DNA of 64,000 nucleotides from Oehlia diaphana. Lineage: Eukaryota; Glomeromycota; Glomeromycetes; Glomerales; Glomeraceae. The first letter of the stretch is position 1, and each line of letters starts with the position of its first letter. Both the position numbers and the translations under genes were made by a program. This document shows positions 1 through 64,000 of this stretch, one piece after another. The DNA is taken from positions 1-64,000 of the forward strand of contig QZLH01000192.1 of NCBI GenBank assembly GCA_003833135.1. The letters are read 5' to 3'. Below the pieces are notes generated by a model. That model was not told the DNA's origin and searched no databases. It saw only the letters and a program-made list of their open reading frames with translations.

Positions 1-103
1 TTCGGCAGTTTCGGCAGTTTCGGCATTTTGGCATTTCGGCAGTTTCGGCATTAATAAACCAGTTTCGACTTTCGGCACCAGGTCAAATGAGTTTCGGCAG
101 GCA
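1..103. repeat. Array of the word TTTCGGCA
   Basis: The window opens inside an imperfect array of the words TTTCGGCA and TTTCGGCAG with T-rich spacers; degenerate copies run to about 103. The left boundary lies outside the window. It resembles three other word arrays here (TGCAG type at 1.4 kb, AGGTC type at 3.4 and 4.1 kb, GAGCC type at 62.4 kb), each built from a different GC-containing word in AT-rich DNA. Confidence 0.75.
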
Positions 104-419
104 ACCTTATATTCAGTACCCGCCATTAGGAAATATGGTGCATTGAACGGGTTATTGACAGAGACATATGAAACACTGCATAAGTCATATGTAAAAAACC
201 CGTATTGATCATTAAATAGGAAAAATGTGATACAACAACTGGTAAACGCTGTTAGTTGAAAATTTTGATTTTCTTTAAAATAAATATAATAAAATATAAA
301 TTAATTATAAAATATAAATTAATTATAAAATTATAAATTTTATAGGTAAAACGTAAAGAATTGATCCCTTCAGATAGAAAACTTGTTCACTGTAAAGCTG
401 AAGGCTTTGGTAAAGTACT

Positions 420-1229
420 TTGGGAGTTATCGTTAAATTGCATCGATCAAAAATTAGAATCATGAAAAAAAATGAGAATAAACTACATTCAAATTTCATT
501 GAAGGTTTATCGCAGATAATTACAACATTGGATATTTTCTTGAACACATCTTCGCAGGAGTCTGAAAATGATGAATTTTACATTAAAATTTATGATTCAG
601 TACACCTGGAAAATGGACAAATTTTAAGAACAACAGGAGAATTTCAAGGTAAAGAATGGTTTGCTAATGTTGCGGTAATACCTGCAGAAGATCAAAATCA
701 ATATAGCTCTGATAAAGGAGCCTGGTACAGAAAAGTAAGTAAATGAAGAAAATTAAAAAAATGCAAATTTTCAGTTTTGCTCGGTCTTCAGAAAAGTTGC
801 AAATAATGTATCCTTAAATTTTGAGATGCAGTAAGTTTATTTAGTTAAAGACTAATAAATAGCAAAGTTTAGACTTTGTTCTATCTTTCTAAGGCCAAAA
901 TTTACCAATCTTCGGCCCTTAACCAGTTCTGCTGCTCTGCAAAAAATAACCCTTTTACTTTTCAAAATTTTCTAAAGACCAACCAAAGCCGACTGACCAT
1001 TAACAATTTTTTTTACTTTTAAAAGGTATTACTGTTGTTTAAATTCTTTCGGTGGCCACTTAAAGAGCCATATGAACTTGCTTTTGTTCACTGGTATGAT
1101 ATTAAAACAACAGAACCTGAACTTTACAGTTGCCTGCAACTTTATTATACTGTAGAATATAACACTATACTGATTGGATCCATCAATGCCAAAGTATATA
1201 TTATTCTGAGGTTTGGTAAAGAAAATTAA
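420..1229 (+). CDS. 3' part of an uncharacterised Rhizophagus-type repeat-family gene
   Basis: Two coding segments join in frame: 420-734 (first ATG at 462) and 1026-1229, across a 291-nt intron with donor GTAAGT after AGAAAA and acceptor AAAAG. The joined C-terminus reads WYRKVLLLFKFF, then LAFVHWYDIK and ELYSCLQLYYT, ending at a TAA. I recognise this aromatic C-terminal pattern from multi-copy proteins of Rhizophagus often found near transposons; no biochemical function is known to me. Upstream, 340-460 has coding character in another frame (K-R-K-E-L-I-P-S-D), which suggests that the 5' part is frameshifted or decayed. It may be a pseudogene. The start is not determined. Confidence 0.4.
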
Positions 1230-1443
1230 TATTTATTAAATAAATATATGTTTTAATAAAATTCGAAAACTTTAAATTTTAATAAAATTTGAAAAACTTT
1301 AATTAAATTCAAAAACTTTAAAATTAATTAAATTTTAAAATAATAAAATTTTAAACTTTAAATAAAGTCAGAAAGTTTAATTTTTAGTAAAACTGCAAAT
1401 TGTGATTGGTTGATTGATTATTCTTTTGTAAAGTTTTTTTGGG

Positions 1444-1689
1444 ATTCTGCAATTTCGCAGATTACTGCAGAATTTTTTCTAATAAATCTGCAAAAACATG
1501 CAAAATTGCAGAATTTCGCAGATTTTTTTTAATAAATATTCAGAAACCTGTAAAATTGCAGAATTTCGCAAATTTTGTGAAAAAATTCTGCGGTAATCTG
1601 CGAAATTGCAAAATTTGCAGAACTTTGCAGAACTGCGTCAAAAAAGTGCAAAAAAAAATACGGAGAACTGCAAATTTTGCAGTTCTCCG
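1444..1689. repeat. TGCAGAATTTCGCAG word array with hairpins
   Basis: Dense repeats of TGCAGAATTTCGCAG. About 30 bp at 1444-1475 recurs inverted at 1583-1613, enclosing two direct copies of a roughly 48-bp unit centred on TTGCAGAATTTCGCA. A separate near-perfect palindrome at 1661-1689 has arms CGGAGAACTGCAAA. The array lies directly against the truncated 3' end of the SAM-like gene at 1700-2053, as if it had inserted there. Confidence 0.75.
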
Positions 1690-1699
1690 CAATTCTGCA

Positions 1700-2053
1700 C
1701 CCTAATAAATTTCCCGATGCTTTCTTAATCTTGTATGAAGAAAACAATTTCAACTTTTTATCTTTATACTTCTTGGTGAATTTCACAAGTCTCATAGCAG
1801 ATTTTAAATCTAAGCTAATATTGCGAAGTTTTTTTTTGATTAAATCAAATAAGTCCTCACCATTAAGCTCTTCTTTCTCGATAACTGTTTCATTAAGCTT
1901 CAAGTTTTTCTGTTCTTGCAAATATCCTATAAACTTAGCTATATCATCATATTTTTTAATTTTATTTGCTAATGAGACCGTCTCATTTTCAGTAACAGTA
2001 GTGAAGGTAGAAGTTGAAGTATAAAGTGTATTAGTTTTATTAGTTTTAGACAT
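1700..2053 (-). pseudogene. Truncated SAM-like domain gene of a Rhizophagus multi-copy family
   Basis: From the ATG at 2053 about 115 residues look genuine: a Ser/Thr-rich leader, then a helical segment with IAKFIGYLQEQ, LNGEDLF and LDLKSAMRLVKF. This matches the sterile-alpha-motif-like N-terminal module common in Rhizophagus proteins (FLxxQ...L...I.G..F..L...LR..G...GPA..L). After about residue 115 the frame runs into the TGCAG word array, where family members normally continue into a longer C-terminal domain. It is most simply a gene cut by repeat insertion. A related, more decayed gene lies at 56.9 kb. Confidence 0.6.
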
Positions 2054-2234
2054 AACGTTATATTTTTATAGGGATATTTAGCTTAGATAAAAAAATAATG
2101 TTACTTTCTGAAGTGAGATAAAAATTTATTTCTGTTTATATTGGACATTAATATATATTTTTATGCTATACAAGTATTGATAATCCTTTTAAAACTGCAT
2201 CATTATACTCTTATATATGTTTGATAAAATAATA

Positions 2235-2465
2235 CTTTACAGAAACTTAACATTTTTAATTAATATAGAATCGATATCGTTAAGTTTATCTTAACGGTAT
2301 CATTTTGAAATCATTTCAATATTATTTTAATATAGATTTAATATTGAAATGATATCGAAATGATAATACTTTATTTCGATATCGTATCAATATTAAATCT
2401 ATATTAAAATAATATTGAAATAATATCGAAATGATATCACTTGAAAACTTAAAGTTTCTGTAAAG
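2235..2465. mobile_element. 231-bp hairpin MITE with TA target duplication
   Basis: Terminal inverted repeats begin CTTTACAGAAACTT (2235-2248) and end AAGTTTCTGTAAAG (2452-2465). Each end is flanked by TA (2233-2234 and 2466-2467), the target-site duplication of Tc1/mariner elements. The interior is one long imperfect hairpin (about 2310-2440) rich in ATCGAAATGATATC. There is no coding capacity, so it would depend on a transposase elsewhere. Confidence 0.8.
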
Positions 2466-2467
2466 TA

Positions 2468-3024
2468 CTTTATTTATGAAATAAAATAATTGTTAGTAGC
2501 TAGCTTACATTACATAAAAATTGTGACTATATCACTATTATATGATGTAAATAAAAAAATCTAATTATCTTTACTTAGTACAGCATCCTTTTAGTAAGAA
2601 GGTACATGATAACTTTGATTTTTTTTTCACTATCAAAGATATGTTAGAGTTGTATAGAAAAATGTATCTTGCAGTTTCATTTTTATTACACCTTCTACTT
2701 CAAATAAATTTACTGATATTTCTTAACCTGTTGATTATGACACTATTAGCTATAAATGTGATTCTATATACTGTAAATCCAAATTGGTTAAATTTATATC
2801 TTTGAAATTGATCTAGACAATAGGTTCTGATCATTTTTGTGAGAGAAGAGACTCAAAATGCCCTTCTGATAAACATATAATATAATAGCAGGGATTTCAG
2901 TAAGCTTGCCTTGAATTTGCTTATAATTAGTATTTACACTAATGGTGGCTAATCAGATTATAATGTATTTTGTGAAAAGATTGTCCAGCTTATTATCTAA
3001 AGCTTCATCAAAGCCTTCTGCATC
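2468..3024. other. AT-rich spacer
   Basis: No supportable reading frame, RNA gene or strong repeat seen between the MITE and the nested inverted-repeat element. Confidence 0.6.
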
Positions 3025-3168
3025 AGGAAATTTTTTTAGGCGTAATTTAGTATAATATTTTAGAGGTGGTGTAAAATTTTGAAATATTACACTAAAAATG
3101 TAATATTATAGAAGTTTACACTTTTAAATTTAAATAATTATAGTAATTTAATAATATCTCACTATCTA

Positions 3169-3394
3169 CTGATCCAATCAAGATGATCTATAGCTCATTG
3201 AAATCAGCTCATCAAGACGAATCAAATGATAGTAAGATCACATCTTTATGTTTGATAGAACGCTTTAAAGTATGCAATAAAGTTTTACATTAATAGAAAA
3301 TCATCTATCAAACGTAGAAATGCGATTTTACTACCATTCGATTCATCTTGATGAGCTGATTCCAATGAGCTATAGATCGCTTTGATTGGATCAG
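3169..3394. mobile_element. 226-bp TA-MITE inserted in the left arm of the larger element
   Basis: Terminal inverted repeats of roughly 90 bp start CTGATCCAATCAAG (3169) and end GATTGGATCAG (3394); both arms carry a similar TGATGAGCTGATT-type block. TA flanks each side (3167-3168, 3395-3396). Removing it restores the continuity of the outer arm, as judged from the uninterrupted right arm, so it is younger than the outer element. The TA duplication points to Tc1/mariner mobilisation, although the termini differ from those of the MITE at 2235. Confidence 0.8.
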
Positions 3395-3414
3395 TAAATA
3401 GTAGAGTTTCGAAT

Positions 3415-3539
3415 AGGTCAGGTCAGGTCAGATTAATTGATAAACCTGACCTGAAATTTTTTTTCAGGTCAGGTCAGGTCAGGTTATATCAGGTTGTCTC
3501 TTTGACCTGACCTGACCTGAAACCTGAAAAATTTCAGGA
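3415..3539. repeat. AGGTC/GACCT word array, left copy
   Basis: Runs of AGGTC in one orientation followed by GACCT runs in the other, so the block can fold back on itself. The same word recurs at 4055-4184. Confidence 0.85.
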
Positions 3540-3545
3540 CTATTT

Positions 3546-3800
3546 TTATTAAAGTATTGAAAAAAAAATGGTACAAACTTTTTTTTTTAATATAATATTA
3601 TGAAAAAAAACGTTTTTGCAACGTTTTTTTATTAAAATATTGAAAAAAAATATTGCAAAATGTTTTTTTTAATATAATATTATGAAAAATTGTTTTCGCA
3701 ACGTTATTATTGAAATATCAAAAAAATGTTACAAAACATTTTTTTAATATAATATTATGAAAAAAACGTTTTCGCAACGTTTTTTCTCAAAATATTACAA
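3546..3800. repeat. Three tandem units of about 80 bp
   Basis: Three units share AATATAATATTATGAAAAA followed by a CGTTTTTGCAACGTTTTT-type palindrome and TTAAAATATTGAAAAAA. Each unit can form a small hairpin. A recognisable copy of this tandem array sits at 62603-62832, again directly after a short-word array. Confidence 0.8.
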
Positions 3801-3812
3801 TTCAACATTTTT

Positions 3813-4045
3813 ATATTAAAATCATATAAAAAAGTGAATCGCAATATCGCATCTCACTTTTATTATATAAAATCAATATAAAAAAGTGAATCGCAATATC
3901 GCATCTCACTTTTATTATATAAAATCAATATAAAAAAATAAATCGCAATACCGCAACTCACTTTTTTTATATAGAATCTATATAAAAAAGTGAATCGCAA
4001 TACCGCAACTCACTTTTATTATATAAAATCAATATAAAAAAGTGA
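3813..4045. repeat. 52-bp satellite, about 4.4 copies
   Basis: The landmark GTGA recurs at 3834, 3886, 3990 and 4042, with a degenerate copy at 3938, giving an exact 52-bp period. Each unit holds AAAAAGTGAATCGCAATA, then TATCGC or TACCGC and TCACTTTT, so the unit is itself an inverted repeat able to form a hairpin. Confidence 0.85.
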
Positions 4046-4054
4046 TAGTAGAAT

Positions 4055-4184
4055 CAGGTCAACAGGTCAATCAGGTCAGGTCAATCTTCATACCTGACCT
4101 GAATTTTTTTCAAAAATCTCATACCTGACCTAAATTTCAGGTCAGATCAGATCAGGTTACCTGAATTTGGCTGACCTGTTCAGA
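4055..4184. repeat. AGGTC/GACCT word array, right copy
   Basis: Mixed AGGTC and GACCT words, less regular than the left copy, lying just inside the right arm of the large inverted-repeat element. Left and right arrays behave as subterminal repeats of that element. Confidence 0.8.
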
Positions 4185-4335
4185 ACTCTAGTAGATAGCG
4201 AGATATTATAAAATTACTATAATTATTTAAATTTAAGAGCATAAACTTCTGTAATATTACATTTTTAGTGTAATATTTCAAAATAATACACCACCTCCAA
4301 AATATTACACTAAATTATGCCTAAAAAAATTTCCT

Positions 4336-5373
4336 AATGTGCAGTATTTTTGGGATTTTTTTCAAGGTTAGTTGCAAATTATGAAGACTTTATTTTTGAA
4401 TTTCAGTATTAGCAAACCCTTCCTTTACTGTTATGAAATGAATTATTTGATTTTCCATTATTTATATTATTATTGTCTGAAGTATGAGGACATTTTACTT
4501 CTATGCATTTTAAATGCAATGTCATTCTATACTATAGCCTAATTGATGAATGAAATTTTGTATTACATATATACAAATTTAGTCACATGTTAAGTGTTTA
4601 TTATGTTAAAATATATTAATATTGATTTTGCATCGCTAAAAAATAATATACAAATGCATAATTCTGTGATATCAATAAACTTTAATAAATAAATAAGAAC
4701 TTTAAGCAGAAAGGGTTAAATTTTTACTTATTTTGATAGAAGAAGTACTATATATTGTAATTTAGAATAAAAGTCTTTAGTGAGATATCTTAGACAAATA
4801 ATTTTTAATATGGTTAGCAATGTAAGATAGATATGTACACTGATTTACAATTTTTTTTTAGTATTATCATGTAATTATACTGAATACTTCAGATGCTTTA
4901 ACGGTTTCCGTTTCCTAGTTTTATATAATAAAATTAAAAATAATTTTTATAATTTTTAACATTTAGTAGTCTGATTTATACAATTTTTTTTATTTGTAGC
5001 TTTTATTATGCTTTATAAAATAAAAAAAAATGTTTGTTCAAATTGAATTATTAGATTGTAAAATATTTGTAAAAAAACAAATTGAAAAAAAAATACAAAA
5101 AATGTAATAATATTTTTATGGTTTTTTTTCTCTTCTTTTTGATTTCATTTTCATTTTCAAATTCTTTTAATCTTTAAAATTTATATAATGCATCTAATTT
5201 CAATATAATTTATATTAGTAATTTTATTAATATATAATGTAAATTTATTTTAAAAAAAATTTTAATTAAAGATGAAAATTATTTAAAAGAAATATTTTAA
5301 AAATTTATTTTTGAAAATTTTAAAATCATAATTAAATAGAAATAAAGTCTTTTTTTTTTATAAATAATAAAGT
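4336..5373. other. AT-rich spacer downstream of eIF5B
   Basis: No supportable gene. It probably contains the 3' untranslated region of eIF5B, since AATAAA-like strings occur on the minus strand, but no site can be fixed. Confidence 0.5.
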
Positions 5374-11220
<5,847 letters not shown>

Positions 11221-12876
11221 TGTTATATTCAAAGAACTTCGTCAGACGCAAAAATCAATATCAACGGCACGATCAAAGAATTGAAAAAAGGATCTCAAAT
11301 AGATGTTATACATAAATGATTTCAAATTTTATTGGACAAAAAATTGAATAATTTTGTGTAACATTAATTACTAATATAATGATGCGCGATAAGCAATTGT
11401 AGCCTATCAACTAGTTCGTATAGGAATTGGTGTAAAAGTTTATCTACAAAAATTACAATTATGAAAAGTGTTGATCGTGTCTATTCGGTCATTATGCTCT
11501 GTGCCAGTTACTTATTTTTTTTATCTTGGAGGTTTTTTGTTCCATCACTTTATGAGTAAAACAGATGATGTGATTATTATTTGATTAATATACAAAGAAG
11601 ATTGAAATATTGAAACATCAAACTTTTATAGTGGATGTATCCATTAATGAGAGATATTAAAAGAAACCCGAGTTGTACTTTTCTCATTGTTTTTATACTC
11701 GATGAATTTTATTCAAAGCAAGCAAAATAGCAATACGTCTCCTTGCGAATTAATAAGTGAAAAATTGCAGTATGATTTAGTTTTTAAGAAAGTTTAATTA
11801 CGATCAAATCATATTATAAATATTTAACAAACAAAGATAGATAATTTAGGCATATGCGAAAGTTTTATGGACATGGAGATGTTTTTAAAGCTCAAATATT
11901 TAGGCAATAATTTCCTCTGCCCAAACTAATTTTTAAGCTTCCTGAATAAATTATACCCAAGGTATAATACCGTCATAATGTGGGCCAGAATATTTACGAT
12001 CATTATCTAGCGCGGAAAATCTTTAACTCTTACTCTGATTACATACAATTTTTAATTGCATTGTCTCGTTTTTTTTTTGTAATTACGCCCGAATTATTTG
12101 TTATTTAAAGTTGTGCATTTAAATTTGATTCAAGCCACCCATTTTTGCTGAGTAAATATTTTGGATCAATCAAAGAACATTACTAGTTATAATATTTTTG
12201 ATTGACAAATTTTTTACTTTCATAGTTCTACATAATTCTTTATTAAAGCTTCAAAGAAACGTAAATAATGATTGTCTAAACTTTTTTATTTAAAAAGATA
12301 ATTAAATTCTTTAAATAAGATTTATTTCTAAATTAAAAAATTAAAAATTAAAAAGAAAAGAGAAATATTAATAATTAACTAATAAATAATATTAATAAGC
12401 AATTAGATAGAATGATAGATGTGCGGTTGTATCTTATATACAATTAGTACTAATGCTATTGAATGACGTCGATGTCACAGTAAATTGAATCCACATACAG
12501 CATACCACAAACACACCTCTTTTATTTTTATCACATACCAAATAATTAGAGAAATCATAGTATACTCTATTCCAATATTTCAATTCAATATTCAAAATAA
12601 TAAAATATATCATAAAAATTTATAACCCGAAAAATCAACCAACCTCTAATATTTCTTTGAATTAACATAAGGGTCGGTTTCTGATTTAAATGTTATGATA
12701 AACTTTTTTTTTTTTTTTTTCTCTTTGAAAACAATATAGTAAAATCAAATAGAAATAAATTTGGTGGTACAAGGATAATACTGAATACAATTTAAATGCA
12801 AGGAAAAAGTATAAAAAATATATATAACTTAAAAGGATATGGTAGGTTAAATTATATAAATACAAAATATCTAATT
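11221..12876. other. Spacer: eIF5B promoter side and 3' side of the LIM-binding gene
   Basis: AT-rich, with no supportable reading frame or RNA gene. It must hold the eIF5B promoter near 11221-11500, but I see no distinctive motif. Confidence 0.5.
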
Positions 12877-14693
12877 TCATGAACCTGTTTCCTGACGACT
12901 ATTTTTTCTTGTATATTGTGGTTTTCGCTTTTTTTGCTTAGGCGTATCCATTTCTATGATGCAAATTATCAATAAATGAAATCAAGCATACAAAAACTTT
13001 TTTATATAGGAAATATTTAATAACTACATACTGCTAAATACAGGAGATGATTTAACAGAGGTTTTTGTCGGTGAATCTTTTATATTAGCATTGGATGTTG
13101 ATGGCGATGGTGCTGGAAAATCAGTATAATGCTGTTGTTCCAGATTTAAATTTTCGTTTTTCTCTTTAGGTGTTTTAGCAGGAGGTTCAGGTGGAGATGG
13201 ACCTGGTGTTGGGGGAGTATGATTTGATTGATTTATAATTGTCTGTGATTGCTGCTCAGGGTTTGTTAAGGCATATAAAGTTACTATATGTATAAAATTG
13301 AAAATTATAATTATAATTAGTTAATTAAAAATAAATAAACAAATAAGTAATAAAAAATATTACTTACAGAGTGGACCCTTATTTGAAGATATACTTTTTT
13401 CTATTAAGTCGTGCAATGTCACTACACCTTCTGCTAACTATGATAAAGTTATAAAGTTAATATTAATCATATGTTAATTACGTTAATTACCAGTATTATA
13501 TTATTTTAATTGACTTATTTTATACATACCTCTAAGCATCTTAAAGTTTTTATTGGTATACCCATCGGTCCAATAGGACTCACAGGTAACATCGTTTGTT
13601 GTTGTCGAGGAACATATTCCATATGCTTCTCTGTATTAAATTCAAAACAGTCTATTTTTAAATGATGATTTAGTCTGACCTTTAATCGCCCTGACGCTAC
13701 AACCTAACATAACAAAAGTTATAACATATTAATAATTGTATAATAAATCGAAACTGTAAATAATTATTACAAAGTAATTTATTATACCCTTGATCCATCT
13801 TCATAATTATATATCAATGAAGCTTTTGCTTCAACTGTACTATTATATGCCATGCAATTATTTGCTATACTAACGGGAGTAGTAAAATTCTCCTTTATGC
13901 TATTCATTGTTAGTTGTATTGACGTAACGCCTGATTCAAAATTTACTTGGAAAAACCTTGAAATTACAGGATTCGGTATATCTTTTATTACGAAAAATAT
14001 TAATTAATATAACAAGTTTAACAAATTTTGAATTTAAAAAAGATAATGGAAGAAGATAATAAATAATTCTAACCAAAACTTCTGCTTCCTCCAGCCTCAG
14101 GATTCCATAATCCATATATCATTCTTCCTTCTTCTGAAAAGAATTCCATTACTATTCTTTTCCAATAAGTTATGTCCTTCTTGTTTACTGCATTCTGTGA
14201 TATTTAAATAGAAAATTAAAATTAATTTGTTTTAAATATAAAAAGTAGTAAAAAATGGTAAAGCTATACCTCGCCAGCCAAATATTCACCAAATAATAAC
14301 ACTCGTAAAATGCTTCTTCCAGATGGCCTGCTTTTGTAGCTTTTTGTTAAATTTGGAAAAAAATGAAAGAAATATTTTTTTATGAACTAACCTCAGGTAA
14401 GAGACTGGATTCCGACTAAAAAAAAATAGTGTAAATTAAACTTGCAAAGTGCAAATTTTTCAAAAGAGCACAAAATAAAGGCATATTTACGTGATCGGGG
14501 GGGAAGGATTTTGACCCATTGGCATTTGTTGTAGTCTTTGGTTATTCATATTTGCTGTTAACATAGTAGGAAACCCAATTGGGTTTTGTGTCATTGCCAA
14601 GTGCATCGCTCTAGGGTTATTTGGCATACCAACCAAGCCGTTTGGAATAGTAATACCCCCGTTAGCATATGCCGCGGGGTTTAAATTAGCCAT
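12877..14693 (-). CDS. LIM-domain-binding (LDB/SEUSS/Mfg1-like) transcription cofactor
   Basis: Nine exons: 14491-14693, 14392-14415 (24-nt micro-exon), 14270-14330, 14074-14194, 13788-13981, 13530-13703, 13368-13437, 13032-13283, 12877-12953; 1176 nt, 391 residues. Residues about 70-310 match the LIM-binding domain: SRPSGRSILRVLLFGEYLA, YWKRIVMEFFSEEGR, GLWNPEAGGSRSF, PVISRFFQVNFESG, ASGRLKVRLNHHLKIDCFEF. Family members form nuclear scaffolds with DNA-binding partners; fungal relatives control morphogenesis. The N-terminus is Asn/Met/Pro-rich, the C-terminal third is Pro/Ser/Thr-rich and the end is basic (PKQKKRKP), a likely nuclear localisation signal. The 24-nt exon is needed to keep the frame. 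Partner specificity cannot be read from the sequence. Confidence 0.88.
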
Positions 14694-17093
14694 TCTTAAT
14701 ATTGATTACTGCAAAAAGGTACGTTCCAAGAAAATGAACAATATAATTAAAAGAAAATTTTTTTACTTTCTGTTTTACTTGATCTAGTATATTGTTAAAT
14801 TTACATGGAGCTCTCTTATTGCTTGTTTTAGTATAACAGTCACTGGGACATTTCAACGCAACGCCAATTACTAATTAGAAATTTTGTACTACGTAAATTA
14901 GCCTATCTTCTTATAGGCTAATTTTTTATTATGAATATGAATTTTCATACTTTCAATAATATTCATAAAAATTTATATTTTACATAACGCTTTTTTATAC
15001 GACTTTTGAACCTTTAAACTGAAATACTCCTGATAATAATTCTTCCCAAAAGTTTTTTAACCGTTAATAAAGATGTATTGTTAAATTTGGTTAGTAGTTT
15101 ATATATACGTGCTGAGAAATGTCTAAATTTGTACAAATCCTTTATTGAAAACGGTCTTTTTTTGTTTGTAATTAATATTGTAATTAATAAAGAATATTAA
15201 TGCTGATTATTTATTATTTCGTTCTCGCTTTTTTCCTTGCCAACAAATATTATGTAAAGTATAATTTATAATATTAATATTTTTATAGTAAGGTTAGAAG
15301 ATGATTGAAAGAATGTTATTTTGTAATTATATTTGATGGTCGACTCATGTTGCTCTCTTTATTTTGAACTCTACCTCCCTCTTCTACGACCCCTAGAATT
15401 TTATAGGGTTTTTTTTATATTTTGCTATTGTATGAAGTTCACTATTTTTTGCTCTTCATCTACTGTAATTCAATCTTCATCTCTATTAATAACAATTAAG
15501 CAATCTTCAGACTTATATTCTAGATTCCAGAGATACAGCAAAAAACAAAAAACCGGTGATCTGGATTGCTTCAATTTTGTTGTTAAATATATGGATGTTA
15601 CGATATATAAAAAACTTTAGGTTTTTTGTTTTTTATTTCAAAAATAAACCTGGCTGCCATCAATTTTTCAGTATATTTGAAATAAATAAGATTTCAATAA
15701 TTTAAAATTTGAATTTGAATTTTTTCAACCATTATGATAAATAAACAACAAAAAAATAATAGTGTCAAGTTTTATTATTGCATAAACAAAATTAACAAAA
15801 TTGCAAAAATGAAATAATTCCAATTGCACTTTTTGTAATTCAAATAAATAAATATAGCTATAATTTAATTTTAAATTATTTTATACTAATAAAAATTTAA
15901 GAAAAATATTTTTTTACATTTATTAAAAACCTTTGTCACAAATACATTAAGCAAATATATCCTTAAATGAATTGATATTTTATTAAATATAATAAAAAGT
16001 AACTAGTAAAGTATAATTAATTAGTAATTTATATTGCATTTTTTAAATTTCAATTCATTTAATTATTTTAATATTGTATTTTTGTAATTAATATTACACA
16101 GATTTTTTAGTTTAAATTACTATTGAAATATATTTATAAATTGTAATATTAAAATTTAATTTTAAAATAATAAAAATTTAAAAAAATTTAAATTTTATGA
16201 CTTCAAAAAACTTTAAATATTTATTATATATTGGATAAAAAATTACTTTGTATTATATTTCAGTAAATATTAAAGTTAAAAAAATTATTAGATTTCTTTT
16301 ATTAAAAGTATAAATTTTATTGAATTTAGATTATTAATTATAAATTAAAAATAGAATATATAGTGTAAAATTTTTTAAAAATATATATAATTAATAAATA
16401 AATTTTGAATGTAACTTATATACAATTTATTTACTTTATAATAAATTAGATGATTTAACTAATCAGATTTTTGTTATAAAAAAATTTAATATAATATAAA
16501 AATCTATAAATATAATAAAAAATTTATTATAGTAAAAATTATTTTATATATATTTTATATTTACTAGTTTATATAAATTTTATAAAAGTTTTATCTATTA
16601 TTTCTGCAAAAACTTAAATTTTTTACAAATTTACTTATGAAAATATAAATAATTTAATAATTTTGTTGTATTACTTCTAAAAATTTAAGCTTTTTACAGA
16701 AAAAAAATGGAATATAAAAAATGGATTAACTTTTTTTATAGAAAAAATTTATTTTATTAAATAATATATATTATTTTATTAGTAATTTTTGATATAATAA
16801 GATTTTATATGATAAAATTGGTATAATACTAAAGGTTAATTATATTAAAAAGTTTTTTAAATAAAATTTATTATGAAGTAAATGGATTGTAAGTTGTTTA
16901 GAATTCTACTTTATTAAAATACTAGTCAAATAATAATAATATAATTAAATATTAGCATATGTTAGTTATTATATTTAATAAAATTTAATATTTTTTGCAT
17001 ATATAAATATCACTTTTTCTTTGTGTATAATAATTTGCTAATCTTTACCAAATTTTCTAATTCTCAAGTTTTTTTGATTTTTCTACATTTTTG
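14694..17093. other. Long, extremely AT-rich spacer
   Basis: No gene supported. From about 15640 the sequence is almost wholly A/T with scattered homopolymers. A 95-codon frame at 15333-15620 has no recognisable protein character. Confidence 0.6.
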
Positions 17094-17101
17094 GTGCAAA
17101 C

Positions 17102-17175
17102 TATATATGCCACCCAAATTATTTTGGGCTGCCATTCAATTATGGCATTCCAAAATAATTTGGGCAGCATGTATA
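17102..17175. mobile_element. 74-bp palindromic MITE with 8-bp target duplication
   Basis: The direct repeat GTGCAAAC flanks the element at 17094-17101 and 17176-17183. The element is an almost complete palindrome: left arm TATATATGCCACCCAAATT and right arm AATTTGGGCAGCATGTATA, with the core ATTATTTTGGG/CCAAAATAAT. An 8-bp duplication is typical of hAT-type transposition. At 74 bp it is near the minimum for a mobilisable element. Confidence 0.75.
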
Positions 17176-18539
17176 GTGCAAACCTTTATGTACCTATTGT
17201 AATACTTTTAAAATCTATATAGTATGAGTATTTATGCCTGCTTTACAATTTTATTTAATATAGAATTTAGAATACTGTTTTTAACTTTTATTTGTAAAAT
17301 GCAATATTTTATAAATGCAATAAAAATTAAAATCCTATATATTATTATAAAAATAAAAAAATAAATTTTTACTACTTCTTATAAGAGTAAAGTTAAAAAG
17401 ATAAATAATAAAAACCATATATTAGACTAAATATTTTATTATATATAATTTTGTATATACTAATACTTTTTTTAAAAAAAATCAGGTTTTTTTAATCTGA
17501 TTATCAAATGAATCAGTTCAAATCATTATTAACATAATAATATTTGTATAATAAATATTTATTATTTATAATGATAAGCCTCTTAAACTATTTTTGATTT
17601 TAATTTTATGGTGAAAATCTTTGCCATACTGTTATTTGTCCATTATAACGAGAATTAATTTTTTTTATAATTAATACTTTTTTTTGGTTAGGTTAATGCT
17701 AAAATAAAACGCTAAAAGAACCGTGCTATGATGGGATTGGGTACTGATCCATGCATGTTACAGATATGGATACAATTGAAAAAAAAAAAATAAAATATTC
17801 TTATTCCGTTGATGTATATTAATTTAATAATTATGAAATTTAAATCAAAAACTACAGTTGTTGCTGTAAACAAACAAACTCTATAGCTCAACTTTACTAA
17901 AATTTATTGCTCATCAAGATCGTGTTGGTGTAAAAACTAAATATCTATAATGATTATTTCTTTGAAAATTTGGAATGTAATATCCAATGCATGATGCTCG
18001 TAAGCAGCTTATTAGGATGTGATGTTGAGAATTTTAATTATGGCAAATATTAGTTTGAAGTCCGGAGCATAGGTACAAAGGTAATACACAAGTTAATATT
18101 CCTGAATTCTATTCATCATCTCAAGATCCACCCGAACATCTAATGTGCACGTGAATTGAAGGTAAATCATATGTCAATTCCAATTCTTATTTAAAAACAA
18201 TGGGTAATTATTAATGTCCACTAACGTTCGAATAGTGCATGAAATTTATGAAATTTGAAGAATTTTTAACAATAACATCCAACAGCTGCTATTTAGTTAC
18301 CCAAAAGATACAATAAATTGCCACAACTAAATAGTTATTTACTATGTTTATTAAGTCATATATTAAAGAATTATCTTACCCAGTTACAGAGTCCATGGTC
18401 TGCTTTTTTTACTTAGGTTACGTCCACTGGTCTGGCTAGAAGAGAGCACCTGACCAAATTTTGGTGTTAATAATGTATAATAATGTATGTATATATTTAA
18501 TATACTACATCTTCAATTATTAACAATCAAATTTTTACT

Positions 18540-19392
18540 AAAATGAGCATATAGAATTTATTGTAATATATTCGAAGGATTTTACTTATCTACATTAAAA
18601 TTTGTTAGTAAAGATATCGTACCTGAATTTCATCCAAAATCTGGTGTAAAAACGCAGTTATCTTATGGGTGATATTATTTTAAGTTTATTCGACTCTGCT
18701 GAATTTTGATTGAATCCTGTGGAATTCGAAAAAGTTGATGATACACATTTTCATATCGCTGCACCATGGTATTCAACCAGCGGATCGTCACGAGACTAAA
18801 TTCATTGCCGGTAAACTACATCATTGGTAACCGGGTTAGTATGTTTAGAATTTATACTTATTATAGTTTTGTAGATTTAGCTTTTTTTACCATTTTTCTA
18901 TAGGTAGTTATTTTATATATTCTATTAAACCTAATTTTTTATCTGAATTACGAAATAGAAGGGAGATTTGATATTGAAGACTTCAAGAATTCTTGGATTA
19001 CTGGAAGTGACAATGTTATCATGCGGTGCAAGTATGTTATATGCATTCTTTCTGTAAGAGAGAGCATAATATTATATCGCATCATTTAGAACTCGTTCTT
19101 ATAATAATGTTTATGGAATTATTTGATCTTAATACATATAGGTTATCAGAATTAATGAAATCGGTCAAGAAACCTATTCTGCCATATGTTAAAACTTTAA
19201 CTTTAGAGATGGTTGTAAACGATCATAATGATGATGTAGAGGTAAATATAAAGGAAACTTTTTTTGGATCACTTAAACGAAGTAGTTAAATAAACTAATT
19301 GTGTTGGTATCTTATAGGTTCCATATGTTAGACTTGTTATTAGCTCTAAAACAATAAATAATATACAAATTACAGAATCATCAGAAAGATGA
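18540..19392 (+). pseudogene. Unidentified decayed gene
   Basis: Coding-like segments lie in changing frames: STLKFVSKDIVPEFHPKSG (about 18590-18650), then shifted by one base GDIILSLFDSAEF, an in-frame TGA, NPVEFEKVDDTHFHIAAPW (about 18716-18770), and later LSELMKSVKKPILPYVKTL (about 19145-19200). The last segment can be spliced over a GTAAAT...TTATAG intron (19240-19317) into VPYVRLVISSKTINNIQ and a TGA at 19390. The frameshift and stop suggest a pseudogene, but unrecognised introns or sequencing errors could also explain them. I do not recognise the family. Confidence 0.35.
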
Positions 19393-19775
19393 TTTTTTAT
19401 TAACTAAAGTTCAAAAATGCAAAAATATTTGATGGATTGATTTTATTATGTTCATTAATAGTGTATCAACGCGTTATAATAAAAGAATATCGACCAAAGA
19501 ACGTTTTTAAATAATTACCACTTTGCTTGTCAAAATTTTATAACTCGAGATTTCGAGATTTGAGAGAATATTGACATAAAAACGCGAGTGATTTTTAATG
19601 GATTTACATAATAATCAAACTCGTAATACATTAATACATTCACATTACCACGAACACAACAAATCTGCATATTAAACGGTTGATAAAAAATTCTTAAACA
19701 CAACTTTTATAAGATTCTTAAGTAATTCAAGGTTCAATTTCTTGTATAAAAATAATTTTTGATTTTTGTTTCTTT

Positions 19776-20652
19776 ATGTCACAAGAAAAAAGTACAATTC
19801 CAGGGAATCACCAACAGGTACCTTTAAAAGTTCTTGCTATAGGATCGGCATATGAAGACACGATCCTTTATGTTGATAAATTTCCGCCTGAAGATGGTAA
19901 ACAAAGAGCACAAAGAGTTGAAAAAAGGAGAGGTGGAAATGCGGGAAATACTTTAACTGTTTTATCTCAATTCCCTCTAACTCAGGGATATTTCATGGCT
20001 TCTATGGCCTCTAAAGATGCTTCGGCGTAAGTGTGCTTTTCTTAAAAATTCACAATCTCGTAAAAGAACTAATCATAACGTGATAACCATTTACAGATTT
20101 TTACTTCATGATTTTGAGACTCATAATATAAAGACCTCGACGTGTATATTTAGATCCAATGCTGAACTTGCACCAGTAGCTTATATTATATATGCCGATA
20201 ATACAAGTTCACGAACAATTATAAATTACAATAGGTAAATTTCTAATTTAAATTTATATATGAAATAAATTATGAAATTAATGATTCCTGATTATAGTAT
20301 AGATGAATTAACGTTTGAAGAGTTTAAACGTAAATTCGAAGCAGCATGTGTAGAAGAAGTAGTGGATACATTAAATAACGATTTACCATTTAATTGGATA
20401 CATTTTGAAGGACGTAATGTTGTAGAAGTAGCGAAAATGATAGATTATATTGGTACAAAAGTTTGGCGTCCTAGAACTAAGATTAGTGTTGAATTAGAAA
20501 AACCTTATCGTAGAGGATTAGAAACTTTGATGAGTAGAGCTGATGTTGTATTCTTTTCTAAAGTATTTGCTGAAGGTAAAGGATACAATCACGCTGGCGA
20601 TTTCTTACAAATTATGAGTCCACATTGTAAAAATACGTAAGTAATTATCAGG

Positions 20653-20698
<46 letters not shown>

Positions 20699-21005
20699 CG
20701 CTAAAAAAAATAAAAATTTTTTATTGGGATATTTAAGAGCACTTCTTTTTTGTACATGGGGAAGTTCAGGAGCTATGTGTTATAATAATCATACGCGTAA
20801 ATTATTTACGGAACCAGCATTACCAATACCAAGTGTAGTTGATACAGTCGGAGCGGGTGATACATTTACAGCAGGAGTAATTTATGGACTAACTCAAGGT
20901 ATGACAACTGAAGGGTGTTTAAAATTTGCTTGCGAATTAGCTGGTAGAAAATGCGCTCAGGTAGGTTTTGACTGTGTAGTAGAGAAAATGAGTAAATTAT
21001 TTTGA
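19776..21005 (+). CDS. PfkB-family sugar kinase, ketohexokinase-like
   Basis: Four exons: 19776-20026, 20097-20234, 20298-20636, 20738-21005; 996 nt, 331 residues (animal ketohexokinase is about 300). The PfkB/ribokinase fold is shown by LAIGSAYEDTILYVDKFPP near the N-terminus, the substrate-loop motif RRGGNAGNTLTVLSQF, WIHFEGRNVVEVAKMI in the middle, and the C-terminal signature DTVGAGDTFTAGVIYG carrying the anion hole and catalytic Asp. WIHFEGRN followed by an A/E-rich helix is characteristic of ketohexokinases, which make fructose 1-phosphate with ATP; a related sugar specificity cannot be excluded. Intron 3 (20637-20737) contains a long T-run followed by a long A-run. Confidence 0.85.
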
Positions 21006-21934
21006 CTAAATAGTCAAGGAGATGAAATCCTACTATTCAGGGAGTTGGCGTAAACACTTTGATGTAAAATGAAGTATTTTAATATAAATTTCCTTGAATG
21101 TTAAGTATTTATTAATTAATTTAATATAGTTTGTACTTTTAAATGTTTCTAATAAAAATATTTATTATAATTAAATAAAATAATTATAGCAAGTTTCCCA
21201 TAATCAGAGTCTCTTAATAAATCGTTCAAATTGGATCAAGATTGAAAGGATTAGCAACTAAGTAATTTTACTTTATTTTAGTACGATTCTTTTCAATTTT
21301 TAGAAATTCGTAAGTATATAAAATATGATCATTAAGATAACTTCAAGGTATTTTGGAATGGAAAAAATTAAAATTTGATAGGATAAACATAACAAATAAC
21401 ATTATTATAATTGCAATGATTCGTTAATATTTCAAGCCACGTTTATTTTACGGAAAAGTTCGAGCATTTGCAAAATTTCATGTAATATGTGTGTACTTTA
21501 TAGCTCTGTTTATTTATAAAAAAGTTTTGAAATTTTTCATTTATAACATTGGGAAAAATTCGTCCTTTTAAAGTTCCACAATCAGGAAATTTAATATTAT
21601 GCTTATCCAGACCAGATTTTAAAACTAAGCTATCCACGTGATCAATCAATAAATATATTACTAAAAATACACAGGGTAGGAATTCTCACTTGACGCATTC
21701 ATTTTGTTTTTGATAATTTCAACTGGCCTTAGAAACTTTTTTTGTAAACTTTTTTTACCCAGTAGTTTTTTTTTTCAAAAAACCCAACTACTTGGGACGA
21801 CTTCTACCATCAATATATAAACTGAATCGTTAATATACCTGAATACTTGGAGATTCTTTCAGTTCATCTCGGTTTATAAACTCTTTTAACGTTTTTCATA
21901 AGGATTCTCACGGTATTAGCTTTTTAGCAATACT
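21006..21934. other. Spacer between sugar kinase and NDT80-like gene
   Basis: No gene supported. A small inverted repeat lies at 21757-21798 (CCCAGTAGTTTT against AAAACCCAACTACTTGGG, approximate). A C-rich stretch begins just inside the following gene. Confidence 0.5.
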
Positions 21935-24502
21935 ATGAATATTACCGAGGATAAGTGGCCTATTCATCAATCATCTCAAGTCCCCCCTTCCCCTCACCAT
22001 CCACACCCCGATTTGTCTCCGCAAATGAACGGTATGCAAACTGAAAACTTTATTCAATCTTTCACATATGACGGTCAAGCACCTCAAGGTCAAATTCATC
22101 AACAAATGTAAGTTACGTTAATATCTAAACCTCTTAAAATAAAAAAAAATAAAACACTCGTAGTTTTGTGCCGCGCACGTTTTTCAGTTATCAGTTTCCA
22201 CATAGAACCCGCGTTTTATTTTGTGCTTCGTACAAACTGGTTTTGGTTATGCAAGTTGATGTTTCTTGTCGCCGCGTGTTACCTTACACACACTCGTTTA
22301 TTTTTTTCGAAACTGCGTCTCTTCTCTTGTTGAACATTTCTAACGTGTCCTTGACTTAATTTTTTGATATCATATATATACACTAAACTAATTTAATATT
22401 GATATCGTAGGCCTGTCCATGACGGTAACAACGGTGCAATGTTCATACCACCAAAACAAGAGATTGATACGACGCCAAATAGATCGCAAAGCCAATATCA
22501 AAAGTAATTATCATTTAAGATTTTAATAAGAGTATATATTAATATGTTGTAGTGTATTATGGTTTTAATCATTCATTCGATCAATATGATGTTGATTTGA
22601 TTTAGTTGATGGCAAAATTTACAATTTAATTTATCGTATGAATACATGCTATTACTAAACTTTTAATTTATTAATTGGTGATTGTTTAGTTTTGTTTCAA
22701 TGTCTGCTCCTGTGACTCCTACTACTCCCCGTCAGAATACTTCTCCAAATGGAACACCTATAACACCTGTTTCCGCACCACCAGAACGTAAAAATGATAA
22801 CAGACCAACGTTTACAACAAACTCATTTCACGCCACACCATTTCAACAACAAGCTATTAGGAAACGTAGAGACAACTCATTAGGGTTTCCTCCAGATGCT
22901 GGTCCATTCTTCTCCCAAACACAACAGCATTATAATCTGTATAATATGGATAGAACTAATAGGTGCGATAAATTTGCCAATAAGAAAAAGTCATTGATTT
23001 ATTTAAGTTCTTTACAAACTTTATTTTTCTAAATTTATTTTGAATATTCTGTTATTCGTGATTTATCAGTTATAAACTTCGTATCAATTCAAAAGTTGAC
23101 CGTGGATTCTTCTTGGCTGAAAATGATTGGACGTGTTATCGAAGAAATTATTTCCAAATTAGTAGTGCGTTTTCTTTAACAGGAACAAATCATCCTGTTA
23201 ATGAACCGGAAATACCGTGTTTGATAGAAGTAGAAGGTCAATTTCATACAGTTACTCAATTCACGTTAGGAATTTCTGCTCGTGTTTCCAACAGCGATAA
23301 AAAAATCGAGTTGGTGCAACATACTCCGAAACGCGACAAAGGACCACAGATGACTCCTACACCAAAACCTATTCGAGCGGGTGGTAACCTAAACCTTAGT
23401 TCTGTGGGAGCAAATACAAATATTGTTACTTTTGAACGTATTCAGTTTAAAACAGCTACTGCAAATAATGGTAAACGTCGTGCTGCTCAACAATATTATG
23501 TAGTTATGGTAGACTTATATGGCCATGTTGAAAATGGTGAACCTTATAGAGTCGCGACAGCAACATCAGCGCCCTTGGTAGTTCGTGGGCGTAGTCCCGG
23601 ACATTATGCTGATAGTCACGAGCGCTTTAATCCGATTGGAATGCATCCAGCATTTCCCAACGATAATCGTCAACATATTACTTTTCCTGGACCAAATGGT
23701 GCTCCCGGTATGATGCCACCTGATTTCAATGGTGCTCCTTTCCCGGGACCTTATGGCCAGTATCCTCCATTCCAAGGATATCCCCCTAACGGTCCAATGC
23801 GCAATGATGCTATATCCTTAATGATGTCAACCGGCGCGCCAAATCCTACAGCTTCTCACTATCCTCCACAACATCCTCCACATTATATGGTTCAAAATAT
23901 TCCAGAAACGGGAGAAACTCCCAATCCAGAAATGTATAATAATAATATGGACCCAAATAACTTAGAAGGTTCGTATTATTATTCAGGTGAAATTTTTTCG
24001 TTAATGAAATGCATTATTTTCTTATCTGATATTAAATTTATTTTATTTTTTAGTATCTACATCAGCGGCACCTACTACATTTACAAATTTTGAGGCACGA
24101 TCGTCAGCTTCAAATTCTCCTGCAGCGAGTGGTGCAAAACCATATATGAAAATCGAGATTCCGCAATCATCTCATCATACGAATCATCCACTCACATCTC
24201 CAGTTTTTCATTCTCAGGAGTATGTGGAAAGTTTTGGAATGTATAATAACAACAGTGCACATGCAACTACCACACATAGCGGAGGTTATCATTCAGATAA
24301 TGAACGCAATGGATCAAATAAACAGAAGGATGATACTGAACAAAATTCTGAGAATGCTCAACAAAACCAATCTAGTTCACAGGTAAATGGTGGTGATAAG
24401 AATATCCAAACCAACAATACAAGTATGAATGATAGAGATTCTAAGTCACCTGTATCAATGAATGGAGACAATACCGCAAAGTCCAATGCAAGATCAAAAT
24501 AA
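21935..24502 (+). CDS. NDT80/PhoG-type (p53-like Ig-fold) transcription factor
   Basis: Five exons: 21935-22107, 22411-22503, 22690-22962, 23070-23986, 24054-24502; 1905 nt, 634 residues. The N-terminal 180 residues are Pro/Gln/Thr-rich and disordered. Residues about 180-360 are the NDT80 DNA-binding domain: YKLRINSKVDRGFFLAENDW, WTCYRRNYFQISSAFSL, NIVTFERIQFKTATANNGKR, AQQYYVVMVDLYGHV, SAPLVVRGRSPGHYAD. Known family members regulate meiosis, sporulation, or nutrient and drug responses by binding GC-rich promoter elements. The C-terminal half is Pro/Gly/Met- then Ser/Asn/His-rich and probably an activation region. The start ATG is the first in frame. The target genes are unknown. Confidence 0.9.
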
Positions 24503-24631
24503 TTGTAACGAGAGGATTGATGAAGATAAAATGACATAAAAAGAATGAGTATATGAGTATATTGAATAGTGATTTGCTTACTTATCTTTATCTCGATTCT
24601 TTAAGATTTAGAGTGATTATATCTTACTATT

Positions 24632-24668
<37 letters not shown>

Positions 24669-25749
24669 TTTTTGTTGAATCGATTGTTTGATGACTACTT
24701 GTCTGTTTATGAATGATGTTTTTTAATTGGATCTGAAATCAGGTCCTGTTGTGGAGTGATGAAACTCTACAATGTAAAGTTGATTTATGAAAGGCCGGCT
24801 TTAAAAAAAAAAAAAAAAAAAAATATTCATAAATCGAATATGTTTATATTTTGGGTTTTAGAAATAAAGGGGTTTGGGATTCGTGCGCTTTTTCAATTAG
24901 AGATAGAAAAAATTATAAAAAAGAAAGAAATTGTTTTGTTAAGATTTTTTCAACACTTCTTTTTTTTGCATTATCATATAAATAATCTCTTTTCCAATCT
25001 TTTTTAATTATTATTATATTATTTATCCTTTTTTATTATTATTATATATTACGATATATTAACCATTTGATTAGTTTTTTTTTCTTAGGCATTTAGTTTA
25101 AGTTTCTAGTATTCTTTTTAAGTGTCAATCAACGATCTAAGAAAAAAAAAGGATATATAAAATTATATTTATTCATCTTAAAAATTTATCGCAAATTATT
25201 AAAATCTGATTCTCGTTTTAACCATCTTATTAAATTATAAATATATAAAAATAAAGTAATAAAATATGTTATTTTAAACCTATTTTTTTTTTATTACAAG
25301 GTTAAAAGATTAGTTCACATTAAATTTAAAATATAAAAAATTAATATAATTTGTTAAATAAAAATAATAATATTAACTTATTGAAAGAAAATTTGATTTT
25401 AATATATATTAGAGAAATATTACTTAATATATATAGGTTTACTATTAGATTACTAGCAAATTTGGTATATTAATAATTAATTTAAAATAATATAGAAATT
25501 ATATTATTATATGCAAAATTTTTTGTATTACATTAACTGCTCAAATTATTTTAAATTCATAAAGAATACAAAACAATTATTGAATTACTGTATTTGGCAT
25601 TTTAGTATTTGTATCATATCATTACAAATTTCAAAATGATAAGCTATTTGGCAATATATAGTAAAAATACAAGCAAATTTTTTTAAACAAATCGAATTTT
25701 TTGTATAATAATTGTAAATGTATTGTATGTAATTGAATTATAAGTAAAT
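24503..25749. other. Convergent spacer between the NDT80-like gene and ATG4
   Basis: Holds the 3' ends of two convergent genes. Notable are a long T homopolymer at about 24633-24667 and an A run at about 24803-24822; the rest is AT-rich with no gene supported. Confidence 0.55.
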
Positions 25750-28700
25750 TTACAAAAGTTCAAAATTTTCAACTACTACATGTGATGACCTATTATTATT
25801 ATTATTAGTTTCGTTTTTATTAATTATGTTAATATTATCATCATTGCCAAGGATCTCTTGCTTGGATACCACTTCTTCCTCCTCATCATCTCCTTTAGTA
25901 CTTATAAAACAATCATCCTCATCTTCTTCATGTGTTACAATATCTTCTATATCTTCTAAATCATCATCATCCACATCATCAACTGTCTCAATAATTATAG
26001 ATGGCGATCTATCACTAAATTCACTAAGTGAAACATCACTCAAGGATTTTTTCCTTGGCCATAATTTTGGGATAGGACACGCGTTCAATATAGTGAACAA
26101 CGGAAATTGTGAATTTAACTAGAAGGGAAAAAAATTGTAAATATATGTTTTAAAAATTTTAATCGTAACTTAAAAATTTTTATATCTACTTTTTCAATTC
26201 GAATGCAAAAATTATCAAAATCTTGAGAGCTTTGACATAAGAATCCCAACAACATAGAAGGGTCCATTTCTGATATATCCATCATCCTAACAATAGTAGA
26301 GTGGTAGTCCTGTAAAACGAAAAAAAAAATATTTTAATATATTAGCAGCTTTTTATATATTTTTGATATTTACCTCAATCGGAAATTCCGAAGTTTTACT
26401 GAGATTTATAGCCGGCCGTACGAAGTGAGGATCAAGATACAGTAGATCATCATCTTGAATAGAAGGAATGAACCCGTGTAAATATAAAAATTACCAAAGT
26501 TCAATATTACAATATGATAGCTTACCCTGAACCGCTACAAAATATAATGATCTACCAGGTCTACCGCCAGCAATCCCCAAAAATTGAGGGAAAGTAAACA
26601 ATGCCTATTAATTTTTTTCAAAAATGAAAGATCGTTCATTAAACTTCCTTTTTCATCTATTTTCAACTCGTATTATGGTCATTAAAATTATACCTTTAAG
26701 TTATCTGAATAACTTGGATTAAGCTTATCTGTGCCCAACCTATTTGTAATAAATACATTAATAAGAATTTTTTTTTTTTGTTGCCAATTATAAATATTTA
26801 AACCAACCTCACAGAAAGTAAAATAAGAACCGGCTTCCATGGTTTCTGATCACTGATATCATGTTCTCCTGTTGCAGCATCGATTATTTCACTGCGGTAA
26901 ATAGTATTGTCTGTTGGTACATAAATGGCTAAAGGACATTCTTTATGAGTCAACGACAATCGCCTAACAAATAAAGAAAGTAACAATTAATTAATTAAAT
27001 CACTTTTAATCAATCACGCATAAAAGATATCAGAAACTCACTTCAATGCATGAGCAACAGTAGCCGGTCCAAACCAATCGCCAATTTTCTTATCCAATGA
27101 CATTCCTACACGGGCAATATTATGGATTGAATAATACTGTTCTGGCTCAGGCCCGTCCATAAACCAACGCAAAATCTAATAGAAATCAATCATATTTCTC
27201 GTTAAATTTAAAAGGATAATAATAGCCAAGTTAATTCCTCCTTTCCAAATACCTTTCTATATATTAATACATCAGATTCCGTTTGTAACTTATGTAACCG
27301 CCAATCTAAAATAATGATTTTTTTTTTTTTTAAAAAAAAAATAACTTTAATAATTTATACACAAATAATTTATTTAGTCATCAAACGACTATTTACCTCT
27401 TCCTAGCAATACCCATAAAAATCCTTGTGCTAATAAACTTTGACCTGTTCTATGCATACAGCCCCATCCTGTATCTGTAGTGTGAAATGCAGGTTCAATT
27501 GGAGGAAATTCTTTTCGATAGCAACAAAATATCCTTGACTGAAAATCCAATAAAAAATCCAACAGTTTTTGTTGATTGGAATTTAATTGTCCAAGTGAAT
27601 CAGGCCAATATAAACTTGTTGGAGTTGGGGGTAAAGACCTTACTGAACCTGTTTCCGTTGTTTTTTGAGGAACCCACATATCTGTTTGAATCGATATTAT
27701 TGATCGATCTTTTTGTGTATCATTAGAATAATTAGAAACTTCAATGTCCTTAGGAAAATTATTTTTGGGAATAGAAATTTCAGGATAATCCGATGAATTC
27801 GTCGATTCACGTGTCACAGTTTCAGCAGATATATTATCACCGGATAGACCTCCTCCATCTATGTCTTCAGAAGGTCTCGATATTGTATCACTACTGTTAC
27901 TTTCATTTTCATCTTCTGAACTAAAACATATATCTCCAAAACTTGATCGTTTTGAATCATCGTGTAGATACTTTGGATCATAATCTGTTTCTGTTTCCAT
28001 ATGTGGATAAAGTCGTGTTGAAGGTGAAGATTTAGGTTTCTCTCTACCAGAAAAGATGCTAAAAGTCCTTCTTCGAGGCTTTTTATCTTGAGAATTAGAT
28101 CCCAAAAATTCTTGATTATCATATGAAGAATATTTACGTAAAAGATTTGGACCCAGAGATAATCGTCTCGATTGATCAGAATTGTTCGTTTGTGACTCTA
28201 AAAATATCTCCTTTTGCAAATTGGATGATGATGATGATGATGATGATCTTATTTCGTAATTTAATGAATCAGATATATCTTGTTTTCTATTAGAGGACAA
28301 TGACCTTATTTTTTTACCAGGTAAAATACGACTATCATTTTTTGGAGGTGAAGATTCTGGAGTTTGTGATTTTTGATCTGGTGGTGGTGATCTACGAGAA
28401 AGTGAAAGCGATCTTAACCGTCTTATCACTCCAGGGGGTGAATTAGGTTTTGGTTTTGGTAATAAAAATAATCCTATTTGTTGTTGCTGCTGTTGTTGTT
28501 GTTGCTGAAAATCAATTTCATGAGGAGCTTGTGAAAAAGAACGCGACTTGCCCAATTTATGAGTACGGATAAAATCATCGCTATGATGACGTTCATGATT
28601 ACTCTGTATATCATTATAATCCTCATCTTCTTCCGATGAACCAAACATATAATTCAATAAGGATGATGCCCGTCCGCCTCGAGCATGTTCTCCCCTATCG

Positions 28701-28953
28701 GGTTTCGGGAGGTTAACCGTTCCACCGTCCTCTAAGTGGCACACACACATTTACAGAATTGACTTGATCCAATTATACATAAAGTCAAGAAATGGGAACA
28801 TTATATCAGGAGAACTTTAATTTTACCTGTAAATTTATATTCTACTCCAAGCATCCATATTGAACCCGTCGAATAATTATGTTTCACTCTAGATCTTTCA
28901 TCTGATTTCATGTATTGAATTAATCGCGAATTATAGAACCAATGACTTTTCAT
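25750..28953 (-). CDS. ATG4: ATG4 cysteine protease (Atg8-processing) with a large Ser-rich insert
   Basis: ATG4 trims Atg8/LC3 before lipidation and later delipidates it in autophagy. Exons: 28827-28953, 27397-28731, 27253-27305, 27042-27175, 26808-26963, 26694-26739, 26526-26604, 26374-26453, 26190-26309, 25750-26118; 2499 nt, 832 residues. Family motifs in order: [15 protein letters not shown]; catalytic Cys in [68 protein letters not shown]; catalytic Asp/His in [26 protein letters not shown]. Between the WMLG motif and the catalytic Cys are more than 330 residues rich in Ser, Arg and acidic residues, with a nine-Gln run; this region is only tens of residues long in typical ATG4. The C-terminal tail is strongly acidic and Asn-rich. 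A 5' exon at 29214-29512 may extend the N-terminus. Confidence 0.92.
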
Positions 28954-29164
28954 ATATATATATAAATGAATGGAAAAAAAATGCATAACGGTGAATAAAC
29001 AGCAAATGAGAAATTTTTCCGAATCTTTTTTTTTTTTTTTTTTTATTATATTAACACAATTAATAATTTTTGGAAAGAAAAAAAAATTTTTTTTTAATTA
29101 TTATCCGTATCTATTGTTTAATTTTCCGTTTTAGGATTCAAGTCAAACCTTAAAAATTTTTTTT

Positions 29165-29512
29165 CTAATATTTCAGATATATAAAAGGTCGAATCAAATC
29201 ATTATCAACTAACCCAACTTTTTGTAAAAGTTCTGCAGAAGAATTATTCTTTGGCATATCATATTCATTTATTTCTTCCCCATTTATTTCTTCTGGTGGT
29301 GAGCCGGGTGTAAAAGGGCTTTGATTAGTTGAAGAAGAAGAAGATTCTTCAGCAGGTAAAGAATCTACAGAAAAATCGTCAACACTATCCCATTCTTCCG
29401 TTTGCCCTGTTGTCGTTGTCGTTGTTGTTGTTGCCATTGTTGTTGGTGACGATGGAGGAGTAAAAATTTTTATTGAGGGAGTAGTATTATTATTTGGTTG
29501 TATTGGTGACAT
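29165..29512 (-). CDS. Disordered Ser/Thr-rich frame, probable 5' exon of ATG4
   Basis: From an ATG at 29512 the frame reads a low-complexity Thr/Ser/Pro/Glu-rich segment (MSPIQPNNNTT, a run of eight Thr, EEWDSVDDFSVDSLP) and is open to a stop at 29165. A good donor (GG|GTTAGT, at 29213) could splice to GAAAAG|TCATTGG (exon end 28945). This joins in frame to give [19 protein letters not shown] upstream of the ATG4 WMLG motif and a 929-residue protein. The alternative is a separate small gene. Transcript data are needed to choose. Confidence 0.45.
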   Translation of the reverse strand: MSPIQPNNNTTPSIKIFTPPSSPTTMATTTTTTTTGQTEEWDSVDDFSVDSLPAEESSSSSTNQSPFTPGSPPEEINGEEINEYDMPKNNSSAELLQKVGLVDNDLIRPFIYLKY

Positions 29513-29569
29513 TGTTAACTTTTGTTGTAAATTATGTAACCAGTAATATACTAATAATAAACAAAACAA

Positions 29570-30620
29570 AATATAAAAAAAAAAAATATGGATTTTGAAA
29601 TTAGGTTAAAAAAAAAAAGTTTTCTTAAAGAAAAGAAAGAAAAAGGATATTAACAAACTTTTCATCATTTCATTTTTTTTTTTTCAAAAAAATTTTTTAT
29701 TTTATAATTATCATTATCAATTCTATAAATGAAAATTTGAGGGTGGCTTTGAAATAATAAAATTTTTTTATATGAGTAACATGTGATCAAATTAGTTAAT
29801 TTTATTAACCGAATCAATAAGTAAATCCAAATGCATAAAAAATTTTGCACAACGAAAGTGTGTTTTTGGAAATGTTTATATTAATTCGGAAATAATAAAT
29901 TTTTTAAATTTAATACCTATTCGATAGATCAAGTGTAAAAACGTATAAAAAAAAAACGGAATAAAGCCACAAAATATATAAAATTTGGGAGAATTTTATT
30001 TATTAACGCCCAATGACATAATAAGTATTATACAACGATCCTTATTATTGATGATATCATTAAAGGACGTTTTGTTTCCATAGTCCCTCAATGGGCTAAA
30101 TGGTTTCAAAGATTATAGGAGATTGAGATGAATATCATTCTTCTATCGTTTCAAATGACAAATTTGGATTACGGCTATTCCTAATAACAACACAAAGAAA
30201 ATCATGATTTTTAACAAAAAAGGATATTCCTCTTAAACGGCATACTGTGGTTTAGCGGATTGTTGGCACGTGACGAAGATTTCTCTATTTTCGTATCACA
30301 ATGTCTCAATTAATAGATAAAAACAAGTGCGATTAGATAGCGTAGCTGTCAAAATGCTGTCAAATTCCCGGGCCGAATATGTATGTATATATTATAAATC
30401 GAGGAACCGTTGTAGAAAAATGATGTATAATTGTATAAATATTCAATAAATATGTAAAACATATACACATATATACAAAAAATATATATATATATATTTA
30501 ATTGAATTGTTATTAACTCCTCATAAAACATTCAAAAAATTAATTAAATCATACAATAAAATTTGAATAAATTTCAAGATTTGATTTTTTTAAATGATTA
30601 GAATTTAAATTAACTTTCAA
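29570..30620. other. AT-rich spacer upstream of the 5S gene
   Basis: No gene supported; short minus-strand frames (for example 29665-29850) are low-complexity Ile/Leu/Tyr strings. Confidence 0.5.
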
Positions 30621-30737
30621 GTTACGGCCATACACAGTGAAAAGCACCGGAACCCGTCCGATCTCCGAAGTTAAGCCACTGATGGCCCAGTCAGTACTAC
30701 GGTTGGGGACAACGTGGGAATACTGGGTGCTGTAACT
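30621..30737 (+). rRNA. 5S ribosomal RNA
   Basis: A 117-nt segment has the 5S hallmarks: terminal stem GTTACGGC paired with GCTGTAAC, loop A and helix II/III GCACCGGAACCCGTCCGAT, internal promoter box A/C region AGTTAAGCCACTGATGGCCC, and GGGAATACTGGGTGCTGTAA at the 3' end. It is followed at once by a T run. It stands alone with no other rRNA nearby, as expected for fungi whose 5S genes are dispersed. Confidence 0.95.
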
Positions 30738-30739
30738 CC

Positions 30740-30748
30740 TTTTTTTTT
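30740..30748 (+). terminator. RNA polymerase III terminator of 5S rRNA
   Basis: Nine consecutive T residues begin three bases after the 5S end, the standard Pol III stop signal. Confidence 0.85.
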
Positions 30749-31496
30749 CACACCAAAAAGAAAACTCTTCTAAACTTTTCATTCCTCGATATTAATTTTT
30801 CAATTTTCCGTATTCAATAGATGAAGGTATAATAGAGTTGTTTTATACCTTTGACCTAAAATTTGCTTTTCTATGATCATAATGATGAGAAGTTCTTTAC
30901 ATTAATTTTACATGGGGAATAAAAATTCCCAAATTTCATCAATACTTTTCGATAATCATTTGAATAAGAACGATGGTATCAATTACCGTTTTCTATAAAC
31001 AATATAAAATTCTTATTTTAAAAGGAAAAAGTTATTATGTATCAATAGTAATGATCGTAAGCTAGCTGAATATAATATAATTCACGAACTAAGCAGCAAA
31101 CGATTATTAAGTTAGAGTATTTACTCTATTTACTCCAATATCTTAATCAATTATTAAGGAATAATAATAGCTCAAGGTTTTTGAAAACAACATGAGCAAG
31201 TAAATGACCAATAGAAATTTTTTATTCAATTGTTTCATACGTACATAATTATATTGACAATTTGATTAGAGATAACAAAATTTTCTTGAGCCGAGAATGT
31301 ATTTAAATTGGAGTATTGCAGATGTTTTAAGTGCACTCACAACATTTATTTATTGTGACATACAAATGTATAAAAATTTAACCGGTAAAATATAAGATAA
31401 AATACATATGCAAAAATAATTTTGAGTAGTCATTTTTTTTTATCCAAATTTTTTCGTCTCAATAATTCTATTTTGATCATTCCGATGATGGATTGA
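30749..31496. other. Spacer between 5S rRNA and the Argonaute array
   Basis: No gene supported. The C-terminal PIWI exon expected for Argonaute copy A is not recognisable here. Confidence 0.5.
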
Positions 31497-33161
31497 AGAA
31501 TTTTGCTAGAATTTACTCTCTGAAACAACGATAGAATAAATACGGTTTCTTCCAGTAGTCTGATAAAATGTTTTTATAATTCCTTAATCATTTCAACAAT
31601 AACCAATTTGAACACGAATTGAAGCAGCATACCGAAATGCTTTGTATTCATTGAAGTAGTTCACAGCAACAATAGATGAGTAAACCAGGAGCAAAGTGAG
31701 AAACAGATACACTCTGGATATTAGCAAAATATTATTTTTTGCTGCAAAACAAATGTCTTCCCTGAATACATTATTTGGGTAGCAACATCAATTACTGTAT
31801 CGTTCACGCACACCAATACCAGGAAACACAGACGTTGATCTAGCCAAGTCTGATTACTGCTTTGTATGTTTGAAATATTCATTTTAGTGGCTAATTCTCT
31901 AATGAATTCTTGCATTTCTTCTTCACTTCCAAAAACAACACATGTCTGTGCAACAAGTGTTGCGCTAGGGCAACTGGTTTATCCCTCAAATTTCATGAAA
32001 CCATATCTTGGAATGAAAAGTACTATTTCTAGAAGAAGGATGATAATGTGATTTTGGAGCAGGCTGCTTCAGTATAATATAGTATCTTATTAGATACCCT
32101 AGAACCAAATGTTGCAAATAGCACGTGATTGAAGGGATAATTGATAAATCTACACATATAAAAGTAAATATGTTATATATTATTAGTTTTACATACTCAA
32201 CTACATTAAATACTTCCATTGGTGAATATGTCTCTCCTCGGATAACAATGCAAGGAAGAAATGGATAATGTAATTGTACATTATAACAGCATCGGTTTGA
32301 TTACCAATCACCGTCATCGAATGTAATATGGAGACTGGAGTATTAGTTAATATATTAACGGTTTAAAGCCTTTTCACCATGTATGGCATAATTTTTAAAT
32401 TCTTTACTTTAATTTTAAGATCTTTAATTGATCTTTTATTGAGCAATTTTAATCCTATATTTATTAAATTAACATTCATAAAAACCAGTAACATGAAAAT
32501 AATTATTTATCATCATTTTCCTAGGTGTTGGCTTAATGGATTGAAAATAATCCTCTAAGAGGTCGTGAACCCTGATTAGTACAAAATATTCTCCTACTCT
32601 TTTAATCTTCATAGGGTTAATGCATTAAGAGCCATAATACCTAATTAACATCAAAATTAGATTTAAGTAAGAGAGATATTAAGAAAGTTATAATTTAATT
32701 TAACTTGTTAAAAAATTTTTACGTTTTTTTACTAGTTTTTTATATGTTAGTGAACAATTTTCATTAATTAAGCTTACGATATCTTTCATATAAATTTTCA
32801 GCGATCTTCTTAATTGATTTTAAAAGAACGCGGAAATCTTCTACTGTACTCACATTATTTGCATCATCCTCTGAAATAATTACATCTAAAATATGTATGT
32901 GTATAACCGAATGGAAACTGTTTGGCAGTATAACTTTATAACGCCCACCAAATACAACCCTTACGCCATAAAAATAATTTTTCTACTATTTGAAAGTTTT
33001 CTATTTAAAATTAATGAAAAACAAGTGGTATAATTTTAAAGTTATACAATTTAGGGAAAAGAAGAGCCGTTACTTCGAAACAATTTATTATAACTTTTAT
33101 AGGACGATCTATACGACTTAAACCGGACGTTTAACAAATTCTGACATATTATATTAGACAT
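31497..33161 (-). pseudogene. Argonaute copy A, heavily decayed
   Basis: Minus-strand fragments follow the same order as the intact copies: N-domain at about 32780-33161, L1/PAZ at about 32200-32630, and MID plus the start of PIWI at about 31497-32060. All are broken by stops and frameshifts, with large deletions in the linker and MID regions. The C-terminal PIWI exon is absent. It is the outermost copy on this side and one of the most degraded. Confidence 0.8.
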
Positions 33162-34622
33162 TATTTTCGTTCCTTGATGTATAATTTATTTCGAAATATT
33201 ATAATTTTATGGTTATAATCATAATGTGTGTCATTGAAATTCAAATTTAAAGATTAAACTGTAATAATTCAGTTATCTTCAGTAGAAAGTTGCCAATCCA
33301 CGAAAAATAAGATATGAATTTTTACGATTAAAGACATAACGAAAATCAAAAAGTATAATGAATTCACATTTTTTTTTATCTCTATTAAATGTTGTCCTTT
33401 CAATATTTAATTTGGATCCGGTCTAATTAATAACTTGGATAAGTTAAAACTAAATAAATTAAATAAATTAAGTTTTAGCAAATTTTCAATTCAAATTAGT
33501 CTATTCTAATTATTTTGAGATTATTCTTTAACCCTTTTTTATTCGGTATATCATCAAAAATCTTACAATCGAAAAAAAATTTGTAATTCTGCAGTTTTAT
33601 TGAAAAAATATATGTTACAAAAAGTTGAATTCTATAAACATGATATAAACTAATGATAATTCTGAACTATCATATTCACGAAATACAGTACCTGGTTATC
33701 ATTACATAAAATACATAACCTTAGTAGTTCAGTAGCATAACTGGTACCTCTTGCATTTGCATGAAATCTTGTTTTACGACAAACTAAACGAGTATAATAC
33801 ACTGATGGAACAATAGAAACTGCACGAGTTCATTGAGCAAAAGAATAGCACAAATTGTATGTTAATACTTGGTGCACCAGAACTGAATCCATTTTCATCA
33901 AACAACACGTGATAATGAGTCGGACGTGGAGCCCCTTGCAAACTAGTATGACTTTGAAGATAAAAATCAAATCTAAAAGGATGAGTTATTGTTGATTCGA
34001 CTACCGTACCAGGAAGGCAGTTGCCTGTTCTGCCACCATCTTTTTTATCAATTGGAAAAAAGCGAGTACGATGACGTTTTTGCGCAACCACAAAGGTCTA
34101 TAGTGATTTGCATGCAACTAAATATTTATTGAGACAATTTAAGTAAAGCGTATTTGAAATATCATTATAAAATGACAAAATATTAAATATATACTATTAT
34201 TGCCTTGATTTCATACTCTAGAAATTGATCTTCGGAAACACCGTTTCGATAAAATAAAATACTTTCCGGTTTTCTTTCACAAGTCTGGTAAAATTTTTTA
34301 ATAATTCTTTAGTCATGTCTGCTAAATCACTAATAATTTCCTGTCTGCAAGTTTGAACACGAATTGAAGCAAGAGATGCCATTGCATCTATTGAAGCAGT
34401 TACAGCTGCAATAGATGGACGACTGGTATCACCAGGAACAGGGTGAATAACAGATGCACCCAATATGATGGTTGGACTCTCTGAAACGAGAGCAATTGGC
34501 TTGTATTAATGAATGAATTCATGCCACTAAGTTTAACATTTATTTTAAGACAAACATTAACGCAATATTGCTTTTTTGTTGCAAACATATTCCTGCTCTG
34601 AATACATTGAATAATAAATAAT

Positions 34623-34702
34623 AGTTATTGGGTAGGGGGGTTGAAATATCACCGAACTGCGAAGCAGTTCGGATGATATTTTAACCCCTCTACCTAATAA
34701 CT
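34623..34702. mobile_element. 80-bp GC-richer hairpin inserted in Argonaute copy B
   Basis: Inverted arms AGTTATTGGGTAGGGGGG and CCCCTCTACCTAATAACT close over ATATCACCGAACTGC and GCAGTTCGGATGATAT. Intact paralogues lack the segment. No clear target duplication is visible because another inverted repeat abuts it. Confidence 0.7.
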
Positions 34703-34879
34703 GTGTTATTATGCAGACGTCCAAGATCATGTTCCATATGAAAAGCATAGTAAATGTGTGATAATAATCTATATGACGTAATGCGTCAAAAATATCAAAG
34801 ATATTTACGCAATATAATTTGTCTAAAAAATATCAGTATGTTAAAAACAACATGAACCTATTTGACTGCATAATAACAC
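34703..34879. mobile_element. 177-bp terminal-inverted-repeat insertion in Argonaute copy B
   Basis: Ends are GTGTTATTATGCAG (34703-34716) and CTGCATAATAACAC (34866-34879), a perfect 14-bp inverted repeat. Aligned with intact copies, both this and the adjacent 80-bp hairpin lie between the codons equivalent to ATQC and VIGV of the MID domain. Confidence 0.65.
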
Positions 34880-37287
34880 CAATTACTGACTGTATCGCTG
34901 ACGTGTTTAATTTTGACATATAGTGATACACCAGTGTTAGGAAGAATACATCATAAAATTAATTGAAGCTGTGCTTTAGCATTGTTTCCAGACTTAAGCC
35001 AAACTTGCTTTAAAGAATTTTCAATATCACTCAGAAGATTAAAGTATTCTATAGGTGGTTTCCTATTTGAATATTCATTCCAGCATCTTGACATGTGGTA
35101 ACCAATTCTCTAATGAATTTTTGTATAGCGCTCATAGGAAAATCATTTTCACTTCCAAAAGCAACACATACCCATGAACCAAGTGTTGCACCAGTGGCAA
35201 CTTTCTTATCCCTCAAATTCCATAAACCATTTCTTGGAGTGAAAGTACTATCTCTAGAAGTAGGTTATAATGTAATTTTGGAGCAGGTAATATTCTTGCT
35301 TGAGTTATAGCCATCTCATTAGATACCCGAAAATCAATTGCTGCGTATACTCATTTTGTTGATAATTAAGAATTCCGATACCTTTATTAGCACGTGATTG
35401 AGGGGACAATCATATTTGCCGTTTGTCTTTCATTCAATTTGCGTTAAAAATAATTTTATTCCATATTGATTAATATGTTGTTTTACATGTACATACCTCA
35501 ACTACATTACATACTTCCAATGGTAAATAAGTTTCCTCTCGGATGACGATGCAAGGAAGGAATGGATATTGTAATTGCATATTATATTTTCTTTGAAAGT
35601 ATGAAGCAACATCAGTTTGATTACCATTATCATCAAATGTAGTAGTATTACTATTTGAAGTATTAGTTACTTTAGAAATTCTAAATCGGCGGTTTAAAGC
35701 ATTTTTATCATGAGTGGCATAAATTTTTAAATTCTTTAAAAAATTTTCAATCTTTAGTCGATCTCTCTCTGAAATATCCCTAAGTTCTTCAATGGTCCTT
35801 TTATTAAGCACTCTATCCGTGTTAAACTGCTACTTTCATAAAAAGCGGTAGCATGAAAATCTATATTTATCATCATATTCTATTAGGCGTTGGTCTAATA
35901 GATTGAAAATAACTTGCCAAGTCTCTACTCCCCCATTAAGAGATTGTGAACCCTGATTAGTACAAAATATTCTCCCCGTCTTTTAAACATCATTGATGGC
36001 ATATGATGAATCGATACATTAAGAGCCATAATACCTAATTGACGTTAAAATTAAATTTTAAGTATTTTAATTGTGAAAAGGAAAATTATAATGAATAAAT
36101 ATTAACCTGTTAAAACATTTGATGTCATAGATCCACGTCTGTTAAGAAACATATTGATCTCTTCTATAGTTCTATATGAATTTCAGCGACTTTCTCAATT
36201 TTTTTTTAAAAATACGTGAAGGTCTTCTATCCACATTATTTGTATTATCCTCTGGCATAGTCACATCTAGAGTATGTATATCACCAAAAGGAAACTGTCT
36301 AGAAGTATAAATATTTCTGTGACCATCAAATAGTACAGCTTTTACCCCAAAAAAGAATCTTTTGCTACTCGAAAAATTTTTCTATTTCAAAGTTGGAGGA
36401 ACTTCCGATAAAATTATAATCTCATAATGGTAAACATTATTGAAAGGAAAATCTGTTATTTCGAAATAGTTTATTCTAAGCCTTATAGGACGTCCTAGTT
36501 TACCTAAACCAGGACGTTTAACAAATTCTGTAGACAAATATATTACTTCCATAAGTTCAGCGATTTGGCGAAATGGTTTCGTGATATGATTTTATTGTTA
36601 TGAACACAAATATATAGTAAGTAAGACTGAAGACTTTCGTAAGTTTCTGTGGTATAGCCATTTATAATATGGAGAAATATATGGCATTTAAGTTAGGATC
36701 ACTCCGATTTATTGACAGTATGCAATTCATGAAATCAGGTCTCGATAAATTAGCATCCAATCTTACCGATAATTCAATCATTTTATAAATTTATAAAATC
36801 ACGTCCAAAAAAGTTTCGATAGTAAGTAGCAAAGCAATATTGGGACATTGACATAAATAAGGAATGAAAACAGGATATTAAATTTTAACTTTTTGTGACT
36901 GTGTACTTGAATTCGCATTTATTTAATTAAATAAGTTAAGCATACTTTTTTATTGTCACCGGATTCGGCCTAATTAAACGTCAGTTTTTAAAAACCAATT
37001 TTTTTTTTTTGCTCAGTAATTCTATTTTGATTATTTCAACGCGATTAAAATATTTTTACTAATATTAGATAAAAAAAATTTCGTTTTTTTCTTATTTTAT
37101 AGTATTTGGTTATTTTTAACTAATCTTTAGTATGACGCTGAAGTTTATAGTCGAAAATTCGAAATATTTATTATAATTCTGTAATTTTATTGAACTAAAG
37201 TATGTGTCAAGAAAGTTGAAATTTACAAAACATATAGTAAACTAATGATAAATTCAAACATAATATTCACAAAATACTTTGTCATCT

Positions 37288-40014
37288 TTACGCAAAATAC
37301 ATAAAATTTAGTAATTCAGACTTTACAACAGCATAACTTGCACTTCCTATACCTTCTAAAGTATCTCGATCGCTCCAATTTTCACCACTTGTATGAAATC
37401 TTGCTCTACGACAAACTAAACGAGCATAATACACTGGTGGAACAATAGAAACTGCACGAGTGCATCGAGCAAAATTATAGCATAAATTATATGTTAATGT
37501 TTGAAGTGAGTCAGCATTGAATCCGTTTTCATCATATAACACGTGATAATGAGCCGGACGTGAAATCCCTTGTAAACTAGGGTGACTTAGAAGGTAAAAA
37601 TCAAATTCAAAAGGATGCACTACTGTTGTATCAACTACTGTACCAGAAGGACAGTTTCCTGTTTTATCGCCATCTCTTCTAGTGTCAATTGGGAAAAAGC
37701 GAGTGTGATGACGTTTTTGCACAACTACAAAAGTTATCGTTGGTTTATACTTCTCGTCAAGTGACTTGCATGCGGCTGAATATTTAGTAAGATAGTTTAT
37801 TAAGTAAAGCGTATTTGAAATATCAAATATAAAATGAATATATACCATTTATTGCCTTGATTACATTCTCTCGCACTATTAAAAATTGGGTTTCAGAAAT
37901 ACCATCTCGGTAGAATAAGATACGTTCTGGTTTTCTTCCACAAGTCTGATAAAATGCTTTTAATAATTCCTTAATAATTTCGGCTAGGTCATCAATAACT
38001 ACCTGTTTGCCGTGTTGAATACGAATTGCGGCAAAATATCGAAATGCTTTTGCATCTACCGAGGCAGTGACAGCAGCAATAGATGAGCGACCGGTATTCT
38101 GTTCCCCAGGAGCAGGGTGAATAACAGATGCGCCCATTATGATGGTTGGACGTTGTGTAATAAAGGGCATTTGGCTTGGATCAATGAATGAATTCATACC
38201 ACCAAGTTTAACATTTATTTTAAGACACACATTAGCACAATATTGCTTTTTTGCTGAAAACATATGCTTTCCTTGGATACACTGAGTAGCAACACCAATT
38301 ACTGTATCGCCAACGCGTTTAATTTCGGCATACAATGGTGCACCAGTATTAGGGAGAATACATAAAATTAATTGAGGTTTAGATTTAGCCGAACTTCCAG
38401 CCCTAACCCAAACTTGTTTTAAAGAATTTTCAATGCCGCCTTGAGGATTACAGTGTAGTATATGTAGATTTCTATTTGAAATATTCATTCCAGCAACTTG
38501 ACACGTGTTAAACAATTCTCTGATGAAATTTTGTATAGTGCCTATTGGATAATCTCTTTCACTTCCAAAAACAGCACATGCCCATGAACCAAGCGTTGCA
38601 CCAGTGACAACTTTTTTATTCTTTAAATTCCATAAACCATCTTTTGGAGTGAAAGTATCCTCTTTAGAGGCAGGATGGTAATATAATGTTGGAGTAGGTA
38701 ATACTCTTGCTTGAGTTATAACCATATCATTTGATATCCGAAACCCAAATTGATACATATACTCATTTTGTCGATAATTAAGAATTTCGATACCTTGGTT
38801 GATTGTATAATTACGTATTTGAGGTGGTTGACAAGTAAATTCAATCATATCCGCCATTTGTCTTTCATTAAATTTGCGCATATAACGTTGCCCCTAGTAA
38901 ATATAAAATACGGTTAAAAGAAAAAAATTTTTTCCTATACTCTGTAATTGAACATATGCTAGTTTTATATACCTCAACTACATTACATATTTCTATTGGT
39001 AAATAAGTTTCATTTCGTACAACAACGCAAGGAAGGAACGGATATTGTAATCTTCTGCCATACGTATTAAAAAAGTATGTAGCAATATCGATTTGTTGAC
39101 CATTAACTTCAAATGTAGTGCTAGAAGCTGAAGTATTAGTTAATTTAGAAATTCTAAATTGGCATCTTGAAAAACGAAGGATGACAAAAATTTTTAGATT
39201 CTTTAAACATTTTTCAAGCTTTGTACGATCTCTATCGTGAATCCTCCTAAGATCTTCAACGGTACTCTTACCGAGTATTCTTACAACTAATTGTATTAAG
39301 CTGCCTCTTTCATAAAAAGCAGTAGCATGTAAATCAATATTTATCATCATTTTCCTAGGTTTTGGTCTAATAGATTGAAAATATCCTTGCCAAACCTCAA
39401 TCCCTCCATCAAGGAGTTGTGATCCCTGATTAGTATAAAATATTCTCCCTACTTTTATATGGTCCTTTGATGGTTTATGATGAATCAATACATTAAGAGC
39501 CATAATGCCTAATTAACAGTAGAATAAATTTTAAGGAAATATTTTAACTAATTATAAAAGGAGAAATTATAGTGAATAAATTTTAACCTGTTAAAATATT
39601 TGATGATATAGAACAACCTCCGTTAAGAAATTTGTTGATCTCTCTCATATCAATTTCAGCGACTTTCCTAATTATAACTTTATAAACACGTGGAAGTATT
39701 ATACCCACATTATCCATATCATCCTCTGGTATAGTCACTTCTAAATTATGTGCATCACCAAAAGAAAACGGTCTGACAGTATAAACATTTCTACGACCAT
39801 CAAATACAGCTTTTACACCAGAAAAAGAATTTTCTGCTTCTTGAATAATTCTTCTATTCGAAGCTGGAGGGACTTTTGGTATAATTACAATGTCATAATG
39901 ATAAATTTTTGGAAAAGGAAGATCCGTTACTTCGAAATAATTTGTTCGAACTTTTATAGAATGACCAACACGACCTAAATCAGGACGTCTAACGAATTCT
40001 GCTATACTACCCAT
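37288..40014 (-). CDS. AGO: Argonaute copy C, slicer residues S-V-D-R
   Basis: Exons 39588-40014 (N domain), 38973-39508 (L1/PAZ), 37846-38893 (L2/MID/PIWI), 37288-37775 (PIWI C-terminus); 2499 nt, 832 residues, full family length. Motifs: [20 protein letters not shown] (PAZ end), [11 protein letters not shown], and the 5'-phosphate pocket [19 protein letters not shown] plus [10 protein letters not shown] with Tyr, Lys, Gln and both Lys present. The slicer tetrad is largely lost: first Asp is Ser (GASVIHP), Glu is Val (GKQVVI), third Asp is kept (YRDGIS) and the His is Arg (YYARLVC). It should bind guides but not cleave. It lies between pseudogene B and copy D, in the same orientation. Confidence 0.9.
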
Positions 40015-40090
40015 TAATTGAATGATAGAAGTGAGTTAAGATAAAAAATTCAATTTTTTAAAAAATATTAATCGATATTGATCAGAAATT

Positions 40091-40147
40091 CAAAGCCTTA
40101 TTAAGCCACGAACCGAACCTTGAGGCACAATGGATTATATAATAGTA
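40091..40147 (-). promoter_or_regulatory. Conserved upstream block of Argonaute copy C
   Basis: Read on the coding strand, a TATATAA-containing stretch is followed by TTGTGCCTCAAGGTTC, GTTCGTGGCTTAATAAGG and CTTTG, 77 bp before the ATG. Nearly the same block precedes copies D, E and F, while the surrounding spacer has diverged. Confidence 0.6.
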
Positions 40148-40285
40148 TTTTTTAAAAATAAAATTTTTTTATATGATGTCATCAATTATATTAGTAAGTT
40201 ATTCACAACTATAATTTTTTAATTTTTGGATAGGCTATTATTAATAAGTACTATAAATATAAATAATTTTGGTGCTTTATTAGCT

Positions 40286-43005
40286 TTATATAAAATACAT
40301 AGTCTTTAGTAATTCAGCTTTTACAGCAGCATAACTGACAACTCCCCCCGCGCCTTCTGAAGTATCTGGATCGCTCCAATTTTCACCACTTGCATGGAAT
40401 CTTGCTCTAGCACAAACTAAATGAGCATAATACACTGGCGGGACAATAAAAACTGCACGAGTGCATCGAGCAAAATTATAGCACAAATTGTATGATAATG
40501 TTTGAAGTGAGTCTGCATTGAATCCGTTTTCATCAAGTAAGACGTGATAATGAGTTGGACGTGAAGTCCCTTGCAAATTAGGGTGACTTTGAAGATAAAA
40601 GTCAAACTCAAAAGGATGTACTATTGTTGAATCAACTACTGTACCAGAAGGACAATTTCCTGTTCTATCGCCATCTCTCGCATTAGTTGGGAAAAAACGA
40701 GTGTGATGACGTTTTTGTACAACTACAAAAGTTATTGTTGGTTTATACTTCTCGTCAAGAGACTTACATGCTTCTAAATATTTATTGACAATTTAAGTGA
40801 AAAATTATTATAAAATGACTTAAAATAATAATAAATATATACCTTTTATTGCCCTGATTTCATCCTTTAATACTATAGAAAATTGACCTTCTGAAACGCC
40901 GTTTCGATAGAATAAAATACGTTCCGGTTTTCTTCCACAGGTCTGATAAAATGCTTTTAATAATTCTTTAACCATTTCTGCTAAATTACCAATAACTTCC
41001 TGTCTGCCAGTTTGAACACGAATTGAAGCAGCATATCGAGATGCTTTTGCGTCCATTGAAGCAGTCACAGCAGCAATGGATGGGGTATTCTGTTCCCCGG
41101 GAACAGGGTGAGTAACATCTGCACCCATTATGATGGTTGGACGTTGTGTAATGAAGGGCATTTGGCTTGGATTAATGAATGAATTCATACCACCAAGTTT
41201 GACATTTATTTTAAGACAAACATTAGCACAATACTGCTTTTTTGCTGAAAACATATGCTTTCCTTGGATACATTGAGTAGCAACACCAATTACTGTATCG
41301 CCAACGCGTTTAATTTCGGCATACAATGGTACACCAGTATTAGGGAGAATACATAAAATTAATTGAGGTTTAGATTTAGCCAAGTTTCCAGCCTTAACCC
41401 AAACTTGTCTCAAAGCAGTTTCATTTGGACCCTGAGGGTTACAATGTTGAATAGGTGGATTCTTATTTGGAATATTCATTCCAGTATCTTGACATGTGGT
41501 AATCAATTCTCTAATGAATTTTTGTATAGCACCCATTGGATAATCTCTTTCACTTCCAAAAACAGCACATGCCCATGAACCAAGCGTTGCACCAGTGGCA
41601 AATTTTTTATTCCTTAAATTCCATAAACCATCCTTTGGAATGAAAGTATCCTCTTTAGAAGCAGGATGATAATGTAATGTTGGAGCGGGCAATACCCTTG
41701 CTTGAATTATGGCCATTTCATTGGATACCCGGAAACCAAAGTGTTGCATATATTCATTTAGTCGATAATTAAGAACTTCGACACATTGGCTAATTTTATT
41801 AGCACGTGGTCGAGGTGGCTGACAAGTAAATTTAATCATATTTTCCGTTTGTCTTTCACTCAATTTGCGCATATAACGTTGCCCCTAACAAATAATACAC
41901 AAGTTACATTAAAAATTGATTATTTTCATATTTGATTAGTATATTAGTTTTACATACCTCAACTACATTACATACTTCCATTGGTAAATAAGTTTCCCTT
42001 CGGATGACAATGCAAGGAAGGAACGGATATTGTAGTCTTTTATTATACATATTAAAAAAGTATGTAGCGATATCAATTTGTTGACCATTAACTTCAAATT
42101 TAGTACTAGAAGCTGGAGTATTAGTTAATTTAGAAATTCTAAATCGACGTCTTGAAGCAACTTCATCACGATGAGTGACGAAAATTTTTAGATTCTTTAA
42201 ACATTTTTCAAGCTTTGTACGATCTCTATCGTGAATCCTTCTAAGATCATCAACGGACCTCTTATTGAGTATTTTTACAACTAATTGTACTAAACTATCA
42301 CTTTCGTAAAAAGAAGTAGCATGTAAATCAACATTTATCATTAGTTTCCTAGGTGTTGGTCTAATAGATTGAAAATATCCTTGCCAAACCCCTACCCCTC
42401 CACTAAGAGATTGTGAACCTTGTTTAGTGTAAAATACTCTCCCTAATTTTATATGCTCCTTTGATGGTTTGTTATGAATCAATATATTAAGAACCATAAT
42501 GCCTAATTAACATTAAAATAAATTTTAAGTAAAGGAAATATTGCAACTAACATTGTAGAAAGAAAATTATAATGAATAAATTTAAACCTGTTAAAATATT
42601 TGATGATATAGACCCACGTCCGTTAAGAAATCTGTTGATCTCTTCCATATTAATTACAGCGACCCTTTTAATCATTATTTTAAAAGTACGTGGAGTTCTT
42701 CCACCTGCATTATCCTCTGGCATAGTCACATCTAATGCTTGTGCATCACCAAAAGGAAACGGTCTGATGGTATAAACATTTCTACGACCATCAAATACAG
42801 CTCTTATACCGAGAAAAGAATTTTCTGCTACTTGAAAAATTTTTCTATTCAAAGTTGGAGGAGCTTCTGGTATAATTACAATGTCGTAATGGTAAATATT
42901 TGAGGAAGGAAAAGCTGTTACTTCGAAATAGTTTGTTCTAAGTCTTATAGGACGTCCTACACGTCCAAAATCAGGACGTTTAACGAATTCTGTTATACTA
43001 GCCAT
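40286..43005 (-). CDS. AGO: Argonaute copy D, slicer residues D-E-N-H
   Basis: Exons 42588-43005, 41958-42502, 40843-41884, 40286-40773; 2493 nt, 830 residues. The splice joints match copies C, E and F ([34 protein letters not shown]). The guide pocket is complete ([29 protein letters not shown]). Tetrad: Asp (GADVTHP), Glu (GRQEVI), Asn instead of Asp (YRNGVS, codon AAC), His (YYAHLVC). A single G-to-A change on the coding strand would explain the Asp-to-Asn replacement. The protein is otherwise the most canonical of the array with copy F, and shares long identical stretches with F in PIWI. Confidence 0.9.
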
Positions 43006-43094
43006 GATTTGGACAATTGAAAAATGAGCTAAGGTATCAAAAAAATTAGATCAATCGTATGTTAAATACAAAAAGTTCCAACAGATAAGAAATT

Positions 43095-43154
43095 GCAAAG
43101 CCTTTTTAAGCCACAAACCAAACCTTGAGGCACAATGGATTATATAATAGTACT
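43095..43154 (-). promoter_or_regulatory. Conserved upstream block of Argonaute copy D
   Basis: Same order as in copy C: TATATAAT, CATTGTGCCTCAAGGTTTG, GTTTGTGGCTTAAAAAGG, CTTTGC, ending 90 bp before the ATG. Confidence 0.6.
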
Positions 43155-43203
43155 TTATAAAATCTTCTAACAAATCGGTAAATATATGTTTGTCAAATTA
43201 TAA

Positions 43204-43233
43204 TATTTATTTATTTATTTATTTATTTTATTT
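43204..43233. repeat. (TTTA)n microsatellite
   Basis: About seven TTTA units in the spacer between Argonaute copies D and E. Confidence 0.7.
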
Positions 43234-43321
43234 TATTCCTATGTCTAATTATAATAGTAAGATATTCACAACTATGATTTTTATTTTTGTAGATAGATTA
43301 TAATTTGGTGATTTATTAGCT

Positions 43322-46036
43322 TTACATAAAATACATAACTTTTAGTAATTCAGCTTTTACAGCAGAATAACTGGCAACTCCCCCCGCACCTTCTGAAGTA
43401 TCTGGATCGCTCCAATTTTCACCACTTGCATGAAATCTTGCTCTAGCACAAACTAAATGAGCATAATACACTGGTGGAACAATAGAAACTGCACGAGTGC
43501 ATCGAGCAAAAACATAACACAAATTGTATGTTAATGTTTGAAGTGAGTCTGCATTGAATCCGTTTTCATCATATAACACGTGATAATGAGCCGGACGGGA
43601 AGTCCCTTGCAAACTAGGGTGACTTAGAAGATAAAAGTCAAATTCAAAAGGATGTACTATTGTTGAATCAACTACTGTACCAGAAGGACAATTTCCTATT
43701 CTATCGCCATCTCTCGCATTAATTGGGAAAAAACGAGTGTGATGACGTTTTTGCACAACAACAAAAGTTATTGTTGGGTTATACTTCTCGTCAAGAGACC
43801 TACATGCTTCTAAATATTTATTAACAATTTAAGTGAAATATTATTATAATGACTTAAGAATAATAAATATATACCTTTTATTGCCTTGATTTCATTCTTT
43901 AATACTATATAAAATTGACCTTCTGAAACGCCGTTTCGATAGAATAAAATACGTTCCGGTTTTCTTCCACAGGTCATATAAAATGTTTTTAATAATTCTT
44001 TAACCATTTCTGCTAAATCACTAATAACTTCCTGTCTACCAGTTTGAACACGAATTGAAGCAGCATATCGAGATGCTTTTGCGTCCATTGAAGCGGCCAC
44101 AGCAGCAATAGATGGACGACCCGTATTTTCTGCGCCTGGAGCAGGATGAGTAACGCTAGCACCCATAAGGATAGTTGGGCGCTGTGTGATGAAAGGTACT
44201 TGAGTTGGGTCAATAAATGAATTCATCCCGCCAAGTTTAACGTTCATTTTTAGACAAACGTTGGCACAATATAGTTTCTTTGCTGCAAACATGATATACT
44301 TTCCCTGAACACATTGAGAAGCGACGCCAATTACGGTATCGCTAACACGCTTAATTTCGGCATATAACGGTACACCAGTGTTGGGGAGAATACAAAGAAT
44401 CAGTTGAGGTTTTAATTTAGCCAAGTTTCCAGCCTTAACCCAAACTTGTCTCAAAGAAGTTTCAATTGGACCCTGAGGGTTACAATGTTGAATAGGTGGA
44501 TTCTTATTTGGAATATTCATTCCAGTGTCTTGACATGTGGTAACCAATTCTCTAATGAATTTTTGTATAGCGCTCATAGGATAATCTCTTTCATTTCCAA
44601 AAACAGCGCATGCCCATGAACTAAGTGTTGCACCAGTGGCAACTTTCTTATCCCTCAAATTCCATAAACCATTTCTTGGGGTGAAAGCACTATCTCTTGA
44701 GGTAGGATGATACTGTAGTTTTGGAGCAGGCAATATTCTTGCTTGAGTTATGGCCATCTCATTAGACACCCGAAAATCAAACTGTTGCATATACTGATTT
44801 TGTCGGTAATTAAGAATTTGGATACCTTGGTTAATTTGACTAGCACGTGATTGAGGTGGTTGACAAGTAAATCTAATCATATTTGCCGTTTGTCTTTCAT
44901 TCAATTTGCGCATATAACGTTGTCCCTAACAAATACACAATGCGTTAAAAAATAATTTTATTCCATATTGATTAGTATGTTGGTTTTACATGCATACCTC
45001 AACTACGTTACATACTTCCATTGGTAAATAAGTTCCACTTCGAATAACAATGCAAGGAAAGAATGGATATAATAATTGTATATTATATGTTCTTTGGAAG
45101 TATGAAGCAACATCAGTTTGATTACCATTATCATCAAATATTGTATTACTAGCCGAAGTATTAGTTACTTTAAAAATTCTAAATCGGCGGTTTAAAGCAT
45201 TTTCATCATGAGTAGCATAAATTTTTAAATTTTTTAAACATTTTTCAAGATTTGTACGGTCACTATCGTGAATCCTCCTAAGATCATCAACGGACCTCTT
45301 ATTGAGTATTTTTACAACTAATTGTACTAAACTATCACTTTCATAAAAAGCAGTAGCATGTAAATCAATATTTATCATCATTTTTTTAGGAGTTGGTCTA
45401 ATAGATTGAAAATATCCTTGCAAAGCCTTTACTCCTCCACTAAGAGGTCGTGAATCTTGATTAGTATAAAATATTCTCCCTACACTATTAAATGTCGTTG
45501 ATGGAACATGACGGATCAATACATTAAGAGCCATAATGCCTAATTAGCATCATAATTAAATTTAATTAAGTAAGGTGATATTACAAAAATGATGTTATAA
45601 TAAATAAATATTAACCTGTTAAAATATTTGGAGATATAGAACCATGTCCGCTAAGAAATCTATGGATCTCTTCCATATGAATTTCATTGACTTTCTTAAT
45701 TCTTATTCTAAAACTACGTAAAGGTCTTCTACCCACATTAATCGTATTATCCTCTGGTAAGGTCACATCTAATGTATGTACATCCAACGGTCTGATAGTA
45801 TAAACATTTCTACGACCATCAAATACAGCTCTTATATCATGAAAAGAATTTTCAGCTATTTGAAAAATTTTTCTATTCAAAGTTGTAGGAACTTCTGGTG
45901 AAATATCAATATCGTAATGATGAATATTGGAGTCAGGAAGATTTGTTATTTCGAAATAGTTTGTTCTAATTCTTATAGGACGACCTAAACGACCTAAACC
46001 AGGACGTTTGACGAATTCAGTTATATTAGCCATCAT
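43322..46036 (-). CDS. AGO: Argonaute copy E, slicer residues S-E-N-H
   Basis: Exons 45616-46036, 44998-45539, 43875-44925, 43322-43809; 2502 nt, 833 residues. It starts [13 protein letters not shown]. The pocket residues are kept ([29 protein letters not shown]). Tetrad: Ser (GASVTHP), Glu (GRQEVI), Asn (YRNGVS), His (YYAHLVC). The N-domain lacks a few residues present in C, D and F near the RPLD segment (the PFPFGDAQ equivalent is shortened). The PAZ exon resembles pseudogene B ([19 protein letters not shown]), hinting at gene conversion or shared descent of B and E in this exon. Confidence 0.9.
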
Positions 46037-46131
46037 TTAGACGATCAGAAGAATGAGTTATGATATTAAAAAAATTCAATCAATTGGTATGTTTGTTGTT
46101 TAAATATTAAAATATCAATGATAAGAAAATT

Positions 46132-46188
46132 GCAAAGCCTTATTAAGCCACGAACCAAACCCTGAGGCACAATGAGTTATATAATGGC
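46132..46188 (-). promoter_or_regulatory. Conserved upstream block of Argonaute copy E
   Basis: Contains TATATAACTCATTGTGCC, TCAGGGTTTGGTTCGTGG and CTTAATAAGGCTTTGC on the coding strand, ending 96 bp before the ATG. Confidence 0.6.
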
Positions 46189-46322
46189 ATTTTTTTTAAA
46201 AGATTTCCACAAATTGTTTAAACTAACATTTTTTATATGTTGTCAAATTGTATTTAAAACTACATCTATAATTATAAGACTTTTGTACTGCAAATATAAA
46301 TAATTTTAGTGCTTTATTAGCT

Positions 46323-49012
46323 TTATATAAAATACATAGTTTTTAGTAATTCGGATTTTACAACACCATAACTGGCACTTCCTACACCTTCTGGAGTATC
46401 TGGATTGCTCCAATTTTCACCACTTGCATAAAATCTTGCTCTACGACAAACTAAACTAGCATAATGCACTGGTGGAACAATAGAACCTGCACGAGTGCAT
46501 CGAGCAAAATTATAGCACAAATTGTATGTTAATGATTGAAGTGAGTCAGCATTGAATCCGTTTTCATCGAGTAACACGTGATAATGCATCGGACGTGAAA
46601 TCCCTTGTAAACTAGAGTGACTTTGAAGATAAAAGTCAAACTCAAAAGGATGTACTATTGTTGAATCAACTACTGTACCAGAAGGACAATTTCCTGATCT
46701 ATCTCCATCTATTCCAGTATCAATTGGAAAAAAACGAGTGTGATGACGTTTTTGCACAACTACAAAAGTTATTGTTGGTTTATATCTCCCGTCAAGTGAC
46801 ATGCATGCGTCTAAATGTTTGTTGACAATTTAAGTGAAATATTATTATAAAATGACCTAAAATAATAATAAATATATACCTTTTATTGCCCTGATTTCAT
46901 CCTTTAATACTATAGAAAATTGACCTTCTGAAACGCCGTCTCGATAGAATAAAATACGTTCTGGTTTTCTTCCACAGGTCTGATAAAATGTTTTTAATAA
47001 TTCTTTAACCATTTCTGCTAAATCACCAATAACTTCCTGTCTGCCAGTTTGAACACGAATTGAAGCAGCATATCGAGATGCTTTTGCGTCCATTGAAGCA
47101 GTCACAGCAGCAATGGATGGGGTATTCTGTTCCCCGGGAACAGGGTGAGTAACATCTGCACCCATTATGATGGTTGGACGTTGTGTAATGAAGGGAATTT
47201 GGCTTGGATCAATGAATGAATTCTCGCCACCAAGTTTAACATTTATTTTAAGACAAACATTGGCGCAATATATTCTTATTGCGCGCACTATGTGTCTGCT
47301 CTGGATACATTGCGTAGCAACCCCAATTAACGTATCGCAAACGCGTTTAATTTCGGCATACAATACACCACCAATATTGGGAAGAATACATAAAATTAAT
47401 TGAGGTTTAGATTTAGCCGAGTTTCCAGCTCTAACCCAAACTTGTCTTAAAGAATTTTCAATACCGCCTTGAGGATTACAGTGTAATATAGGTGGATTTC
47501 TATTTGGAATATTCATTCCAGCATCTTGACACGTGTTAACCAATTCTCTAATGAAATTTTGTATAGTGCCTATTGGATAATCTCTTTCGCTTCCAAAAAC
47601 AGCACATGCCCATGAACCAAGTGTTGCACCAATGGCAACTTTCTTATCCCTTAAATTCCATAAACCATCTTTTGGAATGAAAGTATCCTCTTTAGAAGCG
47701 GGATGGTAATGTAATGTTGGAGCAGGTAATACCCTTGCTTGAGTTATTGTCATTTCAGTAGATACCCGAAAATCAAATTGGTGCATATACTCATTTTGTC
47801 GATAATCAAGAATTTGGAGACCTTGGTTAATTTTATCAACACGTGATGAAGGTGGTTGACGAGTAAATTTAATCATCTCCGCCATTTGTCTTTTGTTCAA
47901 TTTGCGCATATAACGTTGTCCCTAATAATACACAAGCTATATTAAAAAATAATTTTATTCCATATTGATTAGTATACTAGTTTTACATACCCCCACTACA
48001 TTACATATTTCCATTGGTAAATAAATTTCTTTTCGTACAATAACGCAAGGAAGGAACGGATATTGTAGACTTCTACCATAAGTATTATTAAAGTAAGTAA
48101 CAACATCGGTGCGTTGACCATTAACTTCAAACATAGTATTGGAAGCTGGAGTATTAGTTAATTTAGTAATTTTAAATCGGCGGCGTTTCGAAGAACTTTC
48201 ATAAATCTTTAGGTACTTTAAACATTTTTCAAGCTTTACACGATCTCTTTCTTGAATCTCTCTAAGATCTTCAACGGACCTCTTATTGAGTATTTTTACA
48301 AATAATTGTACTAAATTATCACTTTCATAAAAAGCAGTAGCATGTAAATCAACATTTATCATCAATTTCCTAGGTGTTGGTCTAATAGATTGAAAATATC
48401 CTTGCCAAACCTCTACCCCTCCACTAAGAGATTGTGAACCTTGTTTAGTGTAAAATACTCTCCCTACTTTTATATGATCCCTTGATGGTTTATGATGAAG
48501 CAATACATTAAGAACCATAATGCCTATTTAACATTAAAACAAATTTTAAGTAAAGGAAATATTTCAATTAATTGTGAAAAGAAATTATTTTAACCTGTTA
48601 AAATATTTGATGAAATAGAACTACGTCCGTCAAGAAATCTATAGACCTCTTCCATATTAATTTCATTGACTTTCTTAATCTTTATTTTAAAAATACGTGG
48701 AGTTCTTCTACCCGTATCATCCTCTGGTATAGTCACATCTAATGATTGTGCATCACCAAAAGGAAACGGTCTGATAGTATAAACATTTCTACGACCATCA
48801 AATATAGCTCTTATACCATAAAAAGAATTTTCGGCTATTTGAAAAATTTTTCTATTCAAAGTTGGAGGAACTTCTGGTGAAATTACAATGTCGTAATGAT
48901 GAATATTGGAGTCAGGAAAATTTGTTATTTCGAAATAGTTTGTTCTAATTCTTATAGGACGACCTAAACGACCATAACCAGGACGTTTGACGAATTCAGT
49001 TATATTAAACAT
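46323..49012 (-). CDS. AGO: Argonaute copy F, slicer residues D-E-D-S
   Basis: Exons 48595-49012, 47991-48523, 46880-47921, 46323-46810; 2481 nt, 826 residues. This is the only copy with all three acidic slicer residues: GADVTHP, GRQEVI, YRDGVS. The metal-coordinating His is Ser here (VHYASLVC against YYAHLVC in D and E). The guide pocket is conserved ([29 protein letters not shown]), although the segment between them ([12 protein letters not shown]) has diverged. The PAZ/L2 joint uses GTGGGG|GTATGT. A DED-only Argonaute is expected to be cleavage-impaired, but some DEDX enzymes retain activity in other families, so activity is uncertain. Confidence 0.9.
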
Positions 49013-49107
49013 TATTTGGACGATTGGGAAAATGGGTTAAGATATTAAAAAATAAATTCGATCAATTTGCATGTTTAAATATTAAAAAATTCAATCGATA
49101 AGAAAAC

Positions 49108-49151
49108 GCGAAGCCTTTTAAGCCACGAACCAAACTTGTGGATTATATAAC
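49108..49151 (-). promoter_or_regulatory. Conserved upstream block of Argonaute copy F (shortened)
   Basis: Retains TATATAATCCAC, AAGTTTGGTTCGTGG and CTTAAAAGGCTTCG but lacks most of the TTGTGCCTCA part seen upstream of C, D and E. It ends 96 bp before the ATG. Confidence 0.5.
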
Positions 49152-49278
49152 ATTATTTTAAAGATTCCTAATGTATATAATGAGATTTTCATATTTATGA
49201 TTTTTCTGTAACTAGACTAGTATTAATAAGTACTGTAAATATATATGTATATATTTATTTGTATATAAAATAAAATAT

Positions 49279-51587
49279 AAATACATAACCTGAGATTTAC
49301 CGCAGCATAATTGACTACTGGGTCGCTTCAATTTTTAACATTTAAGTGGAGTTTTGCTCTACAACAAACTAAATGAGTATAAGATACTGGTAGAAAAATA
49401 AAAACAGCACGAGTGTATCGAGCAAAGAAATATCACAAATTGTATGTTAATATTTGAAGTGAGTGAACTCATTTCATCAAATAATACGTGATAATGTGTT
49501 GGACGTGAAATCCCTGGGTGACTTAGAAGACAAAAGTCAAGTTCAAAGGATGCACTACTATTGTTTCACCTACTGTACCAGGTCAGTTTTCTATTTTATC
49601 AGAATTTTCTTTATTTATTGGGAAAAAACGAGAGTAATGGCATTTTTGCACAACTACAAAAGCTCATAGTAAATGATCAGTAATTTACATCAAGCGAATG
49701 ACACGCAGCTAAATATTTATTTAAAAATGTTAATAGTGTTTGAAGTATCAATTATTTACAAAATATAAATATACCTTTCATTGCTTTTACCTCATTATTT
49801 ATTTAGCACTTGAGAGAATTGGCTTGAGCTCGATAGAACAAAATACGATTTTTCTAAGTCTCGGAGAATTTTTTAATAGTTCCTTAGTCATTTCGGTCAA
49901 ATCAACCACTAATAGTATTCTGACTGGCAGTTTTTTTTTTTTAAAAAAAAAAAAAATATCTAGATTCTTTTGCACATATATATATATATGTATATATCGT
50001 AAAGCAACAATAGATAGACGAACTAGTAACCCATTATTATAGTTGAACGTTGTGTAATTAGGATATTTGATTTGAATTTGAATTCGTATCACAAAGTTTA
50101 ACATTTAGTTTAAGACAAGCATTAGGGCTTATACATGCGCCTGCTCTGAATACATTGATAGCGATACCAATTACTGTATCGCTTACGCGTTTAATTTCGA
50201 CATACAATGGTACACCAGTATTTAGGAAGAATACATAAAATTGATTGAGGCTGTGCTCTAGCCGTATTTCCTAGTCTTAAGCCAAACTTGCTTTGAAGAA
50301 TTTACAATGTCACTTTGAGGATTACAGTGTTGTATATGGATTCCTATTTAGAATATTCATTTCAGAATCTAGAACATATTGTAACTAATTTTCTAATAGC
50401 TACAATCAGAAAATCAATTTATTTCCAAAATCAGCATATGACAACCAAGGGTGCACCATTGGCAGCTTTTTATTCTTTAAATTCCATGAACCATTCTTTG
50501 AAATGAAAGTGTCCTCTTTAGAAATGTGTCATTCCACGAGAAATTCGCAAACCAATTATTCGTTTTGTTGATAAATAAGAACATTGATACCTTGTCTAAT
50601 TTTATAAGCACATATTATTGATGATTGTCGAGTAAATTCCATCATTCAGCCGCATATGATGTTGTCCCTGTGAACTGTTAGCTTAAGTGAGTAAAGATTA
50701 GTTTTACACACCTAACTACATTACATACTTCCATTGGTAAATGAATGACAATGCAAAGCAAAGAAGAAACGGATATTGTAATGTATGTTATATGTCCTTT
50801 GAAAGTATGAAGTAACATTGGTATGATCATTAGTATTAAAAGCTGAAGTATTAGTTAATATAAAAATTCTAAATTGGCGGCATAAATTTTCAACGTGTGG
50901 TATAAAAAAAAATTCTTAAGCTTTAGGTGATCTGTATCTAAAATCTTCAATGGACCTTTTATTTAGTAATTTTAAGACTATTTGTATTTAAAATAATTAA
51001 ACTACCAATATTTATCATTCCTCTAATAGGTATTTACCTAATAGATTGAGAATAACCTTGCCAAGCCTCTACTTCCTCATTGAGAGGTCATGAATCCTGA
51101 TTAGTACAAAATACTCTCCCTGCCTTTTAAGCGTCGTTGATGGCATATACAATAAGAGCCTAATTAACTTTAAAATTAAATTTTATGTAAAGGAGAATAT
51201 TGCAAAAGGAAAGCTATAATGAGTATAAATCTAATATGTCAAAATTTTTGGTGATAATAGAATAATTTTCGTCAAGGAACCTATTGATCAATTCAGCAAC
51301 TTCTTAATTCTAATTGTCATCTAGAGTTACATATAAAGTAGCCGCAACACCAAAAGGAAACTTTTCAACATTAAAAATATTTCTAAGACTATCAAATACA
51401 GGCCATACATCTCCAAAATAATCATCTGCTGCATAATATCTTTACTACTCAAAACTGGAGTAATTACAGTGTCGTAATGATAAATATTTGAGGAAGAAAA
51501 AGATATTATTCAAATAGTTCTAATTTTTATAAAACAACCTATACTACCTAATCCAGGACGTCTAATGAAACCTGTTACACTAATCAT
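49279..51587 (-). pseudogene. Argonaute copy G, decayed
   Basis: All four exon equivalents can be traced in order (N domain about 51240-51587, L1/PAZ about 50720-51160, MID/PIWI about 49790-50660, PIWI C-terminus about 49279-49690), broken throughout by frameshifts, stops and deletions. A short remnant of the upstream block (CTTAATGGAGGC and GTGGCTTA on the coding strand) remains at about 51673-51705. It marks the upstream edge of the array. Confidence 0.85.
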
Positions 51588-51719
51588 GGCGAAATAGGTA
51601 AGATGTTAAAAATTTAACCTATTTGCAAATTTTAAATAAAAAAAATTTCAATCGGTAATGTTCAATAAGAATTGCAAAAGCCTCCATTAAGCCACGAATA
51701 AACATATTAAGATTGAAAA

Positions 51720-53495
51720 ACAGATATGAAAATAGATAATACTTTAAATATTTTTGTTAGAATATGACTAATTTTAATTAGCTTAGCCACTGGTGGACGG
51801 GTAAGCAAAAATAAATGTTCATCCGAGAATAAACTACAAATCAAAATAAAAAAAAAAAATTTTTTTTTTTCTTAAAATGAAATGTTATGTGTAGATAGGA
51901 GTCATAATAGGTTTTTATGAAGAGTAATGATTTCCAAATGTGCGTTCGTAAACTGTTTTTTTTCTGCTCCGCCACTTAAAACTAGATTTCTTTACTTCCA
52001 AAATAGGAAAAGCGAAATTGGGGAGGCGTAACAACCCGATATGTCAACAAAATTTAAGGAAGTTAATAATCATTATTATACATTTGATTACAGACATCCT
52101 ATAAACACTCGTGCCGAAAATGCTGAAATGATGAAATGATCGGTTGTAACGTATTGGCTTATCTGTGGTCTGTGGATGCCTTTACCTTGCTGTGTAATTT
52201 CTTTGAGTTAAAAGCATCAATATGTCATGGGAATCGGAGAATTGGGATATATACAAGAAATCAAATAACTATATAATTTTTTAAAATAAAATGAATAAAA
52301 TGACAGTTTTCACAAATTAATTTATTTAGATTAATATTTATATTCTTATGATCACAGTAATCCTTGTTCATGAAAAATTGAAACCGATTATATAACTATT
52401 TTATGGAATGACAGTTTCATAAATAATGTGGCCGAAATATCCGGGTGTGACTCCTTTGACATTATGTAATTACATTATGTAATTATTTGAAATCATTCAA
52501 TATGAATTCCCATCTGAAAAATTCAAAGATACTAATTATCAAAAAAAAAAAGATTATTTGACATGGCAAATTATAATAAAAAACGTAAGCAACGAGGAGT
52601 ATCTTATGAGAGCATAATATTAAAGGTTTGTTTTTCTTGTAATGAAAGTGGAAATTATATTCCGTAGTAATATTTTCTTTATCACAATGAAATAAAGAAA
52701 AAAAAGAAAAAAAACAAATATTTATATTCAGTAGTTAACTATGGACGTTGCATATTATTTGCAGAAATTTATGGCGCAATGCATCGCACTAATCCTTATT
52801 CTTTGTCTTGCAGTTACACTTGAGTTTGATCCTAATTATTATATTTTTCATTGAGTTTGATCATCCCAATCATCAATGTCCATATATGTACTGTATTTAA
52901 TTTACCTAACCCCTTAAATGGCTAACTCCTAACCCTAACCCACATTCCGATATTTATCGGACTTTTTAATCTCAATTAATAAGTAATTGAATAGATAATT
53001 TAAATAAGGTACATAAAAGAAAGTTCGGCTTTTTTTTCTTTCTTTTCAATTAGTATAAATAATATAATTTTTATACAAATATGGTGAATCTTTAGAAAAA
53101 TGATCAACATAAGTGGTTAACAACGGTGTAACAAAAATTAAACAAATTAATAACTAAGATTGATAAAATTCTTTGTCTTCTAAAAAAAATTAACATTTTA
53201 CACAAGTAATCTAGAGTGCTTATTCAATCTTACGTTAAATTCTTAAAAACTGACTTTAATGTTACTCATGTATTTGTTACGCGAAATGAATCATGTTTTT
53301 AGAAATTTCTTTTATTTTATTCTTTTTTTTAAAAAAAATTAATACATATAAACAACAAAAGTTATAAATATGATTGAAATTTATAATTTTTTTTTTTTTA
53401 AGAAAATTCCGCGTTATTTATATTATTACATTCATTTATATAAAAATATATACACTTATAAAGAGTAAACGCAAAATAACAAAAATTCAATCACG
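51720..53495. other. Spacer upstream of the Argonaute array
   Basis: No gene supported. It contains an A-run/T-run pair at about 51848-51870 and a short telomere-like string CCTAACCCTAACCC at about 52926-52941. Confidence 0.5.
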
Positions 53496-54951
53496 ATGGA
53501 AGGTTCAAATTATTATGCACCTGGAGGAATGAATAGTGGTCGAAGAAATGACAATAGGTATCAACAACAGCAACAATATTCGTATGAAATACCAAATCTA
53601 TCTCAAGAACATAAATTGTTTCAAGAAAGTCAGTTACGTAACAATAAAAACAATAACAACAATAATGGTGTCTATAATTATGTTTCTCATCTCTCTCCTG
53701 GTAATCAACCTTCAATTTATCCTCCTCCATCGTTACAAGATCAACATAATATTCATAAATCACCACAAATGAAAATGATGCAAAATCATCAATTTCCTCA
53801 ATCCTCAAATAAACCTTATGAAGAATATCCTCCATTATCGAATAGGCCTTATAATGAATTTCCTTCAGAGTTTCCTCCATCATCAAATTATCCGATTAAC
53901 GGAAATATTTCCCCATCATCACCATATAATCATTTAATGCCATCACCAAATTTTCCTCCGACAAATAAAATGATTAATGAAAGACCATCACAACCATTAC
54001 AAAATAAAGGAGAATTCTCTAAATTTCCTCCACCACCGTCGTATAATCAACTGAAACAATCGTCAAATTTTCATTCATCAAGTAATAATGAAGGACAAAA
54101 TAAAGGAGAATTCTCTAAATATTCTCCACCACTATCATATAATCAAATGCAAATGAGGCCATCACAACCATCACAAAATAAATATTCTCCGTCACCTTCA
54201 TATAATCAAATTCCATCGTCAAATTTTCCAAATAACCGAATGCCCCCGCCATCGAAAATTCAACCCCCGTCATCTAATCAAATGGTGACACCATCGTCAG
54301 GAATAATAACGTTAAATCCTAACGATGGATTTTCTCCAAATCCATCAATAAACCCACACAATACACCACAACAAAATGAAAAAAATGATGATAAAATTCA
54401 AGGTCAAGTTGATCATTCTATTCCTTCAGTTGAGAGAAGTTTAACGCAACTTACTAGTCTAGAACAAGTGTGGGATATGCCTTTAGTTAATGATGGAAAA
54501 CCAACTTGGAAATTTTGGTTTTGCAAATTTTTTATTATTTTATTAATTCTTTCATGTTCAAGTATTGGTGTATCAATAAAATTAACTCTGAACAATTTGG
54601 GTATTGGATCCAGCGGACTTGTAGGAAATAATGAAACAAGTAATGAAAATTGTAATGTTCCTCCAGATTGTGGGAAATCGGTAACGTTTTATTATTATAA
54701 TTTATTTTCAATACTTTTTTATAATTAATTTTACCTTTTATTAATATATAATTGTCTTACTTGATAATAGCAAACTTTATGTATAGGACTTGACGGTTGT
54801 TTTACTTGTCTTCCATTTGTAATTATTAAATCTTTTTTATTTTTTTTTTAAAAAAAAAATGAATATATATATAATTATTTATATACTAAAATTTTTCACT
54901 TTTTTCTAGTGTCCATTAGATGGGAAAAAACCCTCCAAAAATAACAGCTGA
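53496..54951 (+). CDS. Pro/Ser/Asn/Gln-rich single-pass membrane protein, uncharacterised
   Basis: Two exons: 53496-54680 and 54910-54951; 1227 nt, 408 residues. Residues 1-320 are low complexity, with a roughly 25-residue repeated motif around FPPSSNxP, PSYNQ and NKGEFSKxxPP. Near residue 325 a folded-looking motif TSLEQVWDMPLVNDGKPTW precedes one hydrophobic segment (about 341-362, FWFCKFFIILLILSCSSIGV). The short tail after splicing is CNVPPDCGKSCPLDGKKPS, with four Cys. There is no signal peptide, so a type II orientation with a cytosolic disordered domain is likely. If the intron were retained, the tail would end in a different 15-residue sequence. I do not recognise the family; the layout resembles fungal plasma-membrane or wall-associated proteins. 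Confidence 0.75.
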
Positions 54952-56858
54952 CCATGGATAAATGAGGTTAAATTTTTACACTTAATATAAAATATTGTAA
55001 TAATAATTGAATACAAATATAAACTATAATAATTTACATAGATTTAGAATAAATTTTTGTTAATTACGAGTTACTGTATACATAAAATACGCGAGAGAAA
55101 AGATTTATGTAGTGTAAATGTTAATAAAGTCTTGCCACAAAAAATTTTTCCGCGGGTTTCGGTAATTGAATTAATAGGCTGAGACGGTAACAGTTTAATA
55201 AAAATAAGTTTAAATTATCAATTTTGTCTTTTAATTAAGTGGTGTAACAAATAAAAAAAAAACTCGGTAAATTATATAATCATAAACAAAGGATTGAACG
55301 CGGGTGTATTCTTATGTTACGCGAAATTGAAGTTTAATTAACACCTCTTTTTTCCGAACCAATGAATGACAGTTCAGATTACTATGAAGGAATAAATCAT
55401 AAACATAGGAAAATATCGTTACGATCGAAGTAAGAGAAATAAAAAAAAAACATAATTCACTAAAATCAGTGTATTCAACCTCACCGTATTTCATGAATGA
55501 AACATTCGAAAGTTTGTCAACTCGTAATGATGATATTTGCAAATTAATGAATTCGTTGTAGAAATGCAATATTAAATTTTCTTTATTGGGGAATATTTTG
55601 CTAAATAAAACTTTATTATAATTAGATTCTTTTATTGGCATAAAAATTAGAGATTTTAAAATTCAAATTACAGTATTTAGAATATTATTTGACAGGTATA
55701 ATGTTAATATGAACTTTACTAAATTTGGATATAACATTACACTTCAGAAAAATTAAAAAATTATCCTTTTTATAATTATTTTTAAATAAAGATGTTTAAG
55801 AATATTACTTTATTTATTTGTGTGAGTTTATTTAAATTCTATATATAAAGTTTATTATATGAGTAAGGTATTTACCATAGTGACATATTGCCATTTTAAT
55901 TTTAATAAGGTAGTATCTCTTTTATCTAAAGAATAATTTTTGATTGAAATATTTGAAACTTATGATAAAAATGATTCAAACTTTAAATCATTAGCATTTA
56001 ATATGAATGGTATACTGTATAATTTTAATATATTAATAATATTTTAACTTATACTACTCCAAATAATTTTATATTTAATGTATCCATAAATAAAAAAATA
56101 ATAGAAACAATAGAAGCCAGCAAGGTATTATTAGAAAAATATGAATAGCTGTATTAACTAATACTTGGCTTTGAATCTGTTTAAAAACTTTTTATATAAC
56201 ATGTAATATCATTAATTATTCTTATAAGTTGATATAATAGGATTTAAATCTGATATTATTATAATTATATTGGTAAAAGTATTGGTATACAAAAATTTAT
56301 AATGAAATTATGAAAAAATTGTTAGATTTTTATGAAAAACACGAAAAAAAAATAATTAAAGAAATAAATGAAATTTTTTTGATAAAGTATATTATTAAGT
56401 ATTAATAATATTAATAATGCAATTAAATTCCAAAAATTAATTAGATTAATTGGCTCAAAAATTATTATTTGTGAAAAAGTAAAGAAGTATTAAAGATTCA
56501 TTTTTAACTCTATTAATAAAGCCTATGCGAACAGAAGATAGGATTTTTTTCTATTTTAACGGGATACCAGCCATATTCACATCCGAATTCTTCTCTAACG
56601 AGTAGTCAGATTTTTTTTATCTATAATTATGTAATAATGATATGGTCACAAATTTATTTTTATATATTAGCTGTTTCAGCAATATTTTTTTATTTCATAA
56701 ATAAAAGTATTAATATTTTATTGAGAAACAGATCACGTGTAATGATGTAATGTCTGTGCAATATAAAAACTCCAATGCTGAACAGAAATAAATTTTTATC
56801 TCGCTCCAGAATGTAACATTATTTTTTTTATCTGAGTCAACTACTTATAAATAATGCT
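54952..56858. other. Spacer without a supportable gene
   Basis: A 109-codon minus-strand frame (55312-55641) has a hydrophobic middle but no family resemblance or introns, so I do not call it. The rest is AT-rich. Confidence 0.5.
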
Positions 56859-58020
56859 ATGTCTATCTCAACTGCTGAACACGACTCTTACTTGGTTGAG
56901 AACCAGGATACAGAAACCCTTATTAATTTTTTGAAAGAATAAAATCTCAAAGTTCAAGCTTGACGATGATGACTTCAGTATTCTTCGCAAAGAAAAATTA
57001 CCAGCCTCTTCTTTCTTGACCTGAACAAAAAAAATTTTCATAGTGTTTGATTTGCGTTGAGACCAGCAACACTTCTTGCAAAAGAGATCCAGACCCTCAA
57101 AGATAATACGAAGCACCCATATGCATTCTCCTTGTACTGCAGTTTAAGTGAGATATTGGCAAAATATGACATTAATAGTGATAGCATAACAAGCATACTT
57201 CAGTTCGCTCTAGATAAGTTATATGCATGCCAACTTTTTTAACAAATTTCAGACTTACAAATTCCATTTATAGACCCTCACCCTATAGAGAAAAATTTTC
57301 CAGAGTTTAAGCTTTGCATCAATAATATTCTTTGCAGAATAAAAAATATGAGTCCAGTTGTTGACAGCAACGAGGCTATGTGCTGTGAATATATTTCAAC
57401 AATCCTTCATATAGCTGTCAGTCTTCTTAAAGATTTGCTTATCTTACCTTGGATTATGCAATCAAAAAAATCATAGACGGTTTATTCGAAGAAATAATTT
57501 ACATAATTGAAGGAAAGCAAACCAACTGGTGGCTCTAAATCTTAAGTGCAATGTAAAAGTTCATGTGATGTAAGTAATGTAGATTTTTTATTTCTAACTC
57601 TGTACATGTGCTAACTGATATTGTCAATATAGATGAACTTAAATATGCTCAAGAAAAAGCAGAAATCTGATGAGACATTCGGTTCTGAGTATGAATATGT
57701 CTATGGTATCATTACAACAGGTAAGAAAATGACTCTAGTGAAGATTTCTATTTCGTTTTTGCATCATTAACTCATTTTACAATTTCATAACCATGGACTG
57801 GTATTTCATCCTACATAGTACTAAAACCATCTATTGTACAAGTAAGACTGAGTATCAAATCTCACTAATGAAAGACGTTATCAAAAATCCAACCAAATTA
57901 CGCAAAAATATGAAGAGGATTTTGGAAGTTATAATGGGTTTGTTAAAAGATAGAGTATCAGCTAGTAAAGAATTCGCAAATAAAAAGTACTGTGTAAAAG
58001 AGATAATCAAGAAAAAATAA
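56859..58020 (+). pseudogene. Decayed SAM-like/effector-like gene of a Rhizophagus multi-copy family
   Basis: It starts at an ATG (56859) with STAEHDSYLVENQDTETLIN, then FLKE followed by an in-frame TAA. The SAM-like module continues in shifted frames (LDDDDFSILRKEKL, RPATLLAKEIQTL). Next come SLSEILAKYDINSDSI, NNILCRIKNMSPVVDS and EYISTILHIAVSLL. The C-terminal region includes YEYVYGIITT and, in an open 57793-58020 frame, WYFILHSTKTIYCTS and ILEVIMGLLKDR. These segments follow the order seen in a large Rhizophagus family pairing a SAM-like N-terminus with a nuclease-like or crinkler-associated C-terminal region. Several stops, frameshifts and a deleted middle make it non-functional. Confidence 0.6.
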
Positions 58021-58205
58021 TTGTATAGGACACTAGTGGTTTAATATAGAGACATCATGATATATCCTGGGCAAAGTTCCAAATATTTGTATTTATTTTT
58101 TGCATGTATTAATAAGAAATTTTTCTTGGCAATTTTCCAAGAATACACGGTCCCACAAATTTTTTATTGAATTCTTACATGCAGTGTATTAGTTATATAT
58201 AGATC

Positions 58206-58850
58206 ATGTTATCTAAGCTTGAAGTATTGAAATAGCGTATCACTGAATTTGAGGCTGCGAATGCTGAGCTTAAGGCTAAGAAAGCTGAGTTTAAAACAAA
58301 TTTTTAAAATCTACCAAAAAATATTATACAGATTTTGAGGATTATATAATAAATTAAAACATCTTAGTTCGCAATATCCAGACCATCTTGAGAATATTGA
58401 GGCTTTAATTCTTGAGATCAAGGCTTAAAATGCAAAAAATAAATCAATTATAGAAAAATATGAAAAGGAACTGGAATCCAAAAAAAATCACAATTTTCAG
58501 ACCAGATGTATTCAGATAGCTATTAAGGGAAATTCTTAATGAAGAATCTATAATCAAATATCACCCTCCTTTCATGAATGGATTAGAACTTGATGCCTTT
58601 TCCAAAAATATCAAATTGCATTAGAGGTGCGAGAAGCCTGTTAGCATCGGTATAAAGGTATCAAAAAACTTGAAGATATTAATAATTGTAATTGGCAAAA
58701 AAAATGCATTTGTCTGGATAATGAAATCTTTCTTTCAAAGTATGGTATGATCAAAACCTGAAAATTATTATTCTGGAAAGAAAACAAAAAATTAAGTGGC
58801 TTATTGATCAAGCATCTAAAAGCTTCAATCCATATTTAAATTTTAGATAA
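58206..58850 (+). pseudogene. Remnant of a coiled-coil plus restriction-nuclease-like gene
   Basis: It starts MLSKLEVLK then a TAG, and continues RITEFEAANAELKAKKAEF, a heptad-type coiled coil common in Rhizophagus repeat genes. About 350 bp on, YHPPFMNGLELDAFSKN is the first half of a PD-(D/E)XK-like signature (hydrophobic-NGLELD), followed in other frames by IKWLIDQASKSFNPYLNF-like sequence at about 58790-58845. The order coiled coil, then endonuclease-like fold, matches a multi-copy family known in Rhizophagus. Frame breaks and stops make it a pseudogene. Confidence 0.5.
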
Positions 58851-60760
58851 ATTTTCGTATAATTATGGGCAGATGTAAAAATGATTCGATACTTTTGGTA
58901 TCCAGTTCAACAAGAAAGCCTTAGATAAAAGTTTTGAGGCATATTAAAATATTGTGTCATGATATGAAAAGGTTTTGGGTACAATTGTTGATTTAAAAAG
59001 TATAGCGTGTTCAGAAACTGATTTAGCTGGCTTATAAGTAATAATTATTATTTTTGGTTCATTCAGTTCAGGAATCATTGCTAATGTTAGAATATTATAT
59101 AGTTTAAAGACGTATGACAATAAACTTTTCTGAATTGTATATTTCAATTATCAAGCTTTATTCGATAATTTGAGTAGAAGAATTAAATTATATATTTAGC
59201 GATTACAAGCAGATATTATATTATTTTTATTTTAGATATAGAATTATTACAATGTAAAATAGCAAATATTATTAATATTATTTTTGTTTCTAATCTTCTA
59301 ATCTTTAAGCAATATATCTTTTTTTATAAAGTCATTTTTGATTCTGTTATTTTTTTTTCTTTTCCTTCCTTGAATGATTGTTTTTTGTGCTTTTAACTGA
59401 ACTTAGTTTTAAAGAATCTAAAAAGAAGAAAGTTAATTAAAAAAAAAATCCCATATTTTTACTTCCATTATTAAATCACAGTCAAGAAATGATAGTATTA
59501 ATTTTAAATAAAAATAACAATGCCTGTAAACATACCTTTAGATTCTTCATATATGACGCCATTTTCTACAGTCCATACGACAAGATCTTTATATGGCTTC
59601 ATATCTTCCAATAAATTCCCTACTGGCCATAACACCTATTCTATATCCTTCCATTAAAAAATCCGTCTGTAACAATCAATAAAGAGCAACCCATTGTGAG
59701 TAACCGAATACTAAACAAGGATAAATGATCAATTAAAGAAATCACGTGACATGGATAAATGATTAGCCAGAAAGATGAAACATATGGGAAATGAAATGAT
59801 CCGCATGATGTAATGTTTATTGAATGATCAATGAAGATCAGATGGAGTAATTAAGAAGTTGATCATTTTCAAGATAGAAACTGATTTATTATATTTAACA
59901 ATGGGGATATATTCTGATATAATAACTGGTCTATCAAGTTCAACAATGAGAATAATTATGAGTCATAAAAATAAATTTATTTTTCATATGAATATTTCAA
60001 GAAGATTATTTTCTTGTCGATATTTTCTTTACAATAGAATATTTAAGATGAATAAGAAAAGAAAAGAAAAGATAAAATTAATATTAGAAAAGAATATAAA
60101 AGATAGTAGATTAAAAGAATATAAATATAATACAAAAATGTAAAATAGATTAAAAAATAACATATAAAATAGAAAGATAATATATAGAAGAAAAGAAAGG
60201 AATTGTAAAAATCATTTAAATAGGAATGAAATTCAAAGCGAATTCTATAGCAACAAATTTTAGAATTTAATAATTTTAATAAAATATTATATTAATAAAA
60301 AGTAATATAGTTCGCCCTAAATTTTTGTGAAATATTTTATTTTATTATTTCGTTAAATTCTGAATTATAAGGAGAATAAATTATGAACTTTCATGATGAG
60401 AACAATTAAATTTAAAAGTTGAAATAAATATAAAATAATTTGTAGTGAAAGATATTAAAGTTTCTTGGAAAAGGACAAAATTTTAGAAATTCAGAGAAGT
60501 AAAATTTTAAATTATTTAATGTTTTGTATTACTAACGCTATTTATTTTATGTGAACCAAGAATGTTGTTATGAATTTTGTCATTGTCAAAATGTTTTTAT
60601 TGTTATTGTTGTAATTTTGTTATTGTTATGATATTATTGTTGTTAAAATTTTGTCATCATCATAATTTTATTACTGTATTCTTGTTTGTTCGTTTTGTTA
60701 TTTGTTCGTTCATGAGAACTGATTCGATGTAGCAACTCTTTATGTTGATGAAAGAGGGAA
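58851..60760. other. Spacer with simple repeats
   Basis: A 94-codon Lys/Ile-rich frame (59859-60143) has no recognisable features. TTGTTATTG-type simple sequence occupies about 60585-60700. No gene supported. Confidence 0.45.
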
Positions 60761-61400
60761 TCAGGAGTCCTCACCATATAACATTTCTCCAATTACAATA
60801 ATATAGTTAAATCCAAATTCTGCAACGCATTTATAGTAACAGCCAAACTTTTCTGGATCAGCGCTATTGGTGAATAAATTACACAAAATAGAAAATGCTA
60901 AATTGCGACAGATGGATTCGTCAACAAATGTATCAACTACCATGTACAAACTACCACCTAACCCTTCCAATTCAACTCATTCGCTAGCCATTGGCAATAT
61001 GCACATGGATCTTTCACTAATATTGTTTTTATTGCTATGCATTATGAGTGCATAATTACATGCTTTTGCTCTGGATTCTTCTTCTGTCTGCTTAGCATCT
61101 CCTAAGACGCACATTCTACGCAGTTCCCTAAAGAATACTTGCATTTCTTTAATTCTTCATCTATTAGTACAAAATTTGGAGATATTGCCAATATCTTTAT
61201 ACTTTTCATTCTCATGTTGATTGCACATTTGTTCTTCAACCCTAGCTCGCAATGAACTGATGCACATCTGATAATCTTTTCCTTCCTGACAATGAATGTT
61301 AAATTTAACACAGAAGGCTAGTGTTTCTAATTCAGTTGTATTGCTGTAATCATAATCGCTAGACGTCTCAAGCTTTTCTTAAGGTATGCAATCTGTCTTT
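60761..61400 (-). pseudogene. Decayed uncharacterised gene, Cys-containing
   Basis: Read downward from about 61370, one coding sequence can be followed through two stops and frame changes: LETLAFCVKFNIHCQEGKDY, CISSLRARVEEQMCNQHENE, EMQVFFRELRRMCVLGDAKQ, then an open 60761-60970 frame with GLGGSLYMVVDTFVDESICR and CYYKCVAEFGFNYIIVIGEM. Consistent composition across the breaks argues for one former gene. I do not recognise a function; it is probably another multi-copy accessory family. Confidence 0.45.
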
Positions 61401-61639
61401 GAAGAGTCTATCTTTTTGACGAGGTTTAAGGCGTTTGTGATTTTTGATTACTTATACATACATGATTTTTACAATAGGATCAGCATCATGCATGAATAGA
61501 AACCACACACACAAAACAGATTAGCTGTTAATTGTATTAGTCATTTTACTAAATTGTTTCAAGCTGATAAGACTTTGTGACTTATTAATTTTAATAATAA
61601 TTATTTTTCATCATATTTCGCATTATTTTAACACAGAAG

Positions 61640-62152
61640 ATGTCTAGCAAGAAAATGAAAAAGACTGGTAGAAAGAAAGTATTATATATGTTAAAAAAAT
61701 TTATCAAAAAATTATTAACAAATATACCTGTTTCCACTATTGGAGAGAATTTGGAAGAAGCAAATGAAAGCGCAATCAGTATTTTTTTCAACTCTCTGAT
61801 AAAGATTGATAATGCTGAAACTAAAAATGAAAGTACATCTTACAGTCTTATTTACAACTATTTTGATTTTGGAGAAAATGATATAAAGAATTAAAACTTG
61901 AACATGATAAGGATGGATTTTAAGCATTAGTTAAAAGTGAGGTTAGAGAAGCGATTTCTGAAGCAAAATATTCTGACAAAGCTTTGTGAAAAAGAATGGA
62001 GAGATCTGAAAAGATTTTATAAATTTTTTAATAGTATAAGCAAAGAAAAAATAGCATGGATAAAATCCATCCTTTCAGGTTTCATCTTAAATCTAACTAA
62101 AAATGAAAAGGATTATACAATGGCAAAAATCTTAAAGAAGAAAGTTCAATAG
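61640..62152 (+). pseudogene. Decayed member of a Lys-rich Rhizophagus multi-copy family
   Basis: The first frame (61640-61894) reads MSSKKMKKTGRKKVLYMLKK, then ISIFFNSLIKIDNAETKNES and YSLIYNYFDFG before a TAA. After a frameshift, 61937-62152 continues WRDLKRFYKFFNSISKEKIA and GFILNLTKNEKDYTMAKILK. I recognise both halves, in this order, as one protein type repeated in Rhizophagus genomes. Function unknown. The stop and frameshift make it a pseudogene. Confidence 0.55.
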
Positions 62153-62431
62153 TGTACTGCACCATTTTTTTTGTGTAATTTTAATGAGCTCAGACACAGA
62201 ATCTGCTATCAAAAAAAATAGTACTTTTTTTACATATGCATTTTCCCATATCAGGTTTTATTTTAAAGTACTTTAGTGATTATTACCAAATGTAATATAA
62301 TGTACTTTTGCTGAACATAATGAAAAATATTTTGCTATTTCCAATAAGATTTTGAATAAAAATAATTTGCTGACTACTGCACCATATAATTAATCATTTT
62401 TTGTGCAGCTTAGACACTGTATTTAAAGTAC

Positions 62432-62582
62432 TAGCTTGAGCCAAGCTATAGTCTCAGCTTGAAAAAAATTCTGGCTTGAGTCAGAATAAGCCAAGCCATA
62501 AAAATTTTGGCTAAAGCTAAAGTGAGTTGAGTTGAACTATAAAAATTCTGGCTCAAGCCAAACTAGGCTTAAGCTGGCTTAA
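62432..62582. repeat. GGCTTGAGCC / CAAGCC word array
   Basis: Words GCTTGAGCCAAGC, GGCTTGAG, AAGCCAAGCC and GGCTCAAGCC occur in both orientations with AAAAATT spacers, so the block is self-complementary. Its layout parallels the AGGTC array at 3.4 kb. Confidence 0.75.
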
Positions 62583-62602
62583 CTTTATTATCTTCAGAAA
62601 AA

Positions 62603-62832
62603 ATTTTACAATGTTTATATTAAAGCATTGAAAAAAGTATTGTGAAACATTTTTTAATATAATATTATGAAAAAATATTTTTGCAACATTTTTTTTTATT
62701 AAAGTATTGAAAAAAACATGCAAAATATTTTTTTTAAATATATTATTAAAAAAAAATGTCTTTGCAATATTTGTAACATTTTATTAAATATAGCAAAAAC
62801 TTTTTTTTAAAATATATTATTAGAAAAAAATG
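62603..62832. repeat. Second copy of the roughly 80-bp tandem repeat
   Basis: Three degenerate units share ATTAAAGTATTGAAAAAA, TTTTTAATATAATATTATG and TTTGCAACATTTTTTTT with the array at 3546-3800, in the same orientation and again immediately downstream of a short-word array. Confidence 0.75.
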
Positions 62833-64000
62833 ATAGAATTTTATTACAAATTCCACAGGATCATCAACTGGTTTAGTATTTAAATCTAAAAACTCCACTT
62901 CATTTTATTGCAATTCTTTTTAATTTTTTTTTAAATAGTTTTTTTTATTTTTTTATAATATACTATTATGAAAAAAAAATAAAGTTTTTTTTATATTTAT
63001 TTTTTGTCATATAAACTTTTTCTATAAATTGTATGATTAAATACTAAAATATAGTGTTAATTTTGAACAGGTTTTTAGGATAATAAATTAAATTAGAATT
63101 TTATATTTTGAAAAAAAATTTTAGAAATTATCAGTAATTTTTAACTTTATGAGTTTTTATGATTTTGTTAATAATATATGTAAAATAAATATTTTTTTTC
63201 ATTGTTTGGAGAAAGTAAATTCTTTTTGTATATACTGTATATATTTTTTTTGTTATATAAACTTTTCTATAATTTAAATTATGTGATAAAAATTGACAAT
63301 ATTAAGTTCAAATGGATTTTTTTTTAGGATTTGATAAAATTTTGGACATGTTTTAGATATGTTTTGGATATAATATTAAAGGTTATTCAAAATCTGTTTA
63401 AAACTGATAGTTTTGGATAAACTTTCCAATACTGTCAGCAAAATATACAAATATATATATTAATTTTAGGTATCGGATGTTATATTACAAAATTTTCTGA
63501 ATTTTTAAAAATTATTATATTATTTTTTTTACATTACATTTGACAATATGAAATAATTTTTATAGTTTTCTTTATTAAAATACTTTCAGATATTTTTCAA
63601 AATAAATAAAGATTCTTTAAAATACTTTTGTAAAGTTGAAAGGTTAAAGTGGCTTTATTTTAAAATATTGCGCAGATTAAATACAACAATTATATATGTA
63701 TAATAAGATTCTCAATTTCGGAGTATAATAACGAATAACAAATCTTGTATTATTGTAAACCAAAATGAGATAATGATACAAATTTTTCATTTTTAACTTT
63801 TAAGAGACATAATTGAAATCATTTCATCTTATTTATCTTACAATTATCCAAATAATTACTCCATATATAGTGCACGCTAAATATATGTGTTAATGCCTTA
63901 AAATGTTGACCAAAATTTCGGGCAAATTTTAGTGCAAATCATTTACTAAAGATATAAATTGTAATAATCCTTTTTTTTAAAAAAAACGGTTTTTTTAAAA
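62833..64000. other. AT-rich right end
   Basis: Homopolymer-rich, with no supportable gene. It ends in a T-run/A-run pair at about 63970-63988. Confidence 0.55.

Follow-up and report, generated by a model that had tools for sequence, protein, structure and literature searches.

Four open tandem Argonaute genes with altered catalytic tetrads and a retained guide pocket in an AM fungus

Layout of the array

The source of this DNA is an AM fungus, an obligate symbiont of plant roots, and small RNAs pass in both directions between it and its host. AM fungi carry far more Argonautes than the one to four usual in fungi. The window analysed here, 64,000 nucleotides of Oehlia diaphana (Rhizophagus diaphanus) DNA from contig QZLH01000192.1, holds four open tandem Argonaute genes, C, D, E and F, at 37288-49012 on the minus strand, where 49012 is the start codon of F and 37288 the stop of C. 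Each gene consists of four exons separated by GT..AG introns of 65-85 bp, and the frames are open throughout. Two further copies within the array are pseudogenes.

Copy F: 46323..49012, minus strand; exons 49012-48595, 48523-47991, 47921-46880, 46810-46323; 826 aa
Copy E: 43322..46033, minus strand; exons 46033-45616, 45539-44998, 44925-43875, 43809-43322; 832 aa
Copy D: 40286..43005, minus strand; exons 43005-42588, 42502-41958, 41884-40843, 40773-40286; 830 aa
Copy C: 37288..40014, minus strand; exons 40014-39588, 39508-38973, 38893-37846, 37775-37288; 832 aa
Pseudogene copy B: 33600..36600 (extent approximate), minus strand; frames broken
Second Argonaute pseudogene, upstream of F and more degraded than B: 49286..51587, minus strand; four pieces match E at 31-48% identity

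All six Pfam models (N, L1, PAZ, L2, MID and PIWI) were found in C, in D, in the protein entry P0007, which equals E, and in P0003, an F orthologue; residues 9-797 of F align to human AGO3. The copies are AGO-clade proteins, 58-92% identical to fungal AGOs in the upper part of the match list, and in a tree the array is nested among fungal AGOs with a DEDH tetrad.

Catalytic tetrad and guide pocket

The register of the tetrad was set by aligning F with human AGO3 and all four copies with 120 homologues. Read on the genome, the four positions are as follows.

Copy C: S-V-D-R (TCT-GTA-GAT-CGT), codons at 38128, 38002, 37906, 37422, minus strand
Copy D: D-E-N-H (GAT-GAA-AAC-CAT), codons at 41119, 40999, 40903, 40423, minus strand
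Copy E: S-E-N-H (AGC-GAA-AAC-CAT), codons at 44157, 44031, 43935, 43459, minus strand
Copy F: D-E-D-S (GAT-GAA-GAC-AGT), codons at 47156, 47036, 46940, 46457, minus strand

The slicer tetrad D-E-D-H/D is present in none of the four copies, by alignment and genome codons alike, as the original prediction had read these residues. It had also read S-E-N-R in pseudogene B; the residues are there, but in three different frames, in pieces that were read separately and left unjoined. The MID 5'-phosphate pocket, predicted to be kept in all open copies, is indeed Y-K-Q-K-K in 4/4 (alignment and genome codons), residues that we take to be Y529, K533, Q545, K566 and K570 of human AGO2. In other words, C-F all combine a pseudo-catalytic tetrad with an intact guide pocket, the combination that marks a slicer-deficient guide-binding AGO of the human AGO1 type.

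The reading we consider best supported, and on balance probable, is that C-F are retained AGO-clade Argonautes that load guides and do not cleave, or cleave very poorly. Gene structure, residues, cross-species conservation, dN/dS and gene conversion provide its observed part; guide loading and the absence of slicing are expected from established Argonaute biochemistry. The predicted loss of slicing is clear in C and E, very likely in D, where the third Asp is gone, and least certain in F, in which only the fourth residue has changed, from His to Ser. A PAZ histidine conserved elsewhere is absent in C and F, and 3'-end binding may therefore differ in them; this loss was counted against the guide-loading, non-cleaving reading.

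Could the copies share one active site as complementary subunits, an option that the original prediction had entertained? The lost positions differ among the copies, as it had said, but not each copy misses a part of its own: S stands at position 1 in both C and E, and N at position 3 in both D and E, and the lesions therefore do not complement each other cleanly. Every copy is also a full six-domain Argonaute, and we know of no Argonaute that forms one active site from two chains. Complementation found no support, was rejected because of the complete copies and overlapping lesions, and is the least credible of the explanations considered.

Weak or conditional slicing by some copies is an unlikely explanation, F being the foremost candidate: it retains D, E and D, and the position altered in it, the fourth, varies more in the outgroup than the other three (0.835 H). 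Human AGO1 with its His restored gains only weak activity (PMC9262622), so several controls act on slicing, of which the tetrad is one. However, the fourth residue of active Argonautes is described as D, H or K, not S (PMC6299218), a metal-binding Asp is missing in C, D and E, and a third-Asp mutation has been used to obtain inactive AtAGO10 complexes (PMC10772731).

Is the change in the tetrad more than chance? All four tetrad columns are altered in at least one copy, compared to 25 of 212 other columns that are at least 94% conserved (Fisher p 2.7e-4); within PIWI the comparison is 4/4 versus 9/95 (p 1.9e-4), and both p values are only indicative because sites share history. Counted as cells, 7/16 are changed in the tetrad versus 39/848 in conserved non-tetrad columns. 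A stricter test against P0004 alone, the DEDH sister of the array in R. irregularis, was weak, with hypergeometric p over PIWI of 0.042 (C), 0.40 (D), 0.059 (E) and 0.55 (F). Enrichment of the tetrad among differences from P0004 was thus rejected as mostly not significant, and the lack of clear enrichment against this sister was counted against the best-supported reading.

Shared lesions, selection and gene conversion

The array lesions are not private to the R. diaphanus copies. Two R. diaphanus entries correspond to array copies: P0007 equals E at 100% identity, and P0014, whose gene model differs, agrees with C at 99% and has the same S-V-D-R; both entries sit on a 469,508-base contig, the array contig here having 184,015. 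S-V-D-R is also found in the R. irregularis C-orthologue entries P0001, P0006, P0011 and P0023, and the degraded second half of P0001 is the counterpart of pseudogene B. The R. irregularis orthologue of F (P0003, 94.3%) is likewise D-E-D-S. The D orthologue P0002 (92.8%) is S-E-D-H, unlike D itself, and the R. irregularis orthologues of E are S-E-D-H (P0005) and S-E-D-Y (P0008); these mismatches between species were counted against the best-supported reading. Three R. clarus relatives also have a degenerate tetrad. The R. clarus entries RclHR1_07120003, _07120004 and _07120005 suggest, by locus tag only, a tandem set in that species. Among the best 120 of 314 hits, tallied as cluster representatives only (the P0004 cluster contains 17 sequences), none of the 17 rows of the array clade that could be read (15 of them distinct) has an intact tetrad, versus 96 of the 99 other listed homologues, five outgroup rows (P0013, P0053, P0063, P0077 and P0090) having been set aside as degenerate or partly unreadable. 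Because similar genes exist in related fungi, the array looks like retained non-cutting versions and not like freshly broken ones.

These matches also bear on assembly or sequencing error, to which near-identical tandem tracts are prone through collapse. A counterpart from a second assembly is in view for C and E, and none for D and F. For C and E, error was rejected as unlikely since the second R. diaphanus entries match on another contig, from reads that may or may not be independent. The lesions of C and F recur in R. irregularis, no single substitution but at least two would turn the Asp codon at position 1 into one for Ser, and the window has no N runs. Overall, error is a very improbable source of the altered tetrads.

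Selection on C-F is purifying. Among the four copies dN/dS is 0.28-0.39 overall, lowest in MID (0.09-0.29) and 0.18-0.36 in PIWI, and a ratio of 1 was rejected for the whole gene in 6/6 pairs, which removes the near-neutral outcome that the original prediction had named as one of its refuters. Two points were counted against the best-supported reading: for the N domain a ratio of 1 was not rejected in 4/6 pairs, and paralogue dN/dS averages the time before and after the tetrad losses. The earlier claim of binding without cutting had leaned on open frames, a weak basis for which dN/dS and the orthologues supply the missing support. Its wording that selection keeps binding, not cutting, agrees with the low MID values but is too narrow, as PIWI as a whole is constrained too; it appears therefore that the entire guide- and target-binding lobe is kept and that the four catalytic positions are free to vary. 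Faster change of the N lobe was tried as a sign of special function and rejected: measured against P0004, the four copies have N/C divergence ratios of 1.6-3.5, which for the most part coincide with the 1.4-2.9 of 11 other DEDH or D-D-D-H pairs, and only E exceeds that range.

The tetrad residues have been shuffled among copies by gene conversion, the evidence being the following tract.

D/F gene-conversion tract: 40989..41156, minus strand; 46 consecutive polymorphic sites identical over 168 bp, including tetrad positions 1 and 2

The tract has a global permutation p of 0.0005, and sliding identity between D and F is 0.97-0.99 within it versus 0.73-0.96 elsewhere in the coding part. In segment trees the PIWI of P0002 groups with P0004 and the lineage of E, whereas D lies near F; since the forks are weak, tree conflict was rejected as proof of conversion, and the permutation test carries the claim.

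An alternative that we regard as possible, if rather unlikely, is birth-and-death decay, in which dispensable duplicates drift to pseudogenes and lose catalysis first, B and the upstream copy being later stages. The two pseudogenes in the same array, the differing D and E lesions among species and degenerate Argonaute loci with stops elsewhere in the genome (for example L032) would fit such decay. Most R. irregularis AGO genes are also reported as lowly expressed: one AGO-like gene exceeds 100 TPM and the others show minimal or no expression (PMC11075540), and evidence of expression was lacking for five AGO genes that have no homologue in R. clarus (PMC6399891), genes that may or may not include array orthologues. 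This low expression was likewise counted against the best-supported reading. Decay is opposed by MID and PIWI ratios well under 1, by identical C and F lesions kept with open frames in two species, and by the conserved non-tetrad columns, which are mostly kept while tetrad cells change.

Proposed origin and related systems

How might retained, non-cleaving copies have arisen? Tandem duplication of a DEDH Argonaute would have given the array, with a catalytic sister surviving in R. irregularis (P0004); catalytic residues would then have been lost repeatedly, with conversion moving tetrad segments between copies. C-F would load small RNAs via a normal MID pocket and bind targets, and their effect would come not from slicing but from the guides and targets that they occupy or the partners that they recruit. 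In the present genome, a P0004 orthologue is represented by exons 1-2 at 51507-52580 of contig C347 (95% and 98%), followed by a homopolymer and an unrelated ORF; a PIWI match was not found on that contig, and the end may be a truncation or an assembly junction.

The tandem Argonautes of Phytophthora are a close precedent. Clade 7 AGO3/4/5/8/9 form tandem arrays there, which according to the study might be pseudogenes or might serve other functions (PMC6284064). Both sets are tandem, orthologous across species and better kept in MID than in the PIWI tetrad, so the combination seen in Phytophthora is found in the array as well; the lesions there are also varied (D-D-N-R, S-D-_-R, N-D-G-R). However, Phytophthora is an oomycete and some of its members lack domains, whereas the array is fungal, four-exon and full-length, and its frames, dN/dS and gene conversion have been tested. 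A second likeness is to human AGO1 (DEDR), which is slicer-deficient, AGO4 being named catalytically inactive (PMC9262622). AGO1 is an intact member of the AGO clade that binds guides; its tetrad is pseudo-catalytic and, as in C, has R at position 4. It is a dispersed vertebrate paralogue with known translational repression, whereas the array is hit at positions 1-3 too.

If a conserved AGO block binds without cutting, AGO gene counts overstate slicing capacity, and the copies might serve in repression directed by guides, in storing guides or in competing with slicers. With orthologous lesions in two cultivable species and a DEDH sister as control, this would be directly testable. Nematode WAGOs lack the tetrad. 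Relatively few C. elegans AGOs keep it, and the WAGOs resemble the array as expanded Argonautes beside an RdRP expansion (PMC10101689). Unlike WAGOs, the array belongs to the AGO clade, as judged from the fungal DEDH proteins that are its close sisters; a published tree placed no R. irregularis homologue in group 3 (PMC6399891). The AGO-like expansion of R. irregularis, 40 genes of which 25 have all core domains and for which MULE-linked spread was proposed, is the same gene family as the array (PMC6399891, PMC8647823). The terms tetrad, DEDD and DEDH are absent from PMC6399891, in which 'catalytic' appears once; 'catalytic' and 'tetrad' are absent from PMC8647823.

Similar lesions occur outside the array. 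Funneliformis P0053 is S-A-N-R beside the DEDH P0019. An Argonaute of Ascomycota type, far diverged from the array, reads S-E-N-R in P0121 and P0124 and, in L012, S-N-L at the other positions, position 2 depending on alignment (K as aligned, E if shifted by one residue), while sisters are DEDH. A doubtful but broader proposal is that AM fungi repeatedly built a slicer-independent second Argonaute tier, with S at 1, N at 3 and R at 4 arising via tandem or duplicated copies and guide binding kept, in the Rhizophagus array, Funneliformis and the Ascomycota-type Argonaute. Together with RdRP expansion this would parallel worm WAGOs, and conversion with active copies would keep the binding lobe young and the cutting site off. 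The genome contains at least 13 RdRP loci, which would make RdRP-made 5'-triphosphate guides for the array possible.

The array and its active-site residues

The assembly is fungal and AT-rich (108.8 Mb, 1672 contigs). Four open Argonaute genes, copies C, D, E and F, lie consecutively on the minus strand. Each is split into four exons by GT-AG introns (65-85 bp) and stays open over 826-832 codons.

51.6-49.3 kb: a more degraded Argonaute copy, upstream of C-F
49012-37288, minus strand: copies C-F
about 36.6-33.6 kb: pseudogene copy B, downstream of C-F

Copy E shares 100% protein identity with P0007 of Rhizophagus diaphanus, and C shares 99% with P0014 of that species. P0007 and P0014 lie on one contig of a second assembly, so genes E and C are seen in two assemblies.

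The slicer tetrad (Asp-Glu-Asp-His) reads S-V-D-R in C, D-E-N-H in D, S-E-N-H in E and D-E-D-S in F, as the original prediction stated, and the codon positions were confirmed on the genome. The MID pocket residues (Y-K-Q-K-K), also listed there as kept, are intact in all four copies. In C, Ile also replaces a conserved Thr two residues past catalytic position 1; this lies next to the site that anchors target t10 in AtAGO10 (PMC10772731). At about residue 250 in PAZ, a histidine that the outgroup conserves is replaced by Leu in C and absent from F; P0003, the R. irregularis orthologue of F, retains it. Loss of this histidine may make guide 3'-end binding differ between copies.

How unusual are these changes? 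The comparison took the 120 best of 314 homologues. Outside the array clade, 99 rows were readable and all but three have an intact D-E/D-D-H/D tetrad (96/99); the three read DEDQ, DEDN and EEDD. Five rows had been set aside from this outgroup (P0013 SENH, P0053 SANR, P0063 KEDH, and the partly unreadable P0077 and P0090); adding back the three readable ones gives 96/102. Within the array clade, none of 17 readable rows is intact; 15 of these are distinct, E/P0007 and C/P0014 each being one gene entered twice, and position 4 of P0032 is unreadable. Where the outgroup is at least 94% conserved, 25/212 columns are altered in some copy, versus 4/4 tetrad columns (p = 2.7e-4). Measured against P0004 alone, the R. 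irregularis DEDH sister of the array, enrichment at the tetrad over PIWI is weak (p = 0.042 for C, 0.40 for D, 0.059 for E and 0.55 for F).

Selection and gene conversion

A dN/dS near 1 across the copies, which the original prediction had named as evidence against it, is not what was found. Under a GY94 codon model with F3x4 frequencies, the six pairs among C-F gave whole-gene values of 0.28-0.39, and 1 was rejected in all six (p ≤ 2e-12). The same held for MID (0.09-0.29), PIWI (0.18-0.36) and, at the 0.05 level, PAZ (0.30-0.50). In the N domain (0.42-0.86), 1 was not rejected in four of six pairs; a comparison of lobes with other pairs indicated that this relaxation is not peculiar to the array. 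Simple counting left the domain order unchanged. Values from paralogue pairs are averages over history. Orthologue constraint was gauged by protein identity in place of coding-sequence dN/dS: array copies show 91-95%, and eight DEDH pairs, measured more leniently, 94-99%. By this gauge, array evolution is somewhat faster than, or about like, that of the DEDH pairs, but not free.

Gene conversion between D and F shows as a tract in which the two copies agree at 46 polymorphic sites in a row (41156-40989; global permutation p = 0.0005), and which includes tetrad positions 1 and 2. Runs between C and D (21 sites, p = 0.0025) and E and F (17 sites, p = 0.03) were also significant, and one between D and E was borderline (16 sites, p = 0.054). 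As a result of the D/F tract, the PIWI start of D is F-like, whereas that of its R. irregularis orthologue is E-like, with Ser, which explains why position 1 differs between them. The residue lost by D itself is position 3. For the position-1 Ser, C uses TCT and E uses AGC, codon families with no single silent step between them, a hint that the Ser arose more than once.

Tetrad loss in other species and loci

The S-V-D-R of C recurs in R. irregularis P0001, P0006, P0011 and P0023 (94-95% identity), which may be one gene across strains or annotations, and the D-E-D-S of F is kept in P0003 (94.3%). Counterparts of E read S-E-D-H (P0005) and S-E-D-Y (P0008), and that of D reads S-E-D-H (P0002). 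In R. clarus, three proteins whose locus tags run consecutively have S-E-S-H, S-E-S-Y and D-E-S-H. In a tree built without the tetrad columns, the array clade was joined at 100/100 with P0004 as sister at 99/98. The array lineage therefore lost its intact tetrads either ahead of the split between these species or in parallel. Positions 1-4 require at least 6, 2, 6 and 5 state changes on a 26-row tree that includes Funneliformis and G. cerebriforme.

Mapping the tetrad across the genomic Argonautes, a check proposed with the original prediction, covered 27 further PIWI genes or fragments. Eighteen are intact (one, L022, has stops), five are degenerate (L012, L024, L027, L031, L032) and four are not fully readable (L013, L023, L030, L033). 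Judged by the intact tetrads, slicers are present alongside the array. At about 31% identity to D, L012 represents a distant family, whose R. irregularis members read S-E-N-R (P0121, P0124) or DEDH (P0122, P0123, P0125). Likewise, P0053 reads S-A-N-R and its close relative P0019 DEDH. Together these suggest repeated tetrad loss along a similar path.

Further observations concern individual loci. The 1620-aa open frame at L012:846-5708 (contig C118) combines an Argonaute, which reads S-N-L at positions 1, 3 and 4 of the tetrad, with a stretch that looks by eye like a kinase tail and with a MACPF-like match that is weak and under the Pfam cut-off; in R. clarus, the annotation of P0126 lists kinase, MACPF and Argonaute domains. 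L035 (contig C347:51507-52580) holds exons 1-2 of the P0004 orthologue (95-98% identity), which run into a homopolymer with an unrelated ORF behind it; no MID-PIWI half was found at this locus. Four more Argonaute genes, all D-E-D-H, lie within about 20 kb at C922:18500-39500 (L016, L017). The genome has at least 13 RdRP loci.

Possible function and neighboring genes

MID holds the guide 5' phosphate, and PIWI cuts given a complete tetrad. Copies C-F would thus be loaded with guides and bind targets but not cut them, and may act through occupancy, recruitment or guide competition. Human AGO1 is described as slicer-deficient via DEDR (PMC9262622). F is the least certain non-slicer of the four because its fourth residue alone is altered; active Argonautes are described with D, H or K there (PMC6299218). 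In R. irregularis, the small RNAs loaded by AGO proteins as a group show a length peak of 24 nt and a 5' U or A (PMC8647823).

A less likely rival explanation is that copies in the array decay and die. Two observations count against retained function: two pseudogenes in the array show that copies do die, and in R. irregularis expression above 100 TPM is reported for a single AGO-like gene and is minimal or absent for the others (PMC11075540). On the other hand, 27/40 of these genes were called expressed (PMC6399891), and spores yielded peptides of ten AGO proteins (PMC8647823). All three reports are family-wide rather than array-specific.

In Phytophthora, tandem AGO arrays are described in which, as in C-F, the tetrads have decayed and the MID residues are better preserved (PMC6284064), so this kind of array is already known. 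For AM fungi, no report of tetrad loss was found in the accessible open-licence literature, which does not prove its absence in print. What is added for these fungi is orthologous retention, domain-wise dN/dS and conversion through the active site, together with parallel cases of tetrad loss in Funneliformis and elsewhere in this genome.

The window also contains the following:

6257-6931, minus strand: ORF with EF-Tu domain 2 and IF-2 domains
7744-9435, minus strand: adjoining ORF with Hom_end-associated Hint and homing endonuclease domains (intein signs)
23113-24093, plus strand: NDT80/PhoG-like DNA-binding protein
27389-28750, minus strand: partial C54 peptidase (Atg4-like) gene
30620-30738, plus strand: single 5S rRNA gene

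The first two (6257-9435) look as if they form a translation factor gene with an intein inside. Yeast Ndt80 is a meiotic regulator, and the NDT80/PhoG-like gene is of interest in a fungus long held to be asexual.
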